Below, piece by piece: positions 1 to 64,000 of a stretch of DNA of 64,000 nucleotides. The DNA comes from Corynebacterium falsenii (GTDB lineage: Bacteria > Actinomycetota > Actinomycetes > Mycobacteriales > Mycobacteriaceae): the NCBI RefSeq assembly GCF_020099275.1, contig NZ_CP083646.1, positions 2,046,001 through 2,110,000 on the forward strand, written 5' to 3'. The first letter of the stretch is position 1. Every line of letters begins with the position of its first letter. The notes beneath the pieces were generated by a model that searched no databases, was not told the DNA's origin, and saw only the letters and a list, made by a program, of their open reading frames with translations. The position numbers and the translations under genes are program-made.

Positions 1-165
1 GGCGCGGGCGCGTTGTGCGCTACTGCGCTGTGGTTCCCAGTTTTGGGCTATGGTGCGCGGGCACTGGCCGGTCCGCTGTCTCGCCCGAAGGTGTGGTCGT
101 GGATCAATATCGGCATCGGTGTGATGATCTTGACTGTTGCGGCGCGCATCGCGTTCGCGATGTAG
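1..165 (+). CDS. LysE/ArgO-type amino-acid exporter, C-terminal end (partial)
   Basis: The window opens inside a reading frame that stops at TAG 163-165, leaving 54 residues. They form two hydrophobic stretches around a polar loop with the motif WFPVLGYGARALAGPLSRP and end in a membrane segment (INIGIGVMMILTVAARIAF). This ending is typical of the LysE/RhtB superfamily of basic amino-acid exporters, where the last helix follows a Trp-rich loop. Only the last quarter of the protein is present, so substrate (lysine or arginine) and start cannot be judged. Family call is from recognition of this C-terminal pattern. Confidence 0.7.
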   Translation, partial: GAGALCATALWFPVLGYGARALAGPLSRPKVWSWINIGIGVMILTVAARIAFAM

Positions 166-237
166 CACCGTTGACGCTCTCGGATGACCCGGCTTAAGCT
201 TTCCTTAGAAGGCGATTGGCGCGTTGGTTGATAGCTG

Positions 238-327
238 GCACAGAGTCGGCACAGAGTCGGCACAGAGTCGGCGCGGCGACGGCGACAACGTTGGCGCACA
301 GCCAGCGCAGCCAGCGCAGCCAGCGCA
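238..327. repeat. Two short tandem repeats upstream of the ABC ATPase gene
   Basis: Positions 238-270 hold three exact copies of the 11-mer GCACAGAGTCG, and 301-327 hold three exact copies of the 9-mer GCCAGCGCA. They fill most of the leader between the LysE-type gene and the start codon at 341. The open frame continues upstream through them, but the translation is low-complexity and there is a better start downstream. Confidence 0.85.
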
Positions 328-340
328 GAGCAGGGCGATC

Positions 341-1306
341 ATGACACCAGTGATTGAGGCGCACAGCCTCCACAAATCTTTCGGCGCGGTGCATGCTGTG
401 CGTGGCATTGACCTGACTGTCGAGCGCGGCAGCATCTACGGCCTTATCGGCCCGAATGGCGCTGGCAAGTCCACGGTCCTGCGCATTCTGGTGGATCTCA
501 TTCGCCCTGATAGTGGGGAAATATTAGTGCTGGGGAGCGCCCCACAGTCGGCGAGCCCCGCGTTACGTCGACGGATCGGATACCTGCCGGGGGAAGTGCA
601 ATTCCACGAGCGCTGCGACGGGCGCTCCCTGCTAGAGCGGTTCGCCAGCATCAGTGGGCGGGTGCCGCCGGGCAGGATCGACGCCCTTGCCGAACGGCTG
701 GACCTGGATCTCGCCCGGCCCGTCCGCTCGCTGTCGAAGGGCAACCGACAGAAGCTGGGCCTGATCCAGGCATTCATGCACTCCCCTGAGCTGCTCATCC
801 TCGACGAGCCGACTAGCGGCTTGGATCCGCTCATGCAGCGTGAATTCATGGGGCTGGTCCGTGAGGCTCAAGATAATGGCCAGACTGTCTTGTTGAGCTC
901 GCACATCCTCGGGGAGGTCCAGTACACGGCGGATGCCGCTGCGGTGCTGGCGCAGGGCTCAATCGTGGCGCACGGTGATGTTGCATCGCTCCGGCTGGCG
1001 GGTACGTCTCGGATTCGTGCTGTGGTTGCTGGCGCTGATCCCGAGCAGCTCAGCGTGCAGTTGGAGCAATGCGATGGGCTGTCGGATCTCGTGGTTCGCC
1101 GCTTTGGCGCTACGACTGGCACTGCGACTAGCGCGGAGGCGGACCCCTCATCCAACGTCGTACAGGTCTCCGGTCTCCTGCGCGGCGAGCCAGACGCCAC
1201 CATCAAAGCCCTCGCCAACTACACCATCCGCGATCTTGCCCTCGAGGAGCCGGACCTCGAAGAATCCGTGCTGGAACTCTACGGACATTCGGAGAGCGCA
1301 TCATGA
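341..1306 (+). CDS. ABC-2 exporter ATP-binding protein
   Basis: ATPase subunit (321 residues) of a two-gene exporter. Walker A is GPNGAGKST near residue 41. The signature is LSKGNRQ in place of LSGGQ, the Walker B is LLILDEPTSGLD, and an H-loop follows (LLSSHILGE). This is the layout of DrrA/CcmA-like drug or antibiotic exporters. After the roughly 220-residue nucleotide-binding domain there is a C-terminal extension of about 95 residues, as in many ABC-2 ATPases. I chose ATG 341 because the protein then begins directly with the first beta strand (VIEAHSLHKSFG). The longer frame from 224 only adds the repeat-encoded peptide. The last four bases overlap the permease gene (ATGA), implying translational coupling. 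The substrate is unknown. Confidence 0.9.
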   Translation: MTPVIEAHSLHKSFGAVHAVRGIDLTVERGSIYGLIGPNGAGKSTVLRILVDLIRPDSGEILVLGSAPQSASPALRRRIGYLPGEVQFHERCDGRSLLERFASISGRVPPGRIDALAERLDLDLARPVRSLSKGNRQKLGLIQAFMHSPELLILDEPTSGLDPLMQREFMGLVREAQDNGQTVLLSSHILGEVQYTADAAAVLAQGSIVAHGDVASLRLAGTSRIRAVVAGADPEQLSVQLEQCDGLSDLVVRRFGATTGTATSAEADPSSNVVQVSGLLRGEPDATIKALANYTIRDLALEEPDLEESVLELYGHSESAS

Positions 1307-2094
1307 CCACCTTGCCCATCCTCCGCTGGCAGCTGCGCGACGGCATCCGCGGCCTCATCGCCTGGTCACTCGCACTCATCGCTGTCTTATGCGTGTACTT
1401 GCCGATCTATCCGAGCATCCACTCTCCCGCCCTAACGGAGATGGTTGACTCCCTCCCCCAGCAGATGTCCGGCTTCTTCGGCATGGATTCCATCGCCACG
1501 GGCGCCGGCTACACCCAGGCCACGTTCTTCGGGCTGCTGGGTTACGTGCTCGCCGCCATCGCCTGCATCTCTTGGGGATCCAAGGCTATTGCCGGAGCCG
1601 AAGATTCAGGACGGCTAGAGATGATTCTCACCCATGCTGTCGGGCGTGGGCGCTACGCCCTGGAAAGTCTGCTCGCTCTCACCGTGCGCGTTGTCGTTCT
1701 GTGCGTCATCGCGGCCACCGCCATCCTGATTCTCAACGGCCCGTCCGATCTCGGCCTCGCGCCGAGTCACATTGTGATCACCACGTGCGTGTGGGGAATG
1801 CTAGCGCTGACGTCGGGCATCACGGCCCTGTCCGTCGGCGCCATGACGGGGCGCCCGAGTTGGGCTAACGGTGCCGGCGCCGCGCTCACTGTGGTGTCCT
1901 ACATATTCGACGCCATCACACGGACCACCACCAACCTCAACTGGTTGTCTTACTTTTCCCCCTACCACTGGGCGTATGGTGATTCCCCGCTGCAGACGGG
2001 CAATGCCTGGGGCGGAATGGGTCTGCTGGCGGGCTTGTGCGCAGTACTGTTCGCGCTGGGTTATGCCGCTTTCACCCGGCGCGACGTGTGCTGA
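1303..2094 (+). CDS. ABC-2 type permease
   Basis: Membrane partner of the preceding ATPase, 263 residues with about six hydrophobic segments and short loops. An aromatic-rich loop (LSYFSPYHWAYGD) precedes the last helix, a pattern common in ABC-2 permeases such as the ABC transporter permeases of actinobacterial drug-efflux pairs. The start ATG at 1303 overlaps the end of the ATPase gene by four bases, so the two are almost certainly co-translated. It ends 21 bases from the convergent DoxX-like gene. The transported compound cannot be read from sequence. Confidence 0.88.
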   Translation: MTTLPILRWQLRDGIRGLIAWSLALIAVLCVYLPIYPSIHSPALTEMVDSLPQQMSGFFGMDSIATGAGYTQATFFGLLGYVLAAIACISWGSKAIAGAEDSGRLEMILTHAVGRGRYALESLLALTVRVVVLCVIAATAILILNGPSDLGLAPSHIVITTCVWGMLALTSGITALSVGAMTGRPSWANGAGAALTVVSYIFDAITRTTTNLNWLSYFSPYHWAYGDSPLQTGNAWGGMGLLAGLCAVLFALGYAAFTRRDVC

Positions 2095-2115
2095 CACGCC
2101 GGGGTGTGTTGGGCA

Positions 2116-3822
2116 TTAGTTGAAGGGGTTGCCGCCGCCGATGGCCAGCCACAGCACCACTGTCGCTGCCACGGCGACGATGGCGAAAATCCACGCCGAG
2201 ACGAGCGGGCGGGTGTTCCATGCCCGGTTGCGGTCCAGCGAAATGCTTCCGGGACCGGCGAAGATCGTCGCCATTGTGCCGGTGCCGATGAGGACCCACA
2301 TTTGGATGTAGGGGCTCAGGCCATAGGGCCACAGGGTGCCTTGGTAGTTGTTGAACTCGTTGAGGGTCATAAAGCCCGCCACGACCGCAGCCAAAGCTGC
2401 GGCAAATGGTGTGAGCAGGCCAAGGATTAGCAGACCACCGGCGACCACCTCGGCGGCGGGAACCACGACGGCAAGGATCTGCGCGCCGTTGTAGTCCGAC
2501 CACTGCTGCTGCAGCACGTCAAGCCCCGGATCCCCGCCGAAGGCGAAGAGGGTCTGCAGGCCGCGCACGAGTAGGAGTCCGCCGATAACCAGGCGGAGCA
2601 ACAGCAATCCGAAGCTCAGCGTGCCGCGCTTGGGCTGTGCCTCCTTTGTGGTGGTCTCTGCTGTTTCGGCTGTCTCCGCGCCATCCGTCTTGACCATCTC
2701 CACGTTCTCGGGAGTGGCGCCATTGTCAGCCTTCACACCGTGAGCATCGTCCCCGGCCTTACCGGCTGACTGAGCCGCATTAGCGCGGTCGGCCGTCGCA
2801 GCTCCGGCAACACCAGCAGCACCTGCTGCCCCTGCTACGGGGACGGGCTTGGTTTCGTTGCGCTTGAGGAAGGACAGCTCCTCGCGTCCATTATCGGCAC
2901 CAGACTTCGCACCGGCCGGGTTCCCGGACGCGGATCCGGGCTGGGCTGCCGTGGCAGTGTTGGGGTCGAATGACGGATCGGCACCATTACCACGCCCCGC
3001 TGCCGGAATGGGCTTCACTGTACGATCGGCCGGTCCGGTGTCCTTACCAGCTCGCGCACCGGTGCCGCCTGCCGCAGCAACACCTGCTGCACCCGCTGCA
3101 CCCGCTGCACCCGCCGCGCCTGCGGCACCTGCGGCGGCATCACGGGCTCCATGCTCGTCCTGCGACTCCTTAGGCAGGGCCTCCTTCGGCTGAGGCTTGG
3201 CCTGGATGCGCTGAGGCCGCGCACGGCCCAGAACCTCGTAGATGTCGCGCCGCTTAGGCTTGTCACCCTCAGACCCGCCGGACGTCTTGGACTCCCCCGC
3301 AGGCTTGCCCACTGTGGCCTTTTCCGTAGGCTTGCCCGCCTTGGGCTCACCCACAGCCTTATTCACCTTGGTGGCCTCGGCAGAGCTGCCAACTTTCTCA
3401 ACCTTCTGAGCCTTCTGAGCCCTCTCGGCCTTCCCAGCCTTGCCGGGCTTCTCAGACTCGGCAGATTTCTGAGCTGCGCTGGACGATGCAGGCTTTGCAG
3501 CCTTATCTGCCTTGCCGAGGTTGGCAGACTTCTCGGCAGCAGACTTCGCAGTTGCCGGCTTCTTATCTACCGGTTGCTTTGCAACGGATTCCTTCTCCGC
3601 AGACTTCTTTCCTGCAGAGGTCCTGCCCACATTCCTTTTGCCTACCGGGGCACTCTTCGCAGGCTTGTGGCCTGCAGGCTCCTTCCCTGCTGGCACAGTC
3701 CCCTCCGACGCCTCCCGACGGTACACAGGCACGTCAATGTCTGCTGCCTCATCATCGAAAGCCCGGGGGTCAAAGAGTTCATCATCTGACTGGGGTCGGT
3801 TTGGCTTCTTTGGAGTATTCAC
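2116..3822 (-). CDS. DoxX-like membrane protein with long Ala/Lys-rich N-terminal region
   Basis: The C-terminal 160 residues hold four to five membrane segments of the DoxX/DUF4870-like type, beginning GTLSFGLLLLRLVIGGLLLVRG and including a PAAEVVAGGLLILGLLTP helix. Before them lie about 400 residues of low-complexity sequence: a Lys/Ala/Pro/Glu-rich stretch (runs of KPAGKxxxx and KAGKAE), then a short conserved-looking block KRRDIYEVLGRARPQR, then an Ala-Gly-Ala repeat. I chose GTG 3820-3822 (protein VNTPKKPNRPQ...) because upstream codons run into non-coding sequence, and GGAG lies just before it; the gene length is then 568 residues. DoxX proteins are membrane partners of thiol and oxidoreductase systems in mycobacteria; the function here is not known. 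The tail is probably cytoplasmic and disordered. Confidence 0.75.
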   Translation of the reverse strand: MNTPKKPNRPQSDDELFDPRAFDDEAADIDVPVYRREASEGTVPAGKEPAGHKPAKSAPVGKRNVGRTSAGKKSAEKESVAKQPVDKKPATAKSAAEKSANLGKADKAAKPASSSAAQKSAESEKPGKAGKAERAQKAQKVEKVGSSAEATKVNKAVGEPKAGKPTEKATVGKPAGESKTSGGSEGDKPKRRDIYEVLGRARPQRIQAKPQPKEALPKESQDEHGARDAAAGAAGAAGAAGAAGAAGVAAAGGTGARAGKDTGPADRTVKPIPAAGRGNGADPSFDPNTATAAQPGSASGNPAGAKSGADNGREELSFLKRNETKPVPVAGAAGAAGVAGAATADRANAAQSAGKAGDDAHGVKADNGATPENVEMVKTDGAETAETAETTTKEAQPKRGTLSFGLLLLRLVIGGLLLVRGLQTLFAFGGDPGLDVLQQQWSDYNGAQILAVVVPAAEVVAGGLLILGLLTPFAAALAAVVAGFMTLNEFNNYQGTLWPYGLSPYIQMWVLIGTGTMATIFAGPGSISLDRNRAWNTRPLVSAWIFAIVAVAATVVLWLAIGGGNPFN

Positions 3823-4464
3823 GCACTCCAGCCTATTCCGACTCTCCCTCCGCGCCGCGCACCTCACACGGCATGTCGGCATGTCAGGGGCACAAAAACT
3901 CGCATGCACGCCAAGCCACCGCAACACCCAAACTGAGCACCAACGCACGCCATGAAACGACCTCTTCCCGCCCTCACTCCATCCCCCCATCCTTCCCATC
4001 TGCTTCACGAATCCCCACACCCAGCGGCACAGACTTTCCCACACCCAGCGGCACGGGCATCTCCTCATCCAGCAACATAGGTAGCAGATATGCAGCCAAA
4101 TTATGTACCGAAGGGGTACGTTGAGGGCTCAAAAATGTGCATTTCGGGCAATCTTTTCGCTGCACATGTGCTACATAGGGAGATGGGGCTGCACATGCAC
4201 GAGGCTGGCGATAGACAAGCTCACAAACCACCCCCATGACAGACGCAACGTGAGGTAAAGGCGCCGTCAACGCCCCACCAGACGGAGGCGGCACCGGCAA
4301 AACGCCAGGCGAAGGCGACATAGCCACCCAAGGCAGCGCAGCACATGCACATAGTTGATATGTCATCTATAATGGGGTCATTGAGACAACGCAAACGTTG
4401 TGGCGTCGGATAAGAGACCGCACCGAGACAAGCAGCACCAAAACACCATCGAGAGGATCTAGCC
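3823..4464. other. 642-bp intergenic region between divergent genes
   Basis: No convincing gene was found on either strand. It holds a direct repeat CCCACACCCAGCGGCAC (around 4016-4056, two copies) and, near its right end, the promoter and inverted repeat listed separately. It must contain the promoters of both the DoxX-like gene (leftward) and the GST-like gene (rightward). It is slightly AT-richer than its neighbours. Confidence 0.7.
4368..4400 (+). promoter_or_regulatory. Putative promoter -10 box and inverted repeat upstream of the GST-like gene
   Basis: A perfect TATAAT lies at 4368-4373, about 92 bases before the ATG at 4465; a -35 box at 17 bp spacing is poor. Starting 14 bases downstream is an exact inverted repeat CAACG-CAAA-CGTTG (4387-4400), placed around the predicted start of transcription, where a repressor could act. 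A GAGAGGA ribosome-binding site precedes the ATG. Confidence 0.4.
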
Positions 4465-5535
4465 ATGGCCTATGTAGCAGCCGGCTCATTCGAACGCGAC
4501 ATGGACTACATCGACGACCGCGTAGTCGCCAACCCCGAAGGCGAGCGCCAGTGGCCGGTCGAGGCGGGCCGCTACCGACTCGTCGCCGCCCGCGCCTGCC
4601 CGTGGGCCCACCGCGCCGTCATCACCCGCCGCCTCCTCGGACTCGACGGTGCTATCAGTCAGGCGCTCTGCGGCCCCACCCACGACTGGAAATCCTGGAC
4701 CTTCGATCTCTACGAAGGTTCCATCGACCCCGTGTTGAAGATCGGGAAGCTTCGCGACGCCTACATCAAGCGCTACCCCGATTACCCCAAGGGCATCACG
4801 GTTCCCACCCTCGTGGAGATCGACAGCGGCATGGCCGTAACCAATGACTTCCAAACACTCGTCAAAGACTTCCAGACGGAATGGGGCGAGTTCCACCGCG
4901 ACGGCGCCCCGGACCTCTACCCCGCCGAGCAGCGGGACGAGATCGACGCGCTGACCAAGCACATCTTCCACGACGTCAACAACGGCGTGTACAAGGCCGG
5001 ATTCGCAGGCACGCAAGAGGCCTACGAGGACGCATTCCATACCCTGTTCGCGACCCTCGACGAGCTCGAAGAGCGCCTCGCCGACCGGCGGTACCTCATG
5101 GGCGATCGCATCACGTTTGCCGATGTATTCCTCTACCCCACCCTGATCAGGTTCGACATGGTGTACCACAACCACTTCAAGTGCAACCGGAACAAAATCT
5201 CCGAGATGCCGAACCTGTGGGGTTACCTGCGCGACCTGTTCCAGACACCGGGGTTCGGCGACACCACCAACTTCCAGCAGATCAAGGACCACTACTTCCT
5301 GGTTCACCAGGACATCAACCCGACCGGCGTGGTGCCCGTGGGTCCGGATCCCGCAATCTTCCGTACCGAGCACGGCCGCGAAAAGCTGGGCGGCAGCCCC
5401 TTCGGGGCGGGCACGGCGCCCGGGCCGATTCGCCCGGAGGATACCGTGACGGGCGATTGTGTGACGGAAGATGCCGTGGCGGGCGATTCCGTGACAGGCG
5501 ATTCCGCCACAGGTGACGAACAGTCCGCTGACTAA
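4465..5535 (+). CDS. Xi-class glutathione S-transferase-like reductase (YqjG/ECM4 family; probably mycothiol-dependent)
   Basis: 356 residues. The thioredoxin-fold active site ACPWAHR places the catalytic cysteine at residue 45, and the sequence has the family marks GPTHDWKSWTF, VPTLVEIDSGMAVTND and the alpha-helical domain with LTFADVFLYPTLIRFDMVYHNHFKCN-like sequence (here ITFADVF, then YHNHFKCN). The family reduces glutathionyl-hydroquinones. Because corynebacteria use mycothiol and not glutathione, a mycothiolyl-hydroquinone or mycothiol-conjugate reductase role is inferred. The last 30 residues are an acidic repeat of the type VTGDxVTGDSATGD, not needed for the fold. A GAGAGGA site sits upstream. 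The stop codon overlaps the convergent ABC gene by four bases. Confidence 0.88.
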   Translation: MAYVAAGSFERDMDYIDDRVVANPEGERQWPVEAGRYRLVAARACPWAHRAVITRRLLGLDGAISQALCGPTHDWKSWTFDLYEGSIDPVLKIGKLRDAYIKRYPDYPKGITVPTLVEIDSGMAVTNDFQTLVKDFQTEWGEFHRDGAPDLYPAEQRDEIDALTKHIFHDVNNGVYKAGFAGTQEAYEDAFHTLFATLDELEERLADRRYLMGDRITFADVFLYPTLIRFDMVYHNHFKCNRNKISEMPNLWGYLRDLFQTPGFGDTTNFQQIKDHYFLVHQDINPTGVVPVGPDPAIFRTEHGREKLGGSPFGAGTAPGPIRPEDTVTGDCVTEDAVAGDSVTGDSATGDEQSAD

Positions 5536-7352
5536 CCCCGCCAGGTGGAATACAGCGTGGCGTAGGCACCGCCGCGTTCCATGAGCTCGTCGTGGGTGCC
5601 GTCCTCGACGATCCGACCGGCCTCCATCACGAGGATCCTATCGGCGCTCACCGCCTGGTCGAGCCGGTGCGCCACCACCAAGCTGGTGCGACCCTTCGTG
5701 GCCTCCTGGGCTGCGGCTTCGAGCGCCTTGGCGTCGTCGCTGCCAGCTTCCGCGGTGGCTTCGTCCAAGATGAGCACCTGCGGGTCGCGCAGGAACACTC
5801 GTGCCAGCGAGATCTGCTGCGCTACCTCGGGTGGGAGTTCGGGGGCTCCCGCACCGATGCGTGTGTCTAACCCGTCCGGGAAGTTGCGCTGCCACGCCGC
5901 CGAGTCCGGGTGCAGCCCGGCCCTTGTCAGCGCCTCAAGCAGCTGCGCATCGCTGGCCGCGGCATCGGCCATGAGCAAGTCTTCGCGTAACGGGCCGGCG
6001 AAGAGGTGCACCTCCTGGCTCAGGAGAGTCACCGTGGCAGTGGTCCAGGTGTTGGGCACTTCGGTGACGTCCACATCGTCGATGTAGATATGCCCCTCCA
6101 CGGGCTCCAGCATGCCCGCGATGAGGCCCGCCACAGTGGACTTGCCCGCGCCGGAGGTACCGACCATCGCGGTGGTGGTCCCCGGCGCCACGTCCAGCGT
6201 GAACTCCGGGATCACATCCGCCCCGCCGGGGTAAGCGAAGCGCACCTTGTCCATGCGAATCCTCGGCGGCGCTGTGATCTGCGTTGCGGGATCGCGGCGC
6301 CAGGAGGATCCCTCGTTGATCTTTGCCAGCGCCACCGCGCGACCCAGTCCCACCGCAGCCTCCTGCAGTTGGCCTGCGAAAAACAGCACGTTGAACACGT
6401 GAATCTCCAGCCGCACGACCAGCACCGTGGCGGCGGTGGCGGCACCGGCATCGACGTACCCGGCCCGCACCATCCATGTGGCGAACAGCAGCGTGCCGAT
6501 GAGCAGAATGCCGTACCCCACCTGGCCCGCGCCCATGAGCCGCACGAAGATCGGGCGTTGCTGAGCCGTAGCGCGGACGGTGTTCCACGAGCTCTTTTCC
6601 AGCCGCTTCTCCGCCCACGGCCCCAGCTTCAGCGCCTGGAGGGTGGGCAGGCCCCGGATGGTGTCCAGCGTCATGTTGTTGCGCTGCGCTTCTGCGGAGT
6701 TGATGAGGTTCGTGGCGGTCGGCAGTTCCCGCAGCACGCGCCGCACCGCCGGAGCCAGGGCCAGCGTGACCGCCACGAACACACCCACGAACCGCCAGTC
6801 GATGAGCACCATCGAGACCAGCGTGAACGGGAACATCAGCGCGGTGATCACCACGCGCACGCCGGTGGTGCTGATGGTGCGCACCACCCGGTCAATGTCG
6901 CCGGTCAGGCGGGTGATGACGTTGCCCGAGCCCAGCCGCACGATCTCCGGCACCGGCGCGTGCAGGACCGCGTAGAGGGCGCGGCGGCGCAGGTCCACGC
7001 TGAGCATGCGCGATTTCGCCACGATGAGGAACCCGGCCACCGACCGGCCCGCCGCCTCCACGAGCAGCGCCACGGCCACGAGCACGAGCAGCACCACGAA
7101 GGCACCCATTCCCCCACCGATCACCGGCAGCGACCCGCCGTTCATGAGGTTCACGGAGAATCCGAGCAGATTGGAGGAAGCCATCATGGCCACGAGCGTT
7201 GCCGCAAACGTCACCGCGCACGCCAGGTACCAGCGCGGTTGTGGTTTCGTCGGCAGCTCCGTGAGGTAGCCAAACGCCTCGCCCAGCGGCACCGGCGGCA
7301 GGTGATCCGCGGTAAGCTGCTCGGCCTCAGCCTGCGTGTTTGTGCGACTCAT
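5532..7352 (-). CDS. Heterodimeric ABC exporter subunit 1 (intact Walker A, degenerate signature)
   Basis: 606-residue half-transporter with an N-terminal six-helix membrane domain and a C-terminal nucleotide-binding domain. Walker A is GTSGAGKST (about residue 397), the Q-loop is LLSQEVHLF, Walker B with the catalytic glutamate is [10 protein letters not shown], and the H-loop is VVAHRLDQ. The signature LSGGQ is replaced by LPPEV and the D-loop SALD by AGSDD. Its start overlaps the stop of the next upstream gene (ATGA), so the two are co-translated and most likely form a heterodimer. In such a pair the working ATP site is built from this Walker A/B and the partner's LSGGQ. The substrate is unknown; peptides, drugs or siderophores are possible. 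Confidence 0.88.
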
Positions 7353-8935
7353 AGGGTCACCACCTTGTCAGCTTGCGCGGCCCATGCCGGGGATGTTGTG
7401 ATCACGATTGTCTTTTTGTCTCGACGCCACCGCGCCACGTTGTCAGCGACTCGGGTGAGTGTCACGGCGTCGAGCCCAGTGGTGGGCTCGTCGAGGATGA
7501 GCACGGGAGCTTCAGTAGCCAGGGCTCGCGCTAGGGCCACGCGTTGGCGCTGGCCTCCGGAGAGCGTGAGGCCACTCTCCCCCACGAGCCCGTCGAGTCC
7601 GCCGAGCCGGGCGACGATGTCGGAGCATTGCGCGGCCTCGAGGATGCCCTCGACTGTCCCCTGAGCACTACCAGCACTGCCTTCAGCGCTGCCCGGCGCC
7701 CCCAAGGGCCAGATGTTGTCCGCCAGCATGCCCTCGAACACCGCCACGCGGTGCGGCACGGCAATCACTCCGTCGCGGGCGGCGAGGTGTTGGGTCCACT
7801 GTTGAGTCTTGTGGTGGCCCTCAGCCGAGTGCGTGACCCACACATTCAACCCCGGAACCACCTCCGGGGCACCAGGGGTGGCCTGGGGATCGGGGTGGCT
7901 GGTGGCGTCGGAGTCGGTCGGATCCTCGATAGCGGACAGCAATGCGAGCATGCGACGGGCCGCGGTGGTGCCGCGCGCCCAGAAGTCCGTGAGCAGGCCC
8001 AGGGAGATGCCCATGACCGTGAGGCCGGGCGGGACGAGCAGGGCCGCGCTGAGGAATTGGCCAGGGGTGATCTGGCCGTTGAAGGCCCACACGCCGGTGA
8101 TGACCATGATGAGCACCGTAAAGGCGGTGGGCACGAGCTGGCGGACGAAGGTGAGGAATTGGGTGATGCGGGCGTCGCGGATCATGACGCTCAGGGCGTC
8201 ATCGGCGGCGGCATCGAAGCGGCGCTTAGTGGTCTCGATGGCGCCGAGACCCTTGAGGACGCGGGCTCCTTGGGCGGCGTCGGTGGCCAGCGACACGGTA
8301 ATGGCCTCGCGCTTGCGGCGCTGTGCCGACACCCGAGCGATGGGTTTGGCGGTGGCCGCCGATGCCAGCGCGGTACACACAGCGCCGAGGATGAGCAGCG
8401 CACTGACCAGCGGCGATAGCTCCCACAACACCACCGACGAGCTCACCACGAAACCGGCCATGACCAGCGGGAAATCGAAGAGGAATTTCAACTGGCCGAG
8501 CTGGTTGGAGTCCTCATCGACGGTGCTGAGGACTTCGCCGGAGTTGAGGTTGGCGTTGCTGCCGAGCAGGCGGCGGACGGTGAACAGGCGCAAGTCGTGG
8601 ATGGTGCGCTGCTCGCCGAGGAACAGGAGCGACTCGGCGGTGATGCTGCCGAGCCAGGAGATGAAGAATAGGCCGACGAGCAGCAGGCATGCGATCACCA
8701 CGGCGCCGATCGCGCCGTCACCGAAAGCGGCGTCCGAGGCGCGACCGACGACCTGGGCCACGACGGCCCCCGCGGCGGCGTCCGCAAGCGAACCGATGAT
8801 CGCGCACGTCACCGCGAGGCGGTGGGAGAACGTGGCATCGAGCGCCAAGCGGCGCGGAGACTTCCACCGCTGCGGCCGCAGGGAATCGCTGCCGCTGGGT
8901 GGGGTGTCCGGGGCAAACCAGGACCAGGTATTCAC
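7349..8935 (-). CDS. Heterodimeric ABC exporter subunit 2 (no Walker A, intact signature)
   Basis: 528 residues: membrane domain (about residues 30-310) followed by a shortened nucleotide-binding domain. The region that should carry GxxGxGK[ST] is missing or unrecognisable; the sequence passes from [11 protein letters not shown] to a remnant Q-loop [13 protein letters not shown] with His in place of Gln. The signature [16 protein letters not shown], Walker [14 protein letters not shown] and D-loop are intact, while the H-loop His is lost (VITTSPAW). Thus this half supplies only the signature face of one composite ATP site. The start is GTG 8933-8935 with GAGGAG six bases before it. That ribosome-binding site lies in the hairpin listed at 8936-8970. 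Confidence 0.85.
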
Positions 8936-8970
8936 AAAAAACTCCTCGAGCAGAACCCCGCTGCTCGGGG
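8936..8970 (-). terminator. Rho-independent terminator of gatB overlapping the ABC exporter ribosome-binding site
   Basis: Read on the minus strand, CCCCGAGCAG (8970-8961) can pair with CTGCTCGAGG (8953-8944), nine of ten pairs, with a 7-base loop, followed by AG and TTTTTT (8941-8936). It begins 13 bases after the gatB stop. The same T run is immediately followed by the GTG of the ABC gene, and the GAGGAG ribosome-binding site overlaps the 3' arm, so readthrough transcripts would have that site paired. Confidence 0.7.
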
Positions 8971-8983
8971 ATTTTCTGCTGGT

Positions 8984-10501
8984 TTAGCTCAGCTTTTTGG
9001 CGATGAGCTGGTTGACTTGGGCGGGATCGGCCTTGCCCTTGGTGGCCTTCATGACCGCGCCGACGATGGCGCCGGTGACCTTCTTGTTGCCCGCGCGGTA
9101 CTTCTCCACAATGTCGGGGTTGGCGGCGAGGGCATCGTCCACGGCCTTTTCGATGGCGCCGTCATCACGAACGACCTCGAGGCCGCGGTCGGCGACGACC
9201 TTGTCCACATCGCCTTCACCTGCGAGCACACCATCGACGGCCTGGCGGGCCAGCTTGTTGGTGAGCTTGCCCTCGCTGACCAGCTCGGCCACGCGAGCGA
9301 CCTGCTGCGGGGTGATGCTCAGACCCTCGAGGTCCACGCCCTCCTGGTTGGCCTTCTGCGCAAGGTAGGCAACCCACCACGAGCGGGCTTCGGCCGGCGA
9401 GGCGCCGGCCTCGACGGTCTCCACGATGAGGTCGAGCGCGCCAGCGTTGACGAGGTCGCGCATCTCCTCATCCTTGAGGTCCCATTCCTTCTGGATGCGG
9501 GCGCGGCGGATCCACGGCATTTCCGGCAGGGTCGCGCGGATCTCCTCCACCCATTCCTCCGGCGCCAGCACGGCGGGCAGGTCCGGGTCGTTGAAGTAGC
9601 GGTAATCCGCCATGGTCTCCTTGGGACGCCCCTTGGAGGTGGTGCCGTCTGCCTCCTGGTAGTGACGGGTTTCCTGGACGATCTCCACGTCGTTGACGAG
9701 GCAGGCGGCCTGGCGCTGCATCTCGAAACGCACGGCCTGCTCCACGGACTTCAACGAGTTAATGTTCTTCGTCTCGGTGCGGGTGCCGTACTCGGTGGTG
9801 CCCTTGGGCATGAGAGACAGGTTGGAGTCCACGCGCATGGACCCCTGGTCCATGCGGGCATCGGACACGCCTAGGGCCTTGACCAGGTCACGCAGGGCGG
9901 ACACGTAAGCTTTCGCCACCTCCGGTGCACGCTCGCCAGCGCCCTCGATGGGCTTGGTCACGATCTCGATGAGCGGCACACCGGCGCGGTTGCAGTCCAC
10001 CAAGGAGCTGGTGGCGCCGTGGATGCGGCCCGTAGCGCCACCGATGTGGGTGAGCTTGCCCGTGTCCTCCTCCATGTGTGCGCGCTCGATCTCCACGCGC
10101 CACTCGGTGCCGTCCTCAAGGACAACGTCCAGGTAGCCGTCGTACGCAATGGGTTCGTCGTACTGACTGATCTGGTAGTTTTTCGGCTGATCCGGGTAAA
10201 AGTAGTTCTTCCGGGCGAAGCGGGAGAACGGAGCGATCTTGCAGTTCAGCGCCAGTCCGATCTTGATGGCCCACTCCACGCCCTGCTTGTTCACCACGGG
10301 AAGGGCACCGGGCAGCCCCAGGCTGCAGGGATCAACGTGCGAGTTCGGCTCCGCGCCGAAGTGCGCAGAGGACGTGGAGAACATCTTGGTCTTCGTGGCC
10401 AACTCCACGTGGACCTCCATGCCCATGACGGGCTCGAAGCGCTCCAGCACTTCGTCGAAGTCCATTACATCATCCGAGTAGTCATACACTGGGGCAGTCA
10501 T
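8984..10501 (-). CDS. gatB: Aspartyl/glutamyl-tRNA(Asn/Gln) amidotransferase subunit B
   Basis: 505 residues, the normal length for GatB. N-terminal catalytic kinase-like domain with [20 protein letters not shown] and the Zn/transamidation-site region, then helical and YqeY-like tail domain ending [16 protein letters not shown]. With GatA and GatC it converts Glu-tRNA(Gln) (and Asp-tRNA(Asn)) to the amidated form by an ATP-dependent reaction. I took ATG 10499-10501 ([11 protein letters not shown]) and not the earlier in-frame codons at 10510 or 10531, which add a basic peptide without family likeness. gatA and gatC lie about 11 kb further on, also on the minus strand. Confidence 0.95.
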
Positions 10502-10570
10502 GCGCACCATACTAGTACGCCACCGAGACAACGGTGCGTTGCGGGCTTAGTTGCGTCTTTGGTTGCGGGC

Positions 10571-11560
10571 TTACTTCTTTCCCGCCCTCGCGTCCGACAA
10601 CCGGCACGCCGCCGCCAGCATCGCGCCGGAGAGGTTGTGCCACACCGAGAACACAGCGCCCGGCAACGCCGCCAGCGGACTGATGTGCGCCATCGCCAAC
10701 GTGCTGGCCAAACCCGAGTTCTGCATACCGACCTCCACAGCCATCGTGCGCCGGACCGGCACAGGCTGACCGGTCACGCGGCCGGTGAGGTATCCCAGCA
10801 GGTAGCCCAAGGTGTTGTGCAGGATCACCGCCAGCAGCACAATGCCACCGGCCTTGACGATATTGTCACGCGATCCTCCCACGACCACTGCCACGATGGT
10901 CGAGATGGCAATGACGGATATCCAGGGCAGGGCGGGCGTAATGACGTCGACAATAGAGGGCAACAACAGCCGAACCAGGAGGCCGGCGACAACCGGAACG
11001 AGCACCACCTTGACGATGGACAGTGCCATCGCGGACACCGACACCTCCATGAGCTCGCCGGCCAACCACAAGGTCAGCGCCGGGGTGATCAGTGGCGCCA
11101 ACAGGGTGGAGATGGAGGTCATGGTGACGGATAGGGCGACGTCGCCACGCGCCAAATAACTCACGACATTCGATGCGGTACCGCCGGGTGAACAGCCCAC
11201 GAGGATCACACCCACGGCGATCTCGTTGGGCAGGTCGAGCGCGACAACCACAAGGAGCGCGAGCAGGGGCATGATGACGAACTGCGCGACCACGCCGATG
11301 ATCACCGGCAGGGGGCGCTTGGCAACGAGGGCGAAGTCGTGGGGCTTGAGAGTCAGGCCCATGCCGAACATGATCACGCCGAGCAGCGGGGTCACCCACG
11401 ACGAGATCGAGGTGACGGCGGATGGGGCCGCGAAACCGATGAGGCCGCCGAGGAGAACAAGGAGGGGGAAGCCGAGCGAGGCGATGAGGGCCTGCCGGTC
11501 TGTGGTGGAGTCTGGGTTTGGGGTTGGGTCTTCAGTGGGGGTGGAGTCTTGAGCCGTCAT
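10571..11560 (-). CDS. BASS-family (bile acid:sodium symporter-like) transporter
   Basis: 329 residues with nine to ten predicted membrane helices after a polar 25-residue N-terminus. The motif VGCSPGGTASNVVSYLARGD is diagnostic of the bile acid/sodium symporter family, and the later VEVGMQNSGLASTLAMAH matches the second conserved inverted-repeat region. Members take up organic anions with sodium. Substrate is not deducible: in bacteria these range from pantoate and pyruvate-like acids to unknown compounds. It is a single gene, 69 bases from gatB, and the start is ATG 11560. Confidence 0.9.
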   Translation of the reverse strand: MTAQDSTPTEDPTPNPDSTTDRQALIASLGFPLLVLLGGLIGFAAPSAVTSISSWVTPLLGVIMFGMGLTLKPHDFALVAKRPLPVIIGVVAQFVIMPLLALLVVVALDLPNEIAVGVILVGCSPGGTASNVVSYLARGDVALSVTMTSISTLLAPLITPALTLWLAGELMEVSVSAMALSIVKVVLVPVVAGLLVRLLLPSIVDVITPALPWISVIAISTIVAVVVGGSRDNIVKAGGIVLLAVILHNTLGYLLGYLTGRVTGQPVPVRRTMAVEVGMQNSGLASTLAMAHISPLAALPGAVFSVWHNLSGAMLAAACRLSDARAGKK

Positions 11561-11677
11561 GGGGCTATCTTATTGCGACGCCACTACGGGCACCGGGGTG
11601 GCCTGTAGGCTGGCAGGCACACGACGGGCCGTGGAAGACTACTCGGCCGCGATGAGCACCGGGAGGCGCACGAGCGA

Positions 11678-12610
11678 ATGGCTACAGACAACGCCGCAAA
11701 CAACTCCGACGACGCAACCAACCAGCAGGAACAGGGCGGCCAGCAGGAACAGCAGTGGCAGCTCACGCCCAACAGCGTGGACGCGGACCTTGTCAACGGC
11801 CCCTTGCTCAACGTGGTGCTCATGGAGAAACTCCCGCAGAAGGAGCAGATCGCTGAGATCCTGCGCAACTCTTGCGGTCACCGACTCGGCGAGATCCAGG
11901 ATAATCCTTCCGGCGGAGTGACCTGCGAGATCGACGGTAACCACCTCATCAGCATCATGCTGACGGACACTCCCCCACAGGACCCCGAGAACATGTACCG
12001 GCTGCACCCGATTCAAACGGGTGACCGCTCGGTCGTTGACGATGTGCAGGCTCAAATGATGGTGGCCCTGCTGCCCAATGAGGAATGTCTTGAGCTGGAG
12101 AAGAAGTTCCGCCAGCCCCGCATGGCGGCGTGCGTGCTGCACTCTCAGCTCACGGCAGCCCTGGCCACTCTTGAGGGCGCGAAGGCCGTACATTCCACGG
12201 CCACGGATGTGACCTTTGCGGCGCAGTTCTTCCACGAGGCCGTGAGCAACAACGAATACGTGATGTCGCTGTGCTCGGCGTGGGTGATGATCGAGGATTT
12301 TCAGGGCTCTGAGGATACTGGGGACTCCGGGGAGTCTGAAGCCGCAAGCGGCTCTGTGGCCAACGCCTGCACCATGGGCCTGCTGTCACTGGGCCACCCG
12401 GAGATTACCGTGGAAAAATCCACGATGGATCCGACGGAGCTGTACCACCTGGTGCTGAGCGTGGCGAACTACATCATTCACGGGGAAACGATGCAGCCGG
12501 GTGACACCCTCGGTCTCGCGGAGGGTGGTCCCTCCATCTCGATCGTCGAAGGCTCTCACCCGGCTGGGGACGATATCCCGGCACTGCGGCTGGAGATTTC
12601 GGAGAGCTAG
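11678..12610 (+). CDS. DUF4261-like protein of unknown function
   Basis: 310 residues, soluble, no signal peptide. The N-terminal 30 residues are Gln/Asn/Asp-rich and low-complexity. The body carries a block of the kind seen in DUF4261 proteins: ATDVTFAAQFFHEAVSNNEYVMSL, then an acidic insertion (GSEDTGDSGES), then TMGLLSLGHPEITVEKS and LSVANYIIHGETMQPGDTLG. DUF4261 proteins are of unknown role. A GGGAGG lies 11 bases before the ATG. The gene stands alone, divergent from the BASS transporter. Confidence 0.7.
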   Translation: MATDNAANNSDDATNQQEQGGQQEQQWQLTPNSVDADLVNGPLLNVVLMEKLPQKEQIAEILRNSCGHRLGEIQDNPSGGVTCEIDGNHLISIMLTDTPPQDPENMYRLHPIQTGDRSVVDDVQAQMMVALLPNEECLELEKKFRQPRMAACVLHSQLTAALATLEGAKAVHSTATDVTFAAQFFHEAVSNNEYVMSLCSAWVMIEDFQGSEDTGDSGESEAASGSVANACTMGLLSLGHPEITVEKSTMDPTELYHLVLSVANYIIHGETMQPGDTLGLAEGGPSISIVEGSHPAGDDIPALRLEISES

Positions 12611-12625
12611 CCTGCGCACACTGGC

Positions 12626-12698
12626 GCTAGCCAGTGCTAGCCAGTGCTAGCCAGTGCTAGCCAGTGCTAGCCAGCGCGAACTAGTGCGGAGCTAGTTC
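12626..12698. repeat. Decamer tandem repeat and inverted repeat between convergent genes
   Basis: GCTAGCCAGT is repeated head to tail from 12626 to 12675 (four exact copies and a fifth with one change). It is followed by a perfect inverted repeat GAACTAG-TGCGGAG-CTAGTTC (12678-12698), whose right arm contains the stop codon of the fasciclin gene. The hairpin has no T tract, so it may be a bidirectional transcript end or simply repeat debris. Confidence 0.85.
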
Positions 12699-13384
12699 GG
12701 CATCAGCACCGTGTCGATGAGGTACACGGTGGCGTTCTTGGTCTTGATACCACCGCACGCCACCTTGGAATCGTTGACCATGATGTGGCTGCCGGATTCC
12801 TTCACCGTCACGTCCTTGCCGTTAACGGTGGTGTGGGTGCCGATCGCATCAGCCGGGGCAGCCTGCCCCTTAACGACGTGGTAAGTCAGGATGGACTTCA
12901 GCAACTCCGGGTCCTGCTTCAGCTTGTCGACCGTGGCGGCGTCGAGCTTGGAGAAAGCATCGTCGGTGGGCGCGAAGACGGTCCACTCGCCATCCTTGAG
13001 AACGGGCACCAGATCAACCTCGGGGTTGAGCTTGCCGCTGAGGGCCTGCGCGAGGGTAGACAGCTCGGGGACGTTGCCCACGGCCTCCACGATGTTCTGG
13101 TTCTTCAGCTCTGCAACGGATGCGGGGCCGTCCGGGTGGGCGTCGGCGTAGGCGGCGCAACCCGGGCCGACGAGGTCTTCGCCCTTGTCGTTGGACATAG
13201 CGTCGGTGGCTTCGGAGGCACCAGAAGCCGCTGCGGAGGTCGCTTCGGATGCGGCGGAGCCGGCGGCGGATGTGGCGGACGAGACATCCGCGCTGTTGTC
13301 GTCGGAGCATGCGGCCAGCCCCAGGGAGAGGGTGGCGATGCCCGCGAGGGCGGCGGTCTTCAGGGTGATTCCACGGGTGGTCAT
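12692..13384 (-). CDS. Secreted fasciclin-domain lipoprotein (MPT83/MPB70-like)
   Basis: 230 residues. An N-terminal signal ends in the lipobox LGLAAC, so the mature protein is probably lipid-anchored at Cys 26. An Ala/Ser/Glu-rich linker follows, then one FAS1 domain with the expected blocks TVFAPTDDAFSKLD, ILTYHVVKG and VYLIDTVLMP at the very end. In mycobacteria the homologous MPT70/MPT83 antigens are regulon members of SigK; here sigK and rskA begin 286 bases away and are divergent, which supports the same wiring. AAGGAGG lies ten bases before the ATG. Function of the family is adhesion-like and not settled. Confidence 0.9.
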   Translation of the reverse strand: MTTRGITLKTAALAGIATLSLGLAACSDDNSADVSSATSAAGSAASEATSAAASGASEATDAMSNDKGEDLVGPGCAAYADAHPDGPASVAELKNQNIVEAVGNVPELSTLAQALSGKLNPEVDLVPVLKDGEWTVFAPTDDAFSKLDAATVDKLKQDPELLKSILTYHVVKGQAAPADAIGTHTTVNGKDVTVKESGSHIMVNDSKVACGGIKTKNATVYLIDTVLMPN

Positions 13385-13670
13385 GGTGGTGAGGCCTCCT
13401 TGGCATCAATGGTCGGCTGACCGTCTGAATTGTTGTGGTCTGGGGTGTCGTGGGAACCCCTTCATGGCTACATTCGGTGCGGCGGGTTGAGTGGTTGGGT
13501 GGGGTGGCGAAATTTTTTCGCCGTACTCCCCGCTGCACACCCCGCGCCCTACCCCGCAGCGCCATCACCCCCACCCCTCCAGCGCAAAAGTTTCACTGCC
13601 CGTGCACGTTTCTGGTTCAATGGGGTCACGGAGCCCTTCCGCCGCTGTCCCCGATTCCCCAGGAGGTCTG

Positions 13671-14240
13671 GTGCCGTTTATGGACACCGACTCAGTGAGC
13701 TCGGATGCCGACATCCTCTCCCACGTCAGCCGTGGCGACCGTGAGGCCTTTGCCGAGCTCTACGATCGTTTCGGCGATCGGGTGTACGGCGTGTGCCTCA
13801 AGGTTCTCGCCAATCGGGACCTGGCCGCCGATGTTGCCCAAGACGTCTGGCTTCAGATCTGGCACAATTCTTCTCGGTTCGACGCCACACTCGGCACCGC
13901 CTCCGGGTGGGTGCTTCGACAGGCACACTCCAAAGCCGTGGATGCGGTCCGCAGCGCGGAGGCATCGCGCCGGCGGCTCCACGTCGTGGGGCAGCGCGAG
14001 GCTGTGGTGCGCCCGGAGACCCCCGCTGATATTTACGCGGATGCTGAGGAGGCACAGTCGGTCCGCACGTGTCTAGACTCGCTGACGGAGTTGCAACGCC
14101 AGGCGGTCAACCTCGCGTACTACCGAGGAATGACCGGCCGGGAGATTGCGGCGCAGACTGGTTCAGGACTGTCGGCTATCAAGACGCGGATCCGCGACGG
14201 AATGTTGGCTTTGAGGAGGTGTTTGGCGAGCTATGAGTGA
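13671..14240 (+). CDS. sigK: ECF RNA polymerase sigma factor SigK
   Basis: 189 residues with sigma region 2 (DREAFAELYDRFGDRVYGVCLKVL... AADVAQDVWLQIWHNS) and region 4 (LTELQRQAVNLAYYRGMTGREIA, then SAIKTRIRDGMLALR). I chose GTG 13671, which is four bases after a perfect AGGAGG (13661-13666); ATG 13680 is in the same frame and is the alternative. The resulting length equals that of mycobacterial SigK. The identification as SigK rests on the overlapping rskA gene and the neighbouring fasciclin lipoprotein, a linkage known from Mycobacterium. It would direct transcription of the lipoprotein gene and probably of its own operon. Confidence 0.85.
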   Translation: MPFMDTDSVSSDADILSHVSRGDREAFAELYDRFGDRVYGVCLKVLANRDLAADVAQDVWLQIWHNSSRFDATLGTASGWVLRQAHSKAVDAVRSAEASRRRLHVVGQREAVVRPETPADIYADAEEAQSVRTCLDSLTELQRQAVNLAYYRGMTGREIAAQTGSGLSAIKTRIRDGMLALRRCLASYE

Positions 14241-14976
14241 TCGAATGGACTTCACTGACGAGCAGATCTCGAAGGATGATGCCCAGTCGTGGGCGTCTCT
14301 GGTGGCTCTCAATGCCGTGGACGCCGAAGACCAGCCCACCATCGACGCGTGCCGTGCTGCCTACCCCGACTTCGATCGGTGGGTGGCCGAGTTCGCCGAT
14401 GATGCCGCTGACCTTGGTCTTACGGCGCAGGCCCCGGCTCCGCCGGAGCTGCGCTCGGCGGTGTTGAATGCCGTCGCTGGCGATTCCAGAGCCCAGCCCG
14501 CCCAGCCCGCCAAATCCCAACCTTCCGGCACCCAGCCCGGCCCGCCGCGCCGCGGTTTCATCACCTTCTCCGCCGCAGCCGTGGTGATCTTGACCTTGGT
14601 GATCAGCTTCGTTCCCCTGCCATTTGGCAAGGACAACGCCACCGAGCCACCCGTTGCCCAGGCGGTGACGGAGCAGGCAGAAGTCGCCGGTGGCACGGTG
14701 AAGCTCAATTACGTACCGGGCGGCGGAACCGGAACCTTGACGCTCAATTCTGTACCGGCCCCCGCCCCGGGAACGGCCTACCAGATGTGGGTGCGCAAGG
14801 GCGAGGAACCCGCTCAGTCGGTAGGCGTCATGGAAACCGAGGATGTCACCCCAGAGATGCAGGCCGAGGTTCCTGACCTGCGGGGTGCCAAGGAGTTCAT
14901 GATCTCCCTCGAGCCCGCCGGCGGGTCGGAGACTCCCTCCAGCACCACGCTGGTGGACTTCAACTTGGAGGGCTAG
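14233..14976 (+). CDS. rskA: Membrane anti-sigma factor (RskA family)
   Basis: 247 residues. The cytoplasmic N-terminus (about 110 residues) should bind SigK; a single membrane helix follows ([19 protein letters not shown], about residues 113-131), then an extracytoplasmic domain of the RskA C-terminal type ([22 protein letters not shown] ... [17 protein letters not shown]). It lacks the zinc-binding HxxxCxxC motif of ZAS anti-sigma factors. The ATG overlaps the end of sigK by eight bases, so the pair is co-translated. Release of SigK presumably needs regulated proteolysis of this protein. It ends overlapping pfkA by four bases. Confidence 0.88.
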
Positions 14977-16001
14977 CCGAACAGCGAGGTGGCGGTGTCG
15001 TAGCGGCGCAGCGGCACCTCCTTGAGGGTGCCCACTGCTTCCTCGAAGCCGATCATCTCGATGTGCTGGCCCTTGAGGGCCACCACCTTGCCGAACTCAC
15101 CGCGGATCGCGGCCTTGGCGGCATTCACGCCGAAGCGGGTGGCCAACACGCGGTCGAAGGCGGTCGGCGTACCGCCGCGCTGAATGTGCCCCAGGACCGT
15201 GGAGCGCACATCCGTATCCAGGCGGTTTTCGATCTCGCGGGCGATCAGCCCGCTGATGTTCTGGAATTTCTCATGGCCGAACTGGTCAACCTCACGCTCA
15301 CCGACCTCGAGCGTTCCCTCCTTGGGCAGGGCGCCTTCGGCGACCACGATGATGCCGTACTTCTCGCCGAGCTGGAACCTCCGCGCCATGCGGCGGCACA
15401 CGTCTTCGATGTCGAAGGGGAATTCGGGGATGAGGATTTCGTGCGCGCCACCGGCCATGCCGGCATGCAGCGCGATCCAGCCCACGTGGCGGCCCATGAC
15501 CTCCACGATCATCACGCGGTTGTGGGATTCGGCGGTGGTGTGGAGCCGGTCGATGGCGTCCGTCGCCACGGCCACGGCACTATCGAAACCGAAGGTGTAG
15601 TCGGTGCCGTTGACGTCGTTGTCGATGGTCTTGGGCACGCCGATCACCGGCACGCCGTTGTCGTGCAGGAACCGTGCGCCCTTGAGCGTGCCCTCGCCGC
15701 CGATCGGGATCAGCGCGTCGATGCCCGCATCGGCGAGGTTAGCCTTGACCCGATCGATGCCCGCCTTGAAATCGTCTGGGTGCAGGCGCCCGGTACCCAG
15801 GATGGTGCCGCCCCGGCGCAGGATGCGGTCGATGTGGTCATCGTCGTAGAGCTGCATTCGGCGATCTTCGAGGAGGCCTTCCCAGCCGTCCTCAAATCCC
15901 ACGACGGTGTGCCCCTTGCCTGCCGCTGTTCGCACAATACCTCGGATCACAGCGTTCAATCCGGGGCAATCTCCACCACTGGTCAAGGTCGCAATTCGCA
16001 T
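14973..16001 (-). CDS. pfkA: 6-phosphofructokinase
   Basis: 342 residues. Characteristic blocks are [17 protein letters not shown] at the N-terminus, [32 protein letters not shown] with the catalytic aspartate, and [13 protein letters not shown]. The combination of Gly in GGEGT with Lys in PKTIDND is the actinobacterial pattern; a Gly in the former position favours ATP over pyrophosphate as donor, but this is inference. It catalyses fructose 6-phosphate to fructose 1,6-bisphosphate. I took ATG 15999-16001 ([10 protein letters not shown]); an in-frame ATG three codons earlier is possible. It is convergent with rskA with overlapping stop codons, leaving no room for a terminator. Confidence 0.95.
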
Positions 16002-16046
16002 GGCTTCCATCCTAACGGTTGTCGAAACATCTCACGCGGTGACGGT

Positions 16047-16340
16047 CTAGGGGTTTCGTCGCGGCGACGCCGTCAGCACCAGCGCCACCGGTCCCCTACT
16101 CGTTGTCCCAGGTCCGCCGCAGCCGGGGGTTCCATCGGATTTGCCCGATGGGCAGCTGGAGCATCCCCCGCCAGCGCAGCTTGACCCCAGGCTTTCTTGC
16201 ACGAGCATTCCCATGCGCTGCAGATGTTCGATGGCGACATCGACCATGCTGGGTTGGAGCCCAGAGAGCTCGCAGATCTCTTTTCGGCTCTTCGCACCGC
16301 TTTCGATTGCTTGGCGCACGCGGGCTAGCGGACCACTCAT
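16047..16340 (-). CDS. FeoC-like winged-helix protein with cysteine cluster
   Basis: 97 residues. The N-terminal 50 residues form a small winged-helix DNA-binding type domain (RKEICELSGLQPSMVDVAIEHLQRMG). A cysteine-rich segment follows (SSCAGGGCSSCPSG), with further Cys and Gly residues, suited to bind an iron-sulfur cluster as in FeoC. Position directly after feoB on the same strand, 90 bases away, supports the role as third component of the ferrous iron uptake operon. It could act as an iron-sensing regulator or as a stabiliser of FeoB. Confidence 0.75.
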   Translation of the reverse strand: MSGPLARVRQAIESGAKSRKEICELSGLQPSMVDVAIEHLQRMGMLVQESLGSSCAGGGCSSCPSGKSDGTPGCGGPGTTSRGPVALVLTASPRRNP

Positions 16341-16365
16341 TGTCTTGTCAGCACTTCCTCTATTT

Positions 16366-16403
16366 TGCCTTCGTGTTTCCCTTGCTTACCTTCGTGTTTC
16401 CTT
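16366..16403. repeat. Direct repeat between feoB and the feoC-like gene
   Basis: The sequence CCTTCGTGTTTCC occurs twice in this short gap with eight bases between the copies. No terminator hairpin is seen, so the two genes may be co-transcribed. Confidence 0.6.
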
Positions 16404-16430
16404 CCGAGCTTCGGGAGTCTTGAGCTCTAA

Positions 16431-18452
16431 CTAGGCCATGATCGCGCTCAGTCCTTGGAACACGGCAACCGCGAGCAGCCACGCGACCGTGAGTTGCATG
16501 ACCAGTCCGAACGCTGTCCACTTCAGCCCAATTTCTCTGCGCTGGGCCGCCAGTGTGGCAACGCAGGGCGTGTAGGCCAGCAGGAACACCATGTATGCCC
16601 ACACGGCAGGGATGGTGCGCCCGTGTGAGGCGGCGTCGAAGTCCTGGCGAACCTTCTCGGAGAGCGTCCCGGCGGCTTGGGCACCGGGACCACCGGCAGC
16701 ACCGTCCGCAGCATCATCCGCAGTGGGATCGGCGACCGAGTAGGTCTGTGCCCATGTGGAGATGACGGCCTCTTTGGCCACAAAGCCCGTGATCAATGGG
16801 CCTGTCAGCGACCATGATCCGAAGCCGGCGGGTTCAAAAACCGGGGCGATGGTCTGGGAGATTGCACCGTAGGCGCTATCGCGTGGCTCTAGATCCGGGT
16901 CCGCGAAACTGTAACCCGATACCACGGGCGCGGACTGCAGAGCCCAGATGATTGCGACAGTCGCGACGATGATGCCACCGGCGGTCTTGAGGAAACCTTT
17001 GAGCCGCATCCACGTCACGGACAGCGCCAGGCGGGGCGTTGGAAGCTGGTAGACGGGAAGGTCCATGACCAACGGTTCGGAACCCATCGTTTTCCACAAA
17101 GTGTTGCGCAGCAGGAGTCCGGCCACGACCACCAGCAGAATCGAGATGACGTACATGGCGAACACCACGGTGCCGCTGTTCGAGGGGAAGAAGATCGTGG
17201 CGATCATCACGTAGACGGTGAGGCGGGCCGAACAGGACGTGAACGGCACGAGCAGGCATGTCATGATGCGATGCTGGGCGTCGGAGAGCACGCGTGTAGC
17301 GGAGATCGCCGGCACGTTGCAGCCGAAGCCCACGATGAGCGGCAGGAACGCCTTGCCTGGAAGGCCGATGGATCGCATGACGCGATCGGCGACCACGGCG
17401 GCGCGTGCCATGTATCCCGAGTCCTCGAGGATCGCCAGGCACAGGAACATGATGGCCATGAGCGGGGCAAACGTGAGCACCATGCCCACGCCACCGATCA
17501 GGCCGTTGATGACGAAACCACGGACGATTCCGTTCGTGATATGTGCGGCGTCGAAGGCGTTTTCTACGAACGTGGCGACGGTGCCGTTGAAGAACGAGTC
17601 GAGCCCATCCTGCAGTGGTGCGGCCACGGTGGTGGTGATCTGAAAGACCAACCACATTGCGGCGAGGAAGACGATTGATCCGGCGAATGGATGCAGCACC
17701 ACCCGGTCGATTGCGTCGCTGAACGATCGGCGCGGGGTGTCCTCGGTGGTGCTGGCTTGCACCATCCGGTCGACCCACTCGAAGCGGGCGTCGGCTGCGA
17801 GGAAGTCGAGGTCATCGCTCGTGGCATCGCCGTCGGTGGTACCGGCGTCTCGCACGGGAACCACGCTCTCCAACGGGCGGTTCAGCTGCTGTTCCACCAC
17901 GTCTTCGATAGCTCCCAATGTTCGACGCCGCGGATCGAGCGCAACGACAGGCAGACCCATCGCGTGCTCGAGGGCCTGAGCATCGACAGTGACGCCGTGG
18001 GATGCCGCAACGTCCACCTTCGTCAGCACCACCACGAGCCGGTAGGGAAGCTCGGCGAGCTGGGCGACCATGTACAGCCCGCGGGCCAGGTTGGAGGCAT
18101 CGACGGCGACGATGACGAGGTCAGGGCGTTCTGACTGCGGCCTATCGACGAGGTGTTCCCGGGTGAATTCCTCATCGGGGCTCTGCGGATCCAGTGAGTA
18201 GGCGCCGGGATAGTCGATGACGTCGTACAGCTGCTCGCTAGTCTTCCAGCGTCCGCGGGAGATCTCGACGGTCGTGCCGGGCCAGTTTCCCATGGTCGCT
18301 TTGGAGCGCGTGAGGGCGTTGAACAGCGTCGACTTGCCCGCATTGGGTGCGCCAACGAGTGCGATGACTGGGGTGCCGGGCGGGCTGGGGGCCAAGGACT
18401 GTGTGGAGTGGCAGGATGGCCCGGCCATCGACATGGATGGTTTCTGCTTCAC
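16431..18452 (-). CDS. feoB: Ferrous iron transport protein B
   Basis: 673 residues. The N-terminal GTPase domain has G1 GAPNAGKSTLFN (about residue 34), G3 DYPGAYSL and G4 TKVDVA; the G2 region reads GNWPGTTVE. The C-terminal membrane domain holds the two Gate regions with conserved cysteines (GFGCNVPAISATRVL and FTSCSARLTVYVM) and about nine helices. It moves Fe(II) across the cytoplasmic membrane. The start is GTG 18450-18452; upstream lies a 15-bp tandem repeat separating it from feoA. The gene order is feoA, feoB, feoC-like on one strand. Confidence 0.95.
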   Translation of the reverse strand: MKQKPSMSMAGPSCHSTQSLAPSPPGTPVIALVGAPNAGKSTLFNALTRSKATMGNWPGTTVEISRGRWKTSEQLYDVIDYPGAYSLDPQSPDEEFTREHLVDRPQSERPDLVIVAVDASNLARGLYMVAQLAELPYRLVVVLTKVDVAASHGVTVDAQALEHAMGLPVVALDPRRRTLGAIEDVVEQQLNRPLESVVPVRDAGTTDGDATSDDLDFLAADARFEWVDRMVQASTTEDTPRRSFSDAIDRVVLHPFAGSIVFLAAMWLVFQITTTVAAPLQDGLDSFFNGTVATFVENAFDAAHITNGIVRGFVINGLIGGVGMVLTFAPLMAIMFLCLAILEDSGYMARAAVVADRVMRSIGLPGKAFLPLIVGFGCNVPAISATRVLSDAQHRIMTCLLVPFTSCSARLTVYVMIATIFFPSNSGTVVFAMYVISILLVVVAGLLLRNTLWKTMGSEPLVMDLPVYQLPTPRLALSVTWMRLKGFLKTAGGIIVATVAIIWALQSAPVVSGYSFADPDLEPRDSAYGAISQTIAPVFEPAGFGSWSLTGPLITGFVAKEAVISTWAQTYSVADPTADDAADGAAGGPGAQAAGTLSEKVRQDFDAASHGRTIPAVWAYMVFLLAYTPCVATLAAQRREIGLKWTAFGLVMQLTVAWLLAVAVFQGLSAIMA

Positions 18453-18466
18453 AGCAAACTCTTTTC

Positions 18467-18526
18467 TCTGTTGCTCAAGCCTCTATTGCTCGAGCCCCTA
18501 TTGCTCAGGCCTCTATTGCTCAACCC
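18467..18526. repeat. 15-bp tandem repeat between feoA and feoB
   Basis: Four head-to-tail copies of about TCTATTGCTCAAGCC with one to three differences each. They fill almost the whole gap between the feoA stop and the feoB start, so copy number would alter the spacing between the two genes. Confidence 0.85.
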
Positions 18527-18528
18527 TT

Positions 18529-18873
18529 CTAGGCCTCGACGGGGAACTTGGCGAGCACGGTGGCATCTAGCGCGTAGCGGGATTGTCCAAGCTTGATGAC
18601 CCGGCCTCCGCCCGAGGTCTTCTGAACGATCGTGACCTCTACCCCGGGACGCAGCCCGAGTTCAGCGAGCCGACGCGCCTGTTGGCGCCGACCCTGCCCG
18701 GCGTCCTGGTAGGACTTGATCACTGCTGCCTGTCCGACGGGAACATCGCGAAGGGTGCGCCGCGTCGGGCATTCGATCGGCGAGCGTTCCGCAGCTGGGC
18801 GCTGCATTGCCGGGCGCTCCATGGTCGCCAGACCAGCAGCGTTCCGATCAGCCTTCATCCGCAACAGATTCAC
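18529..18873 (-). CDS. feoA: Ferrous iron transport protein A
   Basis: 114 residues. The SH3-like FeoA domain occupies the C-terminal 75 residues (TLRDVPVGQAAVIKSY, then ARRLAELGLRPGVEVTIVQ and VIKLGQSRYALDATVLAKF). The 40-residue N-terminal extension is basic and low in similarity. GTG 18873 is used, with AGGAC upstream; an in-frame ATG at 18858 is possible. FeoA is the small cytoplasmic partner that regulates FeoB. It is first gene of the feo operon. Confidence 0.9.
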   Translation of the reverse strand: MNLLRMKADRNAAGLATMERPAMQRPAAERSPIECPTRRTLRDVPVGQAAVIKSYQDAGQGRRQQARRLAELGLRPGVEVTIVQKTSGGGRVIKLGQSRYALDATVLAKFPVEA

Positions 18874-19188
18874 AGCTCTTGTCCTTCACTCGTGGTCGCT
18901 TCGGGGCGTGCGAACACTTCCCACTCCGCTGTGCATCGGCACTGCAGTCGTTCCACCGCAGGGCTGCAACCGCAGGGTTACATAAGCAATACTCTAACCT
19001 ACTTTGGTTAACATGCACTTACTTATCTTTGTCTGCACTCATATTACGCAGGTGAGGCAGCACTAAGACACCCCTTGTCGCCAATATCTCTCACGACCAT
19101 CCCTCATACGGGTGCAGCACCCAGCGCGCACCCCCAACACACACCCGCGGCAGGCACCCGTGGCAGTCTTAGCACACGCACCGGCGCG
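18874..19188. other. 315-bp intergenic region upstream of feoA
   Basis: This should carry the feo promoter (leftward) and the 3' end of the MFS transcript. An AT-rich block at about 18980-19060 is the likely promoter area. No gene is seen. Confidence 0.6.
18984..19002 (-). promoter_or_regulatory. Possible DtxR-type operator half-site upstream of feoA
   Basis: Read on the minus strand the sequence is GTAGGTTAGAGTATTGCTT. Its left half agrees in eight of nine positions with the DtxR half-site TTAGGTTAG, but the right half does not match the palindrome. Iron control of feo by a DtxR/IdeR-like repressor would be expected; the site itself is weak. Confidence 0.3.
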
Positions 19189-20598
19189 CTAGCTGGGATT
19201 GCGCGACTGAGCACTCCCCCACAGCCCCACCAGCAACACCAGTGCCGCAGGAATCAGCGAGTACGCAAACGCATTTCCCACATCCCCCGCCGCGGCCTGC
19301 GACTGCAGCACCGCGCCGATGACCGCCACGCCGAGCACGGATCCCGTCTGGCGCGTGGTGTTGTACATACCCGAGCCAGCGCCCGCATTTTTCGGCGGCA
19401 GGTCCCTCAGCGTGATCGTGGAATTGGGTGCCCACACGAACGGACTTCCCAAGCCCAGCACCACCATGACGATGGTCACCCACCACGGCTCGAAGCCGGG
19501 GCGCATCACCACCACCAACAGGCCCACGCCCAGCGCCATGAGGCCGAAACCGATCATCGCCAGCGGACGGGGATCCATCCGGTCGGTCAGCCGCCCCACC
19601 ACCGGGGCCAGCAAGCCACCGAGGATCGCCATCGGCATGATCGTCAACGCCGACCCCATCGGGCTCAAGTGGTGCACCTGCTGCAGGTACAGCATCACGG
19701 GCACCATCATGCCGGTGATCGTGAAGCCCATGGTGAAGATGGAGATATTGCCGAACGAGAAATCCCGCCTGTGGAAGAGCTCCAGTGGAATCACCGGATC
19801 GCGGCCGGTGGCGGCGACGGCCTCTTGGCGTCGAATAAAAACAACGATCAAGACGACCGACAGGACAATCAGAGCCCATATGTACCAACTCCAGTCCGCC
19901 CGGGTGCCCTCCTGGATGGCGAAGATGAGGCAGGTCATGGCGGTCATGGACAGGGCGATGGAAACCCCGTCGATGGGCTTCGGCGTGAGCTTGAACCGCG
20001 GCACCCAGCGGGAGACCAGCGCTACAGACACCACGCCGATCGGGACGTTAATGAAGAAAATCCAGTGCCAGCTCGCCACCCTCATGATGAGCCCACCCAG
20101 CAGTGGTCCGGCGAGGTTCGCGATACCCGCCACCGCGCCCCACGCTCCAAGGGCCGAACCGCGGCGCTCGCGGGGGAACACGCGGTTGATCACGCTCATG
20201 GTTTGCGGGACGAGCAGGCTGGCGCCGAGGCCCTGCGTAGCGCGGGCGGTGATGAGCCACCCCACGCCCTGCGATAAACCGCAGGCCAGCGACGACAACG
20301 TGAAGACCACCATACCCCCGATATACAGATTGCGCGGGCCCCACCGATCGCCCATGCGCCCGGTGACCAACAGCGGCACGGCGAAAAACAGCAGGTAGAC
20401 GGAGTTAATCCAGATGACCTGGCCGTAGCTGGCGCCGAGGTCGGTCTGCAGATCCGGCATCGCCACCGCCACGATGGTTTGATCCAGCAGGATCATGAAA
20501 AAACCGATGCACAAGGCGAGCAGAGCGCGCCAAGCATCGCCCAGTGGCAGCGGGAGCGCCGGGTAATTCGTACCCTCCGTGGTGCGCGCCCCGCTCAC
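19189..20598 (-). CDS. MFS drug exporter, DHA2 (EmrB/QacA) type
   Basis: 469 residues with about fourteen membrane segments. Marks of the DHA2 family are LDQTIVAVAMPDLQ in helix 1, the loop motif VTGRMGDRWGPRNLY, and motif C-like GAVAGIANLAGPLLGGLI in helix 5. Such proteins export drugs or dyes by proton antiport. The start GTG overlaps the stop of the Nudix gene (GTGA), so the two genes are translationally coupled. The substrate is not known. Confidence 0.9.
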   Translation of the reverse strand: MSGARTTEGTNYPALPLPLGDAWRALLALCIGFFMILLDQTIVAVAMPDLQTDLGASYGQVIWINSVYLLFFAVPLLVTGRMGDRWGPRNLYIGGMVVFTLSSLACGLSQGVGWLITARATQGLGASLLVPQTMSVINRVFPRERRGSALGAWGAVAGIANLAGPLLGGLIMRVASWHWIFFINVPIGVVSVALVSRWVPRFKLTPKPIDGVSIALSMTAMTCLIFAIQEGTRADWSWYIWALIVLSVVLIVVFIRRQEAVAATGRDPVIPLELFHRRDFSFGNISIFTMGFTITGMMVPVMLYLQQVHHLSPMGSALTIMPMAILGGLLAPVVGRLTDRMDPRPLAMIGFGLMALGVGLLVVVMRPGFEPWWVTIVMVVLGLGSPFVWAPNSTITLRDLPPKNAGAGSGMYNTTRQTGSVLGVAVIGAVLQSQAAAGDVGNAFAYSLIPAALVLLVGLWGSAQSRNPS

Positions 20599-21269
20599 TG
20601 CAGCTGGTCCAATAGCTGATCCATTGCCTCACGGATCTCCGGCAGGCTGGCAGCAAACTCGGGCATGAGCGGGAGCTTCTCCAGCTCGTCGAGCGGCCAC
20701 CATTCCAGCTCCAAGGATTCTGCCGTGGGGTTGAGCTCCAAGGCATGAGTACATGTCGCCAGCACAGTGGTGTACGTCCACTCGGTGATCTCGGGATTGT
20801 TGAACTCCCACCAGTAGCGCGCGCCGAGGCCGAACACGCCGCGGCTGCCGTGGTCCGGGTGGATCACGGGATTGTCCTGCAGCGCGGTGACGGGATCGCC
20901 GGTGCGTTCCACGATCCGGTCAATGTGCTCGAACATGGGCATTTCTTCGGGCAACACTGGGCGGCGGCATTTCGTCTCCGAGACCGGTTGCCGGGCTGTG
21001 ATGAGCTCGCTGAGGATTGTCACATCCGACGCCACCACGCCCGTTTCTTCCCACGTTTCGCGCAGGGCCCCTTCAGCGGGTGTCTCGCCCACGTCGATTG
21101 CACCGCCGGGCAAGGCCCACGTTCCTCCCCTATTGGTCCACTTGGCGCGGTGTTGCATGAGCACGCGCCGGTCGGGTGTCAGCAGGAATAATCCAGCTGC
21201 CCCCAGTGTGCCCCAGCGGCGTGAGCCGTCGGGGGAAATGGCCCATCCATCACCCGTGAACATATCCAT
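20595..21269 (-). CDS. Nudix hydrolase
   Basis: 224 residues from ATG 21267-21269 (MDMFTGDGWAISP). The Nudix box GGAIDVGETPAEGALRETWEETGV is complete, including the REXXEE core, so it should hydrolyse a nucleoside diphosphate linked compound with Mg2+. An insertion of about 65 residues (ARQPVSETKCRRP ... FGLGARYWWEF) separates the box from the C-terminal strands. The longer open frame to 21383 lies in repeat-rich sequence and was not used. It is upstream of and coupled to the MFS exporter, although a shared role is not obvious. Confidence 0.87.
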   Translation of the reverse strand: MDMFTGDGWAISPDGSRRWGTLGAAGLFLLTPDRRVLMQHRAKWTNRGGTWALPGGAIDVGETPAEGALRETWEETGVVASDVTILSELITARQPVSETKCRRPVLPEEMPMFEHIDRIVERTGDPVTALQDNPVIHPDHGSRGVFGLGARYWWEFNNPEITEWTYTTVLATCTHALELNPTAESLELEWWPLDELEKLPLMPEFAASLPEIREAMDQLLDQLQ

Positions 21270-21350
21270 GCGCCCCACCCTACTCGCGCGTGAGACGCCG
21301 ATGGATGCGGGGATGGGCGGGCAGCCCAGTTGCCGCAGCGCTATTGCTCC

Positions 21351-21409
21351 GCGCGACAACTTGGCGCGACTATTGCGCGCCATTACTGCGCGCGACTACT
21401 TGGCGCGAC
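21351..21409. repeat. 20-bp direct repeat spanning the end of gatA
   Basis: GCGCGACAACTTGGCGCGAC (21351-21370) is repeated with one change at 21390-21409. The right copy encodes the last residues and stop codon of gatA; the left copy is intergenic. The sequence between them is also rich in GCGCG and ATTGC, so it is a local duplication of the gatA 3' end. Confidence 0.75.
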
Positions 21410-22901
21410 CCGCCTCAAACGCAGCGCCCACGCGGTACAGGCGATCATCGCCGTGCGCCGGGCCCATGATCTGCAGGCCGGTCGGCAGGTTGGTGTCAGA
21501 AGCCAAGCCACCCGGCACGGACATGCCACACACGCCAGCCAGGTTCAGCGGCAGGGTGAACAGGTCGAACAGGTACATGGACAGCGGATCGTCCACCTTC
21601 TCGCCGAGCTTGAAGGCCGTGGTGGGCGTGGTCGGCGCCACGATGGCGTCCACGGTCTCGTAGGCCTTGGCGAAGTCCTGCGCGATGAGGTTACGCACGC
21701 GCTGTGCTTGCAGGTAGTAGGCGTCGTAGTAGCCCACCGACAGGGCGTAGGTGCCCAGCATGATGCGGCGCTTCACCTCGGGGCCGAAGCCCTCCTCGCG
21801 GGTGATGCTCATGACCTCGTCGGCGGAGTGGGTGCCATCGTCGCCGCGGCGCTGGCCGTAGCGCATGCCGTCGAAGCGGGCGAGGTTGGAGGACACCTCA
21901 CAGGGCAGGATGAGGTAGTAGGCGTTCATGGCGTGGTCGAAGTTCGGGCAGTCGACTTCCACCAGCTCGGCGCCCTGGCTCTTGAGCTGCTCCAGGTTGG
22001 CCTCGTAGGCAGCCAGCACGCCATCCTGCAGCGCATCGTTGTGCTGGAACTGCTTGACCACGCCGAGCTTCATGCCGGTCAGATCGCCGCTGGCACCGGC
22101 CTTGGCGGCCTCCACCACGGGGGCAATGGGGCGGGTCGAGGAGGTGGAATCGTGCGAGTCGTGGCCCGCGATGACCTCGTGCAGCAGCGCGGTGTCCAGC
22201 ACCGTGCGGGCGGTCGGGCCGCCCTGATCCAGGGAGGATGCGCAGGCCACCAGGCCGTAGCGGGAAACAGTGCCGTACGTCGGCTTCACGCCCACGGTGT
22301 TGGTCAGCGCGGCGGGCTGGCGGATGGAACCACCCGTGTCCGTGCCGATCGCCAGCGGCGCCATGCCAGAGGCCAGCGCGGCCGAGGAACCACCGCCGGA
22401 TCCACCCGGGGTGCGCTCCAGGTCCCAGGGGTTCTTGGTGGGGCCGTACGCGGAGTTCTCGGTGGACGAGCCCATGGCGAACTCATCCATGTTGGTCTTG
22501 CCCAAGATCGGGATGCCGGCGGCGCGCAGGCGCAGCGTCACGGTGGCATCGTAGGGGCTCATGTAGCCCTCTAGCATCTTGGAGGCGCAGGTGGTGGGCG
22601 CATCGGTGGTGGTGAACACGTCCTTGAGCGCCAGGGGCACGCCCGCCAGCGGTGAGGTCGGCTGTTCGCCGTTGGCCAACGCGTTGTCCACATTCACGGC
22701 AGCTGCGAGTGCTTCATCGCCACCGACGTGAAGGAACGCGTGAATGTCGGCGTCGATATCCGAAATACGGTCGAGGTGGGCCTGCGTGACTTCCTCGGAA
22801 CTAATCTCGCGGGAGTGGATCTTCTCGGCGAGCTCTGCGGCGGTCCAGGTGGTGAAGTCGGAATCGTCCCTGGCACCAACGAGGTACTTGTTGTCAGACA
22901 T
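21396..22901 (-). CDS. gatA: Aspartyl/glutamyl-tRNA(Asn/Gln) amidotransferase subunit A
   Basis: 501 residues, the amidase-signature subunit. The Ser-cisSer-Lys triad is visible: Lys in [11 protein letters not shown], cis-Ser in [13 protein letters not shown], and the Gly/Ser-rich motif [15 protein letters not shown]. It releases ammonia from glutamine for use by GatB. gatC lies 79 bases upstream on the same strand. The last codons sit in a duplicated 20-bp segment. Confidence 0.97.
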
Positions 22902-22980
22902 GTGAGATCTCTCTATGGGTGTTAAACGCTATACGTGTTAAAGCTCAGTGCTACGGCTACGGATGCTGTGTAGAACAACT

Positions 22981-23286
22981 CTATTCGCCGAGGATCTGCG
23001 GAACCTCGAAGCGCTGCTCGGAGCTGCGCGGGGCTTGGTCGAGAGCCTGCTCGGGGGTCAGGCTGGGGATCACCACGTCCTCGCGCATCACAGACACGGC
23101 ACCATCCACGTTCTCCGTGGGATGGCACAGCGGCTTGACGTCGGTCGTGTCGACCTCCCGGATGGCGGCCACGTGGCCGACGATTCCATCAATCTGGACA
23201 GAGTATTCACTCAGTTCTTCTTCGCTTAGGCGCAGGCGTGCTAAGCGGGCCAAGTGGGCAACATCTTCGCGCGAAATCTCAGACAT
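22981..23286 (-). CDS. gatC: Aspartyl/glutamyl-tRNA(Asn/Gln) amidotransferase subunit C
   Basis: 101 residues from ATG 23284-23286 (MSEISREDVAHLARLARL), typical of GatC. The C-terminal half has CHPTENVDGAVSVMREDVV. It is a small belt-like scaffold holding GatA to GatB. A TACAGT box lies seven bases upstream of the ATG, which suggests a leaderless transcript. It is the first gene of the gatC-gatA operon and divergent from the ACT-domain gene. Confidence 0.94.
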   Translation of the reverse strand: MSEISREDVAHLARLARLRLSEEELSEYSVQIDGIVGHVAAIREVDTTDVKPLCHPTENVDGAVSVMREDVVIPSLTPEQALDQAPRSSEQRFEVPQILGE

Positions 23287-23348
23287 GCGTACCACTGTAG
23301 TCGCCCAACTGGACACTGGCGTGCACAGGTATGGCTAGTATCGGTGGC

Positions 23349-24014
23349 ATGTCCTTTCTGATGCGTGTCCGTATGCCCGACGTCCCCGGCTCCCTCGGCT
23401 TACTCGCCATGGCGCTGGGAACCGTCAGTGGCGACATCCGCGGTGTGGATATCGTGGGCAATGATGCCGATGGCACGGTCATCGACGACATCATCGTGAG
23501 CCTGCCCTCGGGTCATCTGCCCGACGCTCTGATCACTGCCACGCAGGAGCTCGACGGTTTTTATGTCGATTCGATCCGGCCGTATTCCGGCACGGTGGAT
23601 CGCCGCGGCCAGGTGCAGATGCTGGCCGGTGTGGCGGAGAAGCGCCGATCGTACAGCGAGGCGCTCGAGATCCTCATGGAGAAGCTGCCGAAGACGATGA
23701 CCGCCGGGTGGGCTGTGGTGCTCGATTCGGATCCCCGGACCCACCGCGTGGCGGCCTCCCCGGCCGCGCCGGAAGATGATGGTGCGGAATACGATGCTCC
23801 CCTGGTGGAGTACGCCCGGGTGCTGCACCCGGAGAAGGATACGTGGATCCCCGAAAACTGGACCGTCATGGACTCTGCCTTAGCGGCGACGCCCATAGGC
23901 AATACGTCCCTCATTCTTGTCATCGGTCGACCAGGGGGCCCGGATTACCTCATCAGCGAGGTGGAGCACTTGCGGCAGTTGGGCACCATCGTGGGCGCGT
24001 TCTTCGAGTGCTGA
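23349..24014 (+). CDS. ACT-domain protein of unknown role
   Basis: 221 residues from ATG 23349 (MSFLMRVRMPDVPGSLGLLAMALG), an ACT-like regulatory domain with the DxPGxL motif for amino-acid binding; a second half (ALEILMEKLPKTMTAGWAVVLDS ... VIGRPGGPDYLISEVEHLRQLGTIVG) is a GAF-like or uncharacterised domain conserved in actinobacteria. ATG 23331 is in frame six codons earlier. It stands divergent from gatC and convergent with ilvA, seven bases from that stop. Function is not established; amino-acid sensing is inferred. Confidence 0.7.
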   Translation: MSFLMRVRMPDVPGSLGLLAMALGTVSGDIRGVDIVGNDADGTVIDDIIVSLPSGHLPDALITATQELDGFYVDSIRPYSGTVDRRGQVQMLAGVAEKRRSYSEALEILMEKLPKTMTAGWAVVLDSDPRTHRVAASPAAPEDDGAEYDAPLVEYARVLHPEKDTWIPENWTVMDSALAATPIGNTSLILVIGRPGGPDYLISEVEHLRQLGTIVGAFFEC

Positions 24015-24020
24015 TTAGAC

Positions 24021-25553
24021 CTAGTTGTTGGTCATGAAGAACTTGTAAGACGGGCTATCGGTGACGTCCGTGGCGTGATAACCAAGTTGCTGCAGGTGGG
24101 ACTGGAACTCAGGGTCGCCCGAGACGTCCTCGAAGGCGGCGAGGATGCGGCCGTAGTCCATGCCGAAGCTGCGGTAGTGGAACGCGGTGACGTTCCAGCG
24201 GGTGCCGAGCACCTCGAGGAAGTGCTGCAGGGCGCCGGGGTGCTCTGGGAATTCGAAGCTGAACGTGGTTTCCTGCACGTCTACGGGCGGTTGGCCGCCG
24301 ATCATGTAGCGGACGTGCTCCTTGGCGACCTCGTCCTCGGAGAGATCCACCACGCCGTATCCTGCGTCCTCGAGGTCGCGGGCGATCTCGCGGCGCTCCT
24401 CGATGCCGTCCTTGAGCTTCACACCCACGAAGATGCGGGCGGGTTCGCCGCTGTTGCGGGTTCCCACGCGGTAGCTGAACTCGGTGACGGATCGGCCGCC
24501 GAGGATGCTGCAGAAGTTGAGGAACGCGCCCTTTTCTTCGGGAATGGTCACGCCGTAGATGCCCTCGCCGCCTTCGCCGAGTTCGGCGCGTTCGGAGACG
24601 TAGCGCAGGGAGTGGAAGTTAACGTTGGCGCCGGAGAGGATGTGCACCAGGGTTTCGCCGTGGATGTCGCGCTCGGCGGCGTAGCGCTTGAGACCAGCCA
24701 AGGCCACCGCGCCGGCGGGTTCGCCGATGGCGCGGGTGTCGTCGAAGATGTCTTTGATGGCCGCGCTGATCTCATCGGAGCTTACGGTGATGACTTCGTC
24801 GAGGAATTCCTGGCAGATGCGGAATGTTTCCTGGCCGATGGTCTTCACGGCCACACCCTCGGCGTAGAGGCTGACGTGGTCGAGGTCCACGGGATGCCCG
24901 GCCTTCAGCGCTGCGGTGAGGCAGGCGGACTCTTCCGGCTCCACGCCCACGACGGTGATGTCGGGGTTGAGTTCCTTAAGCAACACGGCCACGCCCGCGG
25001 CGATTCCGCCACCGCCGACGGGGACGAACACGCGGTCAACGTCCGGTCGGGATTGGAAGATTTCCAGGCCGATGGTGCCCTGGCCGGCGATGACGGCTTC
25101 GTCGTCGAAGGGAGCGACCCACACCATGCCGTCCTTGTCGGACAGTTCCATGGCCTTGGCTTTGGCCTCGTCGAAGTTGCCGCCGTGCAGGAGGACCTCG
25201 CCACCGAATCCGCGGACAGCATCGATCTTGATGCTGGGGGTGGTCACCGGCATGACGATGATGGTGCGAATCCCGAGCTCGCGGCCGGACAGCGCAACAC
25301 CCTGGGCGTGGTTGCCTGCGGAGGCAGCGACGACTCCCCTGGCGCGCTCTTCCTCGCTGAGCTGCGCCATGCGGTTGAAGGCGCCGCGGATCTTGAAGCT
25401 GTGGACGGGCTGGAGGTCTTCGCGCTTGATGAGCACGGTGTTGTCGATGCGCTCGGACAGCCTCTCCATCGTCTCCAATGGGGTGTGAATGGCCGCGCGG
25501 TAGACGGGTGCGGCTACGATCTTCTTGAGGTACTCAGCGCCGGTTACAGACAT
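24021..25553 (-). CDS. ilvA: Threonine ammonia-lyase, biosynthetic
   Basis: 510 residues. The PLP lysine lies in PVHSFKIRGAFNRM (about residue 54), and the glycine loop is VGGGGIAAGVAV. After the catalytic domain (about residues 1-320) come two ACT-like domains (IYGVTIPEEKGAFLNFCSIL and TFSFEFPEHPGALQHFLEVLG), as in the long, isoleucine-inhibited E. coli type, longer than single-domain corynebacterial forms. It deaminates threonine to 2-oxobutyrate, the first step to isoleucine. Confidence 0.94.
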   Translation of the reverse strand: MSVTGAEYLKKIVAAPVYRAAIHTPLETMERLSERIDNTVLIKREDLQPVHSFKIRGAFNRMAQLSEEERARGVVAASAGNHAQGVALSGRELGIRTIIVMPVTTPSIKIDAVRGFGGEVLLHGGNFDEAKAKAMELSDKDGMVWVAPFDDEAVIAGQGTIGLEIFQSRPDVDRVFVPVGGGGIAAGVAVLLKELNPDITVVGVEPEESACLTAALKAGHPVDLDHVSLYAEGVAVKTIGQETFRICQEFLDEVITVSSDEISAAIKDIFDDTRAIGEPAGAVALAGLKRYAAERDIHGETLVHILSGANVNFHSLRYVSERAELGEGGEGIYGVTIPEEKGAFLNFCSILGGRSVTEFSYRVGTRNSGEPARIFVGVKLKDGIEERREIARDLEDAGYGVVDLSEDEVAKEHVRYMIGGQPPVDVQETTFSFEFPEHPGALQHFLEVLGTRWNVTAFHYRSFGMDYGRILAAFEDVSGDPEFQSHLQQLGYHATDVTDSPSYKFFMTNN

Positions 25554-25561
25554 GAGACATC

Positions 25562-25567
25562 ATTATA
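25562..25567 (-). promoter_or_regulatory. TATAAT box of ilvA, probably leaderless
   Basis: A perfect TATAAT on the minus strand ends nine bases before the ilvA ATG (25551-25553), so transcription would start at or next to the A of the start codon. Leaderless messages are common in actinobacteria. The -35 region is not recognisable. Confidence 0.55.
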
Positions 25568-25612
25568 GGCTTCTCGGGCTGTGCTCACCCATCCCCCACC
25601 TGGTAGTGGCCA

Positions 25613-26317
25613 CTACTGCAGCGGCCACGAGGTATTGACGCTGCGGTCCATGCCCTTGTCGTCAAAGTACTGCTGCAACCGGGACTGCGTTTCGTAATGC
25701 CACGTCGATTGCGCCAGCATGAGCTCGTCCGAGATCATCTCCACAAGTTCCGGGAACTGACGGGCGAGTTTCCACGCCACGCGCGCAGCCGCCACGGCAT
25801 CGGCGGTGGCCTCGTGCGCATTTGTCAGCGGCACGCCGTAATGCTCACACACGTTCTCCAGAGTGCGCTTGCCCTTGCGGTACTGGTCCTTGGCGCGGTC
25901 GACCACGAACGGGTCGAAAACCGGACCGTCCACGGTGAAGTTCGGGTCCAGCGTGCGCAAGACGGTGAGGTCGTAGGCAGCGTTGTACACGATCAGCGTG
26001 GCGCCGTTGTCCCAGCCCTCCCGGATCCTCCGGATGGTTTCGGCAAGTACCTCGTCGTGTGGTTGACCGTGCTCGCGGGCGTATTCGGTGGTGATGCCGT
26101 GGACGGCCGCCGCCTCCTTGGGGATCTCCACCCCAGGATCGGCAAGAAGTTCTAGCTCGTCTTTCTGCTTGCCGTTGATCGTTACCATCGCGCTGGTCAC
26201 AATGCGAGCGGTGTGGGGATCGCGACCCGTGGTTTCCAGGTCGAAGCTGAGCATGTGGCTGGGGTTGAAGTGCGGAGCGTAGTTCTGCGAGGTGGCGCCT
26301 GCGGTGCTGTCGTTCAT
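25613..26317 (-). CDS. DEDD-family 3'-5' exonuclease (DnaQ/epsilon-like)
   Basis: 234 residues from ATG 26315-26317 (MNDSTAGATSQ). ExoI is SFDLETTGRDP, ExoII is IVYNAAYDLTVL and ExoIII is NAHEATADAVAA, so all four acidic metal-binding residues are present. The histidine of the DEDDh group is seen in NAHEATAD. Such free-standing epsilon-like proteins act in proofreading or DNA repair. An in-frame codon upstream (26350) adds only 11 residues and was not used. It is a lone gene between ilvA and the divergent membrane-protein gene. Confidence 0.9.
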   Translation of the reverse strand: MNDSTAGATSQNYAPHFNPSHMLSFDLETTGRDPHTARIVTSAMVTINGKQKDELELLADPGVEIPKEAAAVHGITTEYAREHGQPHDEVLAETIRRIREGWDNGATLIVYNAAYDLTVLRTLDPNFTVDGPVFDPFVVDRAKDQYRKGKRTLENVCEHYGVPLTNAHEATADAVAAARVAWKLARQFPELVEMISDELMLAQSTWHYETQSRLQQYFDDKGMDRSVNTSWPLQ

Positions 26318-26464
26318 GGCTCCCACACTATATCGCCGCCCGGACAACACGATCTCCTCCCCGCATGAGAATATCGAACGTGCAGCTCACTACCCGTATC
26401 TCTCGCCCGCACGGCAGCGTTCTCACAGTCAATCCCCACCCCGGCGCGGAGCCGCTCAACCATA

Positions 26465-27010
26465 ATGGACACCATGCCCCGCCGCCGCACACGCCGCTCT
26501 GCTCACGGTCCCACACGCCGCTCTGCTCACGGCCCCACACTCAGCTTCCTGCGCCACCCCCTGCGCCGTCTCCGCGCCAGGGAGCGTGAGCTTGCTGCTC
26601 ATCCGCACCGCACGCGCACCCGCGCCATCGCGGCCCTCGCCCTCGCCGCGATCGCGCTCCTAGGCTGGATGGTGGTGCTCAGCGACACCCTCCACGGCAG
26701 CGCCCAATTTGCCTGGCTCAGCCTCGATTCCCTCGAGCTTCTTCTGCTGTCCGGCAGCGCCATCACCCTCGCCTTTCACAACAATATCGCCCGCTACCTG
26801 CTCATTGCCTTAGGAGTCGTCGTTCTCGGCGACGCCGTAACCGATCTCCTGACCTCCTGGCTCTTCGGAACACGAAGGGACAGCGTCTTTAACGCCCTGA
26901 GCCTCTGGCCCATCGAGATCCCCACCGCACTCGCCTGCCTGGTCGCGGGGATTAGACACGACGCCTTTTTCGGCCGGCGCCGCAGAGCCTCCCGACGTCA
27001 TCTCCGCTGA
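26465..27010 (+). CDS. Small membrane protein of unknown function
   Basis: 181 residues. The first 60 are very basic (RRRTRRSAHGPTRRSAHGPT) and encoded by a 27-bp tandem duplication; after them come four hydrophobic segments (AIAALALAAIALLGWMVVL, LELLLLSGSAITLAFH, IARYLLIALGVVVLGDAVTDLL, PIEIPTALACLVAGI). The family was not recognised. It lies upstream of the ABC / two-component cluster, on the same strand, with a separate operator between, so membership in that regulon is uncertain. ATG 26474 is an alternative start. Confidence 0.65.
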   Translation: MDTMPRRRTRRSAHGPTRRSAHGPTLSFLRHPLRRLRARERELAAHPHRTRTRAIAALALAAIALLGWMVVLSDTLHGSAQFAWLSLDSLELLLLSGSAITLAFHNNIARYLLIALGVVVLGDAVTDLLTSWLFGTRRDSVFNALSLWPIEIPTALACLVAGIRHDAFFGRRRRASRRHLR

Positions 27011-27040
27011 CTCTCCGATTTCCCACAACGAGCCCCATGC

Positions 27041-27078
27041 CCATGACAATTGTCATGGCCAAATGGTGACATTATCCC
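27041..27078 (+). promoter_or_regulatory. Perfect 18-bp palindrome with overlapping promoter of the ABC / two-component operon
   Basis: CCATGACAATTGTCATGG (27041-27058) is its own reverse complement. Its right arm contains TTGTCA (27050-27055), which could serve as -35, and TATCCC (27073-27078) sits 17 bases on as a weak -10. A further half-site GGTGACATTA follows. NarL/DesR-type regulators bind such AT-centred palindromes, and the operon encodes one, so this is probably its operator; it precedes the ABC gene by 57 bases. Confidence 0.55.
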
Positions 27079-27114
27079 TACGTCCTCATCTCCCGGCGCG
27101 CGTGTAATGACCTC

Positions 27115-28143
27115 ATGACACCTCAACACCCCGCCGACACGCCCGCCAACACTCCCCCTTCCCCGCCCCGAGATTCAGCGTCGCACATCGCGACTCTTTC
27201 CGGAATCACCAAAACCTTCCCCACGAGATCCTCCACCGCCCGCACTTCCACCGCCCGCAAATCTAAAGCCCGCGCCCTCACAGCCTTAGACGATGTCTCT
27301 CTCACCATCGCCCCTGGCGAAATCATCGGCCTGCTCGGCCCCAACGGCGCCGGCAAGTCCACCCTCATTGATCTCATCTTGGAGCTGACCACCCCCACGT
27401 CGGGCACCGTGAGCGTCTGCGGCACCTCCCCGCGTCGCGCGATCGCCCATTCCCAGGTCGGCGCCGTCCTGCAGACGGGCGGTTTGCTGCCCGACCTCAC
27501 CATCGAGCAGACGATCCGCCTCATCTCTTCCACCTTCCCTCACCCACAACCACTCGACCAGATCCTGGAACGCGCGGATCTCACCCGCATCCGCAGCCGC
27601 AAAGTCCAAGCATGCTCCGGCGGCGAGCAACAACGCCTCCGATTCGCCCTCGCGCTGATCGGCGCGCCCACGTTCCTCATCCTGGACGAGCCCACCGCCG
27701 GCATGGATCCCGTTGCACGCCGCCACTTTTGGGAGTCCATGAGGGTCCAGGCGAGCCACGGCACCACCATCCTGTTCGCTACCCACTACCTCGAGGAGGC
27801 GCAGGACTTCGCCAGCCGCATCGTCCTCCTCTCCCAGGGCCGCATCCTCGCCGACGGAACCGTGGACGAAATTCGCAATATGACCAGCTCGTACACCATT
27901 CAGGCTCGTTTTTCGCCCGACGCCACCACACCGCCCACCTTCCTGCAGCACATGGACCCGAACGTTTCGGGCTTGGTGTCAGCCGTCGACGAGCTCGGCC
28001 ACGACACGTGGCAGTTCACCACGACGGATTCCGATGCCCTCGCCCGCTACTTGCTCAACCACACGGCGGCACGGGATCTGCGCATTGCCGCCTCCTCGCT
28101 CGATGACGCTTTTGTCACGCTGACCGAATCGAACTCTCGCTAA
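27115..28143 (+). CDS. ABC-2 exporter ATP-binding protein (DesKR-linked)
   Basis: 342 residues. Walker A GPNGAGKST (about residue 79), Q-loop VLQTGGLLPDL, signature ACSGGEQQRLRFAL, Walker B FLILDEPTAGMD and H-loop FATHYLEEA are all intact. The first 25 residues are Pro/Ala-rich, and an Arg/Ser/Thr-rich insertion splits the first strand. The C-terminal 80 residues form the extension seen in drug-exporter ATPases. Start ATG 27115 follows the promoter palindrome. With the next three genes it forms an exporter plus two-component system, the arrangement of antibiotic or membrane-stress responsive exporters (YvfRS-YvfTU type in Bacillus). Confidence 0.9.
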   Translation: MTPQHPADTPANTPPSPPRDSASHIATLSGITKTFPTRSSTARTSTARKSKARALTALDDVSLTIAPGEIIGLLGPNGAGKSTLIDLILELTTPTSGTVSVCGTSPRRAIAHSQVGAVLQTGGLLPDLTIEQTIRLISSTFPHPQPLDQILERADLTRIRSRKVQACSGGEQQRLRFALALIGAPTFLILDEPTAGMDPVARRHFWESMRVQASHGTTILFATHYLEEAQDFASRIVLLSQGRILADGTVDEIRNMTSSYTIQARFSPDATTPPTFLQHMDPNVSGLVSAVDELGHDTWQFTTTDSDALARYLLNHTAARDLRIAASSLDDAFVTLTESNSR

Positions 28144-28224
28144 GCCCTCACCGTCCCCAGTCGCCAATCCCAGTCACGAGTCCCAGTCACAAGCCGTCTC
28201 ATTTTCAGTGAAAGGCCCACCATC

Positions 28225-28980
28225 ATGTCATTCGTTTTCCTCAATCTGCGCAGAATCCTCATGGATAAAGCCGGGCTGTTTTTCTCCATCGCGCTGCCGA
28301 TCTTCTTCTACATCATCTTCGGCGCCACGCAGTCCTACGGTGATCAGCCGCTCAACAGCGGTAACGTCAACGCCTACATCATGATCGGCATGGCGCTGTA
28401 TGCCGGTGCAGTGGGTGCCATCGGCGGAGCCAGCACCTCCGTGGTGGAGGGTGTGTCGGGGTGGAATCGGCAGCTAGCGCTGACGCCTCTGACACAGGGC
28501 CAGCTGTTGGCGTCGCAACTAGTACCCCTCATTGTCCGAGCCGCCTTGCCCGTGATCGCGGTGTATATCGCCGGGGTGGTCGGCGGCGCGCAGATGCCAC
28601 TATCCACGTGGATTGCCACTGGGCTAATTACCGTGGCGGTGTCGATCCCGTTCGGGTTGTACGGCATCGCGTGGGCGCAGCTGCTGCGGTCCTCGACGGC
28701 GATATCGATTGCGTCGTCGTCAATGGTGGTGCTGGCGTTCGCGGGCAATATTTTCACTCCGCTGCCGGAGAGTTTCATGGACGTCGTGCGTTTCACCCCG
28801 GCCTACGGCGCGGGTGCCCTGGCCAGGTATCCACTCAGCGATGGGATGCAGGCAATCTCCGGTGATCCGGGAACGCTCACGGATCCACTCATTTATGCTG
28901 TAGTCAACGTTGCGGCGTGGGCGGCCATTTTCGGTCTCGCGGTCGTGCTGCTCAATCGCCGGGATAAGACGAGGATCTAG
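28225..28980 (+). CDS. ABC-2 type permease
   Basis: 251 residues with six hydrophobic segments. The N-terminus (FVFLNLRRILMDKAGLFFSIALPIFFYIIFGA) is that of ABC-2 permeases. The segment GGASTSVVEGVSGWNRQLALTPLTQGQLLAS is also typical. It is partner of the ATPase 81 bases upstream and is followed after 13 bases by the sensor kinase gene. Substrate is unknown. Confidence 0.88.
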   Translation: MSFVFLNLRRILMDKAGLFFSIALPIFFYIIFGATQSYGDQPLNSGNVNAYIMIGMALYAGAVGAIGGASTSVVEGVSGWNRQLALTPLTQGQLLASQLVPLIVRAALPVIAVYIAGVVGGAQMPLSTWIATGLITVAVSIPFGLYGIAWAQLLRSSTAISIASSSMVVLAFAGNIFTPLPESFMDVVRFTPAYGAGALARYPLSDGMQAISGDPGTLTDPLIYAVVNVAAWAAIFGLAVVLLNRRDKTRI

Positions 28981-28993
28981 AAGCGAGGCACAC

Positions 28994-30253
28994 GTGAAGG
29001 AACAGTCACCGCGCCGCAGGGTCGCGGCGCAGACAGCTCGGCCGGGTACCTGGTCGCGACCACTGACGGGCTTTTCTAAGTACACCTCCTTCTACGCGAG
29101 CATGTGGCTCGTGTTTTTGATCCCGCCGTTCGCCGCACTGATCACATCGGGGCAGCCGTTGGGACTCAAACTCTACGGGGTGACCCTGGCGATTGTTTTC
29201 GGCATCTTCTACGGCTTCGCTTTCGGCTCGCACAGCTACTATCCCCGCGGGTGGTCGGTCAATCGGCGTTTCTGGAGCGCGTTCGCCGTACTGCTGGTCA
29301 TCGCCCTAGCAATGTATCCCGCGCTGAGAGTGGCCGTGGTCTGCTTCACCCCATACCTCGTGGCGTTCGTATCGTTCCTGCGCCCAATTCCGACCATTTT
29401 CCGGCTCGTGCCGTTCATCATCGCGGTGAGCTCGGTTGGTGGAATAGTACTGGGACTTGCGACCCCCGGCTCAGACACGTTCACTGCGGAAAGCGGCGCC
29501 TGGCTGCTGATGTGGACTCTCGCCACTCCCCTGTTCATTGCGGCGCTCGGCGTGCTGAACCAACGCGAAGACAGCCGGCGCAAGCTCGCCTCCGAACTGG
29601 AGCGCTCGCTGGAACGCGAGAAGATGGCCACGGACGTGCATGATCTTTTGGGCCATTCGCTGACGATCATCAAGCTCAAGGCGGAGGTTGCCGCTCGCTA
29701 CGTGGACCGCGATCCCGCGCGGGCCGCAGAGGAGATGAGGTCCGTGGCGGATATTGCCAAGCACAGCCTCGAAGAAGTACGGGCAACCGTGACGAATTCG
29801 CTGAGCCGCGATATCACCACCGAGATCAGCCGCGCCCGCGATGCACTCGAGACGGCTGGGGTGGAGTGCACTGTGGTGGCGTCGAGTAACGTGGCCGACC
29901 CGAAGCTGTTCGCGTGGGTGCTGCGGGAGGCCGTGACGAACATCGTCCGCCATTCGGGCGCCAGTGCGTGCACGATCACGGTGGAGGGCAATCGGCTGGT
30001 TGTCTGTGACAACGGCCGCGGGATTGCGGTGGCGGAAAGGGAGCTGTCCAGGAGTGAGGTGGAGGGCAATGGACTGCGTGGGATGCGGCGGCGTGCCGTT
30101 GCGGCCGGGGCCGAGCTCACCATCACCACCCCGGACGGCGGGGGCACAGCCATCACTGTGTCGATCCCGGTTGGTCGCGTCACCTCGCCGACCACACCCA
30201 CCACGCAGACCACACAGACCACACAGACCACACATCGGGGAGGTCAGCCATGA
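28994..30253 (+). CDS. Two-component sensor histidine kinase, DesK/NarL-group (HisKA_3)
   Basis: 419 residues from GTG 28994, preceded by GAGG with five-base spacing. Five to six membrane segments fill residues about 25-190. The phosphoacceptor block is DVHDLLGHSLTIIKLKAEV (His at about 215), followed by the ATPase core with N-box LREAVTNIVRHSGA and G-box VCDNGRGIAV and GLRGMRRR. The C-terminus ends in a Thr/Gln repeat (TTPTTQTTQTT) encoded by an 8- to 10-base micro-repeat at 30190-30232. It has no large extracellular domain, so the signal is probably sensed in the membrane. The stop overlaps the regulator start by four bases. Confidence 0.9.
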   Translation: MKEQSPRRRVAAQTARPGTWSRPLTGFSKYTSFYASMWLVFLIPPFAALITSGQPLGLKLYGVTLAIVFGIFYGFAFGSHSYYPRGWSVNRRFWSAFAVLLVIALAMYPALRVAVVCFTPYLVAFVSFLRPIPTIFRLVPFIIAVSSVGGIVLGLATPGSDTFTAESGAWLLMWTLATPLFIAALGVLNQREDSRRKLASELERSLEREKMATDVHDLLGHSLTIIKLKAEVAARYVDRDPARAAEEMRSVADIAKHSLEEVRATVTNSLSRDITTEISRARDALETAGVECTVVASSNVADPKLFAWVLREAVTNIVRHSGASACTITVEGNRLVVCDNGRGIAVAERELSRSEVEGNGLRGMRRRAVAAGAELTITTPDGGGTAITVSIPVGRVTSPTTPTTQTTQTTQTTHRGGQP

Positions 30254-30867
30254 TCCGCGTTCTCATCGCCGACGATCAATCACTGGTGCGCGGGGCTCTG
30301 GCCGCCCTGCTGGACCTCGAACCCGACATCGAGGTGGTCGCGCAATGCGGTTCCGGTGTGGACGTCGTGGATGCGATTGATCGTTTTCGTGTCGACGCCG
30401 CCCTCGTCGATATCGAAATGCCGGGCATGAGTGGCCTTGATGTCGCGCAGGCGATCGCGGAGCGAAATAGGCGTGCTGAGCGGGAATGTGCGTGCCTCAT
30501 TGTCACGACGTTCGGCCGCGCGGGATACGTAAAAACAGCGCTGGCGAACGGGGCGAGGGGCTTCCTAGTGAAGGACACCCCACCAGAGCAGTTGGCGGAG
30601 GCGGTGCGGCGGGTGCACCAGGGATTAACGGTGATCGACCCGGAGCTCGTGCAGGACGCATTGAGCGCGGTGGAATCGCCGCTGACGCCGCGAGAGGTGG
30701 AGGTGACGCGTGAGGCGCTGACTGGTGCGGATAGCCGGGCGATTGCCGAGAGGCTGCAAATGAGTATGGGGACGGTGCGCAATCACCTATCGAGCATCAT
30801 CGCAAAGACAAACGCGGGCAACCGCTATGAGGCTGCCCGCGTGGCTCGCGATCGCGGATGGTTGTGA
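30250..30867 (+). CDS. NarL/FixJ-family response regulator
   Basis: 205 residues. Receiver domain with acidic pair IADDQ, phosphoacceptor Asp in ALVDIEMPGMSG (about residue 54), Thr in LIVTTFGRAGY and Lys in GFLVKDTPPEQL. The C-terminal LuxR-type helix-turn-helix is LTPREVEVTREALTGADSRAIAERLQMSMGTVRNHLSSI. It is coupled to the kinase (ATGA). It probably controls the ABC operon through the palindrome at 27041. Confidence 0.93.
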   Translation: MIRVLIADDQSLVRGALAALLDLEPDIEVVAQCGSGVDVVDAIDRFRVDAALVDIEMPGMSGLDVAQAIAERNRRAERECACLIVTTFGRAGYVKTALANGARGFLVKDTPPEQLAEAVRRVHQGLTVIDPELVQDALSAVESPLTPREVEVTREALTGADSRAIAERLQMSMGTVRNHLSSIIAKTNAGNRYEAARVARDRGWL

Positions 30868-30886
30868 GCGATTGCAGAAGATGCTG

Positions 30887-31024
30887 CTAGATGAGCATGT
30901 CATCCTCGAGACGGTTGGAGTTGTCGGTGGGGATAACCAGGGCGCCGTCATCGCCGAAGATGTAGGCGTTGGCTTCGTCGGCGATGGTGTAGTCACGGGT
31001 GAACATCTGCGGAGGGAAGATCAT
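30887..31024 (-). CDS. 45-residue protein of unknown function
   Basis: A short frame begins at ATG 31022-31024 with AAGGA seven bases before it. The peptide starts MIFPPQMFTRDYTIADEANA, continues YIFGDDGALVIPT and ends RLEDDMLI. It is acidic with no signal or membrane segment. Third codon positions are strongly G/C (about 84 % by my count), as expected for a real gene of this genome. It converges with the response regulator gene, 19 bases from its stop. I do not recognise the family; a small regulator, toxin/antitoxin part or peptide precursor cannot be told apart. Confidence 0.6.
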   Translation of the reverse strand: MIFPPQMFTRDYTIADEANAYIFGDDGALVIPTDNSNRLEDDMLI

Positions 31025-31048
31025 TGTGGGGTCCTTCTCGTGTCGTGG

Positions 31049-31150
31049 TCTGGGTGGCCGGGTCATGTTCATGGGGCTCGGTGGCCGGGTCCAGCTCGTA
31101 GTCTGGGTGGCCGGGTCATGCTCATGAATCTCGGTGGCCGAGTCCGTCAT
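31049..31150. repeat. 53-bp direct repeat upstream of the 45-residue gene
   Basis: The block starting TCTGGGTGGCCGGGTCATG at 31049 recurs at 31102, so the period is 53 bases; within each copy the shorter unit GGTGGCCGGGTC occurs twice. A third fragment begins near 31145. The copies differ in a handful of positions. Confidence 0.75.
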
Positions 31151-31440
31151 CTGGGGGCTCGGCGATACGAATCACGCTAGGCAGCGCGTCGGACGCCGTG
31201 CCAGACGTGGTGGTTCGGGCGCGCCGCCTCGCTGCCCCCTATGCGGTCATAACTAAAACGCCGTCCATCCAGGTAGTCGCGTAGCCGGTGGTGAGGGGAA
31301 TGTATAAATTCCGCACGCACTGCTACCCCCGCTCCTCCTTCGTCACACTGGTCACATGTGACGCGCGACACACATAAAACCGCAGGTTAAAGCATGTTTC
31401 GACAATTATTGAAGTATCACTGATGGCCGATTTTTGGTCA

Positions 31441-31480
31441 TAAAAATAGACCGATCGGGCGCTATGGCCACGATCGGTCT
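31441..31480 (-). terminator. Rho-independent terminator of the accBC-accD-fas-acpS operon
   Basis: On the minus strand AGACCGATCG (31480-31471) and CGATCGGTCT (31457-31448) are a perfect 10-bp stem with a 13-base loop, followed at once by ATTTTTA. It starts 57 bases after the acpS stop codon. This is the clearest terminator in the window. Confidence 0.85.
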
Positions 31481-31536
31481 GGCGAAACGCCGGACACCTA
31501 GGAGGCGCTCGGGGTAATGGCGACCGCGGTGGGCGA

Positions 31537-32052
31537 TCAGACCTGTTCGATGATGACGGTGGCGGTTGCGGCGTCGCCGTCGTGGGACATGCTCAGGTGG
31601 ATCCGGATTTCGGATTCCGATCCGGATTTCTGATCCGCCGGTCCGCTTTTCTGCTCGTGCGGTCCGCTTTTCTGCCCAGTCGATCCGGAAAGTGGACCGA
31701 GCGTGCGCGTCACCTCGCGGGCCACCGCCCCGTGCAGGCGCAGGAGGGGGCGCGACCAGGCGTCCGAGTAGACCTCGATCTCCTGCCACACCACATCCGA
31801 CGGCGCGATCGGCGGAGCCTGCCCCGCGATCGCGACCGACCACGCCTTGATGAAGGCCTCCTTCGCGGCCCACCGCGCAGCGTAATGGTGTGCAGCGCTT
31901 CCGCCGCTATCAACTCGACGATCAGCAGCCCGCCGCTCAACCGCACGCCGTTCCGCGCCCGTGAACACCTCGAGGAAGCGGGTGCCCGGGACCTCGAGCT
32001 GCCGGGCGAAATCCGGAACGAACACGAGGTCCACGCCCAGTCCGAGGATCAT
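31537..32052 (-). CDS. acpS: Holo-[acyl-carrier-protein] synthase with repeat insertion
   Basis: 171 residues. Catalytic marks are GVDLVFVPDFAR at the N-terminus (Mg-binding Asp) and WAAKEAFIKAW (Glu/Lys of the 4'-phosphopantetheinyl transferase site). It transfers the phosphopantetheine arm to the ACP domain of FAS. Residues about 121-150 are an unusual, repetitive, charged segment (three times QKSG) lying between REVTRTLG and the terminal HLSMSHDG strand; it is encoded by copies of the dispersed GATCCGGATTTC element. Normal AcpS is about 125-140 residues long. The ATG shares one base with the fas stop codon (TGATG), so the two are translated together. Confidence 0.92.
   Translation of the reverse strand: MILGLGVDLVFVPDFARQLEVPGTRFLEVFTGAERRAVERRAADRRVDSGGSAAHHYAARWAAKEAFIKAWSVAIAGQAPPIAPSDVVWQEIEVYSDAWSRPLLRLHGAVAREVTRTLGPLSGSTGQKSGPHEQKSGPADQKSGSESEIRIHLSMSHDGDAATATVIIEQV
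31600..31690. repeat. Dispersed GATCCGGATTTC-type elements inside acpS
   Basis: Two close copies of TCCGGATTTC (31602 and 31621) flank GGATTCCGA, and three degenerate copies GGTCCGCTTTTCTG follow. They match the palindromic element found between genes at 45863, 45950, 51447, 54437, 55280 and 55328. All are kept in the acpS reading frame. Confidence 0.75.
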
Positions 32053-35000
32053 CAGTACAGCCCGTCCTGTCCGAGGCGTGCCTCTGGGTCGAGCAGCATC
32101 TCGGCCTCGGTGCGGTGCTGACCGGCCCCGGCGCCACTCCCGGCACCGTCACCAACACCGGCACCGGCACCGGCACCAGCACCAGCACCAGCACCGGCAC
32201 CGGCCCCGGCGTCCTCCGCAAACCGCCGCCCCTCCAACCGTGCGAACAGCGGTGCGTGACCCAGCATCCCGGCCTCCCTGCGAGCTACGCCCGCGCGCAG
32301 CCGCTCGGTGGCACGTTGCTGCCAGGACGTAGCGGCGTCGGATCCCAAACAACGTTCCACCACAGCGAAGAACGCGCCCGGGTGAACCAGCGCCACCAGC
32401 GCCGACACGTGCCCGAAGCCCAGCGAGGTCAGCAGACCCGCCCGGATCTGCGGCAACTGGATCGGCGAGCGCAGCCACACGAAGTTCTCCGCCACCGCCA
32501 TCTCCGGATCCACGCAGTCCAGCGACGCGTTGGCCGGGATGCGTCCCGTGCGGAACATGTCGCACAGCCCGGCGATCTGGAACACTGCGGCGCCGCCCTT
32601 CGCGTGACCCGTCAGGGTCTTCTGCGACACCACGAACAGCGGATTACCCTGCGCGCGACCCATCGCCGAGCCCAGGCGGGTGTGCAGCCGCGACTCGTTC
32701 GGGTCGTTGGCGTTCGTGGAGGTGTCGTGCTTCGAGACCACGGCGATGTCGTCCGCATCCACGCCCAATCGGTCGAGCGCCTGCACCAACCGCGAGTCCC
32801 GACCACCACGAGCCGCCGCCAGCGCGCCCTGACCAGGCGCCGGGATGGAGGTGTGCATGCCGTCGGCAAACGACTGCGCATACGCCACCACGCCATAGAC
32901 CGGCAGACCCAGCTTCGCCGCGACCGATCCGCGAGCCAGCAGCACCGTGCCGCCGCCCTGGGCCTCGACGAACCCGGCGCGGCGCCGGTCGTTCGCCCGC
33001 GAGTAGAAGCGCTCGTTGATGCCCTTGGCCGCCATGGCGTCGGAATCGGCGGTGGCGTTCATCGAGGCGAACCCGGAGATCGACTCCACCGAGATGTCAT
33101 CGACCGCACCGGCGACCACGAAGTCGGCCTTGCCGCAGGCGATCTTATCCAGCCCCTCCTCCACGGACACCGCGGCGGTGGCACACGCTCCCACGGGGTG
33201 GATCATCGCGCCATAACCGCCCACGAAGGACTGCATGGTGTGCGCGGCGACCACGTTCGGCAGTGTTTCCTGGAGGATGTCCGAAGGGATGTCCTCGTTG
33301 AGGAAGCGATCCACGAACAGCTTGCGCATGCTGGTCATGCCGCCGAAGCCGGTGCCCTGGGTCATCGCCACGTCCGAGGGGTGCACGGCCTGCAGGATCT
33401 CGGCGGGGCTGAACCCTGCGGACAGGAACGCATCCACGGTGGTCACGAGGTTCCACACGGCCATCCGGTCCAGCGACTCGACCATGTCGGCCGGGATGCC
33501 CCAGCGCGCCGGGTCGAAGTCCGTGGGGAACTGGCCGCCGACCTTGCGGGCGAGGGTTGCGCGGCGCGGCACTCGGGCGCGACTGCCGGCGAGGCGGGTG
33601 ATGCGCCACTCGTCGCCGACCTGTTCGGCGCGGGTGAATTGCGGGTCGGCTTGGACGTAACGCTGGGCGTCGTCTTCGCTGTCGACGGTGAAGGTCACGT
33701 CGCGGTCGAGGAACATCTCGACGCTGAGCGGGCTGTTCGGCACACTCGTACCCGCAGCGTCCGTAGCGTCCGTCTCAATCGCCCCATCAGCCACGAACGT
33801 GCGCACACCGGCCCGGGCGATCACTTCGTCGCGGTAGCGCTCGAAGATGTCGGCCTCGTCGACCATGTTGTCATCCTGGTCGTACCAGCCCGCCTTGGGC
33901 GTATCCTTCCAGGTCAGTAGGCCCGTCATCCACGCGAGTTCAAGCACGCCCGCGGCTGTGAGATCCACGGTGGTATCCGCGTGGATGCCGTATTCGGCCT
34001 CGCATCGAGTGCGGCCACTGCCCCACGCGCTGACCTCGCCGATGCCCACGATCACCACGGTCTCATCCAGCTCTGCGGTGGTGTTGCCCCAGCTCATCGC
34101 GGGTTGGTGCTGTTGGGCGGGCGTCGGCAGTGCCTGGATTGTGGCCTTTTCTTCCTCCGACGCCACCACGCTGCCCTCCTCTGGCGCGTCCAGGCTGGTC
34201 AGGGAGAATCCGTCCAGCCCGCCGGTGAGGTCCGCCTCGATCGGGGTGGTCCGTGCCTGCTCGCGGGCGGAGTCGGTGCACAGGTCCATGAGCTCGGCAG
34301 CGATCTCTTCGGGGGTCCACACGCGGATGCCCTTGTCCTTGGCGGCGGCCACGAGGGGATCGTTGCCTCCCATGAGCCCGGTGCCTGCCACCCAGCCGAT
34401 GCGTGGATGCGCCAGGGTGATGCGCGTGGCCCACGGTTCCACGGACCACTTGTTGACGATGGCGTCGAAGGCGGCCTTGGTTTCACCGTAGGCACCGTCG
34501 CCGCCGAAGGTGCCTCGGTTGGGGCTGCCGGGCAACACCACGTGGAGGCGGTGGGCGACGTCGGTGTCGGCGCCGATCTTGGCCAGCGCGGTCATGGACC
34601 GCTCAACGCTCCACAGCAGCAGGCGGGTTTGGTGCTCCGCTGCGGCGCCTGCGTCCTCCACCGAGCCCATGACGGGCGGGGCGGCGAAGGGGAAGAACAG
34701 GTCCGGCACCAGGGCCGGCTTGATGAGCTTGCGCTCGGAGCCGACGGTTTCGGACTGCTCGCTGCCGATCCACTCCACGAGGGCGTCGACGTCCCGGAAG
34801 CTGGCGAGGTTGGCTGGCACGAGCCACAGTGCCGCGCCGGGGCGGGCGTGGGTGCGGTAGAGCTGCTTGGCGTAGGCCAGGCGGGAGGGGCTCACACGGG
34901 AGGCGGTGGCGACCACGGTTGCGCCCCGCGAGAGCAGGTCCGCCACCACGGCGCCCGCGATGGAGGTGGGGGCCATGCCGGTGACGACGGCGACGGTGCC

Positions 35001-38000
35001 AGACAGATCGGTTGCGCCGTCTGTAGCATCGTCCGCCGCTTCCTGTGCCTCGGCTGCCTCGGCTGCCTCGGCGATGCGGAGCAGCGCGGCCCTCTTCTCG
35101 TCGGCCTTCACGTGGGCCTCTGCGTGGGCCTGTGCGGGGTCCTGTACGTGACCATCACCATTCGCGTCATCGTGCGACTCACTGCCCAGGTTGTCCGCCC
35201 ACCAGCGCGCATGCGCCGCCACCGCGGCACCCGCACCGACAAAGCTCGACAGCGCCACACCATCAACACCACTTGCAGCATCGGCAACAGCAACATCAGT
35301 AGCATCAGCACCACCGTCAACCAACCGCAGCTCCCCGAGCGCGATCCGGGCAATGTCCTCCCTGGCACTCGCCCAGCGGTCGTCGAGGAGGACGGCCCTA
35401 GCGGCGTCGAACGAAGGAGCAACCAGCGACGGCCACGAGCTCCCCAGCTCGGCAGACACGGCAGCCAGGATGCGGTCGGTGTCCTCCTGCTCGCTGTGAT
35501 CGAAGTCCGCGGCCTCCGGGGTGTCGAGACCGAGCACGTTCAACACGTGGCGGGCCGTGCTGGCGAGCACGCCACTCGGGCCGGTGATGGTCTCCGCGAA
35601 CCCGTCGAGCGCGGCGGAATCCACAACCGCCCCGCCGCCACCGGTGGTGGGCTTAGCGACCGGAATGCCGTGCGCGGCGCCAACCTGCGCCACGGCCTCA
35701 TCGATGAGCTCCTTCACCGCGGCCATGGACGCGGCCTGATCCGGCAACGTGGCCAGCTCACCGCCGCGCGCGGATGTGCCCTCGCGGGAGCCCAGCAGAA
35801 TCTGGGCGGTGGTGTGCGCGGCCCAGCCGTCGCCCAGGCCCCACTCGCTGCTCACGTGCTCGGCAATGAAGGACTGCTTGGCGCCGGCCGCGCCGAACAG
35901 CTTGCGCACGCGGTCCTTGATGGCCTCGCCGAGGACGGGGCCGAAGGGCTTGTAGTTGAACGCGGCCTTGTCGACGGTGGCGGATAGTGTTGCCACGTCC
36001 GCCTCGGCAGCGCCCTCCACGCTGGAGAGCCCCAGCTCGGCGGACATGTCCATGAGCAGCTGGTTGAGCCGCGAGGACACGCCGTTGGTAAGGGAGCCGG
36101 TGGTGTCGGCGTCGCCGATCTGCTCGGGGCGCAGCTTGTTGGCGAAGGCCAGGAGGGTGCGGATCGCGTCGGAGGCCTTGTAGGGCAGGTCGGGTGCGTC
36201 GGTGACGCCACCAGGCTGTACACCAGCCGCCGGCGATGGGTGGGCCTCGGCGAGGGGCGCCGGGTTGGCGGCCGGCCCGTTTTCCGGATCCACTACAGCA
36301 CCACCAGCACCGCCCGCCGAAGCCTGAGCACCATCGCCCGATCCGCTTTCCGGATCAGCCTCATCCAGCTCAATCGTCTGCACGTCCTCCGCGTACACCC
36401 GCTTCTCGTCGCGCTGCACGTTGAGCACCCGCACCTCGCTATCCGCAAAGCGCGACAGCCCCAGCGTCTTGGCCGCCAGGTTGGCCAGCGTCGGCGCCGC
36501 GCCCAGGCCGATCTCCACGAAGTCCTCCACCGCGACTCCCCCGCGGTTCTCGCTGCTAAACAGCAGCGCCTGCGTTTCGATCCACCGCACCGGCGAGGCG
36601 AACTGCCAGCACAACAGCTCCACCAGCAGCAACCGCGCCAGCTCGCCCGGCTGCCACTCGTCCCAGTGCTCCAGCGCATCGCGCACCGCCTCGCTCGGCA
36701 CCACGTCCAGGATCGACTGCGCAAACTCGCGCGTCAGCTCGAACGGGCGTGCCACGAGGTTCGGAATGTAGCGCCCCTCCAGGACCTCGTAGTCAAACTC
36801 TTCCGGCAACAGCTCGTTGAGCCGCTCCCGGAAATCCGGCACGCCATCGTGGAGCACAGCCGAGTGGAACGGCACATCAATGCCCGGCACCAGCATGAAT
36901 GCCTTGCCGCCGGTTACCTCCGCGGCCCGCGCGTTCGCGTGCTTCTCCAGCGCCTTGATACCGGCGACCGTACCGGCCACCGCATATTGCTGGCCGGCCA
37001 GGTTGTAGTTCACGATCTCTAGGAACTCACCCGTCTCGCGCGCCACTTCTGCCACATACTCGGCCACGTGATTTTCGTCGACGCCCAACTTATGCGGACG
37101 CAGAGCACCCATCCGGTAGTTACTCCGGCCGCGCTCGTCGCGGGGCACCAAGTTGTGCATCGTCGACCCGCGGTGGAACACCAGCTCCAGGACGGTTTCC
37201 AGATCAATGGTCTGGGCGTACGCGCTCAGCGCGTTGTACTCACCGAGTGAGTGTCCCGCGAAGTACGCATCCCGCGCCAGCGCCCCACTTTCGCGCAGGC
37301 GCGCCGTCTGGGCAAACGCCAGCGTGGCCAGCGCCACCTGGGTGAACTGCGTGAGGTACAGCACGCCGTCCGGGTGGCGGTACACCTGCCCGTTGGCGGA
37401 GATCTCCGTGGGGTTGTCGCGCACGATCGCCAGGATGGAAAAGCCCAGCGCCTCGCGAGTGTGCGCGTCGGCACGCTCCCACACCTCTGCCGTGGCCCGC
37501 GAGCTCGTCCGCTCCGACAAGCCCATGCCCTTGGACTGGATGCCCTGGCCCGGGTATGCGTACGCGGTCACCGGCACGTCCGTGGTGGCGGTGGCCTGGG
37601 AGACGAGCTCGCCGTCGATGCGGCAAGTCACCTCCAGCACCACACCACCACCGCCGAGCCGGGCGATGCGCTCCACCTGGATCTCCACCTCGGCGTTGAG
37701 ATCCACCAGGCCGAACATGCGGTAAGTCCAGCCGGTCAGGCGGTAGCCCAGCTGGGCCACCGCGTGCTGGGCCGTGGCAGACAGCCACATGCCGTGCACC
37801 AGCGGGGCCTCCAACCCGGCCACCCTAGCGGCCGCGTGGCTGGTGTGGATCGGGTTGAAGTCGCCGGAGACCCACGCGAACTGGGTCATATCGGCGGGCG
37901 CGGTCACCAGCACGCGCGACAGGGTCGACCGCGGCGTGTCCACCACGTCACGGTCCGTGTTTCCAGCGAAGGGCGGGTCGGCTGGTGGCGTCGAACCAAA

Positions 38001-41000
38001 GACGCGACCACGAATCGCGAAGCGTTCGGTGAAGCGCCCGAACTCCTCCCCGTCCGCAGACAGCACGAGGTTGACCTGGACCACGCGGCCGGAGGACGAT
38101 TCCTCCACGGCCGACGCCCAGCTGATCACATCCACGCGGGTACCGGCAGGCAGCGACGGCACTCTGCCGAAGTCCACCGTGTGGTCGAGGTGCACGGCGT
38201 TGAGCAGGCCCTCGATGACGGGGTAGCCCTCGACCTGCGCGGAGCCGAGCGCGGCGTAGATGGCGGGCCAGCAGGGGCCGAGGAGGGCATCCGGAACCAT
38301 GCCCCCGAGCGTGCCGGGCAGTGCCGCGCCGGTGGCGGCTGTGTGATCGGGGCCGAGGTTCTCGGAGACGTGGAAGCTGTAGTGCGCCTCGCCGAACTCG
38401 GATCGATCGCTCGATTCCATGCTGGGCAGGTGGTCGATTTTATCGCCGGTGACGCCAACATTTCCCACGCCCGCGGTGCCTGCCAAGAGGCTGAACATGG
38501 ATTCGGGCAGGCGAGATTCGTCGACGACGGGCAGACCACCGGTGGCGATGGACTCCGGGAGCAGCAGGGGCACGACGAGCTCGTGGACGGCGTGGACGTC
38601 GGCGTTTGAGCCGTCCCAGAAGGTGTCGAGGTGGATCGTGAGGGTGGCTGCGGACGGACGTGCAGTGTTCTCGGTGTCCTCTGTGTCCTCTGGGTCCTCT
38701 GTGTTCTCGGTGTCCTCGATGGTGAGGGTGAAGCGCTCCGAGTCGAGGATGTGGGCCGGGTTGTCCATGATGTGGCCGGTCCAGGAGATGAAGGGCACGG
38801 CAGTGAGGTAGTCCTCGATGGTCTCCGCCGAAGCGAGGCGGGACACGGCGTGCTCAGCAGCCTTCTCAGTTGCGTGCTCAGTTGCGTGCTCGGTCGCGTG
38901 CTCACCAGCCTTCTCAGCCTCGCCGGCAACACGCTTCACCACCGCATCCTCGAAGCGGCCGAGGATCGTCGCGATCGGCTCGTTCTTCGTCTTGATGCCC
39001 GCGACCGCGACCGGCCCGGGGATCACGCGCACGGCGTCGGCCGGATAGCGGTCGTCCTGCGCCTGCCACAGCGAGTCCTGACCCCACCAGCGCAGCAGGT
39101 CATCGTCGATGACGGGCACGAAGCCCATCGGCTTCGGATACTTGCGGCACAGCGCCACGAACCACGCCACGTCCAGCGGGGTCAGCGTCAGCTTGGCGGC
39201 GGCAGGATAGTGCTGCAACAGGGTATCCGCTGCGGCGTGGGCATCCTCGGCGTCCGCAGCCGAGGGGAACAGCGTCTCCACCTCGCCGTGGTCGGCATCC
39301 GACAGACGGGCCTCCACGCGCTGCAGCAGCTCCCAGTACCGCAGCGACCACGAACCATCCACCCACGGGTAGGACAGTTCCGCGAAGCGGCGCACCACCT
39401 GCTCGTAGGTCATCTCCCCCAGCTCGCCGAAGAACGGCTTGGCGGTCTTGTTCAGCGCGGCGATGATCTCGTCGCGGCGTGCAGCCACGCGCTGGCTGTC
39501 ACCCTCGACCTCGGCGATGAGGCGGGCGCAGGCGGCGGCGGAGTTGTCGATCTCGTGCATGTCGGCACGCAGGTGCGACAGGCCGGAGGTCACTCCCCCG
39601 ACCGACGCACCCGAACCGACCCAACCAGTGCCATCCACGGAACCATCAACAGCACCCGGCTCGTCCACCGAGTCCGTATCGCCCAAGCCATTCGTCGCCA
39701 CCAGCAGGTCCTTCACCGCCTCAGTGGTCTTGGCCTCCTTGGCCGTCATGGCCGCGGTGCCGATGAGCACGCCGTCCACCGGCATGGGCCGCATGCCATG
39801 CACAGCCGACCACTGCCCGCTCACGTAGTCGGCCGCGCGCTCTGGACTGCCGATGCCGCCACCGACGCACAAGACGACATTGGGGTGGCGTCGAATATCC
39901 CCATACGTTGCCAGCAGCAGGTCATCGAGGTTTTCCCACGAGTGGTGGCCGCCGGCGTGACCATCCTCCACGTGCAGGATGATCGCGGAATCCACGGCCT
40001 CGGCGATGGCGAGGCACTGGCGGATCTGCGCCACCGTGCCGGGCTTGAAGGCCACGTACTCGAAGCCCTGCTCGTGGAGCTCGGTGATGAGCTCGGGCGC
40101 CTCGTCCAGCTCCGGGATGCCCGCGGAGATCACCACGCCGTTGATCGGGGCGCCGGATTGCCGCGCCTTTGAGACGATCCGCTGGCCGCCGAACTGCAGG
40201 TTCCACAGGTAGCGGTCCATAAACATGGCGTTGAACTGGCACGCTCGGCCCGGTTCCAGCTGGCTTTTCAGCTTGGTGAGGTTCTGGTCGAACACCTCCG
40301 CGGTCACCTGACCACCGCCGGCGAGCTCGGCCCAGTAACCCGCGTTGGCCGCCGCGGCCACGATCTCGGGGTCCACGGTGGTGGGGGTCATGCCGGCCAG
40401 GAGGATCGGCGAGTTGCCGGTCAGGCGGGTAAAAGCGGTCTCCACGGTCTTCGTGCCGTTGACCTCGACCACGCGGGGCTGGAAATCGGACCAGTTCACC
40501 CACGTCTGTTCCTGGCCGAGCGCGCCGAGACGGTCGATCTCGGTGAGGTTGTGGGCGGGCACCACACCGGCCGCGCCCTCGGCGATGTCTGCGGTGAGCA
40601 CGCCGACGATCTCGCCGGGCCCGAGGTCGACGAACCACTCCACGCCCTCATCGATCACCGCGTTGACCTGGGCCGGCCAATCGATTCGATCGGTCATCAC
40701 GCCACGGGCTAGTTTTTCGGCGACGCCACCAATCCCGCACTTTTTCGCCCACGCGACGGTGGTGTGCACGCCGTGCTCGAGCAGGGGGTGATGGAACGGA
40801 GCGCTGACTTCGAGGGGCGCGATCTCGATGGTGAGGGGCTGTCCGCCGCGGGTCTTCGCGGCGAGCTCGGCCTTGTCGGCGGCCATGGCGTCGGCGGCGG
40901 CGCGGCGGACGCGCTCCAGGTCGGCGGGAGTGCCGGAGACGACGAAACGGTCGCGGCCATTGCGCAGGGCGATGGCGGCGGAGGAATCGGCGGCCTCGAG

Positions 41001-41594
41001 GATGCGCTCGATGACCTGCGGCGTGCAGCCGGAGAGGGCGATCATCGGGACATTCTCGGCGCCGCGGTTGGCGTTGTTGGTTGTGTTGGCGGTTTTGGCG
41101 GCTTTGGCGGTGTAGGAGCGGGACGCGCGGGAGGTGGCGGCGCCGATGAGGCACGCGACGGCGAGGGCTTGGGCGGCGGTGAGTTCTGCGCGCTCATCCA
41201 GCATCGCCTCGGCGACGGCCACCCCTAAGATGCCCTGCGAATGGCCTAGGAGGGCGGGGCGCCTGGTGGCGTCGAACTGGGAAAAGAGCGCCGTGAGCTG
41301 GCCATACTGCGACAGTGTGATGCTCGGGACGGAGACGGCCGGGTCGATGGCGTCGGCGGCGGAGAGGAAGCGGTCGACGTCGGGGAGGCCGGCGCCGGCG
41401 GAGGTCAGCTCGGCGGCGACGGGGGCGAGGATGTCGCGGGTTTCGGCGACGAGGTCGCGCAGGGCGGTGCTGAGTGAGGGGTCCTGATCCTGCTCGGCGA
41501 GAAGCGGCTGCCAGGGGTTGGATTGGCCGGCGAATAGGAGTGCGAAGGGGTGATCGTTGAGGCGTGAGAGGAAGCTGGATGCGGTGGATGCCAT
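32052..41594 (-). CDS. fas: Type I fatty acid synthase
   Basis: 3180-residue multidomain enzyme making fatty acids (C16/C18 range) from acetyl- and malonyl-CoA; these feed phospholipids and mycolic acids. In order: acyltransferase (GHSQGILG, about residue 118), enoyl reductase (ILLAGMTPTTVDPEI, GGGQV near 428), dehydratase (hot-dog VHGMWLSA, about 1265), malonyl/palmitoyl transferase (AGHSLGEYNAL, about 1450), ACP with the pantetheine serine in NGVSSRLNQLL (about 1840), ketoreductase (VTGMAPTSIAGAVV, about 2200) and ketosynthase (VGACATAAVS, about 2800; KHDTSTNANDPNE; LTGHAKGGAA). This is the CMN-group order. Ala/Gly repeats lie in a linker before ACP and, most strikingly, 40 residues from the C-terminus. 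The stop overlaps acpS. Confidence 0.97.
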   Translation of the reverse strand: MASTASSFLSRLNDHPFALLFAGQSNPWQPLLAEQDQDPSLSTALRDLVAETRDILAPVAAELTSAGAGLPDVDRFLSAADAIDPAVSVPSITLSQYGQLTALFSQFDATRRPALLGHSQGILGVAVAEAMLDERAELTAAQALAVACLIGAATSRASRSYTAKAAKTANTTNNANRGAENVPMIALSGCTPQVIERILEAADSSAAIALRNGRDRFVVSGTPADLERVRRAAADAMAADKAELAAKTRGGQPLTIEIAPLEVSAPFHHPLLEHGVHTTVAWAKKCGIGGVAEKLARGVMTDRIDWPAQVNAVIDEGVEWFVDLGPGEIVGVLTADIAEGAAGVVPAHNLTEIDRLGALGQEQTWVNWSDFQPRVVEVNGTKTVETAFTRLTGNSPILLAGMTPTTVDPEIVAAAANAGYWAELAGGGQVTAEVFDQNLTKLKSQLEPGRACQFNAMFMDRYLWNLQFGGQRIVSKARQSGAPINGVVISAGIPELDEAPELITELHEQGFEYVAFKPGTVAQIRQCLAIAEAVDSAIILHVEDGHAGGHHSWENLDDLLLATYGDIRRHPNVVLCVGGGIGSPERAADYVSGQWSAVHGMRPMPVDGVLIGTAAMTAKEAKTTEAVKDLLVATNGLGDTDSVDEPGAVDGSVDGTGWVGSGASVGGVTSGLSHLRADMHEIDNSAAACARLIAEVEGDSQRVAARRDEIIAALNKTAKPFFGELGEMTYEQVVRRFAELSYPWVDGSWSLRYWELLQRVEARLSDADHGEVETLFPSAADAEDAHAAADTLLQHYPAAAKLTLTPLDVAWFVALCRKYPKPMGFVPVIDDDLLRWWGQDSLWQAQDDRYPADAVRVIPGPVAVAGIKTKNEPIATILGRFEDAVVKRVAGEAEKAGEHATEHATEHATEKAAEHAVSRLASAETIEDYLTAVPFISWTGHIMDNPAHILDSERFTLTIEDTENTEDPEDTEDTENTARPSAATLTIHLDTFWDGSNADVHAVHELVVPLLLPESIATGGLPVVDESRLPESMFSLLAGTAGVGNVGVTGDKIDHLPSMESSDRSEFGEAHYSFHVSENLGPDHTAATGAALPGTLGGMVPDALLGPCWPAIYAALGSAQVEGYPVIEGLLNAVHLDHTVDFGRVPSLPAGTRVDVISWASAVEESSSGRVVQVNLVLSADGEEFGRFTERFAIRGRVFGSTPPADPPFAGNTDRDVVDTPRSTLSRVLVTAPADMTQFAWVSGDFNPIHTSHAAARVAGLEAPLVHGMWLSATAQHAVAQLGYRLTGWTYRMFGLVDLNAEVEIQVERIARLGGGGVVLEVTCRIDGELVSQATATTDVPVTAYAYPGQGIQSKGMGLSERTSSRATAEVWERADAHTREALGFSILAIVRDNPTEISANGQVYRHPDGVLYLTQFTQVALATLAFAQTARLRESGALARDAYFAGHSLGEYNALSAYAQTIDLETVLELVFHRGSTMHNLVPRDERGRSNYRMGALRPHKLGVDENHVAEYVAEVARETGEFLEIVNYNLAGQQYAVAGTVAGIKALEKHANARAAEVTGGKAFMLVPGIDVPFHSAVLHDGVPDFRERLNELLPEEFDYEVLEGRYIPNLVARPFELTREFAQSILDVVPSEAVRDALEHWDEWQPGELARLLLVELLCWQFASPVRWIETQALLFSSENRGGVAVEDFVEIGLGAAPTLANLAAKTLGLSRFADSEVRVLNVQRDEKRVYAEDVQTIELDEADPESGSGDGAQASAGGAGGAVVDPENGPAANPAPLAEAHPSPAAGVQPGGVTDAPDLPYKASDAIRTLLAFANKLRPEQIGDADTTGSLTNGVSSRLNQLLMDMSAELGLSSVEGAAEADVATLSATVDKAAFNYKPFGPVLGEAIKDRVRKLFGAAGAKQSFIAEHVSSEWGLGDGWAAHTTAQILLGSREGTSARGGELATLPDQAASMAAVKELIDEAVAQVGAAHGIPVAKPTTGGGGAVVDSAALDGFAETITGPSGVLASTARHVLNVLGLDTPEAADFDHSEQEDTDRILAAVSAELGSSWPSLVAPSFDAARAVLLDDRWASAREDIARIALGELRLVDGGADATDVAVADAASGVDGVALSSFVGAGAAVAAHARWWADNLGSESHDDANGDGHVQDPAQAHAEAHVKADEKRAALLRIAEAAEAAEAQEAADDATDGATDLSGTVAVVTGMAPTSIAGAVVADLLSRGATVVATASRVSPSRLAYAKQLYRTHARPGAALWLVPANLASFRDVDALVEWIGSEQSETVGSERKLIKPALVPDLFFPFAAPPVMGSVEDAGAAAEHQTRLLLWSVERSMTALAKIGADTDVAHRLHVVLPGSPNRGTFGGDGAYGETKAAFDAIVNKWSVEPWATRITLAHPRIGWVAGTGLMGGNDPLVAAAKDKGIRVWTPEEIAAELMDLCTDSAREQARTTPIEADLTGGLDGFSLTSLDAPEEGSVVASEEEKATIQALPTPAQQHQPAMSWGNTTAELDETVVIVGIGEVSAWGSGRTRCEAEYGIHADTTVDLTAAGVLELAWMTGLLTWKDTPKAGWYDQDDNMVDEADIFERYRDEVIARAGVRTFVADGAIETDATDAAGTSVPNSPLSVEMFLDRDVTFTVDSEDDAQRYVQADPQFTRAEQVGDEWRITRLAGSRARVPRRATLARKVGGQFPTDFDPARWGIPADMVESLDRMAVWNLVTTVDAFLSAGFSPAEILQAVHPSDVAMTQGTGFGGMTSMRKLFVDRFLNEDIPSDILQETLPNVVAAHTMQSFVGGYGAMIHPVGACATAAVSVEEGLDKIACGKADFVVAGAVDDISVESISGFASMNATADSDAMAAKGINERFYSRANDRRRAGFVEAQGGGTVLLARGSVAAKLGLPVYGVVAYAQSFADGMHTSIPAPGQGALAAARGGRDSRLVQALDRLGVDADDIAVVSKHDTSTNANDPNESRLHTRLGSAMGRAQGNPLFVVSQKTLTGHAKGGAAVFQIAGLCDMFRTGRIPANASLDCVDPEMAVAENFVWLRSPIQLPQIRAGLLTSLGFGHVSALVALVHPGAFFAVVERCLGSDAATSWQQRATERLRAGVARREAGMLGHAPLFARLEGRRFAEDAGAGAGAGAGAGAGAGAGVGDGAGSGAGAGQHRTEAEMLLDPEARLGQDGLY
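32145..32215. repeat. Micro-repeat encoding a Gly-Ala tract at the FAS C-terminus
   Basis: A run of 6-base units (GGCACC / AGCACC) encodes on the minus strand an alternating Ala-Gly tract between the ketosynthase end and the last residues. Its purity makes length variation between strains likely. Confidence 0.85.
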
Positions 41595-41618
41595 GGATAG
41601 TCTTTCTTGCTGGATGAT

Positions 41619-41694
41619 GCTGGCGGTGCTGAATGAGGCTGGCGGTGCTGAATGAGGCTGGTGTTGCTGGATAATGCCGGCGTTGCTGGATGTT
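41619..41694. repeat. 19-bp tandem repeat between accD and fas
   Basis: Four copies of about GCTGGCGGTGCTGAATGAG; the first two are identical and the other two are diverged. A fifth partial copy reaches 41606, next to the fas start. It sits in the leader just before fas, so it may affect translation of that gene. Confidence 0.85.
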
Positions 41695-41716
41695 GCCGAC
41701 GGGACCGATACGTCGA

Positions 41717-43405
41717 TCAGAGCGGACCGTTGTTATGCCGCTTCGGACCCGGGTGCGTACGATCCTTCGTCTTGAGAACCTCGAGGGCCTCCGCGATCAC
41801 CTGGCGCGTCTGCGAGGGCTCGATGATCCCGTCCAGCTCGCCCGATGCCACCGACAGGTTCGGGTTGATGTTCTTCGCCGCGTACTCATCCGCGAGCTCC
41901 TTGGCCTTGGCCGCCATGGCCTTCTTGTCCGGGCCGGCGGCCTTGATCTCGCGGCGGTGCAGGATGTTCACGGCACCGTCGGCGCCCATCACAGCCAGTT
42001 CGGCGTCGGGCCAGGCGTAGCTGAAATCGGCGCCGATCGACTTTGAGCCCATGACGATGTACGCGCCACCGTAGGCCTTGCGCAGGGTCACGGTCACGAG
42101 TGGCACGGTGGCGTTGGCGTAGGCGAAGATGAGCTTCGCGCCGCGGCGGATGATGCCGGCCTGCTCCTGGTCGGTGCCGGGGCGGTATCCGGGCACGTCC
42201 ACGAGCGTGACCACGGGGATGCCAAAGGCGTCGCAGCAGCGGACGAACCGGGCGGCCTTCTCGGAGGCATCCACGTCGAGGGTGCCGGCGTTGTGGTTCG
42301 GCTGGTCGGCGACGATGCCCACGGTGCCGCCGTTGATGCACGCGAAACCGATGACGATCGACGGCGCAAAATACTCCTGGACCTGCACGAACTCGCCGTG
42401 ATCCACGAGCGCCTCGACGACCTCGACCATGTTGTAGGGCTGGCGGGAGTCGCTCGGTACCATCTCGCCGACACCCGCGGCGGCGGTTTCGTCGGTGGTG
42501 GAGGTGGTGTACGCGTAGTGCGGCGGGAGCTCGTCGCAGTGGCTGGGGAGGTAGTTGAGGAGGCTGCGTGCGTAGTCGATCGCGTCCTCCTCGTCTTCGC
42601 CGAGGTAATGGGCGACGCCAGATTGGACGTTGTGTAGTTCGGCTCCTCCGAGCTCGGCAGGGGTGACATCCTCGCCGGTGACGGCGCGGACCACGTCCGG
42701 GCCGGTGACGAACATGTGGGAGTTTTCGCGGGTCATCACCACGAAGTCGGTAAGCGCTGGGCTGTAGACGGCACCGCCGGCGCAGGGGCCGAGGATGATC
42801 GAGATCTGCGGGATCAGGCCAGAGGCCTTGCAGGAACGGCGGAAGATGCGGCCGTACTGGGCAAGGGCCATCACGCCTTCCTGGATGCGGGCGCCGCCGG
42901 AATCGAGCATGGAGACGATCGGGATGCGCTGGGCGATGGCCTTGTCCATGAGTTCGCAGATCTTGGCGCCTTCGGTGGAGCCGAGGGTGCCGCCCTTGAG
43001 GCTAAAGTCCTGGGCGTACACGGCGACGGGGCGGCCGTTGATCTCTCCGAATCCGGTGATGACGGACGCACCAAGAAAGCCTTCGGAGGCGTGGCCGCCG
43101 CGGAAGCGCCCGATTTCTACGAACGAGTCATCGTCGAGGAGGAGCTCGAGGCGCTCACGGGCGGTCTTTTTGCCCTTGGCGTGCTGGAAGGCGGCGGCCT
43201 TTTCCTCGGCTTGCTGCTCGATGCTGTGGTAATCGACGCGGGTGCTGTGTACGTCGGTGTTGTCTTTGCCGTCGAGGGATTGGCCGGGGACGAGGGGCTC
43301 GGCGCTGCCGTGGGTGGGGCGGGTGCCTTTGGTGTGCTTGGGGTCTTTGGGATCCTTGCGGGTGAGGGCGTCTGCTACGAGGCTGCGGAGGGACTTGATT
43401 CCCAT
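41717..43405 (-). CDS. accD1: Acyl-CoA carboxylase beta subunit (carboxyltransferase), probably AccD1-type
   Basis: 562 residues from ATG 43403-43405, which has a perfect AAGGAG five bases upstream; the longer frame to 43900 overlaps the accBC gene and is rejected. Crotonase-fold carboxyltransferase: N-half GHASEGFLGASVITGFGEINGRP, then LDSGGARIQEGVMAL, C-half VDVPGYRPGTDQEQAGIIRRGAKL and AYGGAYIVMGSKSIGAD. The N-terminal 90 residues are basic and Lys/Asp-rich. It moves the carboxyl group from biotin to acetyl- or propionyl-CoA. Position between accBC and fas favours malonyl-CoA supply; the accD1 assignment as against other paralogues is inference. Confidence 0.88.
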   Translation of the reverse strand: MGIKSLRSLVADALTRKDPKDPKHTKGTRPTHGSAEPLVPGQSLDGKDNTDVHSTRVDYHSIEQQAEEKAAAFQHAKGKKTARERLELLLDDDSFVEIGRFRGGHASEGFLGASVITGFGEINGRPVAVYAQDFSLKGGTLGSTEGAKICELMDKAIAQRIPIVSMLDSGGARIQEGVMALAQYGRIFRRSCKASGLIPQISIILGPCAGGAVYSPALTDFVVMTRENSHMFVTGPDVVRAVTGEDVTPAELGGAELHNVQSGVAHYLGEDEEDAIDYARSLLNYLPSHCDELPPHYAYTTSTTDETAAAGVGEMVPSDSRQPYNMVEVVEALVDHGEFVQVQEYFAPSIVIGFACINGGTVGIVADQPNHNAGTLDVDASEKAARFVRCCDAFGIPVVTLVDVPGYRPGTDQEQAGIIRRGAKLIFAYANATVPLVTVTLRKAYGGAYIVMGSKSIGADFSYAWPDAELAVMGADGAVNILHRREIKAAGPDKKAMAAKAKELADEYAAKNINPNLSVASGELDGIIEPSQTRQVIAEALEVLKTKDRTHPGPKRHNNGPL

Positions 43406-43429
43406 TGTTTCTCCTTGGTTGTTGGTCGC

Positions 43430-43510
43430 TGGGTGTGCTGCGCGTGTGCTGCGGTGTTCTGTACGCGTGCTGTGCGCGTGCTGTACGCGAGCTCTTCGTG
43501 AGCTGCGGTG
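43430..43510. repeat. Short irregular GTGCTG repeats between accBC and accD
   Basis: Copies of a GCGTGCTGT-like unit recur at irregular spacing through the gap between the accBC stop and the accD start. No hairpin or terminator is seen, so transcription from accBC probably continues. Confidence 0.6.
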
Positions 43511-43518
43511 CGCCGGGT

Positions 43519-45291
43519 TTATGCGACGGCGAGCTTGAGCAACGGCGTTCCGGCGGGCACGTTCGCGGCGACGTCCACGAGCACTTCCTCCACGGTTCCG
43601 TCCACGGTCGAGTGGATGTATTTCTCCATCTTCATGGCCTCGAGGACCAGCAAGATATCGCCTTCCTTGACTTGTTGGCCGACCTCCACGGGGATACGCA
43701 CCACGATCGACTGCATGGGGCTGGCGAGAATGCCTTGGGCATCGACTGCCCCATCGGGTTGCACGGTGGGCTGATTGGTGGCGCGGGCGCTTCGGCGGGG
43801 TTGTTCGGGGCGCTGGCCTGCGGCGAAGATCTCGGTGGGCAGGGTCATCGTGTGGCGTTTGCCATCGATTTCGACGACCACATCCCGCCGTTGCGTCCAC
43901 CCCTCACCAGCGGCGGCACCGGCTGCGTGGGCACCAGCTCCGTTAGCTCCAGCTCCGTCGGCGAACTCAGCGGCACAGCTCGAGTTGGGTAGGAACTCCT
44001 CCTCCATCCACTTCGTGCCGATGTTCATGTTGCGGAAGTCGGGGTGCGCCAGGATCTCCTCAAGCAGGTCGATGGGGGTCGATACGCCCACGATGGTGAG
44101 CTCGCGCAGGGCGCGGTGGCAGCGGGCGATGCAGTTGTCGCGGTCGGTGCCGGTGATGATGAGTTTGGCGATCATGGAATCGAACTCGGGGCTGACGGTA
44201 TCGCCCTCGCGGACGCCGGTTTCGATGCGCACGCCGTGGCCGGTGGGCCAGTCGAGGTGTGTGATGACGCCCGCAGTCGGCATCAGTTCCGCATTCTCGC
44301 TGGTGATGCGCAGTTCGATGGAGTGCCCGCGCGGCTCCGGAATCGCAACGAGCTCTTCCCCATTGGCGATGCGGATCTGCTGCATTACCAGGTCGAGTCC
44401 CGTGATCTCCTCGGAGACGGTGTGCTCCACCTGCAGTCGGGGGTTAACTTCCAGGAAGTACACGTCCTCGCCCTTGACGAGGAACTCGCACGTGCCGAGG
44501 CCCTGGTAGTTCGTGGTGCGGAACAGGGCTTCCGACCATTCGGCGAGCGTGGCCTGCACATTCTCGCTCAGCTCCGGCGCGGGTGCTTCCTCAATGAGCT
44601 TTTGGTTGCGGCGCTGCACAGAGCAGTCGCGGGTGGTGGCGACGGCAAAGTTCCCCTTCGCGTCCGCCATGCACTGGGTTTCCACGTGCCGGCCGTTTTC
44701 CACGAACTTCTCGAGGAAGTACGCGTCGATGTCGGCGCCGGCGTGGCGGGCCTCGAATTCGTTGAGGTCCTGGTCGGTGCGGAGGATCTCGATGCCTCGC
44801 CCGCCGCCGCCGTCGGAGCGCTTGGCGACGATCGGCAGGCCGTGTTCCTCGACGAATGACCTGACCGCATCCATGTCAGTGGATTCGTTGGTGCCCGGAA
44901 CGGGCTGCACGCCGGCGCTGATGGCGGTGCGGCGGGCGCTGATTTTGTCCCCCAGTTGGTTGATGGTCTCGGCGGACGGTCCGATCCATGTGAGTCCCGC
45001 GCCCGTAACGGCGTCGGCGAAAGAGGCGACCTCGGAGAGGAAGCCGTAGCCGGGGTGGAGGGCGTCGGCGCCGCTGCGCTCGGCGATCTCGAGGATCTTG
45101 TCGACGTTGAGGTAGGTCTCGGCGAGGGTGCCGCCGCCGAGGCAGTAGGCTTCGTCGGCGAGTTCGACGGCCGGGGAGTTCGCGTCTGCTTCTGCGTAGA
45201 CTGCGACGGCCTGAAGACCGAGGTCGTGGACGGTTCTTATAATTCTAGCTGCGATTTCGCCTCGGTTGGCTACCACTATCTTCTGGATCAT
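43519..45291 (-). CDS. accBC: Acyl-CoA carboxylase alpha subunit (biotin carboxylase + BCCP)
   Basis: 590 residues from ATG 45289-45291 (MIQKIVVANRGEIAARI). Biotin carboxylase domain with ATP-grasp (VAKRSDGGGGRGIEI), active-site region FLEVNPRLQVEHTVSE, then a linker and a C-terminal biotinyl domain with the biotinylated lysine in VLEAMKMEK (about residue 555). It carboxylates its own biotin with bicarbonate and ATP, and serves the AccD-type subunits. GAAGGG precedes the start. It is the first gene of the operon that ends with acpS. The linker has an Ala/Gly-rich stretch (NGAGAHAAGAAAG). Confidence 0.95.
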   Translation of the reverse strand: MIQKIVVANRGEIAARIIRTVHDLGLQAVAVYAEADANSPAVELADEAYCLGGGTLAETYLNVDKILEIAERSGADALHPGYGFLSEVASFADAVTGAGLTWIGPSAETINQLGDKISARRTAISAGVQPVPGTNESTDMDAVRSFVEEHGLPIVAKRSDGGGGRGIEILRTDQDLNEFEARHAGADIDAYFLEKFVENGRHVETQCMADAKGNFAVATTRDCSVQRRNQKLIEEAPAPELSENVQATLAEWSEALFRTTNYQGLGTCEFLVKGEDVYFLEVNPRLQVEHTVSEEITGLDLVMQQIRIANGEELVAIPEPRGHSIELRITSENAELMPTAGVITHLDWPTGHGVRIETGVREGDTVSPEFDSMIAKLIITGTDRDNCIARCHRALRELTIVGVSTPIDLLEEILAHPDFRNMNIGTKWMEEEFLPNSSCAAEFADGAGANGAGAHAAGAAAGEGWTQRRDVVVEIDGKRHTMTLPTEIFAAGQRPEQPRRSARATNQPTVQPDGAVDAQGILASPMQSIVVRIPVEVGQQVKEGDILLVLEAMKMEKYIHSTVDGTVEEVLVDVAANVPAGTPLLKLAVA

Positions 45292-45498
45292 GTGCGCCCT
45301 TCGTGTGATTGGGTTCCGAATTGGGTGCGGCACACAGTAGGAGCCTGCGGGGCGAGGTCTAAGACCGGCTCGTTCGTGTCGTGTCGCCCCCTCCCCCGCC
45401 TCGGACGGCGCCTCCCGCTCCCTGCCGCGGGGTCGCGCGCATCACCCATGCAGCTCCGTGCGGGTTTCCCCGCTACGACGTGTGCGATGTCCGGAGGC

Positions 45499-45512
45499 TT
45501 TATAGCTATAAA
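45499..45512. promoter_or_regulatory. Perfect AT palindrome upstream of accBC
   Basis: TTTATAGCTATAAA is an exact 14-bp palindrome in a G+C-rich region, 208 bases before the accBC start. It contains TATAGC boxes in both directions and may be an operator or a bidirectional -10 region. TetR-type FasR is known to control accBC, accD1 and fas in Corynebacterium, but I cannot match this site to its motif. Confidence 0.35.
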
Positions 45513-45862
45513 ACCCGCTCGCACCTTTGCCCCCGCGGGCTCGTCTCAATCGCGGTGTCGGTGTGACTGGCGCTACATTCCGGGCCGTGCGTTACTGATC
45601 TCGATAAAGATGTAAATTCATTGTCCCCACTTGTCTTTTCATAACTTCTTGCCACTTATCGCCTGCCTTGCCGTCTTCCGTGTCGCTTGCCTTGTCGCTT
45701 CTTTTCGCCTCTTTTTGCCTGCTTTGTCACTCTTGCTCGCCGCGAATCGCACGCACAGTGGTGGCCTTTCGTGCCTGCTCCGGCGCGGTGTGTCCGCAAA
45801 CTCGCCAGTTATTCGCCAGTTATTCGCCACAGATTCGGACGGGTTCACCCGGATTCGCCCGG

Positions 45863-45994
45863 CCGGTCCGGATTTCGGATCCGGATTTCGGACCGGCGCT
45901 CTCGGCGCGCCCCTCGCTACGACACTCACGGTGAAGCGCTTGCAGTCTCGGTCCGGATTTCGGATCGGGTTTTCGGATCCGGATTTCGGACCGG
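45863..45994. repeat. Double cluster of the dispersed GGTCCGGATTTCGGATC element
   Basis: Two related units are present: 45863-45896, with CCGGTCCGGATTTCGGATCC followed by GGATTTCGGACCGG, and 45950-45994, with GGTCCGGATTTCGGATCGGG then TTTTCGGATCCGGATTTCGG. In each the outer GGTCCG and CGGACC form inverted arms and the centre is GGATCC. They lie just past the 3' end of the HNH gene. Confidence 0.85.
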
Positions 45995-46008
45995 CACGTC
46001 TCGCCGAC

Positions 46009-47868
46009 TCAGCGCCGATCCTTCCCCGCAATCTCCCCGGCTTCGTAGGCCAGCCGGACCTCATCGCTCTCCCATTCCTGCCCCATCACACGCATCCCCG
46101 GCGCCTCGCGCGCGGTCGTGGAACCGTTGATCGCCACCTCGTCGCTCAACCGCGGATGCCTATTCAATTGCGAACGACTCTGATGCCCTGCAGATCGCGA
46201 CCCACCCGGCGCGCTCGAACCATCAGTCCAATCCGACGCGCTCGAACCATCAGTCCCACCCCGCGTCGGCGAATTCACGCCCAACTCGCCCACATCCAAT
46301 ACTCCCGGAAGCGCAAGCGGCTCCGCATCATCCGCATCGGCACGGGCGCGCGCCTCGCGCCACCCAACCCGCCCCGTTACCGGGTCCACCTCCGCGTGCC
46401 CCATCCCCAGGCCACCATCGCGTTGATCCCTATTCATACGGTGATGATGGCGGCAGAGCAGCGTCAGATTTTCAATATCCGTCCTTCCCCCACGCGCCCA
46501 AGCCAGCACATGATGCACATCCGACTCGCACGCCGACTGGTTGCACCCCGGGTAGGCACAGCACAACTGCTCAGCGACCAACATGAGCTTCTGTTGCACC
46601 GACGCATGGCGCTTCACCTTCGCCGAATCCAGCGCGCGCCCAGTTTTTGGTTCGACGACAACCCCCAGGTCGTGCTGCGCCAAACCGAGGCGTAGGACAT
46701 CCAGTGGGCTCAGCTTGGCGTTGGTGTTCGTCGGCAGCCACCGCGTGCTAGCCCCAGCCGGCGCATCGCCGGAATCGCCGGAATCGGCAGCATCGCCCGG
46801 ATCGGAGCACCCCTCCGGCAGCTGGGTGAGATCCTTCGCCGACATGGCGATGACCAGCGACGCTAAGCCTCGAGTCCGTCCGCTGGCCGCCGCATCGCCT
46901 TCCTCGGCCCACTTCTCAAACATCGCCATGAGCGCATCCGCCCTGCGCTGCGGCAGCGACCGCTTGTCCTCCTCAACATCGATCCCCCTCTTCTTCTCCC
47001 AGGCGACGAGCCGCGCCGGGGCCAGCAACACCTCCAGCAAGGCATGACCCGTACGAGGCAGCACAGCGTTGAGTCGAACGTTGCCGCGCTCATCCGGCTG
47101 CGACCACGTGACTTTGCGGGCGCGCAGATCAGCGAAAGGATCCCCAACAGACCGGTTCGCCTCCCTGACCTTGGAACGGAGCCAGAGCTTCAGGTCAGAG
47201 AGAGACGTCTCCTCAGCCTTCTTCGTGGCCTCGTTGAGCAGGTCCTCGTGGCATTGGGACTTAAGGCTGTCATCGAGGTGCTCAAGCTCGCGGTTGATTT
47301 CAGACAACTTTGCGTTGGACAGATCCCGTGCGCGGCGGCGTGCCTCGGCCTGGTCACGAAGTTGCTTCTGATGCAGTTCGTGCTGCTTGCGCCGTTCGGC
47401 CAGCTCGTCGTGACCATCCAGTGCGTCTGGGCGATCGGGGTCCGTTGTGGCGTCGGATAAAGGAGGTGCGATGGTGGCAGGCGGTGGTGCGGCGAAGAGT
47501 TTCATGCCCAAGCTGAGCCACTGTTTTGCCTGGTACCTGGAGATATCCAGCGCGCGAACAAGGTAGTCGGCGGTGTGGACGGAGCCGACCTTGCGGGAGG
47601 CCTGGGCCTCGGACGCGGCGAAGGCGAACGCTGCGTGGAGAGTATCGGTGCGATTGGTGACGCGAATGAGCTGCCGCAGCTCGTGCTCGTGGCGTCGAAA
47701 AAGATCAGCTGGCGAAGCGATAAGTGCATCCGTGATCAGCTGCAATGACCGCTCAACATCCTGCACGAGTTCGGTGATCGTGCGGGCTTGGTTGATCGTT
47801 GCGCTGCCTACTGTGTTGGCGTCTGCGTTGTCCTCTGTGCTGTCTACGATGAGCTGTGCGGATGTCAT
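46009..47868 (-). CDS. DUF222 / HNH endonuclease-like protein (13E12 repeat family)
   Basis: 619 residues. The N-terminal DUF222-type helical region (LIRVTNRTDTLHAAFAFAASEA, YLVRALDISRYQAKQWLSLG) is followed by a long charged coiled-coil-like insertion (about residues 150-235, rich in Arg/Glu/Gln), then the central region, and an HNH nuclease motif at about 430-475 with a zinc-like CCAYPGCNQ, DVHHVLAWARGGRTDIENL and LCRHHHRMNRD. The C-terminal 130 residues are variable with TDGSSA repeats. These proteins are abundant in actinobacteria and behave like mobile or selfish genes; the cellular role is unknown. Start ATG 47866-47868 follows GGGGGA. Confidence 0.88.
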   Translation of the reverse strand: MTSAQLIVDSTEDNADANTVGSATINQARTITELVQDVERSLQLITDALIASPADLFRRHEHELRQLIRVTNRTDTLHAAFAFAASEAQASRKVGSVHTADYLVRALDISRYQAKQWLSLGMKLFAAPPPATIAPPLSDATTDPDRPDALDGHDELAERRKQHELHQKQLRDQAEARRRARDLSNAKLSEINRELEHLDDSLKSQCHEDLLNEATKKAEETSLSDLKLWLRSKVREANRSVGDPFADLRARKVTWSQPDERGNVRLNAVLPRTGHALLEVLLAPARLVAWEKKRGIDVEEDKRSLPQRRADALMAMFEKWAEEGDAAASGRTRGLASLVIAMSAKDLTQLPEGCSDPGDAADSGDSGDAPAGASTRWLPTNTNAKLSPLDVLRLGLAQHDLGVVVEPKTGRALDSAKVKRHASVQQKLMLVAEQLCCAYPGCNQSACESDVHHVLAWARGGRTDIENLTLLCRHHHRMNRDQRDGGLGMGHAEVDPVTGRVGWREARARADADDAEPLALPGVLDVGELGVNSPTRGGTDGSSASDWTDGSSAPGGSRSAGHQSRSQLNRHPRLSDEVAINGSTTAREAPGMRVMGQEWESDEVRLAYEAGEIAGKDRR

Positions 47869-47945
47869 TGATCCCCCTTAAACCCCAAAATTCTATTTAG
47901 TAAGTGCTGTCGAATCCTTTACGGCGATCGTCCAAGACGTTCGAT

Positions 47946-47951
47946 ATAATC
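47946..47951 (+). promoter_or_regulatory. Candidate TATAAT promoter box toward ligA
   Basis: A perfect TATAAT in an AT-rich stretch 168 bases before the strong ribosome-binding site at 48101; the -35 region is poor. Two CGAAC half-sites of LexA-box type follow at about 47986-47998 but do not form a full palindrome. The divergent HNH gene has a TAGAAT box at 47890-47895 on the other strand. Confidence 0.35.
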
Positions 47952-48113
47952 GCAGTTCCGCGACGTTTTTTTGGTTACCCCTTGCGAACATCTCGAACAT
48001 CTTGTAGTTTTTATAGTACACACGTTCCACGCACCACACAAGAGTTCATCACCAAAAATTTTTTAGGCCACAAACGGGCAGGTCATGCCCACGTTGGCCC
48101 AGGAGGGGAAACA

Positions 48114-48176
48114 ATGACCGACCACAGCAGACCGACAGTTCATGGCAGCGATGTCTCACCGAGCACTACACTTTGA
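48114..48176 (+). CDS. 20-codon frame with strong ribosome-binding site, in phase with ligA
   Basis: A perfect AGGAGG (48101-48106) seven bases before ATG 48114 opens a frame of 20 codons (MTDHSRPTVHGSDVSPSTTL) ended by TGA 48174-48176. The ligA GTG at 48180 is in the same frame, one codon beyond the stop. ligA itself has no good ribosome-binding site. It is either a leader peptide coupled to ligA or the original N-terminus of LigA cut off by a nonsense change. Confidence 0.6.
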   Translation: MTDHSRPTVHGSDVSPSTTL

Positions 48177-50252
<2,076 letters not shown>

Positions 50253-50367
50253 GCTACCCAGGTTGTGCGGCCCCGTGATCGTTCCTGCGCTGCCCGACTT
50301 CCCTACCTCTCCCGCCTCCCCCCACTTCCCCACCTCCCCACCCCGCCACAAGCGAAAGGATCTTGTT

Positions 50368-51198
50368 ATGGAGACATTCACCGGCGCGAACGGTTTCTCG
50401 CTCCCCAAGCTCGGACTCGGCACCTACAAACTCAAAGGCGAGTCGGGCGCCCGTTCCGTACTCTCCGGCATTGAGGCCGGCTACCGTCTCATCGATACCG
50501 CGTACAACTACGAGAACGAGGGAGCCGTTGGCGAGGGGATTCGTAGGGGCGTCGACCAAGGGGTGCCCCGCGAAGAGATCATCGTGACATCCAAGCTTCC
50601 CGGCCGCTACCAGCAGGAAGCTGTGCAGACGGTGGAGGAATCGCTGTTCCGATTGGGTCTGGACTACATCGACCTGTACCTCATTCATTGGCCGAATCCG
50701 AAGCAGGGCCACTACGTGGAGGCTTACCGTGGGCTTATGGAGGCACGCGATAAGGGCCTGATCAGGCACGTTGGCGTGTGCAACTTTCTGCCCGAGCACC
50801 TAGAGGCGATCCGCGAGGCCACCGGCGAGCTTCCCGTTGTGAATCAGATTGAGCTTCATCCGTACTTCCCTCAGCTGGACGCGCTGGAGTACCACCGCAA
50901 GCACGGGATCATCACCCAGGCGTGGAGCCCCCTGGCGCGCGGCGATGTGTTCGAGCAGGCGCCGATTGTGGACGCCGCCGAGGCTCACGACGCCTCACCC
51001 GCACAGGTTGTTCTCGCGTGGCACCGCGCCATTGGTGCGCTGGCGATTCCGAAGGCGTCGTCGCGGGAGCGCCAGGAGCAGAACCTGCGTTCGCTCACCA
51101 TCAACCTCACTGACGACGAAGTTGCGGCGATTTCGGCGCTGGGGCGCCCGGACGGCCGGCGCAAGGACCAGGATCCTGCGGAGTACGAGGAGTTCTAG
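50368..51198 (+). CDS. Aldo/keto reductase
   Basis: 276 residues from ATG 50368, preceded by AAAGGA at seven bases. The catalytic tetrad is visible: Asp and Tyr in LIDTAYNYENEG, Lys in VTSKLPGRY, His in LIHWPNPKQG. N-terminal LPKLGLGTYKL and C-terminal IPKASSRERQEQNLRS (NADPH-binding) are also typical of the AKR5 group of 2,5-diketo-gluconate and related carbonyl reductases. The substrate is not known. It lies 115 bases after ligA in the same direction, in a C/T-rich gap without a terminator. The longer frame from 50200 overlaps ligA and was rejected. Confidence 0.92.
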   Translation: METFTGANGFSLPKLGLGTYKLKGESGARSVLSGIEAGYRLIDTAYNYENEGAVGEGIRRGVDQGVPREEIIVTSKLPGRYQQEAVQTVEESLFRLGLDYIDLYLIHWPNPKQGHYVEAYRGLMEARDKGLIRHVGVCNFLPEHLEAIREATGELPVVNQIELHPYFPQLDALEYHRKHGIITQAWSPLARGDVFEQAPIVDAAEAHDASPAQVVLAWHRAIGALAIPKASSRERQEQNLRSLTINLTDDEVAAISALGRPDGRRKDQDPAEYEEF

Positions 51199-51350
51199 AT
51201 GCAGCGCTAGGTAGGCGAGACTCTGGGGGGATGCGTTGTGAGGCTTCGTTCAGCTCGCGTGCGCGCTGCTTTCTGGCTGTTCTTTCGTTGCGACGCCACC
51301 AGCCCGACCGCCTCTTCGGCTCCTCGAATCCGACGATGGTCCGAGGCCCG

Positions 51351-51408
51351 GGGAGATCGCGCCCCGTGAGTTCGGGTCCGGGAGATCGGGCCCCGTGAGT
51401 TCGGGCCC
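51351..51408. repeat. 29-bp direct tandem repeat
   Basis: The unit GGGAGATCGCGCCCCGTGAG plus TTCGGGTCC at 51351-51379 is repeated at 51380-51408 with two differences. It has the look of a local duplication without coding meaning. Confidence 0.85.
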
Positions 51409-51446
51409 AGCGGGATCGAGGGGTTCTTGTGTTTCCGGCTAAGATT

Positions 51447-51467
51447 CCGGTCCGAAATCCGGATCCG
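51447..51467. repeat. Dispersed element CCGGTCCGAAATCCGGATCC
   Basis: A single copy of the palindromic element in the orientation opposite to those at 45863-45994, in the gap between the aldo/keto reductase gene and the ArdC-like gene. Confidence 0.85.
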
Positions 51468-51877
51468 CTGGAGAACATTCACTGGTCGGCACCGGGCTTT
51501 GACCGCATGGTTGGCCCGGGGATATTACTCGCCTGGTTGGCACTGAGAGCTTGTGGGGATTGCGCTTTGTGGGGCTCGTCAGGCTTGTGAAGATGGTGGA
51601 GCTTGTGGGGCTCGGCCACCGTTGTGGCTCCCGCACTCGAACTGAACCTTCACTGACTTATACACGATATAGAACTTATGAACCATTAAGGGGATCCGGG
51701 CAGCGCCCGTTGTCCACCTCGGTCACTAAAGTGCTCAATCACCGCACACAACCACAACCTCCCGAACCTCCCTAACTCCTCTGTTCGCCACACAATCTCA
51801 CACTCGACCGCCACTTCACGTCCATATCTTCACTGACACGCGATTAAACCCGCCATCGAGAGAAAGCCGAAGCCACC

Positions 51878-53167
51878 ATGACGAGTCGCGCATTATTCCA
51901 CACGCTCTCCAGCAAGCTCCCCAGGTTCGACTGGGCCCATGAGTCGGTCGACTCCCCCTCTGCCCTCATCTCATACCTTGAGGACCATGACCCCGCTTTC
52001 AAACCGCAGCACCCTCAACCTGGCCAAACGCAAAGTCTTGAACGCGAACAACGCAACGATCGAGTAGACGACCGACAAGACGACCCTGATGCCGCGCAAC
52101 TCGAACGGGATATTCAAGCGGACAAACTACGCAAGCTGAAGGCAGCGCAAAGTAACGAGGACATACGCACATTCGTCACTCACTTGTGCGCTCTGTCCAG
52201 CTTGAGCCTGTACAACGCCGTGCTCGCGCTCACGCAGAAACCAACAGCAACCACCGCTCTCAGTCCGAGTAAGTGGCACCAGCTAGGTTTTGGCACGAAA
52301 ATCGGAGCCCGGGGAATCGTCATCGCCCACCCGAAGGGCCCCACCTCCTACGTGTATGACATCGAGGACGTCGAACCCCTCAACTCCCGCCGACTGACCG
52401 CGGAGCAGGCGGACCCATACACCGCTGTTGCTAACAATCGCGGGCGCTTTTCGCAGTGTGTCCTTGATCCTATTCGCGTCGCATCCCAGATCAACGACAA
52501 ACTTGGAGAGCTCGGACTACGCACCAGCGTTTCGTACCCCGTGCAAGGGTTCAGCAGCGAATCCACTTTTCCGGTGTCAGTCATACCGCTGTCCTTCACG
52601 CCGAGTAATTCGCAGCCGCTCAAAAAGGTAACACCGTATGGAGTCGAATGGCCACCGTTGTACCGCATTGAGTTTCCCGCTGTGGTTCCCAACGAAGTGG
52701 TGTGCGGCAAGATTGATGCCGGATCCGCGGAAGATCCGATGGATAGACCAATGCTCTCCGGGATCGACTGGATAGATCCCCGCAACTCGGCTCTAAAATT
52801 GCTGTACACGCTATTCGGCATCGCATTGGCCACCACCGCTTACAACGCCCCCTGGATGCAATCGCAGCACGACGAATACCGCCGACGCAAGCCGGAAGAT
52901 CTCTTTCAAAATGCATCCGATCGCTTGGACAGGTACATTCCAATCACAACAGCCGAGTTTGAAGCATCCATGGCTGTGTACATCGTGGTTCGGCGATTTT
53001 CCTGGGATTTTTCGGTGCCGATCGCCGAAGATTTCATCGCCGATGATGCAGTCTTGCCTCCTGTGGGAGCCTCCTTCTTTTCCGTCCTTCAAGCTGCGCA
53101 CTATCTGGAAAAGCTCATCCTCAACAAGGGAATATATAAGCCGCATTTGATCTCGCTCTCCAACTAG
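51878..53167 (+). CDS. ArdC-like protein (putative antirestriction, N-terminal domain)
   Basis: 429 residues. After a polar N-terminus, a block at about residues 85-170 (FVTHLCALSSLSLYNAVLAL, TQKPTATTALSPSKWHQLG, GARGIVIAHP, YVYDIEDV) resembles the ssDNA-binding N-terminal domain of ArdC-type antirestriction proteins (small domain ending in the pattern K-x-G-x-x-x-x-x-G-x-x-G-I-x-I-x-x-P ... V-Y-D-V). The expected metalloprotease motif HExxH is absent; the C-terminal part is novel to me. Base composition is lower in G+C than core genes and the gene lies 2.3 kb before a restriction-type operon. Antirestriction or regulatory function is inference. Confidence 0.5.
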   Translation: MTSRALFHTLSSKLPRFDWAHESVDSPSALISYLEDHDPAFKPQHPQPGQTQSLEREQRNDRVDDRQDDPDAAQLERDIQADKLRKLKAAQSNEDIRTFVTHLCALSSLSLYNAVLALTQKPTATTALSPSKWHQLGFGTKIGARGIVIAHPKGPTSYVYDIEDVEPLNSRRLTAEQADPYTAVANNRGRFSQCVLDPIRVASQINDKLGELGLRTSVSYPVQGFSSESTFPVSVIPLSFTPSNSQPLKKVTPYGVEWPPLYRIEFPAVVPNEVVCGKIDAGSAEDPMDRPMLSGIDWIDPRNSALKLLYTLFGIALATTAYNAPWMQSQHDEYRRRKPEDLFQNASDRLDRYIPITTAEFEASMAVYIVVRRFSWDFSVPIAEDFIADDAVLPPVGASFFSVLQAAHYLEKLILNKGIYKPHLISLSN

Positions 53168-53419
53168 AGGCGTGACACTTCCATTAGTGACGCAACCGGC
53201 TGGAGACGCAACCGAAAAGCATAACTGAGAGACACAACCCAGAAACTCACCAAGAAATGCAACCCAGCCCCACAGCACTAAAGCCCCCACATCACCACAG
53301 CCACCACAACCCCACCAGAGCACTAACGCTCCCAGCCCCACAGCAACGCCTCACCCACTTTCGAGTTGTTCTCCCGCCTCTCAGCCCCGATCAGAAACTC
53401 TCCGTGAAATACTGAAACA

Positions 53420-54421
53420 ATGACTGCCTCTCACCGTGCTTCCAAGACTTGCCCAGCTACGTTCGCAAACGTGACCCTCGCGCCGCGCACCTCACATCGC
53501 GCGGCCACCACCTCCTCCCGCCGCGCAGCGACCGCCACGGCCACCGCCGCCCTCGCGCTGTCCGCGGGTCCGGCCCTAGCCACCACCGCGTCCGCTGCCC
53601 CAGTGCCGAACCTCAACCCGAACGGCACCATCAACACCCCAGCTCGCACCCAGATTTCCTTCGAGCACACTCCCACCGGATTCCACGCCGGCACCGCGAA
53701 CGAGCACGAGTCGCGCCCCGGCCTGTCGATCGTGAAGATGTACATCGCCGACTACGTCTACGCCCACGGCACGCCCGAGGAAAAGGCGCAGGCCACGCAG
53801 ATGCTCCGCACGTCGGATGACCGCATCGCCTCGCAGCTCTACGCCAAGTATCCTCAGTCCATTAACGAAACCGCCCGGGCTTACGGCCTCAACGACACTC
53901 ACGGCGCAGCTCACTGGGGCAATTCGACGACCTCCACGGCCGATAGCGTGAAGTACCTCGAGGCGAAGAAGCGCCAGAACCTGACTGACCCGGTGTTGGT
54001 TGCGCTGGCTACGGCGTCGCCGGTAGCGGCCGACGGTTACGCGCAGAACTATGGAACCGCCACGCTGCCTGGTGTGATCGGTACGAAGTGGGGCTGGTCG
54101 GATGATCGCCGGTCCTTCCACGCGTCCGCTTCCTACGGCACGGATTTCTCGGTGGCCGCTGCCACGAACGGCCCGGCTGCGCAGCTCACTGGCGATGTCC
54201 AGGCAGCGTTCGTTCCGGGTATTTCCACCCCGACGCCACCAGTCGCCCCCGGCATCCTCGGCTCCTCTGGTCTGGGCATGGTGAACTACCCGGCGCGGTT
54301 GGTGGCGCAGCAGCAGATTGGCCACATCGCGCCTCCCGTCACGGACCCGATCATCGCGACGATCCCGGAGAACGTGCTGGTCCCGCAGCCGGTCGCGGGC
54401 TTCCTGCCGCAGCCTCGGTAG
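53420..54421 (+). CDS. Secreted serine-hydrolase-like protein (beta-lactamase fold)
   Basis: 333 residues. The first 60 include a basic stretch, then a hydrophobic Ala/Thr core ending in TTASAAPVPN, so it is probably secreted (an atypically long signal; a later start may be used). An SxxK motif is present in SRPGLSIVKMYIADYV (about residue 105), a GNSTTSTAD block occupies the place of the second loop, and KWG in IGTKWGWSDD takes the place of the KTG triad. Together these resemble the penicillin-binding/beta-lactamase superfamily; peptidoglycan or esterase activity is inferred. The C-terminal 70 residues are Pro-rich. The gene stands alone. Confidence 0.6.
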   Translation: MTASHRASKTCPATFANVTLAPRTSHRAATTSSRRAATATATAALALSAGPALATTASAAPVPNLNPNGTINTPARTQISFEHTPTGFHAGTANEHESRPGLSIVKMYIADYVYAHGTPEEKAQATQMLRTSDDRIASQLYAKYPQSINETARAYGLNDTHGAAHWGNSTTSTADSVKYLEAKKRQNLTDPVLVALATASPVAADGYAQNYGTATLPGVIGTKWGWSDDRRSFHASASYGTDFSVAAATNGPAAQLTGDVQAAFVPGISTPTPPVAPGILGSSGLGMVNYPARLVAQQQIGHIAPPVTDPIIATIPENVLVPQPVAGFLPQPR

Positions 54422-54436
54422 AGGTGGGCAGGGCTC

Positions 54437-54456
54437 GGTCCGGATTTCGGATCGGG
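54437..54456. repeat. Dispersed element GGTCCGGATTTCGGATCGGG
   Basis: A single copy exactly between the convergent ends of the secreted-protein gene (54421) and the DUF421 gene (54457), where a terminator would be expected. It can fold as a short CCGAT/ATCGG-like hairpin only with mismatches. Confidence 0.85.
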
Positions 54457-54978
54457 TTACCGCTGCCGCTCCCGCTTCCCCAGCTCAGCCAACGCCGCAC
54501 CCGATCCCACCTTGTCGCGCGTGATTGTCGAGACGGTGCCGTCCGTCTCCAGCACCATCGCCGCGATGGCATCCAATCCGCCGTGCCCGGCCTGCCGCGC
54601 GGCCTGGTAGACGTCGGATTCACCCAGCCGGGCAGCCTTCAGCCCCTCGGGGATCATCTCGCCGTCGCGCACCAAAACCACCGGCGACGCCGTCACCAGC
54701 GCCCGCAGCCCCTGCCGATCTCGGATCAGCCTTGCCACGATGAACTGCAGCGCCAGCATCAGACCGATGCCCACCACGCCAGCGCTGAAAGCCAGGTCGG
54801 TCGAGGTCACGGCAGTCGCGAGCATCGAGCCCACAGCCACGGTCACCGCAAAGTCGAATGCGTTGAACTTCGCCAGCGACCTCGCGCCCGTCACCCGCAG
54901 CATGATGAGCAGCGCGAAATACGACGCCCCACCAACCAGCAGAATGCGCACAATCGGATCCATCCCTGAAAACCACAT
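54457..54978 (-). CDS. DUF421 (YetF-like) membrane protein
   Basis: 173 residues from ATG 54976-54978 (MWFSGMDPIVRILLVG). Three membrane segments are followed by the YetF-type cytoplasmic domain (RDRQGLRALVTASPVVLVRDGEMIPEGLKAAR). The motif RVTGARSLAKFNAFDFAVTVAVGS is diagnostic of DUF421. The C-terminus ends in a short basic tail. The longer frame to 55119 translates a Gly/Val repeat region and was not used. Function of the family is unknown, although spore germination or membrane stress roles were reported in Bacillus. Confidence 0.85.
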   Translation of the reverse strand: MWFSGMDPIVRILLVGGASYFALLIMLRVTGARSLAKFNAFDFAVTVAVGSMLATAVTSTDLAFSAGVVGIGLMLALQFIVARLIRDRQGLRALVTASPVVLVRDGEMIPEGLKAARLGESDVYQAARQAGHGGLDAIAAMVLETDGTVSTITRDKVGSGAALAELGKRERQR

Positions 54979-55442
54979 ACGTGACAGTATGCACGATTCG
55001 CGCAGTTCAGCAGCGCCAACGTTAATGCTCCCGCCGACGATCACCCCGACGCTCGCGCCAAGGCCGAGACCGACGCCGAGCCCCACGCCGACGTCGCCAC
55101 GTGCGGACAAGCTCAACAACTACATCGCTCGAGCGACAATGGATCTAAGCGACTTTTCTAAATTAAAACACATAGTCTAATAAGGGCTTGGAGGATCAGG
55201 CGTTGTCGCAGGTCAAAGCTATAATTGAGGCCGAACCACCAAGCAATCCAGCTACCCTCAGCCCAGCCTTTGAGATCCGTTCCGATCCGAAATCCGGATC
55301 GCAGTTCGCCTCATCCACTTAGGTGACCCGGTCCGAAATCCGGATCGGCGATCCTCGGTACCCCCTTTCGAAGCCACCAGTTCACACCATCAGTTCCGAT
55401 AGCTCCCCCGGCACTTGGCCCCTTAACTACACTGAAAAACCT
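54979..55442. other. 464-bp intergenic region before the defence operon
   Basis: Holds a GCCGACGCC-type repeat (55030-55095), an AT-rich segment (55140-55240) with a TATAAT at 55220-55225, and two copies of the dispersed element (listed). A short TTG-initiated frame at about 55203 with GGAGG upstream would encode about 40 residues and cannot be confirmed. It must contain promoters of the DUF421 gene and the helicase gene. Confidence 0.6.
55280..55348. repeat. Two dispersed elements upstream of the defence operon
   Basis: Copies TTCCGATCCGAAATCCGGAT (55280-55301) and CCGGTCCGAAATCCGGATCG (55328-55348) are in the same orientation, separated by 26 bases. The second lies in the frame upstream of the helicase start (peptide RSEIRIGD), so this upstream part is not considered coding. 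Confidence 0.85.
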
Positions 55443-58400
55443 ATGACTGACGCGCCCTTCTCCTCCGCCGCACCCGCCGATCGCCCCACCAGCGCCGCCG
55501 CCGCACCCGCCGCACCAACCAGCCTCGACCAACTCGCCCCCGGCGTCACCGTCGAAGTTCGCAACGAGTCGTGGCTCGTCACCCACGTCGCCCGCACCAC
55601 CGACGGATTCCGCGTCAAAGTCCGCGGACTCTCCGATTACGTCCGCGACACCACCGCCACCTTCTTCACCGCCCTCGACGACATCCGCGTCTTCGACCCC
55701 GCCGCCGTCACGCCTGTCGCCGACAACTCCCCCGGCTTCCGCCATTCCAAACTCTGGCTCGAGTCCACCATCCGCCAAACCCCGGTGCCGCTCCACCACC
55801 CTCACCCCGACGTCTCCGACCGGATGCTCGCCGACCCCCTCGACTACCAACTCGCCGCCGTCCGCCACGCCCTCAACCCCAATCGCGCGCAGCCCCGACT
55901 CCTTTTAGCCGACGCCGTTGGCCTCGGCAAAACCCTGGAAATTGGTATGATCGCCGCCGAGTTGATCCGCCGCGGATGCGGCGAACGCATCCTCGTGGTC
56001 ACTCCCAAGCATGTCCTCGAGCAGTTCCAACAGGAGCTGTGGACCCGCTTCGCCATTCCCCTCGTCCGCCTCGATTCCCAGGGCATCCAGAAGGTCCGCC
56101 AGAAGCTGCCCGCCAGCAAGAACCCCTTCACGTACTTCCCCCGCGTCATCGTCTCCATGGACACGCTCAAGTCCGCCAAGTACATGGCGCAGCTTGAGAA
56201 GGTGAGCTGGGACATCGTCATCGTCGACGAAATCCACAACGCCACCAACTCCGGTACCCAGAACAACCGCCTCATCCGCACCCTCGCTCCGCGCACTGAC
56301 GCGCTGATCCTGGCCTCCGCCACCCCGCACAACGGCAACCCGGATTCCTTCAAGGAGATTCTGCGCCTCCTCGATCCCCTCTCTGTCTCCCCGGACGGCA
56401 TCATCGACCAGAAGGCCGCCAAGGATCTGATTCTCCGCCGCCACCGTAACTCCCCCGAGGTGGCATCTGTGGTCGGAGATAAGTGGGCCATCCGTGAGGA
56501 ACCGAAGAATATCCTCGTTGAGGCGTCGAACGAAGAAACAGCGGTGGCGCGGGAGCTCAGCGATACGTGGCTCGGCACGAAGCTCAGCGGGGACCTGTTC
56601 CCGTGGACGTTGGTGAAGGCGTATCTGTCCTCTCCGGCGGCGCTGGCGGAGACGATCAACAACCGGTTGGACACGCTCGGCGGCAACAGCAACAACAACA
56701 CCAACTCCACCGACGCAAACCAGATCGCCGCCCTCCACCACCTCCGCGACCTCAACAGCCGCATCACTCCAGAGACCTCCAACAAGTATTGGCAGCTCGT
56801 CGACTACCTCCAGGACATCGGCGTGGGCAAGAAGTCGCCGACCCGCGCGGTGATTTTCTCCGAGCGCGTCGCCACCTTGCGCTTCCTCGAGGAGAACCTC
56901 GCCAAGCATCTCAAGCTCCCCACCGGCGCGGTCCGCATCATGCACGGCGGCATGTCCGATATCGAGCAGATGGAGCTCATCGACGAGTTCAAGCGCGCCG
57001 ACACTCCCCTGCGCGTGCTCATCACGGGAGACGTCGCCAGCGAGGGCGTGAACCTCCACACCCAGTGCCACCACCTCATCCACTACGACATCCCCTGGTC
57101 CCTGATCCGCATTCAGCAGCGCAATGGCCGCATCGATCGTTATGGCCAGACCGAGCCGCCGCAGATCACCACCTTGCTGCTCGACCCGGCCGAGGGCGTG
57201 GGCGAGACGCACGTGTTGCAGAAGCTCGTGGAGCGCGAGCATGAGGCGCACGAGATGTTGGGCGATGCGGCGTCGTTGATGGGCCAACACACGATCCGCG
57301 GCGAGGAGGATCAGATCCGCGACGTACTCCGCGGCCTCCGCGATCTCGACTCGACTGTCCGCTCCCCGGGGGAGATGTTGGCGCAGGCTCGGGCGGTGCA
57401 GGAGGCGGCGATGAGCGATGCGCCCTCAAGCGCATCATCAGGCTCATCATCAAGCTCGTCGTCTTCGTCCGACGCCGCCACGTCCGCACTACCCGACCAG
57501 GGCGTAGACGCGTTTTTGGCGTGGCTGTCTTCCTCAGAGGGTGTCAGCGAGCCTCAATCGGAGACCCCGCGCGCAGCCAGCCTGTACGCCGGGGAGCAAG
57601 AATACCTGGTGGATGCGCTGGCGGAGGCGTTTCACGATGTGCCGTCCGATTCCCCAGCCCGCGGCGGTGTGGCCCTGAGCATCAACGACAACCGCACCCT
57701 GGAGCTGACTCCGCCGCCGGATCTGCAACGAAGGTTCGACCTACTCCCCCAGGACTACGTGGAGTATCGGCATGTCAAGGACCGGCTCATGCTGGCCACC
57801 TCCGTGGCGCGTGGCGAGTCGCAGTTGCAGGATGCGCGCAACAGCGATTCCAAGACGTGGCCGAAGGCGCACTTCTTGGGTCCGCTGCATCCGGTGACGG
57901 ATTGGGCGGCGGATAGGGCGCTGTCCGCCATGACCAAGTCCGAGATCCCCGCATTCGCCGCAGACGTGGATCAGCTCACGGTGCTCATGATGGCCACGCT
58001 GACGAGCTCGCGCGGGCGGGTGATCACTCGGTCGTTCCTCATCGCCACCCCGGGCCCATTCGGCCTGGATGTGGAAGAAGGCATGCCCGCTGCCACGGTT
58101 GATTCGGTGGAACCGGTGCGCTGGCTGCGCACCATCGGCCTCGATGAGCAGGCGATCTCCACCGGGCAACTTACCGTGCCCCCGGAGGCCCGCCGTCTGA
58201 TCTCCGCGGGCCTGGCCGCCGCGGAGCACCAGCTCGATGTGATTAAGGAAAACGGCACTGAGAAAGCCCGCCGCCGCGTGGATGAATGGCTGGAGCGAGC
58301 CGACCGCTGGGAGGCCTCGATCTCGCGCGGCAACCAGGCCCTCATCCGTTCGAAGCAGGTGGTGGACAAGCAGCGGGAGATGCTCAAGGCAACCATCCCG

Positions 58401-58451
58401 GAGCGCTCGCTGATCCGCCCGCTCGCCGTCATCATCCCCCGCACCGCTTAA
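55443..58451 (+). CDS. SNF2-family helicase of a DISARM-like defence system (DrmD-like)
   Basis: 1002 residues from ATG 55443. Helicase motifs in order: Walker A ADAVGLGKTLEIG (about residue 156), Ia VVTPKHVLEQFQ, motif II VDEIHNATN (about 260, DEIH box), motif III LASATPHNGN (291), then the C-terminal half with motif V ITGDVASEGVNLH and VI QQRNGRIDRYGQ (558). This is an SF2 helicase of the SNF2/Rad54 branch, as in DrmD and related phage-defence proteins. A Ser-rich linker occurs at 57412-57480. A weak TACACT box 10 bases before the ATG suggests a leaderless message. It is followed after 34 bases by the methyltransferase gene. Confidence 0.88.
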   Translation: MTDAPFSSAAPADRPTSAAAAPAAPTSLDQLAPGVTVEVRNESWLVTHVARTTDGFRVKVRGLSDYVRDTTATFFTALDDIRVFDPAAVTPVADNSPGFRHSKLWLESTIRQTPVPLHHPHPDVSDRMLADPLDYQLAAVRHALNPNRAQPRLLLADAVGLGKTLEIGMIAAELIRRGCGERILVVTPKHVLEQFQQELWTRFAIPLVRLDSQGIQKVRQKLPASKNPFTYFPRVIVSMDTLKSAKYMAQLEKVSWDIVIVDEIHNATNSGTQNNRLIRTLAPRTDALILASATPHNGNPDSFKEILRLLDPLSVSPDGIIDQKAAKDLILRRHRNSPEVASVVGDKWAIREEPKNILVEASNEETAVARELSDTWLGTKLSGDLFPWTLVKAYLSSPAALAETINNRLDTLGGNSNNNTNSTDANQIAALHHLRDLNSRITPETSNKYWQLVDYLQDIGVGKKSPTRAVIFSERVATLRFLEENLAKHLKLPTGAVRIMHGGMSDIEQMELIDEFKRADTPLRVLITGDVASEGVNLHTQCHHLIHYDIPWSLIRIQQRNGRIDRYGQTEPPQITTLLLDPAEGVGETHVLQKLVEREHEAHEMLGDAASLMGQHTIRGEEDQIRDVLRGLRDLDSTVRSPGEMLAQARAVQEAAMSDAPSSASSGSSSSSSSSSDAATSALPDQGVDAFLAWLSSSEGVSEPQSETPRAASLYAGEQEYLVDALAEAFHDVPSDSPARGGVALSINDNRTLELTPPPDLQRRFDLLPQDYVEYRHVKDRLMLATSVARGESQLQDARNSDSKTWPKAHFLGPLHPVTDWAADRALSAMTKSEIPAFAADVDQLTVLMMATLTSSRGRVITRSFLIATPGPFGLDVEEGMPAATVDSVEPVRWLRTIGLDEQAISTGQLTVPPEARRLISAGLAAAEHQLDVIKENGTEKARRRVDEWLERADRWEASISRGNQALIRSKQVVDKQREMLKATIPERSLIRPLAVIIPRTA

Positions 58452-58485
58452 CCTCAGCACCGCTTAACCCCCGACAGGACATCTC

Positions 58486-61400
58486 ATGGCTTCTTTCGAT
58501 TCCATCGCCAACGTTGATGAGTGGATCAGCGATTACTACCTGACCAACGACGAATCCAAGGGCGAGTCCTTCGGCAAGCGCGCCGAAGCAGCAGTCAAGC
58601 AGTGGAAGGCGGAGGACAAGGCCGCCGCCCAAACCAGCCCCTGGTCCCGCCTGTCGTCTCGGCGCAACCAGCTGCAAACGGTGCTCTCCACCATCTCCGC
58701 GGACTCCACCGATTCCGCAGACGAGGCCGCCGCAGCCATCGAGGCCGCCTTCGGCTACCCGGCCCCGACTACTCAGCGGCTCGCGCTCGGGTCCTCCACG
58801 CTGTCCCTGTCGGCAGCGCTGCAGCACCAGGCCGCCGTGGTGCGCATCGATCCCATCACCGGTATCGAGGAGTTGGTGGAGGCGATGCCGCGGTGTGGCG
58901 TCGAACTAGATGGCAAACCGGTGGACTGGACGGCCACGAAGTTGGTTACCGAGTTGTTCCTGGCGGACACCCCACCGGCGTTCGTGGTGCTCATCGCGGG
59001 GGCGTGGGTGGTGCTCGCGGAGCGGGAGTCGTGGCCACTCGGCCGGTACCTCGGCGTGGATGTGTCCCTGGCCGCGGAGCGCAACGATACGAAGGCCAAG
59101 GGCGAGCTCATGCAGGTGGCTGCGGCGCTGGCGTGGGAGCACATTGCCCAGGCTGCCGATGGCACCACGTGGTGGGCGGATACGCTCGCCGAGTCCCGCG
59201 AGCACGCGGTGAAGGTCAGTGAGGATCTGCGCCAGGCGATTAAGGAATCCATCGAGATCATCGGCAATGATGTGCTCCGCCGCTACCGGGAGCAGGGCCT
59301 ATCCACGGCGGACGTCAACGGTAATGAGCTGGCCAAGCAGTCGCTGCGGTATCTCTACCGCATTTTGTTCCTGCTGTTCGCGGAGGCCTCGCCGGAGCTG
59401 AACATCCTGCCCACGGGCGTGCCGGAGTACGACGATGGTTATGGCCTGGCGAATCTGCGCGATCAGATTCTGGTGGAGCCGCCGACGGATCGGGCGGCCC
59501 GTGGCACGTACCTGTATGACAGCCTGGATGTGTTGTTCCGGTTGGTGGATCAGGGCCACGATCCCATGGATGAGTCGGCTCCTTTGTTCGACGCCCAAGC
59601 GGGCGAGGACGGACTGCAGTTTAGGAACCTCGCGGCGGATCTGTTCAAGGACAGCGCCACGGAGTACATCACGCGCACGGGCCTATCCAATGCGGCGCTG
59701 CATAAGGTGTTGCAGAACTTGCTGCTCACCCGCGAGACTCGCGGACGGGAGCGCGGCTTCGTCTCGTACGCCACGCTGGGTGTCACCCAGCTGGGCCAGG
59801 TGTATGAGGGCCTGATGAGTTACACGGGCTTCATCGCGGATCAGGAGCTGCTGGAGGTCGCCCCGCACGGCGATGCCTCTAAGGGCTCGTGGGTGGTTCC
59901 GGTGGCGCTGGCGGAGACTCTGCCTTCGGACAGCATCGTGCAGGAGCAGGTGGAGGATGCCATGGGCGTGCGCACGCGCAACCGGCGGTACGCGCCGGGG
60001 TCGTTCGTCTACCGGCAGTCGTCGCGGGATCGGGAACGTTCGGCATCGTTCTACTCGCCACCGGTGATTACGGAGTTCACGGTGGGGCAGGCCATTGAGG
60101 AGCTGCGGGAATCGCGCGTGACCTGTGCGGATGATGTGTTGAGTTTGAGCATCTGCGAGCCCGCGATGGGCTCGGGCGCGTTCGCGGTGGAGGCCGTGAA
60201 CCAGCTTGCGGAGCTGTACATCACCCTCAAGCAGGAGGAGTTGGGCGAGCAGATCCCGGCGGAGAACCTGACCGAGGAGCTGCAGCGGGTGAAGGCTTCC
60301 ATCGCGCTGCACCAGGTCTACGGCGTGGACTTGAACCGCACGGCGGTGGAGTTGGCGGAGATTTCGCTGTGGCTCAATACGATGACGGCCGAGTTGAAGG
60401 CCCCGTGGTTCGGCCTGCACCTGCGTCACGGTAATTCGCTGATCGGTGCCACCCGCTCCACGGTGACGGCTGAGAACCTGACCACGAAGAAGTACCTGCC
60501 CGAGCAGCCGACGCACCACAGTGTGGAGACCGTGGCGGAGTACATCCTGCCGAAGCAGCACAACCCAAAGCTGGCCGGCCGGGTGCATCACTTCCTGGTG
60601 CCCTCCCCGGGATGGGGCGCGGCTAGTGATTCGAAGGACCTCAAGCAGATGGCCCCGGAGGAGGTCAGGGCCATGAAGGCTTGGCGCAAGGCCGTGCAGC
60701 TGGGCTTCCGCGCGGGCCAGGTCACCGAGCTCAAGGCGCTGGCGGAGCGGGTGGAGATGCTGTGGCGCTTCGCGCTGGTGCGCCTGCAGATCGCCGAAAG
60801 CCAGATCCGCCGCGGGGTGCGGGTATGGGGTCAGCCGCCGGTTGCGGACACGCAGGCGGTCACCCGGGCCGAGATTGAAAAAGAGCTGTTCGAGAACCTC
60901 GATGGGTCCTACCAGCGCCTGCGCTTGGTGATGAATGCGTGGAATGCGCTGTGGTTCTGGCCGCTCAGCGAGATTGATGCGCTGCCGGATCACGAGGAGT
61001 GGCTGGCGATGCTGCGGGACGCCCTGGGTCACGAGAACTCAGCCTTCGACGAAAACAAAACGGCAACGCTGGGCTTCGGCTTTGACATGAACTGGAACGA
61101 TCTGGGCTTCGCAGAAAGCGTGGAGTTCGGCGCCTCGGGCGCGTTGAAGCACGATGCCCTGCTGGCGGCCCACCCGTGGCTGCGGATTGTGGAGCGGGTG
61201 AGCGAGGAGCAGTCCTTCTTCCACTGGGACTTGGACTTCGCTGCGGTGATGGCGAACGGCGGCTTTGACTTCCAGGTGGGTAACCCGCCGTGGGTGAGGC
61301 CGCGTACGGACGTGGATGCGCTGCTTTCGGAGCACGACCCGTGGTTTTCGCTCTCCAACGAGGCAACTTCGGTCAAAGAACAACGGCGAAAAGCCCTAAT

Positions 61401-63051
61401 CGAAAAGCCAGAAGTCCTATGCACGCTGTTCAGGGGCATTGGAGAAACTTCTGCCACCGCCGCCGTCCTGCGAGATACTGCGAGATATCCGCACCTTTCC
61501 GGTCAGCCCAACTCATATCGAGCCTTCATCGAGCGGAGCTGGATGAACACAAACAGGAATGGCATAATTTCGCTCATCCACCCTGGAACTCATTTCACAG
61601 ATAAGAAGGCTACCATCTTGCGCGCTGAAGCATACCGGCGCCTCCGGCGCTCGTGGAATATTACAAATAAACTCGGCCTGTTCGATATCGGAACGGACGA
61701 GAAAAACTTCAACGTTGATATTTACGCCTTTCCCAGATCGGAAATATATTTCATTCAAGCATCCGCAGTTCATCATCCAAAAGTAATTACGGAATCATTA
61801 ATTCATGACGGTTCTGGCCCCGTTCCCGCCTTCAAAACAGATGAAGGAAAATGGGATCTCCGCCCTCACCGGAGTCGCATAACTAGGGTCACTAACGCCA
61901 CCTTGAACACTTGGAAAATAATCTTAGAAGACCCAGACACTCCACTGCTCGAAACACGTTCCGTCTTTACCGTCAACACGGAGGCGGCTACTGTGCTTGA
62001 GAAGCTCGCTGCAGCACCACGCATGAAGTCTCTTGGCCTCCAGTTTTCCCGCGGGTGGGACGAGTCGATCGACAAGAAGAAAGGTTACTTCGATACCTCC
62101 TGGCAGCACGCAGAGTCGTGGTCTGACGTTATCCTGCAGGGGACCCACCTCGGTGTCTCCACCCCAATGATTAAGCAGCCCAATGAAAGCATGCGATCAA
62201 GCAAGGACTGGTCTGGGGTTGACATCGAAGAATGCTCCGAAGATTTCATCCCTGCCACGGCCTATCTGCCGAATCAAGATAAAGTAGACTACAAGACTTC
62301 CTACGGCTATTGGGTGACGACAGCGGGGCGAACCCCAGTTACCGATCATTTTCGCGTCGCGTGGAGAACAATGGCCGCAAACACTGGTTTTCGAACGTTA
62401 TATCCGGCACTTCTCCCACCGAAGGCATGCCACGCAAACGGTATACATTCTGCTGGCCCAGTGGAGAATGCGCATTCTTTGTCGGGAGCAGCGACCTCCA
62501 GTTCCTTCCTTGTCGACTTTTTCCTGCGCTCGAAAGGTCTCGCTAACATCTACGGACCAGTTTTTGAATCCCTCCCCCTCGGCACCGAGAACGCCCTCTG
62601 GCCAACCGCCGCCCGCAACTACCTGCGCCTGAACTGCCTCACCCGCGCCTACGCGCCGCTGTGGGAGCAGATCACCGGCGAGCAGTGGACCCCCAATACG
62701 CCATTGCGCAACGCCAAGGAGCGCTGGCACGCCCAGAACGAGATCGACGCGATCGTGGCCCTCTCCCTCGGCGTGACCGCCGACGAGCTGTGCATGATCT
62801 ACCGCACCCAGTTCCCCGTCATGCGCCGCTACGACCAGGAGGACCTCTACGACGCGAACGGCCGCAAAGTCCCCAAGGATATCGTGAAGCTCGAGGCCAA
62901 GCTCAAGCCCGGCCAACAGCTCACCGAGGCCGAGCGCACCTGGACCCACCCACAATCGGAAGCAACGTACACCTTCGAGTACCCCTTCGCCCCCTTGGAT
63001 CGCGAAGCCGACCTGCGCGAGGCCTACGCTCGCTTCGCCCAGGAGCTGTAA
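58486..63051 (+). CDS. Large adenine-N6 DNA methyltransferase (Eco57I/DrmMI-like)
   Basis: 1521 residues. The methyltransferase core has motif I EPAMGSGAFAVEAVNQL (about residue 558), the helical block ASIALHQVYGVDLNRTAVELAEISLWL, and motif IV VGNPPWVRP (NPPW, about 932). The N-terminal 500 residues form a long helical region with unknown fold. The C-terminal part (about 955-1520) should hold the target-recognition domain; its DNA from about 61350 to 62550 is much less G+C rich than the flanks. The protein would methylate host DNA at the system's target sequence to protect it. RBS-like AGGAC precedes ATG 58486. The stop is 9 bases before the next gene. Confidence 0.88.
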   Translation: MASFDSIANVDEWISDYYLTNDESKGESFGKRAEAAVKQWKAEDKAAAQTSPWSRLSSRRNQLQTVLSTISADSTDSADEAAAAIEAAFGYPAPTTQRLALGSSTLSLSAALQHQAAVVRIDPITGIEELVEAMPRCGVELDGKPVDWTATKLVTELFLADTPPAFVVLIAGAWVVLAERESWPLGRYLGVDVSLAAERNDTKAKGELMQVAAALAWEHIAQAADGTTWWADTLAESREHAVKVSEDLRQAIKESIEIIGNDVLRRYREQGLSTADVNGNELAKQSLRYLYRILFLLFAEASPELNILPTGVPEYDDGYGLANLRDQILVEPPTDRAARGTYLYDSLDVLFRLVDQGHDPMDESAPLFDAQAGEDGLQFRNLAADLFKDSATEYITRTGLSNAALHKVLQNLLLTRETRGRERGFVSYATLGVTQLGQVYEGLMSYTGFIADQELLEVAPHGDASKGSWVVPVALAETLPSDSIVQEQVEDAMGVRTRNRRYAPGSFVYRQSSRDRERSASFYSPPVITEFTVGQAIEELRESRVTCADDVLSLSICEPAMGSGAFAVEAVNQLAELYITLKQEELGEQIPAENLTEELQRVKASIALHQVYGVDLNRTAVELAEISLWLNTMTAELKAPWFGLHLRHGNSLIGATRSTVTAENLTTKKYLPEQPTHHSVETVAEYILPKQHNPKLAGRVHHFLVPSPGWGAASDSKDLKQMAPEEVRAMKAWRKAVQLGFRAGQVTELKALAERVEMLWRFALVRLQIAESQIRRGVRVWGQPPVADTQAVTRAEIEKELFENLDGSYQRLRLVMNAWNALWFWPLSEIDALPDHEEWLAMLRDALGHENSAFDENKTATLGFGFDMNWNDLGFAESVEFGASGALKHDALLAAHPWLRIVERVSEEQSFFHWDLDFAAVMANGGFDFQVGNPPWVRPRTDVDALLSEHDPWFSLSNEATSVKEQRRKALIEKPEVLCTLFRGIGETSATAAVLRDTARYPHLSGQPNSYRAFIERSWMNTNRNGIISLIHPGTHFTDKKATILRAEAYRRLRRSWNITNKLGLFDIGTDEKNFNVDIYAFPRSEIYFIQASAVHHPKVITESLIHDGSGPVPAFKTDEGKWDLRPHRSRITRVTNATLNTWKIILEDPDTPLLETRSVFTVNTEAATVLEKLAAAPRMKSLGLQFSRGWDESIDKKKGYFDTSWQHAESWSDVILQGTHLGVSTPMIKQPNESMRSSKDWSGVDIEECSEDFIPATAYLPNQDKVDYKTSYGYWVTTAGRTPVTDHFRVAWRTMAANTGFRTLYPALLPPKACHANGIHSAGPVENAHSLSGAATSSSFLVDFFLRSKGLANIYGPVFESLPLGTENALWPTAARNYLRLNCLTRAYAPLWEQITGEQWTPNTPLRNAKERWHAQNEIDAIVALSLGVTADELCMIYRTQFPVMRRYDQEDLYDANGRKVPKDIVKLEAKLKPGQQLTEAERTWTHPQSEATYTFEYPFAPLDREADLREAYARFAQEL
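61350..62555. other. Low-GC segment within the methyltransferase gene (likely exchanged target-recognition domain)
   Basis: Hand count: 45 of 120 bases are G/C in 61681-61800 (about 38 %), against 42 of 60 in each of the flanking stretches 61141-61200 and 62581-62640 (70 %). The borders are sharp and both fall within the open frame. Within it the translation reads as typical recognition-domain sequence with many aromatic and charged residues and no methylase motif. Confidence 0.7.
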
Positions 63052-63060
63052 GGAAAACCC

Positions 63061-64000
63061 ATGCCCAGCCTCATCCCCACCCACGCCTCCGGACACGTCG
63101 TCGGCGGCTTGAGCGAATACCTCGCCACCAGCTTCTCCCTGGCCGAGAACACCACCGCCACCAGCCTCAAGGACTTCCTCACCGACCCCGAAGGCGGCAT
63201 GTTCCACGGCCCCTACGTGCGCACGCGCCTGCCCTACGCACCAGCCACCGACTGGGAGGACGCACTGGGGTGGTTGCCCGAGGGATTCACACCGTATCGG
63301 CACCAGGCCGAGGCATTCCGGAGGTTGGCGTCGAGCGAAAAAGGACAACCCCGCAGGCCAGAACCCACCCTGGTGGTCACGGGCACGGGCTCGGGTAAAA
63401 CCGAATCCTTCCTCTACCCCATCATCGACCACTGCCTGCGCACCACCGGCACAACCGGGATCAAAGCCCTGATCCTCTACCCCATGAACGCCCTGGCCAA
63501 CGACCAAGCCGCGCGCCTAGCCGAGCTGCTCACCACGGACCCGAAACTCCGCGGCATCCGCGCCGGACTGTACACCGGCGAGGCTAGCACCACCGCCCGC
63601 CAGACCGTCAGCGACGCGGGGCTCATCACCGACCGCGACACCATGCGCGATGCCCCACCGGACATCCTGTTGACCAACTACAAGATGCTGGACCAGCTGC
63701 TGCTGCGCGGCGAGGACCGCCCGCTGTGGGAGCGCTCCGCCACCTCCCTGCAATACGTGGTCCTCGACGAGTTCCACACCTACGACGGCGCCCAAGGCAC
63801 CGACGTGGCGCTGCTACTACGGCGCATGGGCCTGACCATCAAGGCTCTGCAGCCGGAAGGTTTTCTCTCCGACGCCGACAGCACCCGACCCCTCGGGCGC
63901 ATCACGCCGGTGGCAACGTCCGCCACCCTGGGGGACAACAGCGGCGGAGACACGCCGAGCGAGATGCTCGACTTCGCGCACACCATCTTCGGCGAGCCGT
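63061..64000 (+). CDS. Large DEAD/DEAH-box helicase of the defence operon (partial, runs off the window)
   Basis: 313 residues are visible from ATG 63061 with AAGGAAAA before it; there is no stop before 64000. Motifs: Q-like YRHQAEAF, Walker A VTGTGSGKTESFLYPI (about residue 105), Ia ILYPMNALANDQAARL, Ib ILLTNYKMLDQLLL, DEAH-type box VLDEFHTYDGAQGTD (about 235), SAT motif VATSATLGD (about 287). This N-terminal pattern belongs to large helicases that often carry a DUF1998 domain at the C-terminus, related to DrmA/DrmB of DISARM. What follows downstream cannot be seen. Confidence 0.85.
   Translation, partial: MPSLIPTHASGHVVGGLSEYLATSFSLAENTTATSLKDFLTDPEGGMFHGPYVRTRLPYAPATDWEDALGWLPEGFTPYRHQAEAFRRLASSEKGQPRRPEPTLVVTGTGSGKTESFLYPIIDHCLRTTGTTGIKALILYPMNALANDQAARLAELLTTDPKLRGIRAGLYTGEASTTARQTVSDAGLITDRDTMRDAPPDILLTNYKMLDQLLLRGEDRPLWERSATSLQYVVLDEFHTYDGAQGTDVALLLRRMGLTIKALQPEGFLSDADSTRPLGRITPVATSATLGDNSGGDTPSEMLDFAHTIFGEP

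Follow-up and report, generated by a model that had tools for sequence, protein, structure and literature searches.

Which defence system is encoded by the operon that runs off the right end of the window, the 64,000-nucleotide stretch of Corynebacterium falsenii DNA analysed here (2046001-2110000 of a one-contig genome of 2,677,377 bp)? The initial annotation described one operon of three genes, for a SNF2 helicase, a 1521-residue methyltransferase and a DEAD-box helicase, separated by 34 bases (armA-armB) and 9 bases (armB-armC), an arrangement that the open reading frames (ORFs) and Pfam bear out, and it read the locus as DISARM-related phage defence. It is near certain that the locus is ARMADA Type II in armABCD order and not DISARM, and a complete armA-armB-armC-armD operon working by the mechanism outlined below is, with high confidence, the best explanation. 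One known system thereby replaces both the DISARM reading and the PADLOC labels of 2023, which divided it among DrmD, Type IIG and DruE; PADLOC-DB dates from 2023 and ARMADA from 2025.

All genes of the operon are co-directional. The first, armA (55443..58451, + strand), encodes a 1002-aa SNF2/RapA-like (BrxHII/DrmD-like) helicase with SNF2-rel_dom and Helicase_C domains, as identified by ORF, Pfam, PADLOC and E. coli matches; an upstream GTG at 55323 offers an alternative start that would give 1042 aa instead of the 1002 aa from the ATG at 55443. The same sources identify armB (58486..63051, + strand) as the gene for a PglX/Eco57I-like DNA methyltransferase of 1521 aa with Eco57I and MmeI_Mtase domains. 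The third gene, armC (63061..64000 within the window, + strand), encodes a YprA-like DEAD/DEAH helicase by ORF, Pfam and PADLOC, and the window holds the first 313 of its 2187 codons. Three genes do lie in the window, as first described, but reading onward in the genome completed armC, which ends at genome position 2115624 and carries DEAD, Helicase_C and MZB (the DUF1998 zinc domain), and revealed a fourth gene 38 bases further on. This gene, armD (genome 2115663-2118089), encodes an 808-aa RelE-UvrD protein with a UvrD domain in Pfam, and the operon thus comprises four genes rather than three. On the left it is bordered by a gene outside the system for a YetF/DUF421 membrane protein (54457..55119, - strand).

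ARMADA Type II is a recently described bacterial anti-viral defence system (Bell et al. 2025 preprint, PMC12458937). In Escherichia coli all four genes are required, the motor and NPPW motifs matter, and the defence is direct and non-abortive (PMC12458937). The order found here, a SNF2/BrxHII-like protein followed by a PglX-like methylase, a YprA-like helicase and a GajB-like UvrD protein, is the strict ARMADA II order, and the four genes, their A-B-C-D arrangement and their domain make-up are common to the loci of E. coli NCTC 12900 and ATCC 8739. Global identity to the ATCC 8739 proteins is 31-35%, with ArmA scoring 410 bits and ArmB 625 bits against their counterparts, and the third gene is matched better by E. 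coli ArmC than by E. coli DruE. At all eight positions mutated in E. coli (numbering of NCTC 12900), the residue is identical here in pairwise alignment with ATCC 8739. The setting differs, in that E. coli carries the system in islands linked to tRNA genes, together with Druantia and Zorya, whereas no tRNA was found nearby in C. falsenii (none in window positions 40000-64000 or in the following 26 kb) and no Druantia or Zorya genes were seen among the neighbours scanned with PADLOC and Pfam.

The accessory domains of E. coli ARMADA II, Vsr-like nuclease residues on ArmC and a RelE-like domain on ArmD, are also present in this locus. ArmC carries MZB/DUF1998 at residues 1640-1723 and, as in ARMADA II, a C-terminal Vsr-type nuclease domain at residues about 1780-1895, whose active-site-like residues are kept in 53-54 of 54 sequences; D1839 and H1862 are the candidate nuclease residues in C. 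falsenii. Domain fragments were taken from 42 of the best 80 loci around ArmC relatives; 38 of 42 nuclease and 38 of 40 RelE fragments were aligned. At E <= 1, Pfam assigns the C-terminal domain to MTES_1575 in 16 and to Vsr in 2 of 38 relatives, and the fold of this domain in one ArmC relative is Vsr-like at a modest Z score, with weak Foldseek matches; a profile of the domain searched against PDB sequences returned nothing useful, namely designed proteins and a weak homing-endonuclease match. Several CxxC zinc modules including DUF1998, an ARMADA II trait, are likewise present: across 17 ArmC sequences the cysteines at 568/571, 674/677, 1030/1033/1052/1057, 1445/1448/1463/1466 and 1572/1575/1594 are invariant and those at 1709/1711/1719/1722 nearly so. 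In ArmD, a RelE-like domain is fused N-terminally to UvrD, as in ARMADA II; the N-terminus aligns with that of E. coli ArmD at 25% identity over 88 columns (E 1.8e-7), and the modelled domain of one relative matches YoeB/YafQ; R60 of ArmD is a candidate residue for the RelE role. Pfam matches to this domain are weak (ParE_like in 3/38 relatives), and its profile found only unrelated chains among PDB sequences.

ArmB is a putative N6-adenine methylase, judged by its NPPW motif (residues 933-936) and its family; a GxG motif lies at residue 562. When seven ArmB proteins including the C. falsenii one are compared, 228 of the 510 positions in residues 901-1410 vary, as against 31 of 900 before residue 901 and 6 of 111 after residue 1410. 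Among these seven, a sharp variable block thus stands in proteins that otherwise are nearly identical. The block (residues about 951-1375; 61336..62610, + strand) is, from its pattern of variation, probably the DNA target-recognition region.

In the proposed mechanism, host DNA would be marked by ArmB, which would methylate an adenine within a motif specific to the strain. DNA without this mark, on entry or during replication, would be engaged by ArmA, acting as a SNF2-type translocase, and by ArmC, acting as a helicase that loads onto forks or single-stranded tails. ArmC would cut the unmarked DNA with its Vsr-like nuclease domain, ArmD would unwind or process the products, and the cell would survive. 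For this locus, we infer that the system is active, that methylation is the self mark, that ArmC does the cutting and that ArmB reads its motif with residues about 951-1375; methylation as the self mark is considered reasonably likely.

DISARM class 1 shares with this locus a SNF2/RapA-like helicase, a PglX-like methylase and a YprA-family helicase, and a version of it with DrmA and DrmB fused in one protein can draw on the PADLOC models of ArmA (best DrmD, 297 bits; second a DrmA, 211 bits), on the DrmMI match of ArmB (174 bits) and on the MZB/DUF1998 domain that Pfam finds in the third gene. Such a system is nevertheless extremely improbable. In PADLOC the third gene reaches at most 64 bits with DrmA but 284 bits with DruE models, and it is also nearer E. 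coli ArmC than DrmA; ArmA scores 322 bits against the NCBIfam DrmD model, below its cut-off of 610; and DrmB (NF038324, DrmB_fam) has no match in the genome at E <= 0.001, the control being positive in 2 of 14 genomes. The fourth and last gene encodes the RelE-UvrD protein, extra to DISARM, and not DrmC, and no PLD domain turned up among the five proteins scanned with Pfam, which include those of the operon, or in two further genes scanned downstream. The predicted helicase-DUF1998 fusion is real, with MZB and helicase domains in one chain, but it does not combine two DISARM components, since YprA helicases normally have DUF1998 fused and it is in DISARM that the two come apart (PMC12458937). 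What stands of the initial annotation is a DISARM-related anti-phage operon, though not DISARM itself, with an Eco57I/PglX-like methylase (Pfam Eco57I) and a predicted nuclease that is fused to the third gene rather than encoded by the next. A Druantia system based on a DruE-like helicase is just as hard to credit, even though the seven best PADLOC models for the third gene are DruE models, DruE3 and DruE1 first, and though ArmC resembles the DruE of Druantia III in being a large YprA-family helicase that contains zinc modules and ends in a nuclease. The third gene lies far nearer to E. coli ArmC than to E. coli DruE, type III DruE ends in PLD domains (PMC13192584) and not in a Vsr-like domain, the partners here are a methylase, a SNF2 protein and a UvrD protein, and E. 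coli DruH has no match in the five proteins compared or in the best 80 loci around ArmC relatives.

Two further alternatives concern ArmB itself. PADLOC REase_MTase_IIG spans the protein end to end at 1978 bits, and two genus stretches (L116 and L133) carry ArmB without the three other genes, as would suit a stand-alone Type IIG restriction enzyme beside unrelated helicases. This is very improbable: across phyla, ArmD follows ArmC in 79 and all four genes stand in order in 49 of the best 80 loci, and residues 1-540 contain no lysine that is conserved in at least 93% of 59 ArmB, which leaves no D..ExK triad at that level. The Type IIG label may reflect the former listing of BREX PglX homologs as Type IIG in REBASE (PMC12707154). 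Like ArmB, BREX PglX is an adenine methylase that has GxG and NPP(Y/W) motifs and, C-terminal to them, a recognition part, and the ArmB block lies in the matching place (PMC11341690); unlike in BREX, the operon pairs ArmB with helicases of the ARMADA set instead of the BREX core genes, and the best PglX model listed by PADLOC gives only 25 bits on ArmB. ArmB might instead serve chiefly to sense phage DNA structures, or as a platform for assembly on them, rather than by self-motif methylation. An E. coli GxG mutant of ArmB partly retains defence (PMC12458937), and what Druantia DruE recognises is reported to be the architecture of the DNA and not its sequence (PMC13192584). This role is unlikely, however, given that the E. 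coli NPPW mutation abolishes defence (PMC12458937) and that the variable block lies C-terminal to NPPW, where PglX reads its motif (PMC11341690), as expected of a sequence-specific enzyme.

For ARMADA II with methylation by ArmB, the variation within Corynebacterium adds a further layer. A search with the ArmB C-terminus, which was present in 128 of 150 stretches (some loci repeated, so these are not 128 independent loci), identified six relatives in which inverted partial armB copies adjoin armB; C. efficiens and C. faecale are among the species with such cassettes. In four of the five examined closely, the inner arm of the inverted copy is highly similar to armB and the recognition part is diverged; a tyrosine-recombinase-like gene adjoins one such copy. 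Together, the variable block and the inverted copies suggest an exchangeable, perhaps switchable, specificity module, and both appear to go beyond PMC12458937. There is about an even chance that, in Corynebacterium, the C-terminal recognition part of ArmB passes from strain to strain or, in some species, flips in from a silent inverted cassette next to armB, with ArmA, ArmC and the methylase core unchanged; if so, the self mark and the range of resisted phages would change by recombination. Type I HsdS is a familiar case of specificity change by recombination. The set of ArmB proteins differing almost only in one block also makes self/non-self discrimination by ArmB methylation in ARMADA testable.

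The locus is ordinary for the genus, because ArmB is present in 39 of 201 genus genomes, C. falsenii included. Relatives of ArmA and ArmC also come from C. glutamicum. The genomes searched numbered 296 for the class and 201 for the genus; 20 and then ten stretches (the ten including three continuations or repeats) were taken from class-search matches, with weak hits and two short contigs set aside, and ORFs within set length ranges were kept (57/65 ArmB, 52/54 ArmC, 45/46 ArmD and 49/49 ArmA).

An upstream 429-aa gene (51878-53167) was considered as a fifth component and rejected: its relatives occur in 6 of 201 genus genomes including this one, and only this genome and G460 are also among the 39 with ArmB. 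The 101-aa ORF behind armD matches no Pfam family. G302, which has no ArmB match and was the sole relative fetched, shows no empty insertion site; its 40 kb hold none of ligA, CN-hydrolase and mnmA, and its YetF gene is kept (81%), with a relative of a 333-aa secreted gene (46%) some 7 kb off. A mobile element, save perhaps an old one, is spoken against by the lack of a tRNA in the regions searched and by the GC content of the four arm genes (61.5-66.7%, compared with 64.7% in window positions 1-51000), whereas the lower GC of the immediate flanks, 60.6% at 51001-55442 and 56.7% in the 2.9 kb behind armD, points the other way.

The defence genes at the right end of the window, initially annotated as a three-gene DISARM-like operon, were borne out as a gene set and belong to a larger, four-gene operon on the + strand, which runs from position 55443 through the adjoining genome sequence to genome position 2118089 of a single-contig genome (2,677,377 bp). 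Its ORFs are armA (55443-58451, 1002 aa), armB (58486-63051, 1521 aa), armC (63061 to genome position 2115624, 2187 aa) and armD (genome positions 2115663-2118089, 808 aa), separated by gaps of 34, 9 and 38 bases. ARMADA Type II takes the place of the DISARM reading, on the match to the E. coli ATCC 8739 locus, whose sequence was read directly as the reference; global identities to the ArmA-D proteins of the window are 35, 34, 31 and 32%. All eight residues mutated in the E. coli study, as given in the main text of PMC12458937, are identical in the window proteins; the published numbering is that of NCTC 12900, and every position fell on the expected motif in ATCC 8739. According to the same text, two of the eight mutations (ArmD Walker B and ArmB GxG) weakened the E. 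coli system without abolishing it. The locus is a further case of a system already described in that preprint of September 2025, which reports that in E. coli each gene is required and protection is non-abortive.

ArmA carries SNF2-rel_dom and Helicase_C Pfam domains, has RapA as its best solved relative, and scores against the PADLOC models DrmD (297 bits), a DrmA model (211 bits) and BrxHI/BrxHII (176 bits). ArmB matches Eco57I and MmeI_Mtase. ArmC contains DEAD, Helicase_C and MZB (residues 1640-1723) domains, with solved relatives that include 9tu7 (a DEAD/DEAH box helicase of 2108 aa) and YprA, while ArmD is a UvrD protein whose top PADLOC models are a NERD+UvrD protein (110 bits) and GajB (74 bits). 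Methylation by ArmB would probably act as the self mark. Among related systems, DruE, a studied ArmC relative, is reported to unwind forked and 3'-tailed DNA (PMC13192584), the C-terminal part of BREX PglX to read the motif in a protein that has no nuclease domain (PMC11341690), and DISARM DrmAB to be activated by 5'-overhang DNA (PMC9142583). In one review, ARMADA is placed among modification-based systems with an unknown restriction mechanism (PMC12904381).

The variable block of ArmB spans about residues 951-1375 (window 61336-62610, + strand) and is a region of sharp variation among otherwise near-identical proteins. The host is a Corynebacterium, probably C. falsenii, since the nearest named ArmB relatives are proteins of that species with 87-88% identity. 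The comparison set comprised the window protein and six database relatives (P0006-P0011) at 87-98% overall. In 100-residue steps over the 15 pairs obtained with P0010 left out, identity stays at 0.88-1.00 except within residues 901-1400, where it drops to as low as 0.50; P0006 shares the block version of the window (0.97-1.00), and the other four profiled proteins differ from it (0.50-0.79). Across all seven proteins, 228 of the 510 sites between residues 901 and 1410 are variable, compared with 31 of 900 N-terminal to them (1-900) and 6 of 111 C-terminal (1411-1521). At 25-residue resolution, the drop starts at bin 951, directly after the NPPW motif (933-936), and reaches two minima, at 1076-1100 and 1326-1350. 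A weaker form is seen in C. variabile: four proteins with overall values of 0.78-0.90 drop to 0.38-0.60 between residues 1301 and 1400. When compared with one database relative each, ArmC (97.3%) and ArmA (95.6%) lack a comparable block, their dips to 0.82-0.91 being confined to a few stretches of 100 residues; at 90% clustering, ArmC has one near cluster (14 members), ArmA two (2 and 11) and ArmB six (16 members in all). From the cluster counts and these single-relative comparisons, ArmA and ArmC appear to be constant across strains with differing ArmB blocks. The simplest reading of these alignments is that the block would reflect exchange of a recognition module.

An additional copy of the ArmB C-terminus was found in 8 of 128 stretches with this region, not all of which are independent, and lies in direct orientation in two (L102 and L129) and in opposite orientation in six. 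The inverted copies occur in L097 (11321-13201; inferred C. efficiens), L098 (12330-13088; C. faecale), three further Corynebacterium stretches (L099, 7788-9104; L100, 7780-8535; L101, 7722-9195) and L178 (182-2484; Galbitalea), and the five from Corynebacterium are situated between armB and armC. Across 97 to 569 nt, their DNA arms show 72 to 92% complementarity, and three short pairs measure 20 to 31 nt. Protein comparison of the five Corynebacterium copies with armB in 25-residue bins gave a first-bin identity of 0.76-0.96 in four, and 0.40 followed by 0.80 in L101; identity reaches 1.00 at 1167-1241 in L099, and among the bins that start between 1318 and 1380 the lowest are at 0.16-0.40. 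Such copies could be cassettes that flip; alternatively, they are possibly decayed duplicates. The frame read holds one stop in each of four copies and 14 in L101, a region with two ORFs. An ORF resembling a tyrosine recombinase, recognised by eye, adjoins the L099 copy (9013-10311). Searches at class and genus level and with the C-terminus returned no second ArmB match in the genome of the window. The words 'inverted' and 'phase variation' are absent from the main text of PMC12458937, and the part consulted of PMC12707154, on BREX phase variation, does not mention ARMADA; the variable ArmB block together with the inverted cassettes is the part worth following.

ArmC relatives, taken as the best 80 loci from named genome records, are mostly from Actinomycetota and also include Photobacterium, Halobacillus, Lachnospiraceae, a Bacteroidales and a Deltaproteobacteria bin. 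ArmD lies 3' of ArmC in 79 of these 80, the remaining stretch stopping at a contig end; the A-B-C-D order is found in 49, the other 31 are without ArmA or ArmB within the stretch, and DruH has no match in any. At class level, the order holds in 17 of the first 20 stretches, the exceptions being L043, which stops at a contig end, and L051 and L053, in which B and C are separated by extra genes; with seven more genomes it holds in 21 of 27, within the stretch covered. Within the genus, ArmB is present in 39 of 201 genomes, own genome counted (E <= 1e-50), and 30 of 40 stretches from the other 38 genomes show the order; 10 do not, L116 and L133 among them. Extra genes, occupying from roughly 2.4 kb up to around 14 kb, separate armB from armC in L053, L063, L051/L059, L121, L123, L125, L127 and L129, with regulator-like and ATPase-like ORFs among them by eye. 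Two 20-kb stretches of one Corynebacterium genome (L116 and L133, both G489) carry ArmB relatives without armA, armC or armD.

Downstream of armD, on the opposite strand, are a CN-hydrolase gene and a DCC1-like gene. The ligA end lies 5.2 kb upstream of armA in the window and directly 5' of armA in L104 (inferred C. heidelbergense), and relatives of a secreted 333-aa protein gene (53420-54421) adjoin ARMADA in two other stretches (L103 and L105); because these neighbours recur near ARMADA, the site may be common to the nearest relatives and not newly acquired. A 429-aa protein (51878-53167), with no match in PADLOC, Pfam or NCBIfam, has a distant relative 3' of armD in L104. In L005, a 101-aa ORF (17090-17450, - strand) for which a Pfam search returned no family lies immediately 3' of armD, on the opposite strand. 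A 619-aa ORF on the - strand of the window (46009-47868), bearing an HNH-endonuclease-like motif by eye, has a relative 3' of armD in L118.
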